From positions 64,097,932-64,161,931 of the forward strand of contig OZ024872.1 of assembly GCA_964017185.1 (NCBI GenBank): DNA of 64,000 nucleotides, in the 5' to 3' direction. The position numbers and the translations under genes were made by a program. This DNA is from Rugalucina vietnamica (taxonomy: Eukaryota > Mollusca > Bivalvia > Lucinida > Lucinidae). This document shows, piece by piece, positions 1-64,000 of the stretch (position 1 is its first letter; each line of letters opens with the position of its first letter). The notes beneath the pieces are model-generated. The model searched no databases and was not told the origin of the DNA. It was given only the letters and a program-made list of their open reading frames with translations.

Positions 1-170
1 GTAGCACCCTGAGTTTATCGTTACGAGTTAAATGATGAATGTCGATTCCAAATTGTATAGATTCTATTATTAGTCATTTATGTCATAATTATAAATTTGA
101 AAAATAAGTAAAATGAAAAGCATACATATATTGTTTTCCGTTGCGTGACTTACGAATGACTTTGGTACAG

Positions 171-2823
171 AACAACCTTTAAAAACGAATAACGTATACC
201 AGCTACCGTTTGGTAGTGAATGTTCCCATGATGTCATCAAGGACATTTGTGTTGACAAACTTCCCGTCCCAAACATTGTCAATTACGTTTGGTGTAAGAA
301 TCAGTCTGTAGGTTTCTTCCAATTTCTAAGTTTTATGAGTGCTGCCAAGTTTATAAAGCCTTGTGTGTTCCTGTTCCATGGAGACGCTTTACCGTATGGC
401 AAATATTGGGACATATTTACAAAGTATTACCCAAGAATCATACACATATACAGAGAGTGCCCGAAGAAAGTTGGAAATAGTTCAATCAACTGGATTGAAC
501 ATTCGGCTGATTTAATGAGGATAGAAGCGCTTATTGGTGAGTCGACATCATTTATTTATTGTGTATGTAAGCAAACGAACATGTATGTACTTTTTGATTT
601 GTATTTTAGTTCCGCTTGCATTTATTACTTATTGTCGGTAAATGCATTTTGTATATTATTTATTGATTTAAAATGACCTTTGAAAATTTATCATTGCATT
701 CATCTAAAATACTGGCGCATATCACTTATCTTTTTAAGGAAAAAAATCTAGGCTAAGTGTCAGTTTCAGCCTTCTGATACACTTCAAGGTTTCACAGAAT
801 TAGTAATAAAAGTTAGTATACATGTATATGTATGTTTTGCTTCTGATTGTTTCAGAGTACGGTGGTATTTTCGTAGATTGGGATACAATTTGGCTGCGTT
901 CACCTGAACATCTAAGACATTTCAAATATACGCAGGTAAGCCAGATGAACCCGCTACATCGTTTTCATACATTTCTCAGTGAAACGCTTTTATACTATCT
1001 GCCAGCTATAGTTAAATATAGATATACGCTCGACTGCATGAAGTGCATAGATCTATGATAGTCACGTTCAAGTTTTAGAAGTCCATAACTTAATAGCCTT
1101 TGACTAGAAAGCTTTCATACTTGGATCATAGGATCTGAAATATTGTTTCCTTTTTATTCCTTAGCAGAAGCAACTGGTAGGACATTCATCTTCTAATTTT
1201 GTGACACTGACTTGTGTGTCATGACGATAAGGGTGGGTTGACCTAATTTCAATGGTCCAGTGATTTTGTCTCATATCTTGACAATCAAATAGAATATTTT
1301 CATACTTCTTTCCGATTATGAGTGAGTATGACAAGTCCTCTGATCCCAGTAACTTATTATAGGCAACAATGATCTAATTCACGATTCAGTGATGTCCCGG
1401 CACTCAATTTGTATATGAACATATACATACTTCTTTCACATTATGTTTGCGTATGACAAGACCTTTGTTTCATAAGTTTTTTCTAGGTCACTGTGACCTT
1501 ATTTCATAATTCAGTGTTTTTTCCCTTATATCTTGACACTAAGTTGGTATATTTTCATACTTCTTTCAGATTATGAGTGAGTATGACCAGATCTTTGACT
1601 GAAATACTTAAAGGGCACGGTGATCTAATTTCATGATTTAGTGATTTTGTCTTGTATCTCGGCACATAGTTGGACATTTGAACATTTAGTGATTCTATGT
1701 CATTTTGACCTGATTTCATGGTTCAGTGATTTTGCCTTAAAATCTCAGCACTCACTTAGTATATGAGCGTACGTCTTTCACAATATGAGTGAATTTAACC
1801 CGAACTTTCACTCAAAATATGTCTTAGGTCTCTGCGACCCAATTTCATGGTTGAATGACTGCCTTGTTTCGTGACACTCTGTAAGTATATTGTCATACGT
1901 CTTTAAGATTATAAGTAAGTTTTGTCAAACCGTTGAAAAAAACGTACTTATAGGTAACTGTGACCTAATTTTATGGTTCAGTGATTCTGATTTATGTCTA
2001 GACACTCAATTTCTATGTTATCATACTTCTTTCATATAATATGTATGACTAGACCTTTGACCCCAATTCGTTCGCTTTATATCTCAACATTAATTGTGTA
2101 TATGATAATATTTCTTTACATTATGAGAGGGTATAACTCGACTCTTGACCCCAAAGTATTTAAAAGTCACTGTGACATGGTTTCATGGTTCAGTGATTGT
2201 CCTAACGTTTTCAAAGGCCAGAAGCAGTCGAACACTCTGTCCTGCGACAACTCTTATTACTTACATATTTTCGTTTGCATTTGTTAAATAATTGTCTACG
2301 AAATCCAACCGTAAACTGCGGTTGAAATTATCGGTCTTCATATTGGACATATTAAACATATGTACGCATTATGCAAAATGATTGCCAGAGCTTTATGAGT
2401 TGGGTGAACAGACGTGATAAATTGTTATTTTACTTTTAGGGATACGGGATGACAAATCTTTTGTCCAACTCAGTGATGTTTGCCGTGAAGAATGCCTCTT
2501 TCCTTCACCTGTGGCACCGACAGTATGAAACGAATTACAAAAATACAGGATGGGGTTACAACTCCCTAGGCGTTCCAACAACGCTCGCCAAGAATAACCC
2601 AAGTCTTATTCATATAGCGGGATATAAATTTGTTAAGCCAAATGCAAATCAGAGAAAACTAATATTTACAGAAAATTTTGACTGGTCGGAGAATTATGCT
2701 ATTCATCTTTTCATAAGATTCTACAAAAAGAAAACTGATGAATACGTAATAAGGAACTTCAATACAACTATCGGAAGTGTGTCCAGACACGTTTTATTCG
2801 GAAATAAAGAATTGTGCCTATAA
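171..2823 (+). CDS. DXD-motif glycosyltransferase (Gly_transf_sug-like), 3' three exons
   Basis: Three exons join in frame: about 171-536, 856-935 and 2440-2823. The donor at 537 reads GTGAGT, the acceptor is at 854-855 after a pyrimidine-rich run, the donor at 936 reads GTAAGC, and the acceptor is at 2438-2439 (TTTACTTTTAG). The phase-1 junction of exons 1 and 2 creates EYGGIFVDWDTIW, which holds the D-x-D metal/nucleotide-sugar site of Golgi sugar transferases. Upstream are PNIVNYVWCKN and SADLMRIEALIE, typical of the start of this domain; downstream is NSVMFAVKNASFLHLWHRQY, then GYNSLGVPTTLA. The frame is open back to a TGA at 146-148, and an acceptor-like CAG ends at 170, so an N-terminal exon with the membrane anchor should lie further 5'. 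The stop is TAA at 2821-2823. Donor sugar and acceptor are unknown; family-level inference is an alpha-linked hexose or HexNAc transferase. Exon boundaries are by eye. Confidence 0.85.
1226..2205. repeat. Diverged ~125-bp tandem repeat inside glycosyltransferase intron 2
   Basis: About eight imperfect copies occupy most of the second intron. Each copy has a GACCTAATTTCATGGTTCAG-like start (near 1239, 1371, 1495, 1621, 1717, 1839, 1961 and 2173), then a CTTATATCTCGACACT-like stretch, then CATACTTCTTTCA and ATTATGAGTGAGTATGAC. Spacing is about 95-210 bp and mostly near 125. Copies differ a good deal from each other, so the array is old. Confidence 0.75.
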
Positions 2824-2827
2824 AAGT

Positions 2828-2833
2828 AATAAA
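2828..2833 (+). terminator. Polyadenylation signal AATAAA
   Basis: A canonical AATAAA begins five bases after the stop codon of the glycosyltransferase. If used, the 3' UTR is very short; a more distal site is possible. Confidence 0.45.
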
Positions 2834-2931
2834 GTAAAATTAACAGAGTTTAAAATTAGAAATTATACACAGGTGATATCATACTTTATATTTCAAACTT
2901 GACAGTTAAGACTTCACAGTTCAGACATGCA

Positions 2932-3120
2932 GTGCGGGTAACTGACTGGCCGCCTATTGGGAAACAACAGTTCACATGGCTTATGATATTTTTTCTCTTT
3001 GTATAAGCAGTACCTGCTTGTCAATATTGTTTTTGCCATCTCGGTATCTGTAGACAATGGGAATTTCTTTCCAGTTGTGTCATTTCCTGATCAATGCTTG
3101 TTTTTACCTTTTCACACTTT
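2932..3120 (+). repeat. Interspersed repeat S, old decayed copy
   Basis: The order of S-family landmarks is preserved at low identity: GGTAACTGA.TGGCCGCCTATTGGGAAA, then a GCTTATGATAT block, then a CATCTCGGT block with AATGGGAATTTCTTTC, then CATTTCCTGATCAATGCTTG and ending TTTTTACCTTTT. It is the most diverged S copy in the window. Confidence 0.6.
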
Positions 3121-3982
3121 ATAATTCATTGATAACCTGCGGATCAATAATCCTGTAGATATATATTCATTCATTCCTTGAATTTGTATTCATTTCTGTT
3201 CACACGAGGATCGGTCAAAAAGTTATGTCACTTTATTTATCAAAGCCTGCCATTAAAAATATTTCAAAAGATAAATATCTATTTGAAAGGCCATCTCCCT
3301 GACTATTACCGGTGGCAAAACAAGAGAGGCAATTAAAAAGACGTTGAATGGATTAAAAAGAACAGAGGGAACCCAAAAGAAAAGAAAGAAAAGAAAAAAG
3401 AAAAAAAATATATATATTTCTAAAAATATACGTATATTGCTTTAATATGTTTTGTAATGTTCAAAAAGGAAGGCTTCGCCAGTTTTTGAAAGTTTATTTT
3501 AGTCATACGAAATAGGCCGCAATCATGATCGAGTGCAAACAGCACAAGTACTAAAAGACTGGATGTGGAGTCTCCCTATAACCTGCAATAAAACGGATTT
3601 CAGTCGTAGGAGGTTTTTCATAGTCTTGAACTTTTACATATGTTTGAATATAGGTACCTACGCAACGCAACGTAACGTTTTTTTTTTGTTTTTTTTTTTG
3701 TTTTTTTTTTTTTGTTTTTTTTTTTAACTAGTAGTATCGATAAACTGGAGAAATCGTATGGCATTACAGAAGGAAACACTTTGTTGGCGGTCGCCTGATT
3801 CACTCTGCTTTTGCCAACAAATCTTGCTATTGAACAACACAACTTCTGTTGTGAGTCCTTGATTTCTGACTACAATGTTCAATTCAAATTAGTCACAGTT
3901 TCTTAGGCGACTTCTTAAATGCGCTGGTTTATAAAAAATATTCTTATACCTAGCGTTTTGCAAAAACAAACGAATGATATTT
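3121..3982. other. Non-coding; A-rich and T-rich low-complexity tracts
   Basis: No gene or known element was recognised. A purine-rich AAAGAAAAGAAAG tract lies at about 3360-3412 and a T-tract broken by single Gs lies at 3679-3726. Short ORFs here are low-complexity artefacts. Confidence 0.6.
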
Positions 3983-4211
3983 GAGCCGCCTCGTGGGAAA
4001 ACCAACAATGTGGTTTCCGAACTGGTCCGACACAAACCGACCTGTACAAACACAGAAAAGAGCTAGAAGCTTGAAATTTCGGATTTAAGTAGGAATTGCA
4101 ATATCGGAGTAGCGAAAACAAAAGCGCTGATCAGCTTCGCGGTTACCGCGAAGCTGATCTGCGTCTTTGTTTTCGTCTATGCAGATTGTTGGTTTTCCCA
4201 TGAGGCGGCTC
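3983..4211 (+). mobile_element. MITE family M, copy 1
   Basis: A 229-bp element with ~27-bp terminal inverted repeats that begin GAGCCGCCTCGTGGGAAAAC on the left; the right end is its complement with one mismatch. The centre holds a perfect 14-bp hairpin (GATCAGCTTCGCGG, loop TTA, complement) at 4129-4159. The same architecture recurs at 41176-41409, 21275-21509 and, in reverse, 59311-59508. Flanks read ATTT on both sides in copies 1 and 2, so the target duplication is ambiguous. There is no coding capacity; mobilisation in trans is inferred. Confidence 0.85.
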
Positions 4212-4407
4212 ATTTGAAGTGCTGGAGTATAACTAGAATCCATATTACTGCTTTCATATAATTTCATATATTTCAATTAATAAAGTATATAGTCTTTTCC
4301 TGTGTTTGCGAAGCAGGGTTTGTACCGAACCTGGTCAAAAACTAGGAGATGTTTTCTGTGACACTTGAAAATTGTCCGCACATTATTATTCAGCACAACC
4401 TATTCAT

Positions 4408-5546
4408 ATACTAATGTCCAATGAAAACGTACCACCTACAAAAGTGTAAAAAATATGTTTTTGACTGAACATTTCAGTTTGTCTATTTGATATTTCATTA
4501 CTGTGATAACCTGTTCAAATCATGGCACGTTCGCAAATCTGTCTGATAAGTGATGCTCCGAGGATAAAGCAACCAAGACGTTAACCGTCAAAATGAAAAT
4601 CACAAAAACTGTATTCGAATGCGCCAGATGTGAATAAATTTTCAATCACGCATCGACTCGCGCCTAGAAGATGCATAACGTCGAAACATGAAGAATTCGA
4701 CAGTCAGTGTGCTTCGAAAACGTCAACGTGGAATTCTTGACGTCATAAGCAACATTTTGACCGCTGCACAATAACAGAGACATTAAAAAGGCAATCAAAT
4801 GTCTGCAGCAAAATTGCGATTAAATCATAGATGTGAGCCGTTTTGTCCAGAAACCTTGCCCATTACATCATAAAGGCTTAGGATTTTGATGTTTAATGGC
4901 TAACGTAAAGCGTTAAAATCGCAAACACGTTGGACCTAAATGACCTGTACATCTTTTATTGTACGCTTACATTTATCTCGACAAACAAAAACGATTTTCA
5001 GAAATTCTGACTCGATAGCGTTTCCGGAAGCGGCTGGATAGAAGCTTAAAATTGACGTCAGTCATCGAACGTCATTCTAGAAAATGATTTCGGTGACGTT
5101 TTGCATATGTTAAGATTCGTATTCCCAAAATAAACTGTTTTTTGGGATATCTGTATGAAAGAAACCGTTTGTGAACGTTTTTTGACCGAATTTGCAAGAC
5201 TTTGCGTTTTTGAGGCGTGCATGGTGACGCGAAGAGCGCTTTTACCGTGTATTGTGATGCGATGTAGTGGTTGACTAGGCGGCGAATAGTTCGTAGAGCT
5301 ACTCGCATACGGGAAAATCATTTCCGGGATTTTTGGATCAGTCATAACTTACGTAAAATTGAATAAACGTAATTTGTAGTCTGACGTAACGTCGCTTACA
5401 AACCGTCGCGGGGGGATAAACTTTTGGCGTAGAAACATTGTATTCAACCTATATAACATAAGGAAACATCATATGTGCACAAAGGTTTTGATATCCCGCA
5501 ACTAAGAGCATCCGAGGAGTGGTACGTTTTCATTGGACATGAGTAT
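4408..5546. mobile_element. 1.14-kb non-autonomous TIR element with TA flanks
   Basis: A 28-bp inverted repeat (left 4408-4435, right 5519-5546; core ATGTCCAATGAAAACGTACC) differs at one position between the arms. A TA dinucleotide at 4409-4410 and 5544-5545 fits a Tc1/mariner-like target duplication, which would make the ends CTAATGTCC and CTCATGTCC. The interior has no convincing ORF on either strand. It holds two perfect TGACGTCA octamers, at 4738-4745 and 5053-5060. Confidence 0.65.
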
Positions 5547-6250
5547 GTATAATGAAAATCAGCCGATGCATGTTCTGAAAGATCTCTTTAAATTTATATT
5601 TTATCATTGTAATCCTTAGCTTGTTCGAAATTACTTCGAGGTCTTTGCTCTAGACGTATATGTCTAACCACAATGTTAACAAATCGTAATTAAACATGAC
5701 CTTTGCAAATGAAATATCTAGACTTGTTATTGCATTTAACTGCCTGCGGGTAGGGGAAAACATGTTTCAATTTTGTTGCCTGGAAAAAAAATATCTAAGC
5801 GGAAGAGGAACGGTAATTAGCGTCGCAAAACGCCATGATTAGCCCGAGGCTGTAACTGGCCATTTACATTTACATTTAATTAATTAATAAACGATTTTCG
5901 TCAAAACTTAAATAAACAGAAAACCCTATTTTAACACCAGCTCCTCGAAACGGTAAGACCAACAGCAATGAAAACAAAGTATTTCCTCACAGCATGTAGG
6001 ATGTTCCGCTGGTTCTTCCAATCTTCAAAATCCCCAATAGTGTGTAAGACCAATGAATATGCAGTTGCCGAAAGTGCCAAAATCGATTTTACACATCAAT
6101 TGGTACAATGAATTTGCCCGCAATTAACAACCTCTCTGTCATAATATTTGTTCTAATAAAATTTTCAATATTTACAGCTGAAAAAAATCTGTGTATTTTC
6201 AATCTTGGCATGAATCATAAGAGCGGGTAGGTATTTGGTGAGTAGATAAG
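5547..6250. other. No recognised feature
   Basis: AT-rich sequence without a supported ORF. A short AAAATTTTCA...CAGCTGAAAAAAAT motif near 6162-6193 resembles sequence beside the H hairpins (22.5 and 26.2 kb) and may be a small old repeat. Confidence 0.5.
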
Positions 6251-6254
6251 TAAC

Positions 6255-6704
6255 TGCGTGGGATTCAAGGTGGACAATCACGTGACAAAAATAAATTATT
6301 GTGTACTAGTATTCGGACAGAACCATTAAGCAAATCGGCCATAAATTTCTCAAAACTAAATGAAATTTCACGGGGTAAAGTGTACATACCCCGGAACGGT
6401 ACGTTTTAAACAGCAATATAACGGTCAGTATAATATGCTGTCTAATAGATTCCCCCGATCAACTTGATTTATATTTTAACACCAAGGTTGCTCGGGGTTA
6501 TCTAGTAAACAAAAGTGCACAATATATTGACTGTTGTACAACGGTTTAGAGTTTATCATTCCGAGATATGTGCACTTCACCCGAAGAAATTTCATACAGT
6601 TTTTAAGGAAAATACTGCCGGTTTACCAAATGGTTATGTCCGAATACTAGTACACAAAAATCAATTTAAGTCACGTGATTATCTATCTTGGGGAGTTAGA
6701 CCGA
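6255..6704. repeat. Large imperfect fold-back (inverted repeat) element
   Basis: Two arms of roughly 115 to 200 bp are inverted copies. The left arm starts near AATCACGTGAC (6277) with TGTGTACTAGTATTCGGACA; the right arm carries the complement, ending at GTCACGTGATTAT near 6683. Arm identity is roughly three quarters, with a loop around 6460-6505. This fits an old fold-back MITE. No ORF spans it convincingly. Confidence 0.7.
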
Positions 6705-6744
6705 GTGAGTGTTGATAGAAGGGAGCGTCTGGCAGACGGAAAGT

Positions 6745-7045
6745 TTCGGATCAAATTACAGTATAATGAGGCTGCAACCAACAGTCTTAAATAAACCTTT
6801 TGTGAATGCAGACACGTGATAACAATAATATGTGATATAAACGTAGATAGTAATAACCCATCTATACAGCATCTTAAGATTAATACACATTTGTAAAAAC
6901 CATACACAGCAATATGAAAAAGAGACGATTCTTCATCTTATTTTGACACAGTTTTGCATTTCATCTACACTAAACTAGTGCTTTATACAGTTATATACAT
7001 ATTGGTATTTGTATCTCGCCTGCTTATTGCTGTCTACATGCTTAG
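6745..7045 (+). repeat. Interspersed repeat K, copy 1
   Basis: Shares TACAGTATAATGAGGCTG, then an AAACCTTTTGTGAATGCAGAC block, then a TCTTATTTTGACAC block and finally GTATCTCGCCTGCTTA with copies at 27240-27600 and 28450-28800. Family identity is unknown. Confidence 0.65.
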
Positions 7046-7135
7046 GTTCAGAATCAGAATCAGAATAGTTTACTGGTGAAACGTCAAACTGACAATACCA
7101 CACCAGGGGGGGGGATTGGGCTTGACCGGAGGGGA

Positions 7136-7965
7136 TTAGTCCCGAGCTCTCACAAGAGAAGTAAATTTAGACTTACAATCATCTGACAATTCAGCAGAGA
7201 AGATCAGAGAATCAGGGAGTTCACTCCAATCTCTAATAGTCTGGGTGAAAAAAACTGTGTAAATAGGCATTTGTACTTGCTGAAGGTATCTGAAATGCCA
7301 AGGAGTGTTGATTCCTGCAACGCCTATTTTTGGGGATAAGGTCATCCGTGTGTATTTTGCTCTCCCTTTTAGACCTTTGTAAAGCAATATAATTCTATTA
7401 TCCTTCCTTCTCTTCTGCAGGGATTCCTATTTTAGTTTTTAAGGATGTCAGTCATACTACCTTTTTCATAGTTCCTAGTTACAAACCTAGCCGCACGCTT
7501 TTGCACTTTCTCCAAATCATCTATCAGACCTTCATAATGAGGGTCCCAAACTGAGCTACCATATTTAAGAATAGGTCTCACCAGACCTTTATACATGTAG
7601 GCAGCTTCTCTCACATCTTGGGGGCAAGAAAACAGATTTCGTCTCAAAAAACCAAGGGTCCTATTGGCTTTGGTGCACACATTATGGTTGTGAGTGTTCC
7701 ATTTTAAATCCTTAGTTATTGTTACACCAAGATATTTGATACTTTCAACATTTTCCAACACAGTACCCTCAAGCTTGTAAGAAGCCTCCACATTCTTAAT
7801 TTCACGATAACAGACACAATCATCAACAAAGAGTCTGATTTCCGATTCAATATCCGAGGTGATATCATTTATATGCAACGAAAACAACAAGGGGCCAAGA
7901 AGATCGGTGCCCTGTGCGACACCAGATACAACAGGGGCCCAGTCTGATTTAACGCCATGAACCAC
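7136..7965 (-). pseudogene. Jockey/CR1-like LINE reverse transcriptase, 3' fragment
   Basis: On the minus strand the sequence reads SGVAQGTDLLGPLLFSLHIND followed by LFVDDCVCY, the RT B and C blocks; the usual FADD box is FVDD here. It then jumps to KYLGVTITKDLKWNTH and to FLRRNLFSCPQDVREAAY, KYGSSVWDPH and LEKVQKRAARFV, the thumb/C-terminal region of jockey- and CR1-type LINEs. About 60-80 residues expected between the C box and YLGV are missing, so there is an internal deletion near 7800. A second piece in another frame (7136-7387) contains TIRDWSELPDSLIFSAE, the usual end of such ORF2 proteins. The copy is 5'-truncated, frameshifted and dead. Confidence 0.88.
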
Positions 7966-7991
7966 AACTCTTTGTTATCTATAGCAAAGGA

Positions 7992-8387
7992 AGGTTTTAA
8001 CCCAACCATGGTTAATAACTATGCTGCCTCCTGTAATTGCACACCAGTGGGTCGGGCGTCAGACTCTATGCTGGCACCGACGTAAAACTTGGTTGGGGCC
8101 GGAGTTTCTTGTCCCTTGTTTGGCCCACCGGCGTTCAACTGGTGTTTTTCTTTTGCTCCAGATTTCAGTAATGTTGTTCTGTGTCCAGGGATCTCCATCG
8201 CCGGACAGCTTATTATATCTGCGAGTCCTCCTTTTTGATTCATCATGGTGGTAATCATATTTTATTGGTTTGTCTTTGATGGTTCATTGGCTAGTTAGAG
8301 ATTCATCACGAGGACAGAACAAGTATCTAATTGTTGTGAACCATTGTAGGGATGAGAGTGAGGTAAGGCGCCTGTAGAACGTTTACC
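7992..8387 (+). repeat. Interspersed repeat S, 5' portion only
   Basis: Aligns with 47799-48384 and 53733-54220: AGGTTTTAACCC, CAGTGGGTCGGGCGTCAGAC, TTTTGATTCATCATGGTGGT and CTAGTTAGAGATTCATCACG occur in order. The common 3' portion with the hairpin is absent, so this copy is truncated on the usually constant side. Confidence 0.75.
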
Positions 8388-8867
8388 TTATAATAACTCA
8401 CTGATGGGGATATCGCATGGCCTTGGGAAAAGTGAGATCCTTAAGCGGCTGCCTGCATGAAAACTTGACCCAAAGGGAGTCGAAGAGGTAATATTGTAAC
8501 GGCACTGGCTATTGTCTGTTATTCTTATGGATACACCATTATTTTAGAAGCCTGTGTATTTTATTTATTTGCAAGTGTCAAAATGGAACCTGAAACGAAC
8601 CGAGGCCGAACCAAATATGTGCCAACTTTGCATCGGTTTTCCCAAGTAAATACGCGATGACATCGGTTATTGACGGTTAGAATAAATCAAGCATACTCTA
8701 AATAATCTAAGCATACCGTTCTTATTCTGCTTAATTATGTTTTGTGGCTGTATTTTGCGTCGATTCCCGTTCTAAAACTCGATTTCAAAGCTGTCATTCG
8801 CCGCATTTTAGTCGTGTCGAACGTAGATATCCGAGTGTTCCGAACGTTATTTTGACGACAACATCTC
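8388..8867. other. No recognised feature
   Basis: No ORF, RNA gene or repeat family was recognised. Confidence 0.5.
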
Positions 8868-8935
8868 TGACGTCACAGCGCGAGCTACTTGTTTGGTCGT
8901 GGGAATAAATAGGAAATCGTAGGCTCAGTTCGGCA
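8868..8935 (+). promoter_or_regulatory. Possible Pol II promoter: CRE plus TATA-like box
   Basis: A perfect TGACGTCA (8868-8875) is followed about 29 bp later by a TATA-like GAATAAATAGG (8903-8913), with GCTCAGTTCGGC about 20 bp further on as a possible start region. No gene is evident downstream; the 359-bp duplication follows. Confidence 0.25.
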
Positions 8936-8974
8936 GTTGCGAATTGGCTGGCAACTCACGCTGAAGGGTCTCTC

Positions 8975-9692
8975 CCTAAAATGCTGAGGCTTTTGCGCCG
9001 GGATCGTTGTTGATTCGCCATGGTGTACAAGCTTAAGGGTTTGTAGGCAGAATGTGTCAACAAAGATGCCGATCTTGGCGCTTGAAGTGCTCTCATTGTG
9101 GGTGGGACCCATGGTTGAAACTTTATTTCCTTTGTTTCCTATTTAACATGTAAATTGATATCTCACAGACGAACTTGGCACATATTTTCCTATTAATTAT
9201 TTCTCATCTTAAGGATACAGTTTTTGGTATCCGTTTGACAGCAATTAAGGAATATTTCATACCCTATGCCAAGCTAGGATAAGTTCCGCCAAGCTCGGTG
9301 AAATCAACCCGTTTAGGCGAAGACACACTTTAACCTAAAATGCTGAGGCTTCTGCGCCGGGATCGTTGTTGATTCGCCATGGTGTACAAGCTTAAGGGTT
9401 TGTAGGCAGAATGTGTCAACAAAGATGCCGATCTTGGCGCTTGAGGTGCTCTCATTGTGGGTGGGACCCATGGTTGAAACTTTATTTCCTTTGTTTCCTA
9501 TTTAACATGTAAATTGATAGCTCACAGACGAACTTGGCACATATTTTCCTATTAATTATTTCTCATCTAAAGGATACAGTTCTTGGTATCCGTTTGACAG
9601 CAATTAAGGAATATTTCATACCCTATGCCAAGCTAGGATAAGTTCCGCCAAGCTCGGTGAAATCAACCCGTTTAGGCGAAGACACACTTTAA
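8975..9692. repeat. Two-copy 359-bp tandem duplication
   Basis: Units 8975-9333 and 9334-9692 are nearly identical over their whole length, differing at only a handful of sites. Each starts CCTAAAATGCTGAGGCTT and ends in GAAGACACACTTTAA. Each unit ends with degenerate GCCAAGCTCGGTGAAAT / CCGTTTAGGCGAAG motifs that continue into 9800-9860. There is no ORF; the high identity implies a recent duplication. Confidence 0.93.
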
Positions 9693-10371
9693 CCTGAATT
9701 TGTGCTACTTATGCATTAGTTCATTGGACAACCTGAGTCTGTGTTCTGTCTTGCCAGCCATGAATTAAAGCTGTTGTGTGTCTTGCTTCTATTTGCGTGA
9801 CGTTTCGCCCATTTCGGTGCAGTTTCGCCCATCTCGGTGAAATTCCGCCAAGCTAGGCGACACCCTTAATATGATTTAGTCTTCACTATTTGATACTATG
9901 TTAATGAATGCAATACTTTGATATTTTAGGGAATTATTTGTCTAAGGTGTTGAGTTGTATAACTGCAAATATTAGGATTTAATGCATACTTTTAAGGTTA
10001 GGAGCTGAGTTATACAACTTCATGTATTGTACTTACACTTATATTTGAATGTTAGGGAATAGTAGTGTAACTGTCTCTCTTTAACTGCAACTGCACTGAC
10101 TTAGTATAACTGCAACTGCATTGATTGAGTATAACTGTAACTGCATCTACTAAGTATACTTGTATCTACACTATCTTTCAAGCAATAGTAAATGCACTGA
10201 ATTTAATTAGATCTATACCTGTAACTGCACTAGGTTAATTCTGTTATGTATAGCTTCAACTGCACCTAACTGTTTCTTTAATAAATACGTATTAGTGTAA
10301 TTGTATTAATAGTAAAAAGGTGTATCCATTGATATTGTATTCTTATAAAAATAAAATGTGTATATTTGAAT
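9693..10371. other. Non-coding, short degenerate AACTGCA repeats
   Basis: From about 10078 to 10270 a degenerate unit of 25-35 bp recurs (TAACTGCAACTGCACT, GAGTATAACTGTAACTGCAT and similar). From 9795 to 9860 short GTTTCGCCCATTTCGGTG-type motifs recur. No gene was seen. Confidence 0.6.
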
Positions 10372-10570
10372 TGCTTCAGCCATCATATTGTTAAGAAACA
10401 AAATAGATTTAGAAAATTGAAACAATGGCTCAAGTGTCATTTCACTCCCAAGTAGCATAGCTATCAGCCCAGGTCGGATCCACATAAAATTCCTAGTGAA
10501 TTCATTGTGACTGGTCACCTATCCTGACAATATAAAGAGAGTATACACTCGACCAGGTGGTCCCGTTGCA
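10372..10570 (+). repeat. 5' LTR of Gypsy-type element
   Basis: TG...CA-bounded; matches 14423-14623 almost base for base, except for a two-base GG insertion in the 3' copy. A TATA-like AATATAAAG lies at 10530-10538, upstream of TACACTCGACC. Confidence 0.85.
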
Positions 10571-10573
10571 ATT

Positions 10574-10591
10574 TGGTGTCAGAAGTAGGAT
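10574..10591 (+). promoter_or_regulatory. Primer binding site, tRNA-Leu-like
   Basis: TGGTGTCAGAAGTAGGAT lies just after the left LTR. It matches the complement of the CCCACTTCTGACA-CCA 3' end of metazoan tRNA-Leu with one mismatch (A for G). Confidence 0.75.
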
Positions 10592-10779
10592 AACCACTAT
10601 CTAAAAGACGTTATTATCATCGGATATTTTGCTGCAAAATATCCTGCTGTTTGCTGTGCACAGTCAGAGCAGCTGACGATGACGTGTGCAAGATATATTA
10701 GATCCTGGTGTTTGATCGTTGCTACTTTGGAAGTGAACTGACATACTGAATAAAAATAATTCAGCAATCAACTTTCAAA

Positions 10780-12180
10780 ATGGTGAATGAAAATAACCCA
10801 AATAACCCCATTGCTGATATAAATGAACCTAATACCTCTCAACAAAATCTAAACAATGAGACGTTAGATGACGTGCAGTCAGTATCAAGCTCTGCAAACT
10901 CGTTGCAGTTGTCAATCTCGAAAATAAGCTAGAAACGGAAATGACCAAAATGAGTAGAATGGTTAGGGACGCTATTTCTGATCTTACTGATCATATGAAT
11001 AAGAGACTCGTTGAGGTTGATTCTAGATTTGACACTCTGCAGGCCGACCTAGTACCATCAACACAGAATGTCAATGCCAACTCCACTGCTAATCAGATCA
11101 GCAGACACAATCCAGAATCTGGTATATCTGTTCTAGAATGTAATACAAAACCAAAAGGGAGACCACACTCTGGTTAAAATGAGACCACATAATTATAATG
11201 GTACTTTGATGATTTCCTCTCCGAAATAACTTGCGAAATCAATGGGTGGTAGCATAGAGAGAAGTCTCTTTTCTTAGTAGGCTGTCTGACAGCCGATGCA
11301 CGCTCCCTTTTGAGTTAGTTAGATCATGAGGGAATGCGTGATTATGATACATTAGTTGGAAAACTGGCTAATAGATTTGGTTCAGTGGATAGGTCTGAAA
11401 TATACTAAACCCAGTTGAAATCCCGAACATGACATAAGGGAGAATCCATTCCTGAATTGGCCCAATCCATTAAGAAGCCAGTTCGTCAGGCAAATCCTGG
11501 GGTAAACAAAGATGTTATCGAGACGTTAGCAATTGGTAACTCAGATTCTGAACTCCGTTTGCATGTTAGGGAATTATGACCAAACACTGTGGGTGATGCA
11601 GAAAGAACCGCTTTGCGTTCAAAATCACATAAAATCGCTGACAAACAACGTTTGCGCATTGTGGGTCAGATAGACACTGATAGAATGCAAACCAATAACG
11701 AGAACTCGCGAGAGTCTAGCAGTTAGTTGAAGTCCCTCCAAAATTCAATCGATGTGCTATCTGATCAGGTAAAATATCTGAAAATGAATAATCGTCAAAA
11801 TGAAGGTCAAAGAAAGTTTGCTAATGTAAGATTCCAAAATAATCCAAACTCTGTCAAAATGACAGAATGAGCAGACAGCACCAAAATAATCATCCTACCT
11901 CAAATCGCTTTCAGGCGCGATCTGCAAGTCAAAACAAAAGCAATTTTCAGAGGAATGCTTACACAAATCGACACTCACAAAATTTACGTGCAGATGCTGA
12001 TGTTTTTATCCCAAGAGGCAGACCAAACTCTGAAAAGCAAAATGCCAGTAACAACAGAGAAATGGTTAAACGCTGTATCAAAACAACCAGGGAAACTGGA
12101 ATCAGTCGGTTTGGGGGCCACAAACCGACGCCATTAATTCGGCTTAAGGAGTATGGAGGATGGTTATTTTGTAGCTGGTT
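10780..12180 (+). pseudogene. Gag remnant of Gypsy-type element
   Basis: An ATG at 10780 opens 50 Asn/Ser-rich codons ending in TAG at 10930. The product continues in another frame with a coiled-coil-like segment (KLETEMTKMSRMVRD... at 10932-11177), then a degraded capsid-like part including IPELAQSIKKPVRQANPG (about 11450-11505), and then a basic Asn/Gln/Arg-rich tail at 11867-12060. At least three frameshifts and several stops break it. No CCHC knuckle is visible. The identification rests on position between primer site and protease and on composition. Confidence 0.6.
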
Positions 12181-12204
12181 ATATCAGTGACAAGTCTCTT
12201 GCTT

Positions 12205-12811
12205 CTCTTGTTGACACTTGGTCATGCTGTACGATACTCTTCAAAGCCTTGCTAGAAAGGTGGCCTTATGAAACACACCCTTGATTGACACCGGTTAATT
12301 TGCATTTAGTAACTGCTACAGGTGAAAGTTCACCGTTTCTCGGAAAAGCTGAAAAAAAAAAAAAAAATAAAAAAAAAAAAAAATAGGCAGTCAGAAATTG
12401 TTACATGATGTTCTGTTCGCCGATGTAAAGAATGACGGCATTCTTGGAATGGACTTTCTGACAAAACACAGATGCGATATATCTCTAAGTAAAAACCATC
12501 TTTTATTGAAACATGGCGAAAAGCTTGCTTGTTGTCAAAGGAGTGTCGATGTTGTACCTACCAGTAGCAGATTAGCAATTGCTGAAACAGTTGAGGTACC
12601 ACCAGAATGTGAAATAATTGTCCAAGGCCGTCCCTTGGATAGGGTTGATTGCAATAGCATTGGTCCGTTGGAGGACACCGAGGGTTTTGTTGAGCGTAGT
12701 GGACTGTTAATATCCAAAGCTTCGTTTTGTCCTAAATTTGGTGTAATAGCGAGCCCCTTACACTGTACAAAAACACTGTTGCAGCACTACAGGAGCCAGT
12801 TGATGATATAG
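12205..12811 (+). pseudogene. Retropepsin and pro-pol linker remnant
   Basis: At 12207-12236 the active-site region reads LVDTWSCCTI: the catalytic DTG has become DTW (GGT/GGA-type glycine to TGG). The flap region (ATGESSPFLGKA) is interrupted by a poly-A expansion at 12352-12383. After a frame change, 12398-12811 reads VLFADVKNDGILGMDFLTKH, matching the Gypsy protease C-terminal ILGMDFL motif, and then the pro-RT linker with GPLEDTEGFVERSGLLISKA. The reading frame ends before any RT block. It cannot make an active protease. Confidence 0.75.
12352..12383 (+). repeat. Poly-A tract
   Basis: About 30 A residues with one T and one further break; lies inside the protease pseudogene. Confidence 0.9.
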
Positions 12812-13578
12812 AAGAGCAGTAGACATATTTTAAACGTTATCTCATTAAAGATCACGAGATCAGAAAATGAAAATTAAATGCTTGATTTCTTGTATGTAAT
12901 GCTTGTTGAGTGTGCGTATAGGTTTTCAAGGGCTGCCGAGAGCAACTGAAAATGTTGACGCCTTTGACTCCCGACGTTTGTAACGATACTAACCTCTGGA
13001 GTGGTCCTTGACCCTGTGATGGCCGTGACTGCTGTATTGTTGTGCATGTTTGCATGACAACTAGGGTAGATACGCTTATCCCTCAGGAAATTCCTAGGTG
13101 TAAGAAACCCCTGATTGTGATGACTGATGCAACTTGCATTCATGCAAGTGATCTTAGGCTTTATAGGGCAACGCAGTTGATGTGTGTCAAAGTAAAAGCG
13201 AAATCAACATACGCCTAATCGAAGATGTTAAAGCGTTAAAGCATGAACGCAAATTTGTTGAATAACTACAGAATGCGGCTAACAGTAATATGGTACATGT
13301 GCTTATATGACCAAGACGAAATTTAAGGATTATAACACCTATGTACAGTGACCCTTCTAAAAGTTGCTCGTCGTGGGGACAGGTGTACAACAATGTAACA
13401 CAGAAAAATCTACAAAGACGGAGGTTTATCGCGCCAGTTAATTGCGACCCTTATATGAGTTGTTCACTGATCAGGCAAGTGTTCAACAACGTAGATTTAA
13501 TGCGCCGTAGACTATATGATAACGATCAGTGTGGTTATGTGATCGCTATGAGCGAAAATATCATGAAAATAAGCTGAC
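12812..13578. other. Interior of Gypsy-type element, no recognisable pol
   Basis: All frames are closed frequently. No RT motifs were found where RT would be expected. Confidence 0.5.
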
Positions 13579-14276
13579 GTGGATAAAGCTGCAGAAAAAT
13601 TAGGTACTGTGAAGCAAATCACTTCAAAGAAGGGTGACGGAGAAGTCACCGAACTTTATGATGTGAGTGACAATGCTGTCAAAGATGACCATTGTTTGAC
13701 TCCAAAATATGTTGGTACCAATCAGAAGCACGTGGAAGGTGTTTCTTTTATTGATCAGGATAAAGATCCTGAGTTCAAAGGGCCCGAAATTACTGACGAC
13801 CAGAACATTGGTGGAAATGCGCATTCTGCCTCTTATTTAGAAACTTGAGTAGCAGAGGTGCTCTCTTCGGAGATGTCACATGGAATGTCCCAGTCTGGCA
13901 GATTGGGGTTCCTCACTTCATGCATGCGCGGATTGGCGATGTGTGTTATGGGGTGGACGCAGAAGCTCACAAAATTCTTGAATGGCGTCAGGTATACTGT
14001 ATTTGCTGCCATGAAGCAGCCAGTGATGTGGATTATTGGGATCACTTTGCTGATGGAACACTGTTTGGGCGTTTGTTTGAGAATGATCCTGAAGGAATGG
14101 ACTTTGCTCATTCTGGCATGACAACAAGAGAGGGGGCTCGTAATGACTTTACGCGGAGTTCATGCGAGCCAGGTTTGAATACAAACACCTTAAACTCTAT
14201 AAATCTTCAAACTGATTCTGGAAGTGATCACAGTACATGTAGAGAAAAAAAAAATAAAAACTATCCAGGGAACTGA
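13579..14276 (+). pseudogene. Unidentified ORF pair near 3' LTR
   Basis: Two open stretches lie back to back: 13579-13848 (89 codons, acidic, no cysteine-rich motif) and 13845-14276 in a different frame (GDVTWNVPVWQIGVPHFMHA, EWRQVYCICCHEAASDVDYW). An alternative frame is open across the same second stretch. I recognise no domain. Position suggests a remnant of the element's last gene, but capture of other DNA is equally possible. Confidence 0.3.
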
Positions 14277-14422
14277 TGGATCTTGCCAATCCAATTCGTC
14301 TTATAAAGAGGCGAACGAGTGTGTAGAAATTGCACAAGATAATATACGTGATAATATGGAACAGATATGGCGAAAAACCACTTCGGTCTACGGTGGCACA
14401 TTTGAGTAAATAACTCAAAGCT

Positions 14423-14623
14423 TGCTTCAGCCATCATATTGTTAAGGGAAACAAAATAGATTTAGAAAATTGAAACAATGGCTCAAGTGTCATTTCACTC
14501 CCAAGTAGCATAGCTATCAGCCCAGGTCGGATCCACATAAAATTCCTAGTGAATTCATTGTGACTGGTCACCTATCCTGACAATATAAAGAGAGTATACA
14601 CTCGACCAGGTGGTCCCGTTGCA
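14423..14623 (+). repeat. 3' LTR of Gypsy-type element
   Basis: Direct copy of the 5' LTR, preceded by the purine-poor AATAACTCAAAGC; no clear polypurine tract is visible, which agrees with the decayed state. Confidence 0.83.
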
Positions 14624-14756
14624 ATATTGAATCTTATTTAGGTACTAAGAGAAACGACTGTGTTCCTTTCCGTAGATGTCAGGGTATTTTTTTGCATATA
14701 TCCGTGTATCAATCTACGGTCAAATCAATCGCTGCAGCATTGCTGGTGTGGTGTTT

Positions 14757-15109
14757 TACAGCTGATGGTGAGGTTAGGATCCTGTAAAACCGGTTTAAGC
14801 CCGCCAGTAACTTTGTGTTACTGATCGTTCCAAGGCGATACTTCTGTGGTGGTTCTTTTTGTTTTATGTCTTGGTGTTTATTTTTTTTTTTTTGTGCTGT
14901 TGGCGCCTTATGTATGTTTTCATATTTTTAATTAAGTTAAGGTAACTGAGTGGCCACCTATTGGGAAAATAGCTGCTCATTCGGCTTACGATATGTTTCA
15001 TGGTAAAAGTGCCTGATTGTTAGTTTGGTTTTTTCCCACCTCGGTTTTTGGAGTGAGAATCTCTTTCTGATTGCGCCTTTTCCTGATCTTTGCCTACTTG
15101 TACCTTTCT
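14757..15109 (+). repeat. Interspersed repeat S, well-preserved 3' half
   Basis: Contains GGTGAGGTTAGG, CCTGTAAAACCGGTTTAAGC, TTACTGATCGTTCCAAGGCG, TGTTGGCGCCTTATGTATG and the conserved TCCCACCTCGG / GGAGTGAGAA hairpin, and ends GCCTACTTGTACCTTT. Confidence 0.88.
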
Positions 15110-15173
15110 ATTTCACGCAATAATGTAAGTTCGATTTCTACCAAAGACTCCATGTACCTTACATGCCGGCCCT

Positions 15174-15240
15174 AATTTATTTATTTATTTATTTATTTAT
15201 TTATTTGTATGTTTTTATTCATTTATGTTTATTTATTATT
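15174..15240. repeat. (ATTT)n microsatellite
   Basis: About nine perfect TTTA units from 15178, followed by an imperfect continuation. Confidence 0.93.
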
Positions 15241-15380
15241 GAAGGACTAACTAATAAGGAACACATACAGAAATATATTGGAACACTATACCACGGTTGG
15301 TAGGCAGAACGGATTCTGGTCGTCCGGCACCGCATATTTTCGAGTCTGCCGTCCCCGTATGGGAGTCTGGTCGTTCGGAA

Positions 15381-15605
15381 ATGGAAAACGGTGGTGCAGC
15401 GAAGGACTTTAAAAGTGATTTTGATGCCAAAGACATGTCAGAATCGCGGGACAGTCTTTTGCACGTAATGCCTTGCTTGGCAAAATGTGTCATTTTATTG
15501 ATACTTCAATTTATGCTTGTGTTTGAGCTGCCGCAAATCGATACGAACCAGCAGGACAGGCTATCGTTCGGACGAAATATCAATTATTTTAATATCATTG
15601 AGTGA
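15381..15605 (+). CDS. Hypothetical 74-residue single-pass membrane protein or first exon
   Basis: The ATG at 15381 has a fair Kozak context (GGAAATGG). It opens a polar, acidic N-terminus of about 36 residues, then a hydrophobic segment (CVILLILQFMLVFEL, residues ~36-50), then a polar tail, and stops at TGA 15603-15605. The topology resembles the tail, anchor and stem of a type II Golgi enzyme, but there is no splice donor that would obviously extend it, and no homologue is recognised. The frame is also open upstream to 15297. It could be a chance ORF. Confidence 0.3.
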   Translation: MENGGAAKDFKSDFDAKDMSESRDSLLHVMPCLAKCVILLILQFMLVFELPQIDTNQQDRLSFGRNINYFNIIE

Positions 15606-16040
15606 TTTACAGCAGAGTTGCATGTGGAAAATTAAAGATAACAAGAAAAGATATGACACAAGTGTCATATCAATAGCTTCAATTTTCTATCGCAGTCAAT
15701 AACGTATAAGACAAAGCGCGCACCGAGCGTGTGGAAAAATATGCCGCAAATTCAACCAATGTATTTCCATAGACATACATACGTGGTTTGTCAGAAAAGT
15801 TCGTGTACACCATTTATATTTTCAACAGAAAAATGAATATATCTGCTTTTGCAAAAGTATTTTATAAGCAAATATACAAGAAATTTTATTGAAATTTGAC
15901 AAAACACGTCATCTACAGCCTTTTCCCTGCACTTCCGAACCGAGTGCGGGGCAAAGGTCAACGTCTCTATATGACGTTACTTGACATTTTAAGCCGCCAG
16001 CACGTTATACATTTGTTTCAGGGTGTTGTTGTTGTTTTTT
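15606..16040. other. Flank of mariner remnant
   Basis: Mostly unrecognised. TTTGTCAGAAAAGTTCGTGT at 15788-15807 looks like a mariner-type terminal sequence, but no inverted partner was found. Confidence 0.4.
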
Positions 16041-16262
16041 TTTTTTTTTTTTTTTTTTAACAAAAGATCCTTGGCTATCAACATTTTTATGTCTGTGTAT
16101 CCAGCTGTCAAATGCAGATACGCCGTACCAATTCTCGCAAAATTGTTCGTCCACCTGTTGAACATGTGTAACAATTTCTTGCGGCGAGCATGCCAGACAG
16201 GTGATCTTCCGTTTATCATCATAGGTGGACTTCTGAGCAGCTGAAAATCGTCTGTGCCACAA
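16041..16262 (-). pseudogene. Mariner-like transposase, internally deleted
   Basis: The minus strand reads WHRRFSAAQKSTYDDKR, the first helix-turn-helix of mariner-type transposases. After about seven residues it goes straight to a C-terminal region (HVQQVDEQFCENWYGVSAFD, SWIHRHKNVDSQGSFVKK) that ends with the family's typical 'DSQGSFVEK'-like terminus. The whole catalytic D-D-D core (about 200 residues) is missing. It then runs into a T-tract (16037-16059 on +) which makes the terminal lysines. The remnant cannot transpose. Confidence 0.65.
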
Positions 16263-17100
16263 CTACTGAGAACTAAATAGTAACTGACAGACCGATGACG
16301 TTTCTGTTGTTTGTAACATTTTCATCGTATCTGGGGTGATTTCCTTAACGAAACATACAATCGGCGTCGGCTGTTCTCCGACGTCAAATTACGCCATTAT
16401 TTCAAACAGATTTTTCGGTCTGCTTCTGATTTTTTTCACATAAATCAAACAACACTGCCGCCAAGTCGGAATCTTTCTGAAACTGAAGTCAGTGTTATTT
16501 GGTTTTAGGACGAAATGTTTTAATGTTATAACATATTTAAGTGCCGTTTGACAGGGAAAAAACACAATATGAGCCTGTCCGTAAGAAAAGGTACAAGTTG
16601 GCACAAATCCTCATTTTCTGGAAAATTCATTTCAAAAGATTTTTTGTCATTTATTGGTCATATATTTACCAAAACTAACTTTCAGCCTTTGAGATTAATT
16701 CGCATTGATGCAGATATTGTTCAGTATATCAATCGGAGTAACATTAGGTCTGTTACTAATGGCAACACAAGATCATTCGCATTGCCATGGCAACCAGTAG
16801 CACAATTTCAGAAGTGAAATCGCAAATAACAAGCTGTGATATCTATACTTGTACTCAATGTATTTTCTTACAAATAGTATCAAATGAAAGGTCAGTGAAT
16901 GCCCTGTAATTTTTTGATTGTAACTTTGAATTAGCTCATTTGCATATTCATGAATATTCATTAATAATCCATTTTTATTCCAACTTTTTCATATTATTTT
17001 GACTTTAGACTTAAAGGCAGTGTCAAATAAAAGCCGTCAGCACTTAAATACCAGCTATGAATAATTTAGGACATTGTCTATTGCAAAATACAAGGTAATC
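16263..17100. other. No recognised feature
   Basis: Only short chance ORFs; no family recognised. Confidence 0.5.
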
Positions 17101-17383
17101 AAACTATTGAAGTGACCACGGCAGTGTAGCGCTAAATACAAACCGCGATGAACTATTATTATAATGAAGAACGGACAGGCACAACAGGCATAATCAATGA
17201 TAAAAATCATGTCTTAAGCATGTCGTTTATAGATTAGAAACCGAAATAACAATTTGTATCGAAATAATTGGGGACGAATATGCCTAAGGCTTGCAAAGAC
17301 CGCAGACTGATGACCGCCGACCGAATCACTACCAATGGCCTCTGAGCAGTCCTTTTAATTTGAAACGTTAGTAACTTTCAAAA
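17101..17383 (+). repeat. 283-bp direct repeat, left copy
   Basis: Nearly identical to 17785-18066: both begin AAACTATTGAAGTGACCACG and end GTTAGTAACTTTCAAA, with a handful of substitutions. The copies enclose a 401-bp segment with a tRNA-like sequence. The repeats contain a TGAAGTG...CTTTCA core that could be read as TG...CA, as in a miniature LTR element, but no primer site was found. Confidence 0.9.
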
Positions 17384-17465
17384 GACACCATAAAAAAGGA
17401 AGAATAAAAACGAATGAAGAAAGAAAAGAGGCTTATTATGATAACAAAAAAAAAAATGAATAGCG

Positions 17466-17539
17466 GATACTCGGCGAGATTCGAACCTGTGAGAGTCTGA
17501 TTAGAAGACTGATGCTTAACACACTGAGCTAATGGGGCC
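17466..17539 (-). pseudogene. tRNA-like sequence, Arg-TCT-like anticodon loop
   Basis: The minus strand begins GGCCCC and has an A-box-like TTAGCTCAGTGTG, an anticodon arm with loop CTTCTAA (anticodon TCT) and a B-box AGGTTCGAATCTC. Length is about 74 nt. The 3' side (GAGTATCC) does not pair with GGCCCCA except at the outermost bases, so this is a tRNA pseudogene or the head of a SINE and not a working tRNA. Confidence 0.6.
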
Positions 17540-17784
17540 GACAGACTTTTAACGGCATTACTCACATTATCATTAATATTTATGGTCTATAAATAATAGT
17601 CTAAAAATAGTTGCCATTATCGGCTGGTTTCCCGTTATCAGGTTTATGTTATATGAAAATATATTCGGAATAGGAACCAGTGCCATGCTTAATTGATACC
17701 GAATCATTTTCCCGCCCTTGATTAGAAGAGAAAAGAGAATCAGGCTATCTCGGCTTCATTCGTACCTTCGAGGTTATCATAAAA

Positions 17785-18066
17785 AAACTATTGAAGTGAC
17801 CACGGCAGTGTAGCGCTAAATACAAACCGCGATGAACTATTATTATTATGAAGAAGAGACAGGCACTACAGGCATAATCAATGATAAAAGTCATGTCTTA
17901 AGCATGTCGTTTATAGATTAGAAACCGAAATAACAATTTGTATCGAAATAATTGGGGACGAATATGCCTAAGGCTTGCAAAGACCGCAGACTGATGACCG
18001 CCGACCGAATCACTACCAATGGCCTCTAAGCAGTCTTTTTAATTTGAAACGTTAGTAACTTTCAAA
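17785..18066 (+). repeat. 283-bp direct repeat, right copy
   Basis: Partner of 17101-17383; identity is visibly above 95%. Confidence 0.9.
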
Positions 18067-18406
18067 CTTTTAAGTGTCCCAGTTGAAAAAAACAATCAAT
18101 TTACTTTTTGTATGTCTACAGCTTTACATCCTAAAATAATCATATTGACGAATAAACAATCTTTTAAAACCGGACTTCTTTTTTTCTCGGATGGATATCT
18201 ACATGGAACTTTTCCATTACAGTTATAGCTATAGAATAATACATTGAAGGGTTGAAGCTATAAAAAATGAGCCGAAATAAAAACAAATACGTCGTTTTTT
18301 ACCTTCAACATAGATTCAGCAATGAGAAAATATCGATTTGACAAAGTGTTATGAACACGCATTGGCACGGGATTCTGGTCAGTACCTGTTCAATAATGTT
18401 AGAAAT
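18067..18406. other. No recognised feature
   Basis: AT-rich spacer between the direct repeat and the large TIR element. Confidence 0.5.
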
Positions 18407-18506
18407 CAACCTATGGAAACGGTGTATTAGGAAAACGGTGAATCAACGGGGGTTAATCGGAAAAATGTGAAGCATCGGGCGATGTGTCGGTGAGACATCG
18501 GGATTT
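18407..18506 (+). repeat. Left 100-bp terminal inverted repeat
   Basis: Begins CAACCTATGGAAACGGTGTA and ends CATCGGGATTT. Contains internal motif copies ATGTGAAGCATCGGGC and GGTGAGACATCGGG. Ninety-nine of 100 positions match the right end. Confidence 0.93.
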
Positions 18507-18861
18507 ACAATGGCGACACGGTACGTAGTTTTCATCTTCTTTTTGTTTTGTTCCGACATGGCTGGGTGACGTTGCATGTCAAAATTCTGTTTGCTGCAGG
18601 AGCTGTAGAAATCATTATTGTTCTTTATTATGTAAACAGTTTGTAAATAAATATTCCAAGAAACGCGTGATTGTGCGCCCAATTTTAGAGGGCATGCCTT
18701 TCAAGGCCACGAAAACACATTTTCGTTTGATTTTCTAGTAAAAGAAATGGACCAAGAAGGTCACGTTGGTATTTGCAAACGAATAATAGTTTACTGGAAA
18801 ATTCCCACAAAAAAATAAAATCTCGCCAAACATTGCAAAGGGATTTAATGCTAGGTGCATT

Positions 18862-18928
18862 TACATAATGTGAGGCATCGGGCAAGTTGTGTGAGACAAC
18901 GGGGCAAATTTTGTGAGTCATCGGGCAA
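18862..18928 (+). repeat. Left subterminal repeat block
   Basis: Three spaced copies of a TGTGAGRCAWCGGGCAA-like motif (ATGTGAGGCATCGGGCAAG, TGTGAGACAACGGGGCAA, TGTGAGTCATCGGGCAA). The same motif occurs in the TIR, and inverted copies lie at 24758-24837. This spacing is typical of transposase binding sites in other families. Confidence 0.7.
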
Positions 18929-19334
18929 TCAAAACTTATTGCATTAATTTCCGATTATAAACACTCTAGAGCTATTTTGGATCAAGGTAATTTCATATTC
19001 CGTGTCATCTTCGACCCGGTAATTTCATATTTCGCATCATCTTTGACCCTTTCTTGTTGGGAAATTAAAGTGCTAGACCGACAAGTGTAAAACGCTAGCG
19101 TTCACCTGAATCATTGCCAGTGCCAGACGCACTTGTGTGAAAATCGTTCCCAAACGGATTACCGTTCATTTTAAACTCAACCCCAACTGTAGTAATTTTG
19201 TAAAGTCCAGTAATATTTTGAGCAATTACATAGCGTCATCACCAAATTGCATTTTTAGTTCCGATGAGCCGTCCGTTAACTGCTAACGACATCTGGAAAT
19301 ATTTTCGGAAATATTAGTTTGTTTCTTTGTTTGA

Positions 19335-19490
19335 TTGGTGCTTTACTTCCCACTCAACAGCTGTCAGGTCATATGGAGAAGGGGCCTCGGTTTAAAGTCT
19401 CATCCGAAAGACTGGAGAAGCCCAGGATCGAACACACGACCCCTGATTTACAAGGCCAGTAGCTTGGCCACCATGCCACGGAGGCTTCTA
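19335..19490 (-). mobile_element. tRNA-derived SINE fragment
   Basis: The minus strand shows an A-box-like GTGGCATGGTGGCCAAGC and a B-box GTGTTCGATCCTG about 40 bp apart, then body sequence. The antisense AGGATCGAACACACGACC lies at 19425-19442. The 3' tail was not identified. Confidence 0.6.
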
Positions 19491-19679
19491 AGGAAATATT
19501 AGTGATTGCCGTGAAACTACAAATTGCAGTTTTTCAAACATCACTCATATTTCAGAAAAATATGAAGCCTCACTGGCATGTATATAAACGGCCCATGCCA
19601 ACGGCGGCCGCCACGTCCATATATTGGTAAAGTCCTTTAAAAATATTCTCCAGAACTCAAAGTTGTTCCATGATCTGAA

Positions 19680-19912
19680 AGTGGTTCAAGTCATAACCAT
19701 GATTTGACATTGAATTGCGAATATATCGAGATTGAATGGTGTTGTTGTGTAACGTCCTAATCAATAATTTTTCATTGCCACCGCTTCCGGGGTAGTTGGC
19801 ATATACTTTGGGGAGATTAAGTGTCACGTCCAAGGACACTACAAGATGATCAGGGTGTTCGAATTCCTGACTTCTCGCTCTGGAGTCCGGCGCGCTACCA
19901 CATAGTCTCAGT
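19680..19912 (-). mobile_element. tRNA-derived SINE fragment
   Basis: The minus strand starts with ATGTGGTAGCGCGCCGGACT (A-box-like), then a B-box-like GGAATTCGAACACCC, then a body containing GTGTCCTTGGACGTGACACTTAA and a late GGACGTTACAC, the kind of GGACGTTAAA sequence that ends molluscan SINEs. Confidence 0.6.
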
Positions 19913-19927
19913 TTACCAGGTAAGTTC

Positions 19928-19966
19928 TAGAGGACCAATGGCCATGAGAGCGCTCACCTGAAACTT
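19928..19966 (+). repeat. Terminal fragment of repeat D
   Basis: GAGGACCAATGGCC... GCGCTCACCTGAAAC matches the left end of D copies at 32339, 43446 and 62402. Confidence 0.55.
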
Positions 19967-20295
19967 TATATACTGTCTTATATGTCCTCGTTTATAGGCA
20001 CAGAGCTTGGGTAGTAACACCCCCAGGGGAACTACTTTAAATTAATGAAAATAAACCTTCTGACTGATACGCATTTCTGCATTCTATGTTATTCGTATCA
20101 ACAGTGGATCTTTTTGTTTTTTCAGCCTGCTTATGCGTTAGCCTCGAATTCTGTTAATTGGCAGTAATTTGTTGTTTAAAAAATGTGACAATGTTAATGT
20201 CGGTCGTTAATTGTGACTTATGTCCTTTTAGGACTGACCATCGTTAAAGTCTGACTTTCTTGATTATTAAAGGTTATTTCTTTACCTTTCTATCC

Positions 20296-20440
20296 TCACC
20301 GGTGGCACCGGGTTGTGTCCTTAAGCAAGGCACATTAACTATCCTTAGTTCTTGTTAAATGCCCGGGAAGCGGTGGCCCCGTCCAGACATGACTGAATAG
20401 TTGCTGACTGGGACGTAAAGCCTTAAATTCAAACAAACCA
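20296..20440 (+). mobile_element. SINE 3' fragment
   Basis: Contains GGGTTGTGTCCTTAAGCAAG and, near the end, GGGACGTAAAGCCTTAAATT, the same order as in the SINE at 45822-46012 (TTGTGTCTTTGAACAAGG ... GCGACGTTAAACC). Confidence 0.6.
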
Positions 20441-20493
20441 ACTATGGTACAGCAAGGTCAAATTGGACTAAATTTACCCCGCCGTATACCGCT

Positions 20494-20725
20494 GGATGCA
20501 ATCAAATTCTTACAGCGCAGATTGATGCAGCGACACACGAAACGTGACAAAAATGGAGTTTACTGATTGGTAGTCAGATCGATTGAGCAACAACCTACAG
20601 TGAAAAGTTCATTGCTGTGTTGTAGGTTGTTGCCTAATTTATCCGGCTTCCAGTCAACACATTCCCTTTCGGCATGTGCCTTGTGATATTGCAACAATCT
20701 GCGCTGTAAGAATTTGGTTGCATCC
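20494..20725. repeat. Nested fold-back
   Basis: Outer arms of 36 bp (20494-20529 and 20690-20725; core AAATTCTTACAGCGCAGATT) have three mismatches. An inner perfect hairpin CAACAACCTACA / TGTAGGTTGTTG lies at 20587-20631. Confidence 0.75.
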
Positions 20726-21274
20726 GACAGTATATATGGTGTATACATTTATATACGACAAATGACAGATTTGGTAAAATTACGGTATATACATATAAAA
20801 ATGTGACCCAAAAGAAACGTCTTTGGGCTGCATGACCGAAGTAACTGCCACGCCCGTAGCTCATCGAACGTTCATATATCGCATCACATCTATATTATTC
20901 AGTGGATAAGGTCATGCCATAAAATGAGATGACCACATGTGTAATAACATATTAATTAGTAACGTCCGTGACAACGATATTTTATCAAAGAAAAAAAATC
21001 TCTAAACTCTTATAATAAAAATGTTACATTTCATATGAAATTTATGATACACGCCTATGAAATGACCACTAATGATCGTTAATGTAATACACGAACTTCT
21101 GTCATGCTTTGGTACAATGACCTTTCTTCCGCTTATTCTGTCACTTAACAACGAAAGAATGTGCACCCCCATATAGCGGGGACGTGTCCGAGGCGAAAAA
21201 ATGTGGGGGTTTAAGGGGATGCCGATCTTAATATCTAATACTTGTTATAAAATTTACCTGTACAAAGGAAAATT
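20726..21274. other. No recognised feature
   Basis: AT-rich; no supported ORF. Confidence 0.5.
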
Positions 21275-21509
21275 GAGCCTGTGCATGAGAAAACGAACAA
21301 TTTGGAGTTTCGACCACGTCCGATACAAATCAGGCTGTACAGTCACAGAAGCAGGCTAGACTCTTGAAATTTTGGATTTAAGAAAAAGAGGAATTGTACT
21401 ATCTGCGTAGCGAAAACAAAGACGCTGATCAGCTTCGCGGTTATCGGGAAGCTGGTTTGTGCCTTTGTTTTCGCATATGCAAATTGTTGGTTTTCTCATG
21501 CGGTGGCTC
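21275..21509 (+). mobile_element. MITE family M, diverged copy
   Basis: Same layout as 3983-4211: GAGCCTGTGCATGAGAAAAC start, AAGAGGAATTGTACTATCTG core, GCTGATCAGCTTCGCGGTTA hairpin (now imperfect on its right side) and GCAAATTGTTGGTTTTCTCA end. Confidence 0.8.
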
Positions 21510-21810
21510 AATTGTGATTTTACCAGGAATACTGATAGTAATTCTTTCTATATTTTTGTGCATGTATGTGCAGTTGGTCCAACAAATGCAGATTAATTTA
21601 TGTCCAAATATGTATTTTGGTGGTCTCACTAAATTGCTTATCAGCCATTTACAAGTTGCTCCCTTGTTTGATTCTGTTCACATCTGTGTGGAATGCTGGA
21701 TAAATTTTAGACAAAACTGTTACCACAATCAGGATCTGCAGTCATCTAACTACAATGTATCCACACCAAGCTACAATTTTCTGGTAGAAAGCTTAAAATT
21801 TACCATGGCG

Positions 21811-22051
21811 GCCCCCGTGGCCGAGTGGTTAAGAGCGTTGATATTTCATTACCGCACTTAACCATTCGATCATCTCACCGCTGTGTCTGGTGTGGGTTCG
21901 AGCCCCGCTCTGGCCATATGTGAGACAAGCCAAGTTCTGCTTGCGGGTGTGTCAGGTGGTTTTTCTCGGGGTTCTCCCGTTTTCGCCCCACCTACTGATT
22001 GGCCCGTCTCATATGAGCTGAAATAATCTTGAAAGGGACGTTAAACTGAAT

Positions 22052-22092
<41 letters not shown>
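21811..22092 (+). mobile_element. tRNA-derived SINE with poly-A tail
   Basis: The head contains an A-box GTGGCCGAGTGGTTAAGAGC of Ser/Leu (class II) type and a B-box GTGGGTTCGAGCCCC. The body includes GAGACAAGCCAAGTTCTGCT and TTTCTCGGGGTTCTCCCG, and ends GAAAGGGACGTTAAACTGAA followed by about 40 A. Copies at 26838-27062 and, inverted, 23938-24240. Confidence 0.88.
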
Positions 22093-22095
<3 letters not shown>

Positions 22096-22393
22096 CATAT
22101 TGCTGTTTCCTATTATCAGCAAAAATGGTGAATAATACGTTTTCTGCTAGAAATACATACGTACATCTTGGTGGAAATACCTTCATACACTATTCTAGAA
22201 TAACAAATACAGAAATATCAGGACCCAGTTGTTAAAAACACTGTTGGCTTAACGCTATCGTTGCTAACAAAACTAGCTACATAATGAAATGTACTGTTAT
22301 TTTTGTTGAAGAAATGTGAGAATCCTCTCTCATCATGCAGAAATGCCCGTCCATCTTACCCCACTTTTATGTAGCAAGGGTATCCTTATTTTT
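22093..22393. other. No recognised feature
   Basis: Spacer without recognised feature. Confidence 0.5.
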
Positions 22394-22495
22394 CTTATTT
22401 TCGTTCCAAAGCATAGATTGTGGGTACTCATTAGAACCGCATCAGCGAGGCGGTTCTAACGAGTACCGACAATCTATATTTTGAGCCAAAATAAG
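22394..22495. repeat. Hairpin element H, copy 1
   Basis: 46-bp arms around an 8-bp loop. The left arm holds CATAGATTGTGGGTACTCAT and TTAGAACCGC; the right arm is the complement with about seven mismatches. Copy 2 is at 26270-26368 and a broken trace lies near 43183-43215. Confidence 0.8.
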
Positions 22496-23333
22496 AACAT
22501 TATAAAACTTTTTCAACTGAAAATTTTCATTTTTTTACAGCGGAAAAAATCGCTGTGTATTGTATGGGCGTGTTTTCGAAATGTCAGTTTTTACTGTATT
22601 TTGAATATTTATGATTGAATTTTTTACGAATTGTTAACTAACGCAGTCGGCAATTTTGAACAACTGGACCCAGGTAACTGAGTCAAAGAACTAAACTATA
22701 GATTACGATACGTTCCTTTTTACGGAGCTGTTTCCGTGATTAAAAAAAAGTTTTATGTATGCTGATGTTTTGGTTGATACGGCAAATCGAAAATAATGCA
22801 TGCTAGCCAATTAAACTGAATTCATCATACTTATGATCATGAAGTAAAAAACAAAACAAAAAAGTATACATATATAATTTTACCTTCAAGTCTGAATATC
22901 CAACAAAAATGGGAAATCCAGTACATGTATTGTAACTTGTGTTTGGCAAAAATGTAACCTTTGATATTCTATTTACACAAGAGATGGCAAATCTCACACA
23001 GTACTTTATTATTATGGTAATATCAAGGGGTTCAACATAGGATAGTTTTGGTGGACATTTTTTCGATATTTCAAAATCATTTTTCTCTTTGTTGTTATAG
23101 TGAGTGACCTAGTGCACCACCATGTGGAGGCTATTCCACAGTAATGGAAACTGAAGCAAACCGGGAATCAACTTGAAAATGGCTGGTAAAAAAAATTGCT
23201 GAGACCTCTAAAAGTGCATATTTGGGCACAAATTAATCTGTGTCTGATGTTCCAACTGCACATACAAAATATGGAAAAAACTATCACTATTCCTGATAAA
23301 ATCACCATTTGCATTCAGCACTCCGAGTAACAC
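22496..23333. other. No recognised feature
   Basis: AT-rich; no supported ORF or repeat. Confidence 0.5.
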
Positions 23334-23470
23334 AAGTAACTCGAGTAACATTGAATGCCGACACGAGTTAAGTGAGAGTTACAGATATACGCAAGCACAT
23401 GACGTAGATAGGTATGCGCATTACTGTAACTCGTGCTGTTTGGCCTTGTTACTCGAGTTACTTTTTGCGA
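23334..23470. repeat. Fold-back with AAGTAACTCGAGTAACA arms
   Basis: AAGTAACTCGAGTAACA near 23334 is complemented by TGTTACTCGAGTTACTTT near 23450; inner ACACGAGTTA / TAACTCGTGC sequences extend the pairing. The centre holds ~70 bp of loop. Confidence 0.65.
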
Positions 23471-23937
23471 TCTCGCCACGGCGAGAGCGCATATATAATT
23501 GAACAGGGCTGGAATCTTGTTGTTAATCGACCACACTTCCGGTCGTACTTGATTGGACAAGGCAGCTTCGATTGGGTCACACTAAATAGCGCATGCCGGC
23601 TCGGGTATGAAAGCTCACGTTGAACCGAGCTGTCAGAATCTTTTCGGTCTGTGGTTATTGCCGTGGATTTATACGTGGTCATACAGTGAAATTAGTGCTG
23701 AGAGATCGCAAGCGTTTTGGAAACGCTTATACTTGTGTTACTCGGATAGTCATGTCGAAAATCCTCATTTTTCCCATGAGAAAATAAATGTCCAGTCGTG
23801 TGAACTGAGCAACAAAAGGAGACCGAACCTAAAGTTAACATCAATTAATACCGTCAGGTATGCATTGTCCCGGTATATTGTAAAGCTAATCAAACTTGGG
23901 AACCTGTCGAAATGTCATGTTTTACGAATCAGTTATT

Positions 23938-23947
23938 ATTATTGATA

Positions 23948-24000
<53 letters not shown>

Positions 24001-24240
24001 GATTAAGTTTTACGTGCCTTAAAAGCCAATTATTTCACTCATTAACAAATCAGTAGGTGGGGCGAAAATAGGAGTACTCCAGGAAAAAGCACCTGACACA
24101 CCTGCAAGCAGAACTTGACTTGTCCCACATGTGACCCGTGCGGGGCTCGAACCCTACACGGCGCTCGTGGGGATCGAACCCAGGACCTCTCGCTCCAGAG
24201 TGACAGTCTGACGCTCTAATGCTTCAGCTACCGCGCTCTA
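23938..24240 (-). mobile_element. tRNA-derived SINE with (AAT)n tail
   Basis: Minus strand: GGTAGCTGAAGCATTAGAGC A-box, GGGTTCGATCCCC B-box, then a second B-box-like GGGTTCGAGCCCC and the shared body (GACAAGTCAAGTTCTGCTTG, CACCTACTGATTTG). It ends in AAAACTTAATC followed by (AAT)n, seen on + as about 20 ATT units at 23938-24000. The two consecutive B-boxes suggest a head replacement or dimer. Confidence 0.8.
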
Positions 24241-24757
24241 GGGGTGCTGTGACTGTGGTATCTTTGTCCCTAGATCTCACAAGAAACGTTAAGCTTCGAC
24301 ACGCAATCATCTGGCACCTCAGCGGTAGACATCGGAGGGGGCATTTCAGGCCCTGATAATTTTGGGAAAGAAGCTACCCCAATAGATACTGTTCCATGTT
24401 ATTTCCAAAGATTGGACCTGCGTTTACTGTTATAATTTTCCCAGTCTTCAAATCGGCAACCGAAGAAATTTAAGAATTGGAGACAGTATCTTTTCCAATT
24501 ATTTCTTACACGTTTTCATTTGCTTCAGCTTCATTTAACCAGCGAAAAAAAAACACTATATATATGCGAACAGTGCGATATGAAGGACGCTGCGGACGAG
24601 GAACGTCCGAGTTCTCATCACTGCCGGTGATTAACGTGTGTTTATAGCATCCGTAATTTGGATAGATATGATCCCACTCAAACTAAAAGTTAAAAAACAA
24701 CAATCATGTACTGGCTAGAATTAAGAAAATAAAGTTTTATTCCATCAAAATTTGGTT
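24241..24757. other. No recognised feature
   Basis: Unannotated interior of the 6.86-kb element. Confidence 0.5.
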
Positions 24758-24837
24758 GCTCCCCGGCGACACACACAACTTGCCCGGAGACTCACCAAAT
24801 AATCAATCACCCGGCTGAATCTCGATTTTCCCCGTCT
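24758..24837 (-). repeat. Right subterminal repeat block
   Basis: The minus strand reads GGTGAGTCTCCGGGCAAGTT and GTGTGTGTCGCCGGGGAGCA, homologous to the left block. The block is inverted relative to it, so the element has a two-layer inverted structure. Confidence 0.65.
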
Positions 24838-25167
24838 TTTTTACAAATTTTCTGAAGGTTGATAATCAGGAGCTTACTTTTCTATATTCACCAATTCGAA
24901 TTAAGGTTGTTTACATTCGTAATTCGATGTAAGCATAAAAAATAAACAAAAATACAACCGAAAGTCAACTGAAATGTTTGAGTAGTAAAATGGGGCGCAC
25001 TGTGGCGATTAAACAAATTACATTTTCAACAATTTTAGGGTTTCCGGGGCTGCATCAAAGACCCTTACAGCTCTTGCAAGTGTTCGATTTGTTTTTATTT
25101 TCTGCAGTATTATTAGCTTTCGCTTCAAAATAGAAGTAAAAAAAACAACATACCTTTTATCTAGTGC

Positions 25168-25267
25168 AAATCCCGATGTCTCACCGACACATCGCCCGAT
25201 GCTTCACATTTTTCCGATTAACCCCCGTTGATTCACCGTTTTTCTAATACACCGTTTCCATAGGTTG
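25168..25267 (-). repeat. Right 100-bp terminal inverted repeat
   Basis: Reverse complement of 18407-18506 with one difference; followed directly by GAAAT. Confidence 0.93.
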
Positions 25268-25270
25268 GAA

Positions 25271-25341
25271 ATGGCACCGGCTAAAAAATCGTCCCGAGCA
25301 CAGGAGTCTGGTCATGATAATACCAAGCGGGCTAACAGGTA
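25271..25341 (+). CDS. Possible first coding exon at transposon edge
   Basis: The ATG at 25271 overlaps the GAAAT target duplication and has a good context (GAAATGG). It opens 23 codons of a basic, Lys/Ser/Arg-rich peptide (MAPAKKSSRAQESG...). It stays open to AACAG|GTAAAT, a good splice donor at 25342. No following exon could be matched, and the peptide is too short to assign. If real, the 6.86-kb element sits immediately upstream of, and overlapping, a start codon. Confidence 0.25.
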
Positions 25342-25555
25342 AATTTCTTTTCATTTCTTCGTGTTCTTTGTCATCGTCGATTTTATCGTGTAGATCCTTG
25401 ACGATCGTAGTAGACTTCCGTCACAGATTAAAGTTAATATAAAATCTTATGAAAATACGAAAACAATCGGATGTCAATTATAGAAAAAAATATTAAGAAA
25501 GTCCTCAAACTTTTTGCTCGCCCCTCGTATAATGGACTTTTCTCATTGCCTCGTG

Positions 25556-25700
25556 AAGTCTTTACAGTATATAATACAAATGTTGAAGTATATAATGCGA
25601 ACTATGCAACATATAATCAAATGTGAGCAGAATTTGATGATGATGAATCAAATGGTTTTATTCCTTACCATCAGACAGCTTTGACTTTCCATATGTAATC
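25556..25700 (+). repeat. Interspersed repeat T, copy 1
   Basis: GTATATAATGCGAACTATGC, AATCAAATGTGAGCAG, GATGATGAATCAAATG and TTATTCCTTACCATCAGACA match 30593-30775 in the same order. Confidence 0.75.
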
Positions 25701-26269
25701 GTTTAGATAATGAATGTCCATGGAATCATTTATGATCTAAACGATGCCAGCTTTCAAAGTTACTTAGCATTTCCCAGAAAGTAGTACGTGTTGCAATATA
25801 ATATTTATGACGCATACTAAATACATGCAAGTATTATAATAATGTAAACTTCGTAATTATATTTATCAGCTTTTATACACAAAACAAATCGATTATCCTT
25901 CTGTCAAACGTCGATTTTATTTAAATGTCTAAAATATAAAATGATAATTCACTGCCTACCGCAGGCATTGCTAAAATGATTTGTCAATATGAAAAGTGTA
26001 CCATTAAGAAAACGGGGGGAACTAAATACAAATGGCTTCCACCAGCAAAACGTTAAGAGTTGTACCTCTTACATCAAAAAAGCCTAACAGTCATTGCCCA
26101 TGCGTATTCATTTTGTGTACGAATTAAATATCTCAAGAAAGCTGACAATGATCAATACGCCCCTTTTGACGGGTTGTCTTTATCGTTACGAAAACTTACC
26201 CATGCCATAAACAGAGATTCTTCGAGCTTTAAAAATTGAAAATTTTCAGCTGAAAAAAATGGCATTTTT
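25701..26269. other. No recognised feature
   Basis: AT-rich; no supported ORF. Confidence 0.5.
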
Positions 26270-26368
26270 CTTATTTTTGCTCAAAACATAGATTGTGGGT
26301 ACACGTTAGAATCGCCTTAGAGGCGATGCTAACGAATACACACAATCTATATTTTGGAACAGAAATAG
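26270..26368. repeat. Hairpin element H, copy 2
   Basis: ACATAGATTGTGGGTAC arm, AATCGCC-TTAG-AGGCGAT centre and the complementary right arm; aligns end to end with 22394-22495. Confidence 0.8.
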
Positions 26369-26489
26369 TGAAGAATATGTATACCCCTGCATACACCAGT
26401 TTTGTTATATAAAATTGGGGTTCAAGGAGGTATATATTACACGGATATGTTTTCGTGATGATCAGATGAACATTAGTCACCAACATGGC

Positions 26490-26611
26490 AGGCATGTACC
26501 AGCGGGATATCGAACCTGCAGCCTCCTGATTGCGGAGAGAATACGCTTTTCTTTACTAGACCGCTGACAGAACAAAAAAGAATTAATTGAGTGATTAAGA
26601 AACAGCGCTCG
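26490..26611 (-). mobile_element. tRNA-like SINE head(s)
   Basis: The minus strand has a TCAGCGGTCTAGTAAAG A-box-like and a GCAGGTTCGATATCCC B-box-like sequence. At 26590-26611 it adds a 22-bp exact complement of part of the SINE at 26858-26879, a small inverted SINE-head duplicate. Confidence 0.5.
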
Positions 26612-26629
26612 CTCGGCCCTAGAGTCAGT

Positions 26630-26765
26630 GGAAAAATGAGTGACTGAGTGGGTGAGTGACGAATGAAAGTGCATGCGTGAATTTGAGTGAGATTATCAGT
26701 GTGTTTCGGGGTGACGAAGTGTGTGGGTGAGAGTGAGTTAGTCAGTTTGAAAGTGTGTGAGTAAA
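26630..26765. repeat. Degenerate GTGAGTGA-type repeat
   Basis: GAGTGACTGAGTGGGTGAGT and related units recur; an apparent ORF on the minus strand is a by-product. Confidence 0.7.
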
Positions 26766-26837
26766 TACAAATGAAACTGAGATCCTTCAAAGCATAATTA
26801 TCAACACTACTCGTCTCTCTAACTTAATTGTTTTCAC

Positions 26838-27062
26838 TCGTGGTCGAGCAGTTAAGAGCGCTGTTTCTTAATCACTCGATCATCTCACCGCTGTGTCTGG
26901 TGTGGGTTCGAGCCCCGCTCTGGCCACATGTGAGACAAGCCAAGTTCTGCTTGCGGGTGTGCCAGGTAGTTTTTCTCGGGGTTCTCTCGTTTTCGCCCAC
27001 CTACTGATTGGCCTGTCTCATAGAGCTGAAATAATATTGAAAGGGACGTTAAACTGAATTAA
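26838..27062 (+). mobile_element. tRNA-derived SINE, same family as 21811
   Basis: Near identical to the 21811 copy from CACTCGATCATCTCACCGCT through GGGACGTTAAACTGAATT. The head is shorter, lacking about 15 bp after GAGCG. The tail leads into (AT)n. Confidence 0.88.
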
Positions 27063-27066
27063 AATT

Positions 27067-27100
<34 letters not shown>

Positions 27101-27102
27101 AA
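27063..27102. repeat. (AT)n microsatellite
   Basis: TATATATA run with one G interruption, at the 3' end of the SINE. Confidence 0.9.
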
Positions 27103-27239
27103 TCTTGTTATACAGGTCGGTGACCTGGATACAGATGAATCTAAAATCTTACAATTTTCAATACGACTACATTGTGAATGTGTTCAAGCTCATTTAAAAC
27201 CTTACAAAAAGATGGGAGTGTCAAGTGTATGTCAGACTG

Positions 27240-27600
27240 AAAAGTATAATTATGTTTAAGATCAGAATACAGTAAAATGAGGCTGAAACCAAATTCTAAT
27301 ATTATATCTTTTGTGAAGGCAGACACGAAATAACAATACTATATGATAAAATTGTAGATAACGATAACGCATCTATTCAGCCACTAAAAATAAATAATAC
27401 GCCTTTGTCAGAATTAAAATTTACCTCAAGGAAAATTAACAGTTCATGAATAAATTACGTATGTTTGAAAAGAAAGAGTGGGTACTTTCATCTTATATTG
27501 ACCCAAATTTGAATTTCTTCTACAAATAACTAGATTTTTTCATATCGTTTTTGTATATCGCCTGCTTGTATCACTGTGTATTGTAACTAGCAAGCGCAAG
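27240..27600 (+). repeat. Interspersed repeat K, copy 2
   Basis: ATACAGTAAAATGAGGCTG, CTTTTGTGAAGGCAGACACG, AGAGTGGGTACTTTCATCTT and TGTATATCGCCTGCTTGTAT are shared in order with copies 1 and 3. Confidence 0.7.
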
Positions 27601-28016
27601 TACATGTAAACAATCGCACCAAACATAAGATAAGGCGGACATAAAAAATGGCTGTGTTTGACTCTGACTTTTGCTCCAACCAATAACTATTTCACTTCCG
27701 CACTATTGACAATCTTTAACTATATATATGCTAACAAACATCAGCCTGATGACCCTTTTAAGATTTTAAGTTTGATTTTGGTATAAGTAATTAAAAATAA
27801 TTGTTAGATCCTTTGGATGCAGGAAACCATTCAAAGCGAGAAGATGGGTCATATTGTACAATTTCGGGTAAGGCCTTTTAATCCAATTTATTTTCCTTAT
27901 ATTTATTTTGACAACCCTAGCAATCCGATCTACTTTGTTACTTCATGAAGTACATGAAGTACATTATGATAAAGACACCCCTGCATTTTATAATGACACT
28001 CATGGTAACTTAAAGC

Positions 28017-28120
28017 ATATAAAAAGGTACAAGTAGGCAAAGAAAAAGGCGCAATCAGAAAAAGATTCCCACTCCAAAAACCGAGGTGGGAAAAAACCAA
28101 ACTAACAATCAGGTACTTAT
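28017..28120 (-). repeat. Interspersed repeat S, short copy
   Basis: Only the constant-end ~100 bp remain: AAGGTACAAGTAGGC, GGCGCAATCAGAAAAAGATT and the hairpin, to AACAATCAGGTACTTATA. This is a strongly truncated insertion. Confidence 0.85.
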
Positions 28121-28449
28121 AGAGACATATAATGCGATGATTTAAAATAAGCAGCTTATGTGGCTTATTGTGGTTATTTGGAACGTGTTTTTCTTTAAAT
28201 GCTTAATATGATTATAAAACCAGGCAAGCAAACATGCAGACACACAAACAAGTAAGAGAGCGAGCAAGCAAACAAACAATGTTTTTAAACGAATATAAAC
28301 CATGATTAGCGAAAGCACACTTCCCTGAGTCCCAATGACTTTTTTTGTTAATTTTATACATTAAATACTTTTTTGAAGTTCAAGTCGTCGACCTAAAGTA
28401 TAGTTTAACCCTTGCGGCTAATAGTTGGGAGTTTCTTGTGTGTGTCAGA

Positions 28450-28800
28450 CAGTCAAATAAGACCAAAATACAGTAAAATGATGCTGCGCCCCAAATTCTA
28501 ATATCATATCTTTTGTGAAAGCAAACGCACAACGACTATGTTGTGTGGTAAAACCATAGATTATCATAATACAAAAACATCTTTTTATTAGCTTAAGATG
28601 AATACCCTTGTCAAAAATAACAAATACCACTAGGAAAATTTACAATAACTATTCATGAATAAATGATTATCATCTTTGAAAATATAGAGTGGGTACTTTT
28701 GACTAACAGACCCAATTTTGTCTACAATAAACTAGCAGTGATATTGTATCTCACCTGCTTACATCAATGTGCATTGTAATTAGCATGTGTAATGCGAGTA
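28450..28800 (+). repeat. Interspersed repeat K, copy 3
   Basis: AATACAGTAAAATGATGCTG, ATATCTTTTGTGAAAGCA, ATTCATGAATAAATGATTA and AGAGTGGGTACTTTTGAC align with copy 2. Confidence 0.7.
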
Positions 28801-28861
28801 TTATTGCATGGCCGTATTTAATTGATTTGTTAAATTTGATGTCCAAGTCAACAGCTATGTC

Positions 28862-29600
28862 AAAAGGTACGATGCTTATTCGATGGCGTTGCGAGGGCTA
28901 CGCGATGTCGTGTTGCCTTCCTAAAACAATCAGGCAACATCGTGTCTCCCTCGTATTGCCTGCGTGTAGCAAAACCTAGCCCATGGAGCCGATGATCACA
29001 CGACAGAAATACGATGTAGTCCCGATTTGATAAGATGGTCTTACGATGGCTTTGCGAAGGCCATGATAAACACGCGAACTCAGTATGAAATGGAAACTTC
29101 GTGTGATCTGACATATTTTAGGAGGTGGGGTGGGGTGGGGGGCATGTCATTGATCTTGGTTCCGCTCACAATGGTGCTGCCGAAGGCTTCAAAATCTCCC
29201 GGCGGACATGCTCGTACAATGGGTAACGATGCACTCACGAATGGCATGACGTCTTCTCTATCCGTGCCGAAATTGAAAAATTCCATTATGCTGGCGTCAG
29301 ACCTAGCCGATTTTGGTACACGATGGCCAGACGAATATGAAATTTTGAATTTCGCGCGATTTTCGTCAATAATTTGGTAAACAGTCAATGTTGGAGCCGA
29401 AACGTGTACGAAGCCTACCGATGGTCACACGATGGACACGCGAATACCACACGATAATACCCGAAGCACTCACGAACGATACACGAAGTGGTAGTTTTGC
29501 ATACGATGTTGATGCTTATGGTACACGAAGGCTTTACGGTTTCGTGAAGCCATCGTGATGTGTAAAATGTATTCCCAAAAGTGTACCGAAGGCATAACAT
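28862..29600. repeat. CGA-rich repeat Q, copy 1
   Basis: Aligns with 31025-31495: TGCGAGGGCTACGCGATGTC, GTTGCCTTCCTAA, TCCCGATTTGATAAGATG and others. Throughout, short ACACGATG / CACGAAGG / ACGAAT words recur every ~10-15 bp. ORFs of about 100 codons on both strands here (29027-29380 and 29080-29388) lie in this repeat and have no recognisable domain. Confidence 0.65.
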
Positions 29601-30223
29601 GACTTCCCGATGTTATGTAAAATCAGTTGTTGAGACTAAACAGTGATACTGAGAACCTACAGCAGCAGCTTTTTCGGTTTCTTTCTTTTAAAAATAAAAT
29701 TGGTAATGTCACCTTAACCCGAAAGAGGGCCTGGGAAAAAGATTGTGCCAGTCAGCTCCACTCCAAATCCACTCCAAGAATCCACTCCAGTACTCCAGTC
29801 CATGACTCTACTCAAATACTCAAATCCATAAAATACGGTGCCTATATTGAACGAGACCCAATTTCATTTGCGTGCAAACATGGTCTCTTTTGAAAAGGTA
29901 TTTCATTTGTATGATTTCGTTGTTGACGTCCACGGTAAAACTAAGTACGATGATTGTAATGTCAATTACTTTACAACACTGTTCAAACTTCCCGGTGACA
30001 GTATGATTTCGCATGAAATGGACACAAAACTGTTCTTGAGTTAGTAGATAATAGTAGATAAAACGCTCGTTTGTCGGATACTGCAATGGATACTACTCTA
30101 CTGGAAAGAAAACCGGATGCTGCATGAAAGCCAACAGAATATTAAAGAAACCAAATGTCTGTAACATACGGTTATGGAACATATAATGAGGATATTATAC
30201 ATAATATAATGAGGTTATATCAG
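29601..30223. other. No recognised gene; AT-rich ATATAATG words near 30178-30230
   Basis: An ORF of 68 codons at 29838-30044 has no recognisable motif. Confidence 0.45.
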
Positions 30224-30592
30224 CATATAATGTAAGTCTACCATAATATAAAGATGTTTACTGATCGTTCCAAGGCGATACTTCTGTGGTGGTTCTTTTT
30301 GTTTTATGTCTTGGTGTTTAAAAATTTTTTCGTGTTGTTGGCGCCTTATGTATGTTTTCAAATTTTTATTTAAGTTAAGGTAACTGAGTGGCCACCTATT
30401 TGGAAAATGGCTGCTCATTCGGCTTACGATATGTTTCATGGTATAAGTGCCTGATTGTTAGTTTTTTTTTTTTCCCACCTCGGTTTTTGGAGTGGGAATC
30501 TCTTTCTGATTGCGCCTTTTCCTGATCTTTGCCTACTTGTACCTTTTTAATCATCATATAATGTAAGTCTACCATAATATAAAGATGTTTAC
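30224..30592 (+). repeat. Repeat S insertion with 38-bp flanking duplication
   Basis: An S copy (30262-about 30550) from TGATCGTTCC to TGTACCTTTTT is bounded by two perfect 38-bp direct repeats, 30224-30261 and 30555-30592 (start CATATAATGTAAGTCTACCA). The repeat is either an unusually long target duplication or two units of a local ATATAATG array. Confidence 0.8.
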
Positions 30593-30775
30593 TCATCATA
30601 TAATGAAAAATTTCATAATATAAAGAACCTGGTCCAACATATAATTGACTTTTATCATTATATAATGCACACTATACAACACTCAATAATAATCAAATGT
30701 GAGCAGGATATAATGACGATGATGAATCAAATGTTTTTATTCCTTACCATCAGACAGCTTTGGCGTTCCATAGTA
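30593..30775 (+). repeat. Interspersed repeat T, copy 2
   Basis: Aligns with 25556-25700. Confidence 0.7.
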
Positions 30776-31024
30776 TGGTATTGCTCCTGCATGATGAATG
30801 TGTCATTTTCCAATTGCGTGTAAAAAAGCAGTGCTGTCGCCATGATTTTTGTCGGAATAGAATTAACTGTACACAACTTAAGATTTTCTGAGAAAAAAAG
30901 GCTGTGTGGATGCTGATTTTTGTATGTCTACGTTACCTTGGGATATATTGGAAACGCAGAAAGAACATTTTTGGTTATAATATCGTGTTTCCATCAGGAT
31001 GACATCGTGTTCTATTTTTTTTTT

Positions 31025-31495
31025 TTAGATATGATGCTTATACGATGGAGTTGCGAGGGTCATACGATGTCGTGTTGCCTTCCTAACACTATCGGGAAAC
31101 ATCGCGTCTCCTTCGTACTGCCTTCGTGTAGCAACACCTAGCCGATGGTGCCGATGATCACACGACAGAAGTATGCTGTAGTCCCGATTTGATAAGATGA
31201 CCGCACGATGGCTTTGCGAATGCCAATATGTACATACGAATTCTTTGAAACTTTATTTAATAGTGATTAAGGCCATACGAATTCAACACGATATTGAACC
31301 TTCGTGTGTCCTTCGGATATTTTTTGGCATGTCAAAGATTTTAGTGTCACTCTGGATGGTGCTGCTGAGGGCTTAAAAATATACGAAGGGTAAAGATGCA
31401 CTCACGAATAGCCCGATGTCTTCACGATCCGTGCCGATTTTGAAATTTTCCATAATCCTGTGTCCATCGTGTGTCATAATCGGCTTGGTGTGACG
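31025..31495. repeat. CGA-rich repeat Q, copy 2
   Basis: Same order of blocks as 28862-29600, with later divergence; keeps ACGATG/ACGAAG periodic words. Confidence 0.65.
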
Positions 31496-31506
31496 CCTAC
31501 ATTAAG

Positions 31507-31795
31507 AAGGTACAAGTAGGAAATGATTTGGAAAAGGCGCAATCAGAAAAAAATCCCCACTCCAAAAACGAGGTGGGGAAAAAAATGAATAACAAATTAG
31601 CTACTTATACTTAGAAAACATATCATTTGCCGAATGAGCAGCTATTTGCCAATAGGCGGCCTCTCAATTACCCGATCTTCACTTCAACAATGAAAACATA
31701 CATAAGGTTCAAACAGCTCAACAATTCGACTCCAAAACATGAAATAAATAGAACCACAAAAGAAGTATCGCATTGGAAAGTTCAGTAATATAAAA
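31507..31795 (-). repeat. Interspersed repeat S copy
   Basis: AAGGTACAAGTAGG start, GGCGCAATCAGAAAAAAATC, hairpin, CCGAATGAGCAGCTATTTGC, AACATACATAAGG; moderately diverged. Confidence 0.85.
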
Positions 31796-32333
31796 TTACT
31801 TGTGTCATGAGATAAAATGAGTAAATGTCATTTTATTAAAATCAATAACGTTTTAACGTCAAAAAAACATTAAAACATTATTGTGACGAAGATGGAGATG
31901 CCAAATATTGTGCATGCTTGGTGATCAGACGTCGACTTGATAATGTGCAAAAACGATTTGCGTCATTGCATAAACCCATGTTGCGTTAAAACTGGTTAAC
32001 GGAATGCAAACGTGCGCAATAATGTATAATGAGAAAATAATGTCATATAAATTATTCGATTTTATTCGGCCTTTTATGAGCATACGGTATTTATCGAACC
32101 AAAGACGACACGACATGCTTTTTAAGCAACAATGGCGTCAAATGTACAGTAGTAGAAATGGGGCATCTAGTGTTTGTTTTGGCATTGAAGTTGGTGAAGT
32201 TAAACGTAAAAATTCATAACCAAATGCTTTTGACGGGTCAGTGCTTACATCTGTAATCACTTTTATCAGTTTTGGAAACAGTAGATTTATATAAACTTTG
32301 TAGAGCTCCTCTCCCTAATGCGTCATGCCAAGT
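31796..32333. other. No recognised feature
   Basis: AT-rich; chance ORFs only. Confidence 0.5.
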
Positions 32334-34163
32334 TTAAACAAGAAGACCAATGGTCCTGTAAACGCTCACCTGAGATCTGCTGCATAAACCAATAAACATG
32401 TTTGAATATTATGGTATTTAACCCCAGTGCAGGGGGCGATGAAGGCCCTGGGGATTTTTTTTCCAGAATGATCAATATTCTATCCATTTGCCAATTTCCT
32501 GCTGGCTTTTCCCTTCAAATGACATTTAAACAGTTTTCCCCATTTAAATGCATGGCCAACCCATATTGACCTTGCCATAAACTGGGTCAAGGTCATCACA
32601 GGGTCATGATTTATATAGGTCATCACAGGGTCATGATTTATATATACATGTACATTGTAGTACTTAAGCCATAGATGCTTCACACCAAGTTTCTTCGAAA
32701 TCGGTCCACCGGTTCCAGAGAAGATTTTTGAAGGGTTTATACCATATAATATGGGCATGGCGGCCATCTTGGTCATGTGACCTTGATTATTTATATACAC
32801 ATTGATTCCCCAATTCTATAGATGCTTCACATGTGATTTGGCTTTGATTGGCCAAGCGGTTTCAGAGCAGAAGATGTTTGCGTATTATGGTGATATACAT
32901 GTATAATGCCCCGGGGTTGGGGCAAATGAGCCTCTGGGGTCCAATTGTTTTCAGAATCATTAATATTCAGTCCTACTGCCCATTTCCTGCAACACTTTCA
33001 CTTTAAATGACATTTTAAAAGTTTTCCCCATTCCAATGCATTGGTGACCTATGTTGACCTTGCCATAAAATAGGTCAAGGTCATCCAAAGGTCATAATTT
33101 ATAAACACATTATAGTACGTCAGTCCCCGATGCTTCATGCCAAGTTTCGTTGAAATCGTTCCATTGATTCAGGAGAAGAATTTTAAAGGGTTTTTACCAT
33201 ATATGGGCATGACGACCATCTTGATCATGTGACCTGGATTATTTATAAACACATTGGTTCCCCATTCCCATAGATGCTTCCTATAAAAGTTGGCTTTGAC
33301 TGGTCAAGTGGTATCAGAGAAGAAGATCTTTGAATATTTGTGTAATATACATGTATTTTGCCCCGGGGTGGGGGGCAGACCAATTCCTGGGGTCCAAATT
33401 GTTTTCAGAATTACCTGCCTTTAGTTCATTTGCCCATATCCTGCAAGTTTTCCCTTTCAAATGACATTTTAACAATTTTCCCCATTCAAATGCATGGGCG
33501 ACCTATGTTGACCTTGCCGTAAAATAGGTCAAGGTCATCCAAAGGTCATAATTTATAAACACATTGTAGTACCCAAGTCCCCAATGCTTCATGCCAAGTT
33601 TCGCTGAAATCGGTCCATTGGTTCAGGAGAAGAATAATTTTGAAGTGTTTTTACCATATATGGGCATGGCGGCAATCTTGGTCATGTGACCTGGATTATT
33701 TATAAACACATTGATTCTCTCTTCCAATAGATGCTTCATATAAAATTTGGCTTTGATTGGCCAAGCGGTTTCAGAGAAGAAAATCTTTGAATATTTTTAT
33801 TATACATGTATATTGCCCCGGGGTGGGGGCAGACCAACCCCTGGGGTTCAATTTTTTTTAAGAATTACCTGCCTTCAGTCCATTTGCCCATTTCCTGCAA
33901 GTTTTGCCTTTCAAATGACATTTTAACAATTTTCCCCATTCAAATGCATGGGCGACCTCTGTTGACCTTGCCGTAAAATAGGTCAAGGTTATTCAAAGGT
34001 CATCATTTATAAACACATTGCTGTACTCTAGTCCCCGATGCTTCATGCCAAGTTTCGTTGAAATCGGTTTAGTGGTTCCGGAGAAGAAGAATTTTGAAGG
34101 GTTTTTACCATATATGGGCGTGGCGGCCATCTTGGTCATGTGACCTGGATTATTTATAAACAC

Positions 34164-34289
34164 TGTCGTGAATTGCCGCCTTCAATTTTTTTAACGCTCT
34201 TTAGTAGCACGTTACTTTGCACCGCGGTAACGTATCACGTATTCTTGTAAACGTCGAGTAGTAACGCTTGTCATTACGTTACTAAGTAA
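34164..34289 (+). repeat. 5' LTR of BEL/Pao element, truncated
   Basis: 126 bp that match 35577-35702 with few differences; then the deletion breakpoint. Confidence 0.88.
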
Positions 34290-34536
34290 TTGGGTAGCGG
34301 TGGTGGGTCTGGTGCTCTGTATGGCTTTCCATTGACTCGTCGACAGCTGACACAAGATCGGACGACGGAGTTTACAGCCTGTCTGATAGCGGGAATCCAG
34401 AACTTCTGTCTAATGTAAGTTATGGTTGCGTTGGCCCCAGAGTGTAAATGTCTTTCATGTGCGTCACGAACAATCAGTCGGGTCAGGTGGTGCTTCTTGG
34501 GTAGGAGGTAGGGAAATTTGGTAGCGTCATCTACAT

Positions 34537-35433
34537 GTGCATTGTGGATCCTCCCGCCACAACGTATACATTTGTCTGTTTACTTGTGCCACTACAAGAG
34601 CTGTACACTTAGAAGTCGTCACTAGTATGTCTGAAGAATCCTTTCTGCAAGCCTTTCGGAGATTTGCCAGCCGAAAGTCCTTACCGAAGCTGATCATATC
34701 GGACAATGCATTGACATTCTGTTCTGCATCAACATACCTGTAAACGATCTTCGAATCTACATCAGTCAGAGAAGCTTTCGCAAACATGGGTATAGACTGG
34801 CAATTCATTCCAAAGCGAGCTCACTGGTACGGTGGATAGTGGGAAAGACTTATTGGGCTCACGAAATCAACTCTAAAGAAGATAATCGGACGAGCCTACC
34901 TCAGTCTGGAGACACTTCAGACGGTCGTTACAGAGATAGAAACCATCATGAATGACCGTCCACTGACCTATGTTTCATCGAGCCTAGATGACCCGGAACG
35001 ATTGATACCGGTACACCTTCTGTATGGTCGCAGAATTACGTCTTTACTATACAGTGATGACCACTCGAGGACGGGAACCAGCGTTATGAAAAGTGGGCGC
35101 ACAGAAATCACCAAGCGAGCGAAAGCGCAGGCCCACATGATCGATCAGTTCTGGAATCGATGGAAATCCGAGTATCTGACAGCACTACGTGAACATCACC
35201 GAACGACGGGTTCCAACTCTCAAACCATCAGAGTTGGAGACATTGTACAGGTACACCATGATTGTCCCAAGGCGCGATGGAAACTGGCTGTCGTCATGGA
35301 GCTGATGACCGCCAAGGATGGACTCGCACGTGCAGCGAAGATTCGTACCAGTAATGGACTGTATACTACCAGACCCATAGTGAAGTTGTATCCGCTAGAA
35401 GTGGTACATGACAATCAAAGGGACTGTGAATAA
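34537..35433 (+). pseudogene. BEL/Pao integrase C-terminal region
   Basis: A single frame runs through the region but carries two nonsense codons, TAA at 34741-34743 and TAG at 34837-34839. Visible landmarks are CATTRAVHLEVVTSMSEE and KLIISDNALTF of the integrase core, then AHWYGG-stop-WERLIG, MNDRPLTYVSSSLDDPE, PVHLLYGRRI and the C-terminal RVGDIVQVHHD ... KLYPLEV (DUF5641-type) that Pao elements carry after integrase. The tail 34948-35433 is an intact 161-codon ORF. Nothing indicates activity. Confidence 0.9.
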
Positions 35434-35576
35434 GTTTCATGAACTTTCAGTGTGATCAGTGACAATAGCTCAATCTAATTTTAATTAGTATTTTCATTTC
35501 AAAGTTTAAATCAAAGAAGTGTTTGAGCTAGAGACTTTATATGGACTGTGATATTATCATTTCGCGGCCCCCAGGA

Positions 35577-35793
35577 TGTCGTGAATTGCCGCCTTCAATG
35601 TCTTTAACGCTCTTTAGTAGCACGTTACTTTGCACCGCGGTAACGTATCATGTATTCTTGTAAACGTCGAGTAGTAACGCTTGTCATTACGTTACTAAGT
35701 AAAACGTCACTTCTTGTATTGTACGCCATATTAAAAGTGTGAATAGGAAAGAACCTGGAAGAAAGTATTTCTATTTCTTATTGTTTTCCCAAA
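35577..35793 (+). repeat. 3' LTR of BEL/Pao element
   Basis: Starts TGTCGTGAATTG after a C-rich CGGCCCCCAGGA, ends in TTGTTTTCCCAAA before AACAC. Confidence 0.85.
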
Positions 35794-36000
35794 AACACAT
35801 TGGTTCCCCCTTCCCATACTGTAGATGCTTCATATAAAATTTGGCTTTGATTGGCCAAGCGCTTTCAGAGAAGAAGATCTCTGAAAATGGTGGACGACGG
35901 ACGGACGACGACGACGGACGGACGGACGATGGACGCTGGATCATAGCCATCCTATAAGCTCACCTTGTGAGCCTAACGGCTCAGGTGAGGTAAAAAATCA

Positions 36001-36640
36001 TAGGCCTTCTTGTTCTGGAGACGGAAATGTTTAAAGCTTTTTTGGTATTTATAGGCATGGCGGCCTTCTTAGTCATATGATTTGGACCATTTATACAAAA
36101 TTTCGTTCCCCCTTCCTAAGGATGCTCCACGTGAAGTTTGGCTTTGATTTGCTAAGTGGTTTCAGGGAAGAAGATCTTTGAATATTATGGTAATATACAC
36201 GTACTCGTATATTGCCCCGGGGTGGGGGCAGACCGGAAAACGGTTTTGTCTTTACGACATAAATAATTCTTTGTTATAAAATATGAAACAATAATAAGTT
36301 TTACAAGACTATTGTTTTCATGCGTGGCGGGAACATGTGCCGCATGTGACCCACAAGGTCCCAGAGGTCTTGGGTCCGAAACGTCCGTCTACCTTCAAAC
36401 CAGACCCTGCAGTCCACATTTTTTTCAGAATCATAAATCTTCAGACCATCACATTTTGACAATTTTCAAATGCATGGGAGACCTATGTTGACCTTGCCGT
36501 TAATATGTAAAGGTCATCCCTGGGTTATGATTTATATGAACTTTGTAAAGCTCCTCTCTCTGACACTTCATGCCAAGTTTAAAAATTATAGGCCTTCTGA
36601 TTTTGGAGAAGAAGATTTTTAAATATTATAATAATATAAA
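36001..36640 (+). repeat. Repeat D, diverged units
   Basis: ATCATAGGCCTTCTTGTTCT, GGCATGGCGGCCTTCTTAGT, TTGCCCCGGGGTGGGGGCAG and GTTGACCTTGCCGTTAATAT mark two further incomplete units. Confidence 0.75.
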
Positions 36641-36824
36641 GGAGAGGATGCATACAGGCTCTGCCTATATCCAATTCTTTGACGTCTATATATATGCTTA
36701 TACTTCTTTCACCTTATTTGATTATTTGTATTGAATGTATGTATGTATATAGATATGTGATGGGTCAGGTCAGTTTAACTGCTACTGTAACATGTAATCA
36801 GTACTACCTGTTGTCATGCGGTGC

Positions 36825-37045
36825 AGATGGGGCTCGTTAGCCTTGGAAGGCAACTCATCTAGGAGTTAAGCTAGTTCTCTACACAAAATCTAGCTGGGCA
36901 GGGGGAACTCATTAGTCTTGGTTGACAGCCCTCCTAGGAGTTTACAGGTCTCTAAACAAAACCTAAGAAAGGGTAGATGGAGCTCTTCAGCTGTGGCCAG
37001 CAATTCATCTAGGAGAAGGAAACTCCAAAATCAAACCTGTGTGTC
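36825..37045 (+). repeat. Three ~72-bp tandem subunits in LINE 5' region
   Basis: CATCTAGGAG, CTCCTAGGAG and CATCTAGGAG mark equivalent points of three units, each followed in units one and two by a TCTCTA.ACAAAA block. The same array is at 48450-48670 in copy B. Similar monomers act as promoters in other LINEs; that role here is inference. Confidence 0.7.
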
Positions 37046-37647
37046 TGGATATGCCTAGTCCAGATATGCAAAGACTGTTTCGGTAGATGGAGCAGAAGAA
37101 ATCATCTGATTCAACGGTTCAGAAAGCGATACAGCAACATGTTGTGGAACATGCAGAGCGTGACCAGGCACTAAAGATGTTACGGTCATCCACTGCATCC
37201 AAACCCAACTCCAGACGTCTTGACCTGTGTCTTGCCTCTGGGCGCAGCTGTGCGAGGACTAGAGAGTGAGGTTGACGTTGCGCACCTCTTCCTCACTATA
37301 ATCCAATTTCATAGCGCATGTCATCCTATTTCTCAACACACAAGCACTTGCATACACAACAATTTCATCACACTTGCACCCACATACCTACAAAGTCCTG
37401 TGGCGATGGGCGAGTGGCGAAGCAGCAGGTGTAGGACACACTGGGAGCTGTAGTTGCAGACCTGCACACAGGCGGCTCAGTTCTAATGGTCGTTTTCTGT
37501 GAGGAGAAGCAGTAAGCAGAATTCGGCAGTCGGCTGAGAGACTGAGCAGACCTATTTAGGACCGCACTGCTCACCCCCGTAGCATGGGGAAGGGGCTAGA
37601 AAAGGTGCCCTAAACAATTGCCTGCTTCAAACCCCCTGGCTGGTTAA

Positions 37648-39256
37648 CCGCGATCAGCGGGGATCCCCTTAAGCGGTCGATATACAAAGAAAAAAGCTAG
37701 AGTAATCCCCTTACGGATTGGCGCATGGAATGTGCGCACTTTAATGGATAGTGCTGGGTCAGATAGACCACAGCGTAGAACGGCCCTCGTGGGCAGAGAA
37801 CTTGGGAGGTATGATATACAGATAGCTGCATTGAGTGAGACTCGGTTCGCAGATGTTGGGGAGATCAAAGAAGTTGGTGCTGGATACACCTTCTTCTGGA
37901 GTGGACGCAAAAGTGAAGAGAGGCGTGAAGCAGGAGTTGGCTTTGCCATCAAAACAGAACTTGTTGGTAAGCTGTCAGGATTGCCAAAAGGCATTAATGA
38001 CCGTCTAATGACATTGAGACTTCCTCTGTCAGGCAATAAACATGCAACTATTGTCAGTGCTTATGCACCCACAATGACCAATCCAGATGAGGTCAAGGAC
38101 AAGTTCTATGATGACCTAGACAATGTTATTTCTGCAACACCCCGCACAGACAAGCTTATCCTTCTTGGCGACTTTAATGCTAGAGTGGGTACAGACCACC
38201 AGACCTGGGAAGCAGTTATAGGTCCAGAAGGGGTTGGAAAAAGCAACAGCAATGGTCTCTTGCTTCTCAGGAAGTGTGCTGAACATGATCTTCTAATCAC
38301 CAACACAGTCTTCCGTCTACCTAATAGGAACAAAACATCCTGGATGCATCCCCGTTCCAAACACTGGCATCTCATAGACTATGTCATAGTGCGGAGAACA
38401 GACAGGCAGGATGTTAAAGTGACAAAGACTATGTGTGGTGCAGACTGCTGGACAGATCATAGACTGGTTGTCAGCAAACTCAACCTAAGAATACAGCCTG
38501 CGAGGCGACCTCAAGGCAAGAAAGCTCCTAAGAGACTGGATGTCTCAAAGCTGAATAAAGACAGCATGAGACAAGATTTCTTAACAGACATTTGCAACCA
38601 ACTGGATGCAATGAATCTCAGTTCAGAGGACCCCGAAGAAAACTGGACAGTTTTCCATAAAACAGTTCTTTCTTCAGCTGCAAGCACCTTAGGCCATCCA
38701 TCTCGCAAACATCAAGACTGGTTTGATGAGAATGATGATGAAATTCAGAGGCTTCTTGAAGAAAAGCACCGTTTGCTCAAGGCACATCAAGATGATACTA
38801 GCTCAGTATCAAAGAAAGCAGCCTACAGCAACATTTGTAAGACAGTCCAGACCAAGCTTAGGGACATGCAAGATTCCTGGCTGAGGAAGAAAACAGAAGA
38901 AATTCAGTCTTTTGCGGATAGAAAGGACATGAAGAAATTTCATGATGCACTGAAAACCATTTATGGTCCAAAGAGTTCTGGAGCCACCACATTGCTCAGT
39001 GCAGATGGAAACACTCTTCTCACAGATAAAGAAGCTATCTTGGAAAGGTGGGCAGAACACTTCAATAGTGTGCTTAATCGACCATCAAGCATCAATCAGG
39101 ATGCAATCGACAGACTTCCACAGATAGAGTGCAATGTTCTGTTAGATGAATTTCCTACCGTTACGGAAACAAGAAAAGCAGTTCAACAACTATCATCTGG
39201 CAAAGCCCCAGGTGCAGATGCAATTCCTGCAGAAGTTTACAAGGCTGGGGGCTACC
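37648..39256 (+). CDS. LINE ORF, endonuclease and RT N-terminus (copy A)
   Basis: The frame opens after TAA 37645-37647. Endonuclease blocks in order: [11 protein letters not shown] (about 37717-37749), [55 protein letters not shown] and DCWTDHRLVVSKL. A linker with DWFDENDDEIQRLLEEKHRL follows, then the start of RT (AVQQLSSGKAPGADAIPAEV). No ATG precedes the conserved IGAWNVRTL; the first in-frame ATG is at 37744, inside the domain. The frame is thrown off by the loss of one G at 39247-39251 (five G; copy B has six), so copy A reads into a stop soon after KAGGYPWQRN. Substrates are target DNA and the element's own RNA. Confidence 0.9.
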
Positions 39257-39257
39257 C

Positions 39258-40922
39258 ATGGCAGAGAAACTGACAGAGTTGTTTCACTGTATGTGGAGGA
39301 AGGAGGCTATCCCACAAGAATTTAAGGATGCATCCATAATCCACCTATACAAGCGGAAAGGAAATCCTCAAGTCTGTGACAATCACAGAGGCATCTCCCT
39401 CCTATCAATTGCTGGGAAGATACTTGCAAAAATTCTGTTGAATCGTCTGAATGCTCATCTTGATCAGACGGGACTTATCCTAGAAAGTCAATGTGGATTC
39501 AGAAAAGACAGAGGGACAATAGACATGTTCTTCACAGCAAGACAGCTTCAGGAGAAATGCCATGAACAGAATGTAGATCTATACATGACGTTTGTTGACC
39601 TCACCAAAGCTTTTGACACTGTTAGTCGTGATGGACTCTGGAAAATCATTGCCAAGTTTGGCTGTCCACCCAGATTCATAGCTATGGTGCGGCAGTTTCA
39701 TGATGGCATGCAGGCACGTGTGCAGAATGATGGAGAGTTCTCTGAACCATTTGAAGTAACAAATGGGGTCAAACAAGGCTGTGTTCTGGCACCAACACTG
39801 TTCAGCATGATGTTTTCTGCCATGTTTATGGATGCTTTTCAGGACAGTGACACTGGTTTTCCAATTAGGTACCGTTTTGATGGCAACATATTCAACCTCA
39901 GAAGGTTGCAAGCCAAAACTAAGGTCCAGACTGATGTGCTAGATGAGCTCCTCTATGCAGATGATATGGATAAGAATGCCAACACAGAGGCAAAAATGCA
40001 AAGAGCCATGGATCAAGTTTCACAGTCATGTGATAACTATGATCTCACAATAAGCACAAAAAAGACAGAGGTTGTACACCAACCAGCCCCCGGAAAACCA
40101 TATAATGAACCAACCATCACTGTGAATGGGCAAAAACTGAAAGTTGTTGACAAGTTCACCTACCTGGGACGCACTCTCTCCAGAGCAGTGCATATTGATG
40201 ATGAGATCACTGCCAGAATAACAAAAGCTAGTGTGGCTTTCGGAAGACTCCGTGCAAATGTCTGGGAGCGAAATGGAATCAAGCTTGACACCAAGCTGAA
40301 AGTCTACAAGGCTGTGGTACTGCCAACCCTCTTGTATGCATGTGAGACCTGGACAGTATACCAACGCCATGCAAAGAGACTCAACCATTTCCACTTAAGC
40401 TGTTTGAGAAAGTTGTTAAAAATCAAGTGGCAGGACAAGATTCCAGACACAGAGGTCCTGAGGAAAGCAGGGATGCAAAGCATGCATACAGTCTTAAAGC
40501 TAGCACAGCTAAGATGGACTGGCCATGTTATAAGAATGCCTGATGCGCGACTTCCAAAGAAAGTTTTCTATGGAGAACTACAGGAGGGAAAACGCTCTCA
40601 AGGTGGCCAGAAGAAACGCTACAAAGACACCCTCAAAGCCTCTCTGAAGGATTTTGAAATACCAATGGGGTCCTGGGAACAGACTGCACAGGAGCGATCA
40701 AAGTGGCGAGGTCTCATCAACAAAGGAGCAGCTCTCTATAAAAAGAAGAGAATCTGTGAAGCTGAAAGAAAGCGAAGAGAGCGCAAAGCCAAAACAAATG
40801 TGCCACCAGCAGACTCTATGACATTGACTTGCTCTACTTGCAACCGACAGTTTAGAGCCAGAATTGGCCTAGTCAGCCATCAAAGAACTCACCAACACAC
40901 ATCAGCACTATTCAAGAAATAA
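39258..40922 (+). CDS. LINE ORF, reverse transcriptase and C-terminal zinc finger (copy A)
   Basis: 554 codons open without interruption from ATG 39258 to TAA 40920-40922. RT blocks: IIHLYKRKGNPQVCDNHRGI, ESQCGFRKDRGTIDM, MTFVDLTKAFDTVSRDGLW, VTNGVKQGCVLAPTLF, ELLYADDMDKNA (catalytic box YADD intact), TISTKKTEVV and KFTYLGRTLSR. The thumb region (LYACETWTVYQ, LRKLLKIKWQDKIPDTEVL) follows. A basic tail ends with CSTCNRQFRARIGLVSHQRT, a C2H2-like finger. In copy B these codons are in frame with the endonuclease, so A's split is a mutation and not a two-ORF design. Confidence 0.93.
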   Translation: MAEKLTELFHCMWRKEAIPQEFKDASIIHLYKRKGNPQVCDNHRGISLLSIAGKILAKILLNRLNAHLDQTGLILESQCGFRKDRGTIDMFFTARQLQEKCHEQNVDLYMTFVDLTKAFDTVSRDGLWKIIAKFGCPPRFIAMVRQFHDGMQARVQNDGEFSEPFEVTNGVKQGCVLAPTLFSMMFSAMFMDAFQDSDTGFPIRYRFDGNIFNLRRLQAKTKVQTDVLDELLYADDMDKNANTEAKMQRAMDQVSQSCDNYDLTISTKKTEVVHQPAPGKPYNEPTITVNGQKLKVVDKFTYLGRTLSRAVHIDDEITARITKASVAFGRLRANVWERNGIKLDTKLKVYKAVVLPTLLYACETWTVYQRHAKRLNHFHLSCLRKLLKIKWQDKIPDTEVLRKAGMQSMHTVLKLAQLRWTGHVIRMPDARLPKKVFYGELQEGKRSQGGQKKRYKDTLKASLKDFEIPMGSWEQTAQERSKWRGLINKGAALYKKKRICEAERKRRERKAKTNVPPADSMTLTCSTCNRQFRARIGLVSHQRTHQHTSALFKK

Positions 40923-41024
40923 TGATGGTCTTTCTCATTAGTGAGAGACGAACTATCATATAGATATGTCATGAAATTTCTAATAAATAAATAAATTTCT
41001 AATAAATAAATAAACTTTCGTTTC

Positions 41025-41165
41025 GCCTTCCTAAGGATGCTCCATGAACTTTGGGTGTGATTGGCAAAGCGGTTTCAAAGGAGAAGATCTTTAAAATTGT
41101 AGACGACAACGGAGCCTGTTCATCCTATTGCTCATCTTGTGAGCCTTCGGCTCACGTGAGCTGAA
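41025..41165 (+). repeat. Repeat D, right end
   Basis: CCTAAGGATGCTCCATGAAC, TGATTGGCAAAGCGG, AGAAGATCTTTAAAAT, GACGACAACGGAG and terminal hairpin TTGTGAGCC-TTC-GGCTCACGTGAG. This end lies on the other side of LINE A from the D units at 36001-36640. Confidence 0.8.
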
Positions 41166-41175
41166 AGTGATATTT

Positions 41176-41409
41176 GAGCCGCCTCGTGGGAAAACCAACA
41201 ATGTGGTTTCCGAACAGGTCCGACACAAACCGACTTGTACAAGCACAGAAAAGAGCTAAAGGCTTGAAATTTCGGATATAAGTAGAAGAGGAATTGTACT
41301 ATCCGAGTAGCGGAAACAAAGGCGCTGATCAGCTTCGCGGTTACCGCGAAGCTGATCTGCGCCTTTGTTTTCGCATATGCAGATTGTTGGTTTTCCCATG
41401 AGGCGGCTC
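41176..41409 (+). mobile_element. MITE family M, copy 2
   Basis: 234 bp, near identical to copy 1 including the perfect central hairpin at 41327-41357. Lies 128 bp beyond the stop codon of the sulfotransferase gene, possibly in its 3' UTR. Confidence 0.88.
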
Positions 41410-41537
41410 ATTTGCAAAGACACATGAGTTGAAATTATACATGTCCATGTAAACCACGTAAATTGAAAAAAAACCACTAGATATAATTGAACTTTTTTGT
41501 AAAACGTTTTGTCGTAACAAAAGACGCCTCTATCTCC

Positions 41538-42764
41538 CTAATGTTTCGTACTGTTATAGGTCGCCCAAGCCTCTTCAATAAGACGCTTCATCATGGACAA
41601 CTCTGGTTCCATCATTAACTTACAGTCACCTTTAGTTACTTGAAAAGCATTGCTGAATGTTGACTTTTTCACAAAATAAATTGGTGGCGTATCAAGTGGA
41701 GATTTTTTCAGCTTATAACAGTAGCCTTCGACTTGTTGTCTAATATTCTTGTACAATTTCACTTCTGCGTCAAAGTCATCGCCCTGAGCTACCAACTTCG
41801 TACTAAATTCCCTTTTGAACAGATCGTATAACTCAAAATCTGCTTTATTCCAGAGTTTTAATCTTGCTTTGTCTTCATCAGTAAACGGCACTTTCTGTTT
41901 GGCTTTCCTGACATTTAAAGGCACATATAAAATGTCCTTGATATCCCAGCACAGTAACCTTTTCATTAGCACCAATGATTCTTCGTATTGTTCCATAAGT
42001 AGCATCAATTCATAATCTTTATTCAATTCTTTTATATAAGATTGTATAAAGTTTTCGTCTGTAAATCTTTCGGATGGCAAACCTAGATCATACGACATTT
42101 TATTATGCACATAATATATACCACGCATCTGGAATTTTTCAGGATGGTTTAGGAATTCCGTTAAAACACTGCCTGTGATATTTAACTTTTTTGTTTGATT
42201 GTACTTTACTAAAGCATTATAGAATTTAAAATACGCTACCGCGGATTTAAAGTGACTTACTGGCTCCCGTAAAATCCCTACATATTTTGTATCATTTGGC
42301 ATAATACTTCGAAAAGCAGCCTTATTATAAACCACATGATTGCACAAGATGTTGTACGTTTCGTTGACAGGCAAGGGCACTATGTTCTTCCTTTCGACAG
42401 TTTTCCCATAGCCTAAATAATTTAATCCAAACCCATTAGACTTCCTTGGTAGAACTACATTCAAGCCATGTTCAATAGCAAAACGGAGGAATATATTCAT
42501 CAAAGTAGTACTTCCGGCTTTGTGCACCTTTAGGAAAACAACATTGAAATGTTTCATACAACGTGGTTTTGGCTTTGCCGAGGTAGGTGTCGTCTTACAG
42601 ATCGCCTTGGAGACCATAGAAGCCGGCTCGACTCCGATATTGTCTCCCTTCAAACTGATCAAAACTTGTTTCTGGTAGGGAACGGCTCCAACGGCCTGGA
42701 TGTCAGTCAGCATACGCGAGCCACTGTAATGCAGGTGTAGTAATACAGTCAAGGTCAGGAACAT
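41538..42764 (-). CDS. Galactose-3-O-sulfotransferase / galactosylceramide sulfotransferase homologue
   Basis: An uninterrupted 408-codon ORF. N-terminal MFLTLTVLLHLHYSG is a short hydrophobic stretch that fits a Golgi signal anchor. The PAPS 5'-phosphosulfate loop is at residues ~74-94 (NVVFLKVHKAGSTTLMNIFL), and the 3'-phosphate segment at ~160-179 (KYVGILREPVSHFKSAVAYF). NILCNHVVYN, SYDLGLP and LLCWDIKDILYVPLNVRKA are family landmarks between and after them. Length matches Gal3ST proteins (about 400-485 residues). The enzyme should move sulfate from PAPS to the 3-OH of terminal galactose on glycolipid or glycoprotein. A splice acceptor (TATTTTCAG, ending at 42772) precedes the ATG by seven bases, so the first exon is probably untranslated, although a short upstream coding exon cannot be excluded. 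Subfamily is not resolved. The stop is TAG at 41538-41540. Confidence 0.93.
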   Translation of the reverse strand: MFLTLTVLLHLHYSGSRMLTDIQAVGAVPYQKQVLISLKGDNIGVEPASMVSKAICKTTPTSAKPKPRCMKHFNVVFLKVHKAGSTTLMNIFLRFAIEHGLNVVLPRKSNGFGLNYLGYGKTVERKNIVPLPVNETYNILCNHVVYNKAAFRSIMPNDTKYVGILREPVSHFKSAVAYFKFYNALVKYNQTKKLNITGSVLTEFLNHPEKFQMRGIYYVHNKMSYDLGLPSERFTDENFIQSYIKELNKDYELMLLMEQYEESLVLMKRLLCWDIKDILYVPLNVRKAKQKVPFTDEDKARLKLWNKADFELYDLFKREFSTKLVAQGDDFDAEVKLYKNIRQQVEGYCYKLKKSPLDTPPIYFVKKSTFSNAFQVTKGDCKLMMEPELSMMKRLIEEAWATYNSTKH

Positions 42765-42774
42765 GATGAGTCTG

Positions 42775-43445
42775 AAAATATATCACGAATTGTTATGTAC
42801 AAAACTTAAGACATGTAACTGGGAATGGACCTTTTAATTATACATCTTACCAAGGACAAAAAAGGTAATGGACATCAATACCTGAAAAACAAACAGTTAC
42901 TAACAGCAACCTACCAAATCAATTTTTAAGGCATTTTATCTTGTCAGGATATTAAAGAAGGGCTTCATTTGTCTGAAAATTAGAAAATATATCGTCGTCC
43001 GATTACTAATAATTTAGAAAAATAAATCTTCTCAGAATATTTAGGTTACGGCTTCGTTGTCAGGGCATTTAAGAAAATTAAGATCACTACGAAACCTTGC
43101 CCATGATGCAGAGATGTTTTTCAGCTCGAAAAAAATAAGGGAATTTCATACAAAAATGTTAAGTAGTTTAAATAGTTTTGCTCAAAACATTGATTGAGGG
43201 TACACACAATCAGACAATTGACTTTCCCCACTTTCAGAAAAGATTCCCATCAGAAGTTTTGCACCAGTTAATACTTTCTCCGATTTGATTTTAACAATAT
43301 TTATTATTAGAGAAACTATAATATAATACATGTAAAAAAAATTCATGTTGAAACAGGATTCGACAGAAAGCTTTATGTCTTATATAAGTCATTTCCAGAG
43401 ATTTGAAATAATGTTTAGGCTACATCTTTTTCAAATAAACTTTTA
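42775..43445. other. Upstream intron/flank of sulfotransferase; trace of H hairpin
   Basis: Non-coding. A minus-strand donor-like CCTTG|GTAAG at 42851/42850 could end an upstream exon. GCTCAAAACATTGATTGAGG at 43181-43200 is a trace of hairpin H. Confidence 0.45.
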
Positions 43446-44660
43446 GACCAGGGGACCAATGGTCCTGTAAACGCTCACCTGAGATCAGTTGTATATACCA
43501 ATAAACATGCTTAAATATTATGAAGTATAGCACCAGTAAAGGGCAGCTGAAGCCCTGTGCAATTTTTCAATCAAAATCGTGTCCATTTGCAAATTTCCTG
43601 CAAGTTTTTCCCTTCAAATGTCATTTCATCAGTTTTACTTATTCAAATGCATAGGCGACCCATGTTGATCATGCCCTAAAATAGGTCAAGGTCATTACAG
43701 GGTCATGAGTTATATACATATTGTAGTAGCTTCATGCCAAGTTTCGTCGGTTAACCAGTTCCGGAGAAGGGCTTTTACCATATATGGGCATGGCGGCTAT
43801 CTTGGTCATGTGACCTGCATTATTTATACACACATTGGTTCCCCTTTCCTATAGAAAGGTACAAGTAGGCAAAGATCAGGAAAAGGCGCAATCAGAAAAA
43901 GATTTCCACTCCAAAAACCGAGGTGGGAAAAAAACAAACTAACAATCAGGTACTTATACCATGAAACAATCGTAAGCCGAATGGGCAGCTATTTTCCCAA
44001 TAGGTGGCCACTCAGTTACCTTAACTAAACTAAAAATATGAAAACATACATAAGGCGCCAACAGCACAAAAATTTTTTAAACACCAAGACATAAAACAAA
44101 AAGAACCACCACAGAAGTATCGACTTGGAACGATCAGTAACACAAAGTTACTGGCGGGCTTAAACCGGTTTTACATGGCCATAACCTCACCCTCAGCTTC
44201 TGCAGTGGTTCATAACATTTAGATGCTTCATATAAAATTTGGTAAAGATTGGCTAAGCGGTTTCAGGGAAGAAGATGTTTTAATATTATGGTAATATACA
44301 TGTATGTTCCATCGGGGTTTGGGGCAGATGTGTCCCTGGTGTCCATAAGTTTTCAGAATCTTTGATATTCGGTCGTTCTGCTCATTTTCTGCAAGACTTT
44401 CCCTCTGAATGACATTTTAACATTTCCCTATTCAAATGCATTAGCGACCTATGTTGACCTTGCTGCAAAATAGGCCAATGTTCATAGGGTCATGATTTAT
44501 ATACATCTTGTAGTACTTGAGTAATCAATGGTTAATGTCAAGATTCGTTAAAATCGGTCAACCAGTTCCGGAAAAAATGAAGGGTTTTAACTGAAAAACA
44601 AATTGAAGGGTTTTTAACCATATATGTGCATTGCGGCCATCTTGGTCATGTGACCTGGAT
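43446..44660 (+). repeat. Repeat D copy with nested S
   Basis: Starts GGGGACCAATGGTCCTGTAA and CTCACCTGAGATCAG; units near 43620-43850 and 44220-44660. The D sequence CCCTTTCCTATAG|ATGCTTCATATAAAA is split by S at 43855. Confidence 0.88.
43855..44220 (-). repeat. Interspersed repeat S with ends defined by nesting in D
   Basis: Because it interrupts a known D sequence, both ends are visible: AAAGGTACAAGTAGGC on the left and GTGGTTCATAACATTT on the right. This gives a 366-bp insertion. At most AG is duplicated. Confidence 0.9.
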
Positions 44661-45076
44661 TTATGACATTAAAAAGGTACTTACTATTTCTTTAATTTAG
44701 ACATCCGGCCTCAAATCGCATAAATCACGAATATTTTAGATGCAATGTTGTAATACACGCGCTCGAATACAAACGTTATTGCAACGTCATAATAAAACAT
44801 GCTATAAATTTTAAATTTTAGTCGATTGTTACTTACTGTAATTTAATTATCAGCCATATCTCTTAAGACTTCTTCAAAAAGATCATTGTTAAGAAAATAG
44901 GTTTCATTTTTCCGCGTTTCTTTTGCGGATAAGTATATAACATATGTATGTAACAACATATGTTGCACTTTCATGTAAACTTTTTCTATCAATCTCCCTC
45001 GATAGGTTCTCGAGGGGTTCTCATAATCCATTTGTCAACAGCTCTGGCAGTCAAATTATCTCAAGTTTAAACCTAC
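44661..45076. other. No recognised gene
   Basis: A 62-codon minus-strand ORF (44843-45031) has no recognisable motif; it could be decayed Penelope sequence but shows no family landmark. Confidence 0.35.
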
Positions 45077-45571
45077 TTAAAAGACAAGTAGTATTACAGC
45101 CACTCTCAATCTGCTGCTTTTAGTATCGTATTGATTGACCATACCTTCAAAATAAGGGTTGTCAATGTTCAAAAGGTCATCGGGGTACCTAGAAGTGGAA
45201 TTAAAAGCCTCAATAAAATCAGCTTGATTATCATGGTTAAGAGAATCCATGAAATCTTTTTCGTAGCAGTATAAAAATAAATCAGCTACGAGAGGTGCGC
45301 AATTTGTACCCATCGGAATTCCAACAATTTGTCTGTATAACTTGGTCCCAAATCTAATATAAATATTATCTAAGAGATAGGATAAGGCGTCGCACACATT
45401 CTGACATGACCAAAGTGTATACCGATTTTGGTCAGAGGAAGTGAAGAAAGCCTCTCTGTCATTACATGCCAAATAAAGTGAACCATAGTGGGCCTTTTTC
45501 CTCTTGTGTTCCATAGTGGGCCTTTTTCCTCTTGTGTTCCTGGGTAGACTTATTTGACTTTGCATTAGCAT
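45077..45571 (-). pseudogene. Penelope-like element reverse transcriptase fragment
   Basis: The minus strand reads GSLYLACNDREAFFTSSDQN, WSCQNVCDALSYLLDNIYIR, YRQIVGIPMGTNCAPLVADL and EAFNSTSRYPDDLLNIDNPY, the RT blocks of Penelope-like elements. The catalytic box is YPDD where the family has YLDD. Sequence after MVNQ is not family-like, so a deletion removed the rest of RT and any GIY-YIG domain. A 28-bp tandem duplication (45484-45511 and 45512-45539) lies at the N-terminal side and duplicates codons. 5' and 3' ends are missing. Confidence 0.9.
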
Positions 45572-45821
45572 CCATATCTACACGGGGTATTAATTTCAAG
45601 GACATCTTATCGTAATGATACTTACAAGCTTATTCTGCTTCTCATGACTTTGAAGGCTATCATCAACACGGAATATCTCGCCATTGTGTGCGTATGCGTA
45701 TGCGGGACAGCCGTCTGAACCAATAATCCCCAAAATAACCCCTGAAAATACACAGTGACTAGGAAATAAGCAATACGAAGGGATGGTAAAGCAGATCAGA
45801 ATGCACAATACTGTTGTAGGG

Positions 45822-46012
45822 AGCGCTGTGGCGTAATTGTTGAGCAATTGACTCCGATTCGAGAAGTCCTATCCTCACTAGCGGAGCCGTGTTGTGTCTT
45901 TGAACAAGGTACATTTTCCCAGAGCACTGGTTAATACCCAGTCTCGACATACTGAAAAAAAAAACAACAAAAAAAAAAAAAAAAACGTTGAATGCGACGT
46001 TAAACCTCAAAA
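45822..46012 (+). mobile_element. tRNA-derived SINE
   Basis: Head GCGCTGTGGCGTAATTGTTG, B-box-like GATTCGAGAAGTCC, body GTGTTGTGTCTTTGAACAAG and GTTAATACCCAGTCTCGACA, two A tracts, and end GAATGCGACGTTAAACCTCA. Confidence 0.75.
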
Positions 46013-46799
46013 GAAAGAAACAAACTTTCTATGCTGGTTGTTATCATTGCATTTGTTAGCTGGTTTTGGGAATATAATGCCCCCTCTTCTTCAGATCATA
46101 TGTTACTCAATATTGAAGAAACAATATTCGAATCCCACAAAAATGCACTATTCCGCTTTTTACGTATATATACACGAAAGCATACCTAAACACAGGAAAG
46201 AACCCATTAGACTATCCACGGCTCTCTACTCAAGAGTCGACTCGCTATCACGAATTTCGTGTCCCGGTGAGATCAGATCAAGCTTTGGGCTGCATTCCCG
46301 TGCGGGGGGTGGAGGTTGGAGGGGAACTCACAAATAAAATTGGTATGTATGTGCCGCCCTAGGTAAAAACGAAGGGGGCTTACAAAGCTAATCAAACGTA
46401 AAAAGTGGGTGCTCTCAGAACTGATAGAACTGTAAACGTTTTGCCTTTAAAGCTGATAGAACTGTAAAAATTGGGTGCTTTCAGAAAAATTGGGTGCTTT
46501 TAGAGCTGTTCGAACTAAAAAAGTAAGTCCTTTCAGATAAAAAACTCAAACATAGATGCTTTAGGTCGGCACATACCCGTACTGCCTTAATAAGGAAGTA
46601 CCCCCCCGGAGCTGCATTCGAGGTTTAATCCGTAAATTCTTTATACTTGAGGCTTCCGTGTTTAAAGCAGAATAGTATGATTGATAGAAATTTTGTGTGC
46701 ATGTACTTTTATTTGTCTAATAGTTTCTGTCAACTGTGTTGCATTGTGAAAAAACACAATTCAAATATAAAGGTAAATTAATATAATTTTCATTAATCA
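46013..46799. other. Non-coding, degenerate GGGTGCTTTCAGA repeats
   Basis: Between about 46400 and 46570 a motif TGGGTGCTTTCAGAACTGAT / AGAACTGTAAAAATT recurs three to four times at ~40-bp spacing. No gene seen. Confidence 0.5.
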
Positions 46800-46896
46800 A
46801 GTAATTTCGTATTGGCCCAGTTACAGGTCCTCGGTCAGCTGTATTGGTCCTAGGCAGCAGACCTCGGACCTGAAACTGGGCCAGTACGAAATTACT
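46800..46896. repeat. 97-bp hairpin element
   Basis: Arms of about 38 bp (AGTAATTTCGTATTGGCCCA...GGTCC and its complement ending CGAAATTACT) with three to four mismatches around a ~20-bp loop. Confidence 0.85.
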
Positions 46897-47265
46897 AAAT
46901 TGATAAATAACATTATTATAGTAATCTAACTGTACAGATAGCCAAGGGGTTAATTGGCTGAAAACTAACGAGAATTTTATTCCTTGCCATTGAGGCGAGT
47001 TGGAATCCCATATTTTTTTCCATTTACTTTAATTTTATAGCTCGTAAATAAATAATTACACGCATGCGCGCACACACGCAGGAACACCAATTTCAGTGAT
47101 AAAATGCCCAAATTCTAATGCAGCTTTAACAATGTCCACAAGTCATTGACTGGGATGAAGTCTTGAATACATAAATACCGACTGAAAATGAATCATTTCT
47201 TGCAAAAGCAATTCAATACATTGTTTGGAACTATGCATGGGGTTACACTCGGTGTTGCGCTCTTG

Positions 47266-47345
47266 TTGTTACTACTACTACTACTACTACTACTACAAAA
47301 AATAACAACAACAACAACAACAACTACTACTACTACTACTACTAC
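47266..47345. repeat. Compound (TAC)n / (AAC)n microsatellite
   Basis: About nine TAC units, then AAC units, then TAC units again. An apparent ORF across it encodes only Leu and Thr runs. Confidence 0.92.
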
Positions 47346-47798
47346 TATGGAGGCCATGTCCACCTGTACGACTTAGAGTTCGTCACCTTAGCGCAATAAG
47401 CCAATAACTTCATTTTGCAAACTTTTCAGAAGAAGCAAAACAAAATGATTATCTTTTTCCCTCTTTTTGCATATAATTTAGGTAAACTTTTTTCAATTAA
47501 ATTTTATGGTAGATTTTCAATAAGGAAAAACTTCGTTTTTTGATATAGTGAAAAAACAGAAATTATGGAAAATATGCACTTATTGGAAAATGGCATCTGA
47601 AAGTGTTTGATACAAAAACTCAATAAGTGCTCTTAACCCATTTTTGCGTTGAAATTTTCATTAATGACCACAAATAATTTTGGTGTAAAAACTCAAACTT
47701 AAAGGAAGGAATACTTTTTCTTTTAAGCTCAGAAAAATCATAAAACGTTACAGAAGTACAGGTTATAACTCGAAAGTTATGCGACAGTCTGCATGTTT
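47346..47798. other. No recognised feature
   Basis: AT-rich; no supported ORF. Confidence 0.5.
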
Positions 47799-48384
47799 AG
47801 GTTTTAATCCAATCGCGTTTGATAACTATGCTGTTTTTTTATTTGCATGTCGGTGGGTCGGGTGTCAGACTCTATGATGGTCCCGACATAAAGCTATTCG
47901 GCGCCCAGGGGAAGCTTACTGAATCTGTGAGTTCTCGTTTTTGATTCATCATGGTGGTTATCGTGATTTGTTTGTTTGTCCTTGATGATTCATTGACTAG
48001 TTAGAGATTCACCACGAGGACCGAACAACTAAATAAATGTTGTGAACCACAACAAAATATGAGGGTGATGTTAGGCGACTGTAAAACCGGTTTAAGGCCC
48101 CGGTAATTTTCTATTACTGATCGTTTCAAGGCGATACTTCTGTTGTGGTTCCATTTGTTTTATGGTTTGCAGTCGAATTTTTGTGCTGTTTGAACCTTAT
48201 GTATGTATTCATATTTTTATTTAAGTTCGGGTAACTGAGTGGTCGCCTACTGGAACATAGCTGCTCACTCGGCTTTCAAAGTATAGGTACTTGGAAGTAT
48301 TTTTGCTTTCTAAGTATAACAACCTAATTGTCAATTTGGTTTTCACACCTCTATTTTTTTTTTTTGGAGTGGGTATTTTTTTCT
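47799..48384 (+). repeat. Interspersed repeat S, longest form, split by LINE B
   Basis: Runs from AGGTTTTAATCC through GTCGGTGGGTCGGGTGTCAG to GGAGTGGGTA; the last ~45 bp (TTTTTTTCTGATTGTGCC ... TTACCTTTTC) lie beyond LINE B at 53676-53724. Confidence 0.85.
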
Positions 48385-49258
48385 AAATGTCAGGTCAGTT
48401 TAACTGCTACTGTAACATGTAATCAGTACTACCTGTTGTCATGCGGTGCAGATGGGGCTCGTTAGCCTTGGAAGGCAACTCATCTAGGAGTTAAGCTAGT
48501 TCTCTACACAAAATCTAGCTGGGCAGGGGGAACTCATTAGTCTTGGTTGACAGCCCTCCTAGGAGTTTACAGGTCTCTAAACAAAACCTAAGAAAGGGTA
48601 GATGGAGCTCTTCAGCTGTGGCCAGCAATTCATCTAGGAGAAGGAAACTCCAAAATCAAACCTGTGTGTCTGAATATGCCTAGTCCAGATATGCAAAGAC
48701 TGTTTCGGTAGATGGAGCGGAAGAAATCATCTGATTCAACGGTTCAGAAAGCGATACAGCAACATGTTGTGGAACATGCAGAGCGTGACAAGTCACTAAA
48801 GATGTTACGGTCATCCACTGCATCCAAACCCAACTCCAGACGTCTTGACCTGTGTCTTGCCTCTGGGCGCAGCTGGGCGAGGACTAGAGAGTGAGGTTGA
48901 CGTTGCGCATCTCTTCCTCACTATAATCCAATTTCATAGCGCATGCCATCTTATTTCTCAACACACAAGCACTTGCATACACAACAATTTCATCACACTT
49001 GCACAGTCCTGTGGCGATGGGCGAGTGGCGAAGCAGCAGGTGTAGGACACACTCGGAGCTGTAGTTGCAGACCTGCACACAGGCGGCTCAGTTCTAATGG
49101 TCGTTTTCTGTGAGGAGAAGCAGTAAGCAGAATTCGGCAGTCGGCTGAGTGACTGAGCAGACCTATTTAGGACCGCACTGCTCACCCCCGTAGCATGGGG
49201 AAGGGGCTAGAAAAGGTGCCCTAAACAATTGCCTGCTTCAAACCCCCTGGCTGGTTAA

Positions 49259-50195
49259 CCGCGATCAGCGGGGATCCCCTTAAGCGGTCGAAATACAAAG
49301 AAAAAAACTAGAGTAATCCCCTTACGGATTGGCGCATGGAATGTGCGCACTTTAATGGATAGTGCTGGGTCATATAGACCACAGCGTAGAACGGCCCTTG
49401 TGGGCAGAGAACTTGGGAGGTATGATATACAGATAGCTGCATTGAGTGAGACTCGGTTCGCAGATGTTTGGGAGATCAAAGAAGTTGGTGCTGGATACAC
49501 CTTCTTCTGGAGTGGACGCAAAAGTGAAGAGAGGCGTGAAGCAGGAGTTGGCTTTGCCATCAAAACAGAACTTGTTGGTAAGCTGTCAGGATTGCCAAAA
49601 GGCATTAATGACCGTCTAATGACATTGAGACTTCCTCTGTCAGGCAATAAACATGCAACTATTGTCAGTGCTTATGCACCCACAATGACCAATCCAGATA
49701 AGGTCAAGGACAAGTTCTATGATGACCTAGACAATGTTATTTCTGCAACACCCCGCACAGACAAGCTTATCCTTCTTGGTGACTTTAATGCCAGAGTGGG
49801 TACAGACCACCAGACCTGGGAAGGAGTTATAGGTCCAGAAGGGGTTGGAAAGTGCAACAGCAATGGTCTCTTGCTTCTCAGGAAGTGTGCTGAACATGAT
49901 CTTCTAATCACCAACACAGTCTTCCGTCTACCTAATAGGAATTAAACATCCTGGATGCATCCCCGTTCCAAACACTGGCATCTCATAGACTATGTCATAG
50001 TGCGGAGAACAGACAGGCAGGATGTTAAAGTGACAAAGACTATGTGTGGTGCAGACTGCTGGACAGATCATAGACTGGTTGTCAGCAAACTCAACCTAAG
50101 AATACAGCCTGCGAGGCGACCTCAAGGCAAGAAAGCTCCTAAGAGACTGGATGTCTCAAAGCTGAATAAAGACAGCATGAGACAAGATTTCTTAA
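49259..50195 (+). pseudogene. LINE endonuclease (copy B), nonsense and insertion
   Basis: Same blocks as copy A up to [19 protein letters not shown], then TAA (AAC AAA of copy A has become AAT TAA). The frame continues after it (HPRSKHWHLIDYVI ... MRQDFL) to the insertion at 50196. Confidence 0.9.
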
Positions 50196-51319
50196 GGTTC
50201 CTTATTACTATAATAATAGTGTTTTCTGCTCATAAATATTTCATAGATTTTTTAAAAAAAATGTGGCATGTTACATACCAGAATAATCCCTAAACCTTAA
50301 ACTTTCTTATGAATGATAATGTTTTCCAAAGGGAAGCCATTGTAATAGAAGTTTTTAGTGAAATTACCTATTTTTCTAATAAATTTCCATAAATAATCCT
50401 TTAAAATAAATTTTTGATTTTAATTGATAGAAACCTTTGTGAAGGTCTAAATAATGTTCTCCAACTAATTTGCAAGCTGAAAAATTAGCTTAGAAACGAT
50501 TTGCATGAATAGCAGGTGCATCAGCTTTATCAGATTTATTGCTTTAAATAATATTGTCCGTCACTTATGCAAATACCTGTACCTTAAATATACCATGCCA
50601 AATAAATTAAGCAACTTTTACTTTGAACAGTGTCTTCATACGTTTTAGACATTAGGGAAGTTCTTCTGACAATATCTTTTATATATCTAATAAGGGTAAA
50701 AACAATTGTTGTGTGGTGTTGAAGTAACGTTGGATTTAAAGTCCTCTGAGACATGTCTCAAATAAAACATAGATAAAATTATTTTGTACAGTATATTTAT
50801 ATGCATTATAGTATGTACACGCTGTGTATACCTGTTAAAATAGGACAGGTAGTCTGTTCATTCAGGTAGAACATACATATACAGTATATTTCCATAGCCT
50901 TTTTACATAACAAATAAGCCCATTAATTTGACCTTGATTAGTCTAAAAAAAACGGGCTTTTTGTCTGCAGATATTTCGGTAAGAATTGTTTCAAACAGAA
51001 CAAAAATGATAGCAGTTGATAGATTTTTCTACTTACTAACTACCGTGCCAACACTCATCCCACAATATTTCTTATTTAAGCGTAAAACAATGCAAGAAAA
51101 ATAAAAGCAGTTTTCAAACTAACAGTGCATTTCACTACCAACATGCACGAAAATGCAAATACGAATTCTGGTTATATTACTAGGATAACGTTTGTCATTC
51201 ATAGCCCTTTCAGGAGATGTAATATCATGAATGATCTGTATCCCAGGACTGAGAACAACATGTTCAAAGTTTAGGGGGGGGGGGGTTAGGGACTTTGTAA
51301 ATATATCAATCCACGTTAA
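50196..51319. mobile_element. 1.12-kb insertion in LINE B flanked by TTAA
   Basis: Copy A reads CTTAACAGACATTTGC without a break; copy B has TTAA at 50192-50195 and again at 51316-51319 with 1,120 bp between. TTAA duplication is the mark of piggyBac-type (and some Kolobok/Sola) insertions. The ends (GGTTCCTTATTACT and its opposite AATCCACG) are not inverted copies, and there is no ORF. A run of nine or ten G lies near 51273. Identity is unknown. Confidence 0.7.
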
Positions 51320-51345
51320 CAGACATTTGCAACCAACTTGATGCA

Positions 51346-53013
51346 ATGAATCTCAGTTCAGAGGACCCCGAAGAAAACTGGACAGTTTTCCATAAAACAG
51401 TTCTTTCTTCAGCTGCAAGCACCTTAGGCCATCCATCTCGCAAACATCAAGACTGGTTTGATGAGAATGATGATGAAATTCAGAGGCTTCTTGAAGAAAA
51501 GCACCGTTTGCTCAAGGCACATCAAGATGATACTAGCTCAGTATCAAAGAAAGCAGCCTACAGCAACATTTGTAAGACAGTCCAGACCAAGCTTAGGGAC
51601 ATGCAAGATTCCTGGCTGAGGAAGAAAACAGAAGAAATTCAGTCTTTTGCGGATAGAAAGGACATGAAGAAATTTCATGATGCACTGAAAACCATTTATG
51701 GTCCAAAGAGTTCTGGAGCCACCACATTGCTCAGTGCAGATGGAAACACTCTTCTCACAGATAAAGAAGCTATCTTGGAAAGGTGGGCAGAACACTTCAA
51801 TAGTGTGCTTAATCGACCATCAAGCATCAATCAGGATGCAATCGACAGACTTCCACAGATAGAGTGCAATGTTCTGTTAGATGAATTTCCTACCGTTACG
51901 GAAACAAGAAAAGCAGTTCAACAACTATCATCTGGCAAAGCCCCAGGTGCAGATGCAATTCCTGCAGAAGTTTACAAGGCTGGGGGGCTACCCATGGCAG
52001 AGAAACTGACAGAGTTGTTTCACTGTATGTGGAGGAAGGAGGCTATCCCACAAGAATTTAAGGATGCATCCATAATCCACCTATACAAGCGGAAAGGAAA
52101 TCCTCAAGTCTGTGACAATCACAGAGGCATCTCCCTCCTATCAATTGCTGAGAAGATACTTGCAAAAATTCTGTTGAATCGTCTGAATGCTCATCTTGAT
52201 CAGACGGGACTTATCCCAGAAAGTCAATGTGGATTCAGAAAAGACAGAGGGACAATAGACATGATCTTCACAGCAAGACAGCTTCAGGAGAAATGCCAAG
52301 AACATAATGTAGATCTATACATGACGTTTGATGACCTCACCAAAGCTTTTGACACTGTTAGTCGTGATGGACTCTGGAAAATCATGGCCAAGTTTGGCTG
52401 TCCACCCAGATTCATAGCTATGGTGCGGCAGTTTCATGATGGCATGCAGGTACGTGTGCAGAATGATGGAGAGTTCTCTGAACCATTTGAAGTAACAAAT
52501 GGGGTCAAACAAGGCTGTGTTCTGGCACCAACACTGTTCAGCATGATGTTTTCTGCCATGCTTATGGATGCTTTTCAGGACAGTGACACTGGTTTTCCAA
52601 TCAGGTACCGTTTTGATGGCAACATATTCAACCTCAGAAGGTTGCAAGCCAAAACTAAGGTCCAGACTGATGTGCTAGATGAGCTCCTCTATGCAGATGA
52701 TATGGATAAGAATGCCAACACAGAGGCAAAAATGCAAAGAGCCATGGATCAAGTCTCACAGTCATGTGATAACTATGATCTCACAATCAGCACAAAAAAG
52801 ACAGAGGTTGTACACCAGCCAGCCCCCGGAAAACCATATAATGAACCAACCATCACTGTGAATGGGCAAAAACTGAAAGTTGTTGACAAGTTCACCTACT
52901 TGGGAAGCACTCTCTCCAGAGCAGTGCATATTGATGATGAGATCACTGCCAGAATTGCAAAAGCTAGTGTGGCATTCGGAAAATGTCTGGGAGCGAAATG
53001 GAATCAAGCTTGA
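51346..53013 (+). pseudogene. LINE RT (copy B), main open part
   Basis: 555 open codons across the endonuclease-RT linker and RT, including KAGGLPMAEKLTELFHCMWR (the junction that is broken in copy A), MTFDDLTKAFDTVSRDGLW and YADDMDKN. An 11-bp deletion after VAFGK shifts the frame at about 52984. The D in MTFDDL differs from V in copy A. Confidence 0.92.
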
Positions 53014-53639
53014 CACCAAGCTGAAAGTCTACAAGGCTGTGGTACTGCCAACCCTCTTGTATGCATGTGAGACCTGGACAGTATACCAACGCCATGCAAA
53101 GAGACTTAACCATTTCCATTTAAGCTGTTTGAGAAAGTTGTTAAAAATCAAGTGGCAGGACAAGATTCCAGACACAGAGGTCCTGAGGAAAGCAGGGATG
53201 CAAAGCATGCATACAGCTAGCACAGCTAAGATGGACTGGCCATGTTATAAGAATGCCTGATGCGCGACTTCCAAAGAAAGTTTTCTATGGAGAACTACAG
53301 GAGGGAAAGCGCTCTCAAGGTGGCCAGAAGAAACGCTACAAAGACACCCTCAAAGCCTCTCTGAAGGATTTCGAAATACCAATGGGGTCCTGGGAACAGA
53401 CTGCACAGGAGCGATCAAAGAAGCGAGGTCTCATCAACAAAGGAGCAGCTCTCTATGAAAAGAAGAGAATCTGTGAAGCTGAAAGAAAGCGAAGAGAGCG
53501 CAAAGCCAAAACAAATGTGCCACCAGCAGACTCTATGACATTGACTTGCTCTACTTGCAACCGACAGTTTAGAGCCAGAATTGGCCTAGTCAGCCATCAA
53601 AGAACTCACCAACACACATCAGCACTATTCAAGAAATAA
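53014..53639 (+). pseudogene. LINE C-terminal region and zinc finger (copy B)
   Basis: Thumb-region codons continue in a shifted frame to the 8-bp deletion near 53217. The last 128 codons (53253-53639) restore the tail with CSTCNRQFRARIGLVSHQRT and the normal stop. Confidence 0.9.
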
Positions 53640-53732
53640 TGATGGTCTTTCTCATTAGTGAGAGACGAACTATCATTTTTTTCTGATTGTGCCTTTTCCT
53701 TATCATTGCCTACTTTTACCTTTTCATTTTAG

Positions 53733-54220
53733 GTGGTTTGGGCCGGAGCATCTGGTCTGTTGCTTGTCCGATCGGGATTCAACTAGTGTTTTCTTTTGCT
53801 CCGGGTTTCAGTATGTTATTTGGCGACCCGGGATCTCCATCGTCGGGCAGCTTACTGAATCTGTGGGTCCTTTTTTGTTTCGTTATGGTTGTTATCATGA
53901 TTTATTTGTTTGTCCTTGATGTTAGAGATTCACCATGAATACTGAACAACTAACTTAATGTTTTCTGTTTTGGTTCCATTTGTTTTATGCTTTGGAGTAG
54001 AATATTTGTGCTGATTGATTGAACCTTATTTACGCAGTCATATTTTTATATAAGTTCGGGTAACTGAGTGGCCGACTATATAGCTGCTCAATCGGCTTAC
54101 GATATCTTTTCTGAGTGTGGGTGCGTTATTGTTAATTTGGTTTTTCCCAACTCGGTTTTTGGAGTGGGAATTTCTTTCTGATTGCGCCTTTTCCTGATCA
54201 TTGCCTACTTGTACCTTTTT
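53733..54220 (+). repeat. Interspersed repeat S copy
   Basis: GTTTGGGCCGGAGCATCTGG start, GGATCTCCATCGTCGGGCAG, GTCCTTGATGTTAGAGATTC, hairpin and TTGCCTACTTGTACCTTTTT end. Directly follows the end of the S copy that LINE B interrupted. Confidence 0.85.
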
Positions 54221-54761
54221 AAATAGATACAACACCCAATGGCATATTCCTTTCTTAAATTTTTACATACACCAATAAGTTACCAATATGCATGTAACAT
54301 ATATCATATTAGTTCGTTTCATAAAACCCTAACATTTGATAGTCGTGATCTCACTGGTAAATCACTAGACTGTAAAATGAATTTTTTGAAAGCTTTTTAG
54401 CATTTCGATGCGTCTTTGTATGCAAAACTTTGCAAAGTCTGAAAGAGAAGACTAGTGTATTATCGGGCGTTACTTGAAATTTGACACCGTTGTTTTTGTT
54501 GTTTTTTTTTTTCAGTGCGTGATACCCCATGCAAAGAACATGAACAATTGGCTTTTCATGAGAATGTGTCATACAAAAAGTCGAAATCATCTACTTATTT
54601 ATGCAATTGATCGATTTGAAGGAAAGTCGAAATATTTAGGGTTAATAACCAAGCTAGAAACATCATAATTTCAGTTGACACCCATCGCACCTGTCGAATA
54701 ACAACACCTCTTATTTTCAAGAATAAGACTATATTTAAAAAGCATGTATGGACGACACACC
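54221..54761. other. No recognised feature
   Basis: Only chance ORFs. Confidence 0.5.
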
Positions 54762-56722
54762 TGCCAAAGTAAAGAGATGACCTTGAACTTTATTAATTAC
54801 ATACATGTACCTTCATCTACTCCATAAGTTGCTTGCATCTACCACTTTTCAGGTCTAAGGCTGTAAATGATTTAAATATATATATATTTTTTACCTTTTC
54901 CCATGTACAAGCCTATGTTTCCAAAACTGACTTTGTCGTAAAATAGGTAAAGGTCATCTATGTCATCCTAGGGTCATCATTTAATCACATTTGATGGGCT
55001 GGAGTCCAAAATGCTACATACCAAGTTTCGTGAAAATCGGCCTGCCGGTTCTAGAGAAGAAGATTTTTGAGAGGTGTTACCGTATATGGACGTGGCGGCC
55101 ATCTTGGTCAAGTGACCTGGATTTCGCAATCAAACTTTCGTCCCCCACTTCCCATTGATGCTCCACTTAAAATTTGGCTTTCATTGGTCAAACGCTTTTA
55201 GAGAAGAAGATCTTTGAAAAATGTGTATGGACGACAGACCGGCCAAGGTGAACAGAGGACCTTGACCTAGATAAATCACATACCTTCATCTACTCCATTA
55301 GTTGTTTGTATCTACCACTTGTCAGGTCTCCGGCTGTAATAGTTTCCAAAAAATCCATAGTTTTCACTTCTTCCCATGTAAAAGCCTATGTTTCCAAAAT
55401 TGATCTTGCCGTAAAATAGGTAAAGGTCATTCTAGGGTCATCATTTGATCAAACGATGATGGGCTGGAGGCCTAAATGCTACATACCAAGTGTCGTGAAA
55501 ATCGGCCTGCCGGTTCTGGAGAAGAAGATTTATGAGTGTTTTACCATATATGGGCGAGGCGGCCATCTTGGTCATTTGACCCGGATTTCGTGATCAAATT
55601 TTCGTTCCCCTGACCCATGGATGCTCCACATAAAATTTGGCTTTCATTGTCCAAACGGTTTCAGAGAAAAAGATCTTTGAAAAGTGTGTGTGGACAACAG
55701 ACCGGCCAAGGTCAAGAGATGACTTTGACCTAAATTAATCACATACTTTCATCTAATTCATCAGTTGTTTGCATCTGCCACTTTTCGTGTCTCAGGCTGC
55801 AATAGTTTTTTCTTATAGATCTAAAGTTTTCACTTTTTGCTATGTAAAAGCCTATGTTTCCAAAATTGACCTTGTCGTAAAATAGGTCAAGGTTATCCTA
55901 GTGTCATCATTTGATCAATTTATGATGGGCTGGAGTTCCAAATGCTACTTACCAAGTTTCATGAAAATCATGAAAATGGGCCTGCCGGTTCTGGGGGAGA
56001 AGATCTTTGAGTGTTTCTTACCATCTTTGAGCGTGGTGGCCATCTTGGTCATTTAACCCGGATTTCGTGATTAAACTTTCGTTCCCCCGACCCATAGATG
56101 CTCTACATTAAATTTGGCTTTCATTGTCCAAACGGTTTCAGAGACAAAGATCTTTGAAAAGTGTGTATTGACAACAGACCGGCCAAGGTCAAGAGATGAC
56201 CTTGACCTAAATTAATCTCATACCTTCATCTTATTCATCAGATGTTTGAATCTACCACTTTTCATGTCTCAGACTGCAATAGTTTTTTTTAAAAATCCAT
56301 AGCTTTCACTTTTTCCCATGTAAAAGCCTATGTTTCCAAAATTGACCTTGCCGTTAAATAGGTCAAGGTCATCCTAGTGTCATCATTTGATCAATCTGTG
56401 ATTGGCTGCAGTCCTAAATGCTACATACGAAGTTTCATGAAAATCATGAAAATCGGCCGGCCGGTTCTGGAGAGAAGATTTTTGAGTGGTTTTACCATAT
56501 TTGAGCGTGGCGGCCATCATGGTAATGTGGCCCGCATTTCGCGATCAAACTTTCGTTCCCCTGACCCTTCGGGGCTCTATATAAAATTTCACTTTGATTA
56601 GCCAAGAGGTTAAAGAGAAGAAGATCTTTGAAATTGTGGACGACGGATGGCGGACGGACGGACGACGGACTGATTAGTATACTATAAGCATACCTTGTGA
56701 GCCTTCTCTTCAGTAGAGCTAA
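54762..56722 (+). repeat. Repeat D tandem array, second subtype (~470-bp period)
   Basis: Four units start near 54780, 55258, 55726 and 56198 with GACCTTGACCTAAATTAATC. Each holds CCCATGTAAAAGCCTATGTT, TCCAAAATTGACCTTGCCGT, GGGCTGGAGTCCTAAATGCT, ATCGGCCTGCCGGTTCTGGA and GGCGGCCATCTTGGTCA. The array ends with (GGAC)n at 56640-56670 and a decayed terminal hairpin at 56690-56720. Confidence 0.9.
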
Positions 56723-57014
56723 AAATGTTATTCTGATATTTGATGTCAGGAGTGTACATGTAAGTGTGACATTTTTATATGCTAAATCTAAAAGCTACCA
56801 TACTGCATCAAATTCTAAGGAATAGAAATTATATCACTGCGCACAAATCAGCTAGGGCCTTATGGTAATAGTTTAAGGTTATTGGTCAATAATTTTAATA
56901 CTCGTGGTTGCCATTTATATTCTTACTGTTCAAAGCTAATGCCACAAATCAGTTAACTTGGATTAGCTCTGAAACTTGTTTACTTTTTAGGATTTTGTAA
57001 GTAAGGAGCGTAAG
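56723..57014. other. No recognised feature
   Basis: AT-rich spacer. Confidence 0.5.
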
Positions 57015-57226
57015 ATTTTTTCGCCTTATGTATGTTTTCATATTTTTAGTTAAGTTAAGGTAACTGAGTGGCCGCCTATTGGGAAAATAGCTGCTCATTC
57101 GGCTTACGATATGTTTGTATGGTATTGTACCTGATTGTTAGTGTATTTTTTCCCACCTCGGTTTTTGGAATAGGAATCTTTTTCTGATTGCGCCTTTTCC
57201 TGATCTTTGCCTACTTGTACCTTTTC
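57015..57226 (+). repeat. Interspersed repeat S copy
   Basis: CGCCTTATGTATGTTTTCAT through hairpin to GCCTACTTGTACCTTTTCC; truncated at the variable side. Confidence 0.9.
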
Positions 57227-57707
57227 CACTCTACATGTAAAATTCAAAGAAACACCATCACTTTAAGAACCACTCTTCATATTTTAATAATTTCTCCAAA
57301 GCATAAAATTCGAAGTATTACGGTACAAATAAGGCCAGATTTGTCTGCAAAATAACATTTACAGTGTTTTTACCCAATGTCACACTTTATGGCATTTTTT
57401 TTAAACTGCCCATAGATGAAAGAACAGAAATTTCATCATTTGTGTGGCCATTTTGGATGTCATTTTAGATTTTTGTACATTGAATTTACATCCAGACTTA
57501 GAAACCAGGCCTCAAAATCCCCTCATTGTACAACTTTTAACATATAACTTAGACCTTTAAGTGGAGGTTGGATGGGGCCTGTCAACTTTTGATTGACAAT
57601 GACAAAATTGACTATTCCATAAAAAAGAGTTTGTTCTCACTTGTTTTGTAACGTCAGTACCACTTATTATTGAAACAAAACAGCAGTTTTGTTGAAGCAA
57701 AAAAGGC
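57227..57707. other. Diverged relative of the 294-bp duplicated unit
   Basis: GGCCATTTTGGATGTCATTT, CATCCAGACTTAGAAACCAG and GCCTCAAAATCCCCTCATTG resemble the units at 60706-61289, suggesting an old repeat shared by both sites. Confidence 0.45.
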
Positions 57708-57895
57708 CAAGTTAGCAGCAAATTTGCTGGTCAGCTATTGTTTTAGTTTTAATATTTCCGCGTTATGGACAAAAATACTTACCAGCAGTAAAAGTGAATT
57801 TTTGACGACACGTTTTTGTTTTAGACTGGCTGTGTGCGCTATAGGTAATGATGTTGAATTTCGCGAACAGACGTTTTGCATTTGCTGCTAACTTG
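57708..57895. mobile_element. 188-bp element with perfect 16-bp TIRs
   Basis: CAAGTTAGCAGCAAAT at 57708-57723 and its exact complement at 57880-57895. No clear target duplication. A 73-codon ORF across it is probably chance. Confidence 0.5.
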
Positions 57896-59310
57896 ACGGA
57901 GCTGTTAGACTTCATAGGAAAATAAGTAAAAATAGATTGCAATTTGACTCGCTTTATTTTTCCTACAGGTTATTATCCCTTAGAGACACAATATTTTGCT
58001 ACTGTATGCGGGGTGGCCTGGCCTAATCACCTGTAATACACAGTCCAGGAGGCATAGCGCACATCAAAGGCTTATCTTATCTAAGTGATTATGGGGTCAT
58101 TAGTCTTTCCCTTGAAGGGGCCACTTAAAGGTAAATTTGATATAAATGACAAGTATTCAGTGTGTGGCTTTAGAACATATTTTATTTTCTACTTTTCAAA
58201 TATTTTTCCGAATAATTTCGTTTTCAGTTTTTGCATTTCAAAAATAAATAAATAAAAAAATCAATAAGAAAAAAAAAATAAATATAATTAATATTAATAA
58301 TTTTGTCAAATCTGGTTGGTTGTTTTCTTGTGTCAATGATAAAATACCCTAACTTCTAGATAAAGATCGATTCTAAAAAGATTCAACTGAAGAAGTGTTT
58401 TAGAATAATATTTGCGTAATAATAATTATTATTATAATATCCTGATTCTGAATAAAAATAAATGTGCCATGCCACACTGCACATAGGTTCCATTTTTGCA
58501 TCTCTAGAATGAAATCCAAAATCTAACAGAGACTTGTCACTCTAATGGTCTAACTAAATGAACTGTCATCAAAGTTTACTACATTGATGAATGGCCATCT
58601 GTTTTTCACACCTTCTTCAAACCATAATAATTTTATGCACTGACTGTCTTCCACTAAGTATTTGTTTGTCTTGTATCTGTCAAAATGTGTGAAAATCCTT
58701 ATTTTTGTGTAAATTGGTTTTATGACAGTTTCCTTTGCAAACACCCATACAACATTCATTCAAGTAATATGCAAACTGGATTAAGCATTCTTAACTGTAA
58801 ATAGTGCTATTTAATACATCAGTTTCAAGTTTGTGCATCCTAATAAATATAAGTGTTTTTATTATTTATTCTTTATTTCTGTATTTGCCCCAAAGTTAAA
58901 CTATCAAACAATGACAGTAGTCATCTTCTCTAGAGCTCTGTATTTCACCGCTATTGATTTTAATAACCCCTACAGTGGCCCCTACCAGTAAAGCAGCCCA
59001 TGTCTTACCTGTGATTTCTTATCAGTTGTCTGCTGAAGGTCATTAGGGTGTTACGCAATGCAAAATGTGTCTTTAAATATCGGCGTCCTATGGCAGTCTT
59101 GGACAATACAGTAGTTGTATTTTTTAAGTTTAATTCTTAACGCTGATCAACATATCGTATTTTATTTGTATACATATACATTATACATATAAAATATATA
59201 TTTTGTTTAATGAATGTCTGGTCTGTATTTTTATGTGTGTCTCATAAGTCATATTGGCTGGATGTTATCCAATTGTATTTTGTTTTACTTATGTACATGT
59301 ATGTATTGTA
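57896..59310. other. No recognised gene; AT-rich tract 58238-58300
   Basis: 1.4 kb of AT-rich sequence with a low-complexity AAATAAATAAA stretch. No ORF or family recognised. Confidence 0.5.
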
Positions 59311-59508
59311 TGTCTTCGGATCAGCTGTGAAGCTACTGCACAGCTTATCGGCGTCTTTGTTTCCACTACACAGATAGTACGATCCCTCTTCTTGTTTAAA
59401 ATAGGAAATTTCCAGCTTTTCAGAAAGCCTGCTTCTTTGACTGTACAGGCAGGTTTGTGCCGAACCTGATCAGAAACCCTAATTGTTAATTTTCTCATGC
59501 GAAGGCTC
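59311..59508 (-). mobile_element. MITE family M, old truncated copy
   Basis: Minus strand: GAGCCTTCGCATGAGAAAAT start, GTACTATCTGTGTAGTGGAA core and AACAAAGACGCCGATAAGCT, then decays; the second TIR is missing. Confidence 0.7.
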
Positions 59509-60172
59509 ATATGCTTTCATAGCTTCCACTTGTGTATTGATGTTTCATTGCAACACGTACCTTATACGAGGAAGGCAATTATAGGTATGCCTACGCCTAA
59601 TCCGAGTCACATATATATATATTCTTCCATGTTACCATGTAAATCTGTAAATATGTTGACTAAAATGTCGGAATAAATCAAATAAATCAAACTGTATGTC
59701 TTGATAACATGTGGTATGTTAATAAACATGACTTACCTTCTTTAAAATACACATCCCCTACCAAGCTGACACCCAAGTTGAACAATGTGTGAAATACTGA
59801 AGCCTATTTTAACTATCCTATAAAACCTTTGCAATATTTTGTGTGCAACGCAATAGTTATTATAGGCTCGGTATCCAATCTGTATAAAAATTGTGACACT
59901 TTCGGCCTTTCTCAAAAGAAATCTATTGCAAGCAGGATGTTAACGCATCATTATGCTTTTCCAGTCACTTCCAAGAAAAACAACATAGCCAATCATCGTC
60001 TTGGTGACCATTTTGGATTGGATCTTGGATTTTCGTATGAAGAATGTACATACCGACTTGCCCCCTTTGCGAAAATCTTATCATGTACCCTAACATTATG
60101 AAGACGAGGTTATTTCAAATTTCATACCACAAACTTAGCTGACACCCAGGTTGAAAAATATTCCTATATACT
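59509..60172. other. No recognised gene
   Basis: A 90-codon ORF (59829-60101) overlaps a weak match to the 294-bp unit (CATTTTGGATTGGATCTTGG) and is probably chance. Confidence 0.45.
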
Positions 60173-60632
60173 AAGGTACAAGTAGGCAAAGATCAGGAAA
60201 AGGCGCAATCAGAAAAAGATTCCCACTCCAAAAACCGAGGTGGGAAAAAACCAAACTAACAATCAGGTACTTATACCATGAAACATATCGTAAGCCGAAT
60301 GAGCAGCTATTTTCCCAATAGGTGGCCACTCAGTTACCTTAACTTAACTAAAAATATGAAAACATACATAAGGCGCCAACAGCACAAAAAATTTTAAACA
60401 CCAAGACATAAAACAAAAAGAACCACTACAGAAGTATCGACTTGGAACGATCAGTAACACAAAGTTACTGGCGGGCTTAAACCGGTTTTACAGGTACCTA
60501 ACCTCACCCTCAGCTTCTGCAGTGGTTCACAACATTTAGTTAGTTCTTCGGTCCTCGTGGTGAATCTCTAACTAGTCAATGAATCATCAAGAACAAACAA
60601 ATAAATCATGATAAACATCCTGATGAATCAAA
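60173..60632 (-). repeat. Interspersed repeat S copy
   Basis: AAGGTACAAGTAGGC through hairpin, GGCGCCAACAGCAC, TTACTGGCGGGCTTAAACCG, CTCAGCTTCTGCAGTGGTTC to CCTCGTGGTGAATCTCTAAC. Best-preserved copy, useful as a family reference. Confidence 0.92.
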
Positions 60633-60705
60633 ATTAATTTTAATGATAAGATACTTGTTCTGTGGTGTGTGTGCAAAAAAAATGTTTTTGTTTGAAAATC
60701 AGTCA

Positions 60706-61289
60706 GGTAGCAAATTAAAACAAATCTGTACAAAATATGCCATTTTTTGTTACGCTTCTGGTCTCAGTCAGAAGAAATCAAACTGCATACTTCTGTAAAT
60801 CTTAACTCCTTAAGAGGGAAAATTAGAAAATTTATCTTTTTTTTTTTTCAGCCATTTTGGACGTCAGTTTGGATATCGGTATAAAGAATCCACATCTGGA
60901 TTTGGCACCAGGCCTAAAATTTGCCCATCGTACGATCTTCAACATAAGATAATCAAATCTTTTATGTGGAGGGGGTGGAACGAAATCGCTATTCTAGCTG
61001 GTAGCAAATTAAAACAAATCTGTACAAAATATGCCATTTTTGTTACGCTTCTGGTCTCAGTCAGAAGAAATCAAACTGCATACTTCTGTAAATCTTAACT
61101 CCTTTAGAGGGAAAATTAGAAAATTTATTTTTTTTTTCAGCCATTTTGGACGCCAGTTTGGATATCGGTATAAAAAATCCACATCTGGATTTGGCACCAG
61201 GCCTTAAATTTGCCCATCGTACGATCTTCAACATAAGATAATCAAATCTTTTATGTGGAGGGGGTGGAACGAAATCGCTATTCTAGCTG
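60706..61289. repeat. Two-copy 294-bp tandem duplication
   Basis: Units 60706-60999 and 61000-61289 start GGTAGCAAATTAAAACAAAT and end GAAATCGCTATTCTAGCTG. They differ by the T-run length and a few bases. Confidence 0.93.
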
Positions 61290-61837
61290 GATATTTTGAC
61301 CTGCTTATCTGAGCATAAAATTCCGGTGTCGGCTCTGGTGAATACAGAAAACTTATCTACTGACATAACACAAAACAAGAAACGGAATCAAATTACTGTG
61401 TCCACTTGTCATTTTTGCTCTGTTATATAATCACGTAAACATTTCGAGAAAATAATCATAATCGAATACAAAAACACACCACCGAAAAATAAAATTTCCG
61501 AAAAAATGAGATGTGACACAACAACACTGTAAATTAATATTTACCTATTCGAAAGGATGTGTATCCTTCATTCCTTAGAGCAACTTAGAGCAACTAAACT
61601 ATATATCAACGCACCAACGAATAGCATACTCCATACAAATAAGGTCTGCCAATTACTATTGTGACAATATATTCTCAGTTTATAAAGTTTGTAAACAGAG
61701 AATAGTAAACATAAACTATACTTTTTAGACTGGAAATTTAATATTAAAAATGAGTTTCGTCTAGTACGTTAACTCTCGTTTCATATGTTGATAGCATCCC
61801 GGTCTTATTTTAACTAACCTGAACCGAAAGATCAAAA
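61290..61837. other. No recognised feature
   Basis: AT-rich spacer. Confidence 0.5.
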
Positions 61838-62060
61838 AAGTGAGCTTATAGGATGGTCATGCTCTGGCGTCCGTCCGTCCGTCCTTCGTCCACAATTGCA
61901 AAGATCTAGTCTGAAACCGCTTGGCAAATCAACACCAAACTTCACCTGGAGCATCATTTGAAAGTTGTGACGTTTGTATAAATGGTCGGGGTCACTTGTC
62001 CAAGATGGCCGTCATGGATATACATAGCAAAAAATCGTTAAAACTCTTCTTCTCGGGAAC
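61838..62060 (-). repeat. Repeat D, right end, inverted copy
   Basis: GTGAGCTTATAGGATGG, (CGTC)n at 61870-61893, AAAGATCTAGTCTGAAACCG and CCAAGATGGCCGTCAT are the complement of D's right end. Confidence 0.8.
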
Positions 62061-62400
62061 CAGAAGGCAATGAAGAGAAGAAACAAATCGCTTTGAGTCT
62101 TTTGAAAACTGCAAATCAGACAAGCGCTTTGGGGAATTGTTCGTTCCAGTGACACAAGTAGTGGCGATGTCATCAATGCTGACTGGAGTATACGATAACA
62201 TCGGAGGTTTACGATCAAGTCCTCTGCAGAAAAGATTAGACAGATGCGTTATTCAACCAAAGATAAATGATATGGCTTTGTTTCAATAACTCCTCTTTTT
62301 CCCCTTTAAAGGTTTGGCCTGAAGTTATTATTTGTTGAATTTAAAAACAAGCACGCAGAAGAAAAGAAAAATAGAAATGCTTTAAACATAACATTAACCT
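62061..62400. other. No recognised feature
   Basis: Overlapping short minus-strand ORFs only. Confidence 0.45.
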
Positions 62401-62886
62401 AAAGGAGATAAGGTCATGTAAACGCTCACCTGAAATCTGTGATATATACCGTTATATATAACTTGTTTGACTATTATGGTCATATAAATGTATATATTCC
62501 CAGGACAGGAGCAGAGAAACCCCTATGGTCAATTTAATTTTCAGAATCATAAATATTCTGTCCATTTGCCCATTTCCTGTACGTTTTCCGTTCGATGGCA
62601 TTTTGAAGTTTACTACATATGCGACCTAAGCTGACGTGGCTGTAAAATTGGTCAAGGTTATCACAGGGTAGCAATTTATGTACACCTTGTAGTACTTAAG
62701 TGCAAAGTTTTGCTAAAATCAGCCCGCTAGCTCGAGAGAAAAAGATTTCTGAAGGGATTTTGAAATACATGAATATGATGGCCATATTTATCATGTGACA
62801 TGAGTTATTTTTATGTACGTATCGGTTCCCCTACATATAGATGTTTTATGTTAAATTTGGCTTTTTTGGCCAAGCTGTTTCTGAGG
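62401..62886 (+). repeat. Repeat D, left unit
   Basis: GTCATGTAAACGCTCACCTG start, CATTTGCCCATTTCCTGTAC, GGTCAAGGTTATCACAGGGT, TTGGCTTTTTTGGCCAAGCT. Runs directly into S. Confidence 0.8.
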
Positions 62887-63210
62887 CCATGTAAAATCGA
62901 TTTAAGCCCGCCATTAATTTTATATTACTGATCGTTCCAAGCCGATACGTCTGTGGTGGTTCTTTCGTTTTATGTATTGGTGTTTAAAAGTTTTGTGCTG
63001 TTGGCGCCTTAAGTATGTATTCATATTTTAGTTAAGTTTATGAAACTGAGTGGCCACCTATTGGGAAAATAGCTGCCCATTAGGCTTACGATATGTTTTC
63101 ATGGTATAAGTACTTGAATGTTAATTTAGTTTTTTCCCATCTCGGTTTTTGGATTGGGAATCTTTTTCTGATTGCGCCTTTTCCTGATGTTTGCCTACTT
63201 GTACTTTTTA
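62887..63210 (+). repeat. Interspersed repeat S copy, inserted in D
   Basis: CCATGTAAAATCGATTTAAG, ACTGATCGTTCCAAGCCGAT, GTTGGCGCCTTAAGTATG, hairpin, and TTTGCCTACTTGTACTTTTT end. Confidence 0.9.
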
Positions 63211-64000
63211 CTGAACATTACTTCGGGTGCGGTATGCCCACGTTTCATTCCATATTCAGTCTTTTTCCCCAAAAACATGACACGGTTAAGCCCGCTTCTA
63301 GTCTTTCGGCTCCTTATATTTTGAAGTGAAAATCGATTCACGTGACAGGGGCGCGTTTTGCACTACAGCAATGTTTCATAAATGAAATTACTTTATTTGG
63401 GAGAAAGCTGACGATCTACGATGCGTTGGTCTCCCTGCACATAGACGTTACGCAAAATACTAGTCACCTACATGTTTTCGTGCTACCGCTAAATAATAAA
63501 ATGTATCTCTGTTTTACCTGAAGTTTTAAATGAACAGGGAGTTATCATATTTCGTTCGACACACTTCGGTAACCTATCGGTTTTTCATATCCAATACTAA
63601 AATGTTTTGAAAAGGAAAAATAAGTTGCTATGTTGGATGAGAAAACCCATACATTGAAGGAATTATTGACGATGTGAGTATGTTTTCACAGTTAATATTG
63701 TTCCCAACGTGAATTAAACCTAGAACTCCGAGAGCATTATAATACTTGATACTAGAATAACGTAGTGTCAGGTACATCGGTTATCATCATCAGGTATATG
63801 TAAGTTATATAACTAGAATAAAGTACCAATTTATTATTTATAATTTTATTTATGAATTTCTACGAGATATTTGACGCCGAACATCAGTTGACAGATCCGC
63901 ACAGTACACAACTTCCAATATCATGAAGTTACAGTACGGTTTTCATTCCACCTCCTTCCTCATGGCTAATATGAAGGCCCGCCTCCTTCGATATTTACTT
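63211..64000. other. No recognised feature
   Basis: No supported ORF, RNA gene or repeat family to the window end. Confidence 0.5.

Follow-up and report, generated by a model that had tools for sequence, protein, structure and literature searches.

The genome of the bivalve Rugalucina vietnamica contains a 6861-bp segment that is bounded by long terminal inverted repeats (TIRs) and preceded and followed by the same five bases, GAAAT, raising the question of how it reached its position and what kind of enzyme moved it. The segment occupies positions 18407-25267 (forward strand) of the window, the 64,000-nucleotide stretch of DNA analysed here, and its identity as a single non-autonomous element is defined by its TIRs, its copies and its empty sites. 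Very probably, it is one copy of a family of non-autonomous TIR DNA transposons that is mobilised in trans by a cut-and-paste route. Elements of this kind are well known and ordinary, and the initial sequence-only reading of the locus was largely right.

Precise insertion with a 5-bp target-site duplication

The two TIR arms, at 18407-18532 (forward strand) and 25142-25267 (reverse strand), are identical at 116 of 126 aligned positions. Within their outer 100 bases, which form a near-perfect core (18407-18506 in the left arm), 99 positions agree, confirming the 99% identity previously given for the 100-bp ends. The consensus of 34 ends obtained from copies across the genome begins with CAACC, with 26 of these ends being identical over all 100 bases, and the single mismatch between the outer arms lies at position 25, where the left end of the window element carries G in place of the consensus A. 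The element thus has the termini CAACC...GGTTG, and the terminal sequence of the TIR family is CAACCTATGG. A chance pairing of these repeats is ruled out by genome counts, since a 24-base end probe matched 505 places with at most one mismatch (254 forward, 251 reverse), as against 0 + 0 for the reversed pattern. Uniqueness of the TIR pair in the genome had been named as an outcome that would speak against the element; with 505-518 ends found, the element survived. Two unrelated MITEs are ruled out as well, because all 30 of 30 loci share the same left-type inner sequence and all 12 of 12 complete copies finish in the right-type sequence of the window; the exact inner end of the TIR, at which the next base is C or T at one place only, also argues against them.

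The window element inserted precisely, with duplication of 5 bp. Both the reading of the flanks and the empty sites place the GAAAT duplication at 18402-18406 and 25268-25272, as originally proposed. When the flanks of the window element were joined, 24 of 32 genomic matches spanned the junction, representing paralogous rather than allelic empty sites, and 12 of these 24 did so without a change in length. They fit a precise 6.86-kb insertion with GAAAT duplication, so that the element also withstood the empty-site comparison recommended for it. A second empty site was found for another copy (L040), with all 185 joined bases aligned at 90% identity. Exact 5-bp target-site duplications (TSDs) flank nine of the 12 complete sampled copies and the window copy, hence 10 of 13, the exceptions being two copies without a TSD (L034, L035) and one with 6 bp (L050). 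The targets are AT-rich, with a weak A-W-W-Y-T preference among 29 distinct left flanks.

Family size, copies and interior

The 505 ends correspond to about 255 elements. A TIR scoring covered 40 near-identical copies, and 505 of 518 matches to the end probe fall within one mismatch. Among the first 100 ends listed, 41 convergent TIR pairs span 2.1-14.5 kb, and 18 ends have no partner within 40 kb. Kilobase-scale reading covered 21 of the roughly 255 elements and reached both ends in 13, with long pairs of up to 14.5 kb lying outside this sample. The left-end tree is star-like, with a median divergence of 1.9%, a value biased by selection because 20 loci were chosen from the best TIR matches. 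The family has expanded recently in the R. vietnamica genome. The right TIR is not significantly less diverged than the adjoining 500 bp (p = 0.11), and an apparent sharp drop in conservation at 600-650 bp proved to be a misalignment over indels. Two variant ends (L053, L054) belong to further non-autonomous copies, the latter without the outer 19 bases. In the viral contigs searched, a collection that may omit R. vietnamica records, the exact 24-base TIR had no match. The literature searched contained no description of the family.

Two copies (L032, L035) are colinear with the window element, and others show internal deletions or contain retroelements. In two of the shortened copies (L031, L037), the deletion junction is the same (W 3042|5837) and the TSDs differ, indicating that a deletion derivative has moved. 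Furthermore, a MITE and a fold-back occupy matching internal positions in differently flanked copies (L032, L035, L040 and others), and the same interior between other flanks means that about 6.6 kb travels as one block. The same block has thus inserted at different places, and deletion derivatives are mobile.

The shared fold-back lies at 20485-20734 of the window and the nested MITE-like repeat, common to several family copies, at 21262-21514 (forward strand), with further window copies of the latter at 3970-4216 and 41164-41414 (77-81%). A tRNA-derived SINE with a poly-A stretch follows at approximately 21807-22092 (forward strand; copy at 26867-27064, 94.5%). Its site is empty in four copies (L032, L033, L035, L040), which identifies it as a later insertion. 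The interior additionally harbours a second fold-back (22370-22581), two tandem 32-bp repeats (18986-19049, forward strand) and, at approximately 23958-24238 on the reverse strand, a second SINE with a tRNA-Asp-like head (24160-24238). This inventory accords with the earlier description of an interior laden with SINEs, a MITE and fold-backs. The proposal of a large non-autonomous carrier of captured kilobases holds in that about 6.6 kb moves as a block, but the recognised cargo consists of other repetitive elements, and no captured gene came to light within the window element. Other family copies contain a LINE, a gypsy-like element and an insert bearing a reverse transcriptase. A Pfam search of all six frames of the window element, which would miss a transposase lacking a Pfam model, yielded no match at E<=1, in agreement with the claim that the interior has no plausible transposase. 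An Rfam search of 18000-28000 returned only four weak microRNA matches below the curated scores.

Candidate mechanism and mobilising enzyme

The ends of the element carry an array of inward-facing GTGAGNCATCGGGC motifs that are possibly transposase sites. Three such sites, matching 10, 12 and 12 of 13 positions, are found at 18438, 18467 and 18490 in the left TIR (18438-18503, forward strand), and three more lie at 25171, 25194 and 25223 in the right TIR. Further inside, a left subterminal cluster (18870-18926, forward strand; tandem array 18869-18928 in TRF) comprises sites at 18870, 18891 and 18913, spaced by 21-22 bp, and is mirrored by one right subterminal site (24782-24795, reverse strand; within inverted repeat I7), the distances being 464-520 from the left and 473 from the right end. 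Shuffled versions of the 5.5-kb interior contain 0.52 matches of this quality each. However, the motif was selected from the ends themselves, nine additional matches occur elsewhere in the window, and in one copy (L046) the left subterminal cluster has one site instead of three.

In the favoured model, a transposase supplied in trans would bind these sites, both those of the TIRs and those lying about 470 bp deeper, excise the block at CAACC...GGTTG and insert it where an AT-rich target of the weak A-W-W-Y-T type has been cut with a 5-bp stagger, which would create the duplication. The interior would then be dispensable cargo that the 6.6-kb forms carry along and many derivatives have in shortened form, with internal deletions probably arising from interrupted gap repair. 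As no autonomous partner was found, we infer the enzyme and the trans step, and likewise its DDE/D type, the binding role of the motif and cut-and-paste over another route. The uniformity of the ends suggests that the mobilising enzyme should still exist or have been lost recently, making the search for it well defined.

There is a considerable, albeit not predominant, chance that autonomous copies with the same TIRs persist and were missed, the window element being an internal-deletion or replacement derivative of them. The sampling described above leaves room for such copies, as does the fact that 11 of 43 open frames of at least 120 aa in the sampled copies were scanned for domains. However, none of these 11 encodes a transposase: five have retroelement domains, two LRRs, one DUF5641, one a weak GIY-YIG and one a P450 domain, and one has nothing. 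Moreover, the genome contains matches to hAT, MULE, KDZ (Kyakuja-Dileera-Zisupton), RAG1 and CACTA transposases, but none within 25 kb of the tested ends, which make up under half of all. The statement of the sequence-only reading that the terminus matches no superfamily it could name stands for the superfamilies tested; hAT5, another CA..TG group and an unknown superfamily remain as candidates.

hAT elements usually start with CA and finish with TG, as does the family described here, and their non-autonomous derivatives are common, although 100-bp TIRs are long for them. According to the available part of PMC12730594, hAT5 is defined by 5-bp TSDs, a match that is insufficient alone for membership. 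The genome contains 116 hAT-dimer matches, several with open frames of >500 aa, yet none lies within 25 kb of the 203 mapped TIR ends (of 505). Given that the weak A-W-W-Y-T target is also unlike the usual hAT pattern, we consider it unlikely that the family is of hAT5 type and moved by a hAT transposase of this genome.

An origin within the CACTA/EnSpm-Mirage-Chapaev-Transib (CMCT) group, or within one of its neglected branches, appears similarly doubtful. In its favour, the direct subterminal motifs resemble CACTA organisation, which includes repeated motifs of this kind, and the genome has a CACTA-like transposase family, represented by eight matches of equal score. In addition, the CA..TG ends and 5-bp TSD lie within the CMCT range (CA..TG in most cases, 2-5 bp) given in the accessible portion of PMC12730594. 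However, the element starts with CAA rather than CAC, none of 16 PF02992 matches falls within 25 kb of known ends on the same contigs, and a 901-aa frame of the CACTA-like family (C3:34205844) has no exact-match end near it in a stretch for which the listing of such ends is unbroken. Even less probable is a transposase of an undescribed superfamily, which would be characterised by CAACC...GGTTG ends, a 5-bp AT-rich duplication, directly repeated 14-bp sites in mirrored positions in and behind long TIRs, and an ability to move 6.6-kb blocks with nested repeats.

It is highly improbable that the family represents non-autonomous RAG-like/Transib elements using a host RAG1-like protein. The 5-bp TSD and the presence of RAG1-like coding sequence, with one match in a 782-aa open frame, would be compatible with this idea, but the consensus of 34 ends lacks the terminal CAC and the TSDs are AT-rich (29 distinct left flanks), whereas, in the consulted section of PMC8289069, CAC is essential in ProtoRAG and both ProtoRAG and Transib have TSDs with a GC bias, so that RAG/Transib is rejected on termini (CAA versus CAC). 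None of three RAG1 matches lies within 25 kb of the 203 mapped ends (of 505), and no TIR copy was present in the 1.6 kb read close to either side of one of them (C9). MULEs, with TSDs of 8-11 bp, are rejected on the 5-bp TSD, with none of 75 matches within 25 kb of the same mapped ends. The same applies to KDZ elements, whose TSDs span 7-8 bp in the available part of PMC12730594, with none of four matches within 25 kb of these ends.

Relation to known systems

The family shares its 5-bp duplication with hAT5, and its CA..TG ends and non-autonomous nature are likewise common among hAT elements, but it differs by its 100-bp TIRs with their motif array and by the lack of hAT matches near the mapped ends. 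With CMCT elements, it has in common the CA..TG ends, a TSD within 2-5 bp and the repeated subterminal motifs of CACTA, whereas the CAA start, the AT-rich 5-bp target and the absence of CACTA- or RAG1-type matches near the tested ends set it apart. To the extent covered by the available text of PMC2836005, Ginger2 TIRs measure 50-180 bp, TDD-4/5 TSDs 5 bp and Ginger2/TDD TSDs in general 4-5 bp, at AT-rich targets, resembling the element in all three respects; the combination of a 5-bp duplication with long TIRs, initially regarded as uncommon, hence does not set it apart. However, Ginger1 and Ginger2 end in TGTNR according to the same text and are rejected on termini, as the element has CAACC.

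Our findings document that about 255 large elements, none with a recognised transposase, arose in a recent burst in an animal genome. The repeated insertion of a 6.6-kb form with nested repeats implies that several kilobases of other DNA can be spread through a genome by a trans-mobilised element. Large non-autonomous TIR elements generally combine conserved ends with a transposase-free interior and many deletion forms, and the family described here is alike in all of these features, with the difference that its 6.6-kb form took nested repeats along when it moved.

Termini and target of the window element

The TIRs and GAAAT flanks of the 6861-bp non-autonomous element at window 18407-25267 lie exactly where the sequence-only reading had placed them, as re-examination of the window sequence established. 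The left and right arms (18407-18532 and 25142-25267) are identical at 99 of their outer 100 bases and at 116 of 126 over their whole length, with the sole mismatch in the outer 100 bases located at left-end position 25 (G, compared with A in the consensus of 34 ends). In none of the six frames does the interior match a Pfam model at E ≤ 1. Besides fold-backs, it contains a MITE-like repeat and two SINEs, the second of them reversed and with a tRNA-Asp-like head. The first SINE (window ~21807-22092; W 3401-3680, counted along the element) has an empty counterpart in four family copies (L032, L033, L035 and L040).

The 14-base motif GTGAGNCATCGGGC, picked from the same ends on which it was scored, points inward at positions 32, 61 and 84 in both TIRs and recurs at subterminal sites (left 464, 485 and 507; right 473). 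Shuffling of the 5461-bp interior yielded a mean of 0.52 matches. Against the array, besides this choice of motif, nine further matches occur scattered elsewhere in the 64-kb window, and of the left subterminal trio copy L046 has kept just one. The mirror placement of the sites carries more weight as evidence for this array, whose putative role is transposase binding.

When the two flanks of the window element, joined with a single GAAAT, were used as a query, 32 genomic matches were obtained, including two that represent the window's own flanks. Twenty-four of them, at 87-95% identity, span the junction with 30 bases or more to either side, 12 with unchanged length, and are paralogous empty sites for the window insertion. 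A second empty site, for the independent copy L040, was found inside locus L041, where 185/185 joined bases align at 90%. The window element very probably works as a trans-mobilised cut-and-paste element.

The insertion site itself (window 18312-18406 plus 25268-25339) is multi-copy sequence, with seven of the 24 junction-crossing paralogs clustered at C10:1.40-1.81 Mb. An ATG at window 25271, within the right GAAAT, opens a frame of 23 codons that ends in a donor-like CAG|GTAAAT, and the unspliced frame runs into a TAA; the insertion may therefore have hit the beginning of a gene from a multigene family. Immediately to its left lie 282-bp direct repeats (17101-17382 and 17785-18066; 97.5% identity). 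Elsewhere in the window, 204-bp direct repeats about 4 kb apart (10371-10572 and 14422-14625; 99% identity) resemble the LTRs of a degenerate retroelement. A pair of 126-bp direct repeats (34164-34289 and 35577-35702; 97.6% identity), which encloses a weak integrase (rve) match below the cut-off and adjoins a 454-bp tandem array, probably marks a shortened LTR element. Two copies of another repeat, in the same orientation (36764-40959 and 48389-53676), share ~98% identity over 1.8 and 2.4 kb.

Size and history of the family

Whole-genome end searches (1.09 Gb, 47 contigs; window at C4:64097932-64161931) placed the first 24 TIR bases, with at most one mismatch, at 254 forward and 251 reverse positions, and the reversed 24-base control pattern at none on either strand. 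Allowing up to three mismatches raised these counts to only 260 and 258; the family therefore comprises ~255 elements with highly uniform ends. Among the first 100 listed places, each an exact probe match, were 41 convergent pairs (82 ends; spacing 2136 to 14509 bp) and 18 ends unpaired within 40 kb, some of whose partners perhaps carry mismatches. Three end pairs seem to have arisen by duplication, either local or in the assembly: C15:16551620/16556492 and C8:56542668/56546636, each with identical outer flanks, and C6:60909578/60927965, which marks two equally long family elements separated by 18 kb.

We obtained the first 10 kb, starting at the left end, of 20 copies. They were chosen among the 40 highest-scoring of 523 candidates, which biases their left TIRs towards identity. 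The right TIR lay within reach in 12 of them, giving element lengths of 3050-9530 bp. An exact 5-bp TSD flanks nine of these 12 (10 of 13 counting the window copy); the exceptions are L050, with 6 bp, and L034 and L035, with none. Over 100 bases, 26 of 34 ends are identical to the TIR consensus, while four differ by one base, three by two and one by an indel. The target preference is weak and AT-rich (A-W-W-Y-T; 29 distinct left flanks).

The left ends yield a star-like tree whose inner branches are very short; the median divergence between pairs is 1.9%. In homologous stretches of the 20 loci, the first 100 bases differ from the window copy by ~1% and the remaining 100-base bins by 0.5-6%, except in a single bin, bordering the SINE, where coverage is sparse (10%). 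Apart from W 3401-3680, the SINE, the window element is matched colinearly by L032 and L035; other copies are internal deletion forms. Several deletion junctions show an overlap of 2-4 bases, the L044 junction none. L031 and L037 share the junction W 3042|5837 yet differ in their TSDs, so this form moved again after the deletion.

Coding content of family copies

The sampled copies contain 43 open frames of at least 120 aa, and none of the 11 subjected to a domain scan encodes a transposase. Five of the 11 carry retroelement domains (two in L045, one each in L042, L043 and L040). They include an open 1066-aa APE-RT frame of a LINE-type non-LTR retrotransposon (L042, 806-4003, minus strand), in a copy with an exact 5-bp TSD, a Pao protease frame (L043), an RT frame (L040) and the two frames of a nested gypsy-like element (L045, 2877-6784, minus strand), which features a SCAN domain and an integrase encoded upstream of the reverse transcriptase. 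A weak GIY-YIG match in L050 (E 0.0055, below the cut-off), together with sequence common to L050 and L036, suggests a Penelope-like element. Family sequence borders the inserts on both sides in L040, L042, L045 and L050. The scan also identified two LRR frames in L036, and cytochrome P450 and DUF5641 frames in L043; one frame was domain-free. Because the 10 kb obtained for L036 and for L043 did not extend to a right end, the genes in these two loci are possibly external to the element. L039 contains an RT-like open frame.

Candidate transposases and affiliation

Genome-wide, we detected 3 RAG1, 116 hAT, 4 KDZ, 75 MULE and 16 CACTA transposase-type matches. No RAG1, hAT, KDZ or MULE match lies within 25 kb of the 203 mapped TIR ends (of 505); for the 16 CACTA matches, the known ends on the same contig are likewise all more than 25 kb away. 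As the exact-match ends were listed without a break only for C1, C2 and C3 to 60.5 Mb, these comparisons cover more than three-quarters of the genome only in part. From two variant ends, we reached two additional non-autonomous copies. Eight CACTA-like matches score equally (51.4 bits), and 901-aa open frames occur at six places (C4:15163307, C4:15297364, C5:35584318, C9:42372430, C11:17495831 and C3:34205844, the last at 50.4 bits), perhaps representing a recently active autonomous family.

With regard to known superfamilies, PMC12730594 describes a 5-bp TSD for hAT5, as observed here; for the CMCT group it gives CA..TG ends and TSDs of 2-5 bp, a pattern into which our family also falls. Either membership fits, and neither is proved. 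A RAG-like/Transib affiliation is rejected because the family fits neither the CAC rule at the ends nor the GC-biased TSD given in PMC8289069. The RAG1-like match at C9:34097107-34099008 (minus strand; PF12940, 273 bits, 782-aa open frame; near regions L051 and L052) shows no window-element TIR in the 1.6 kb examined near each side, and two further RAG1-like pieces lie at C11:21950802-21958850 (plus strand). Ginger is rejected because its termini, TGTNR according to PMC2836005, differ from those of the family. The family would gain interest if the missing transposase proved to be of an undescribed type. Collectively, these elements form a genuine family of large non-autonomous DNA transposons that has expanded recently and adds to a kind already known.
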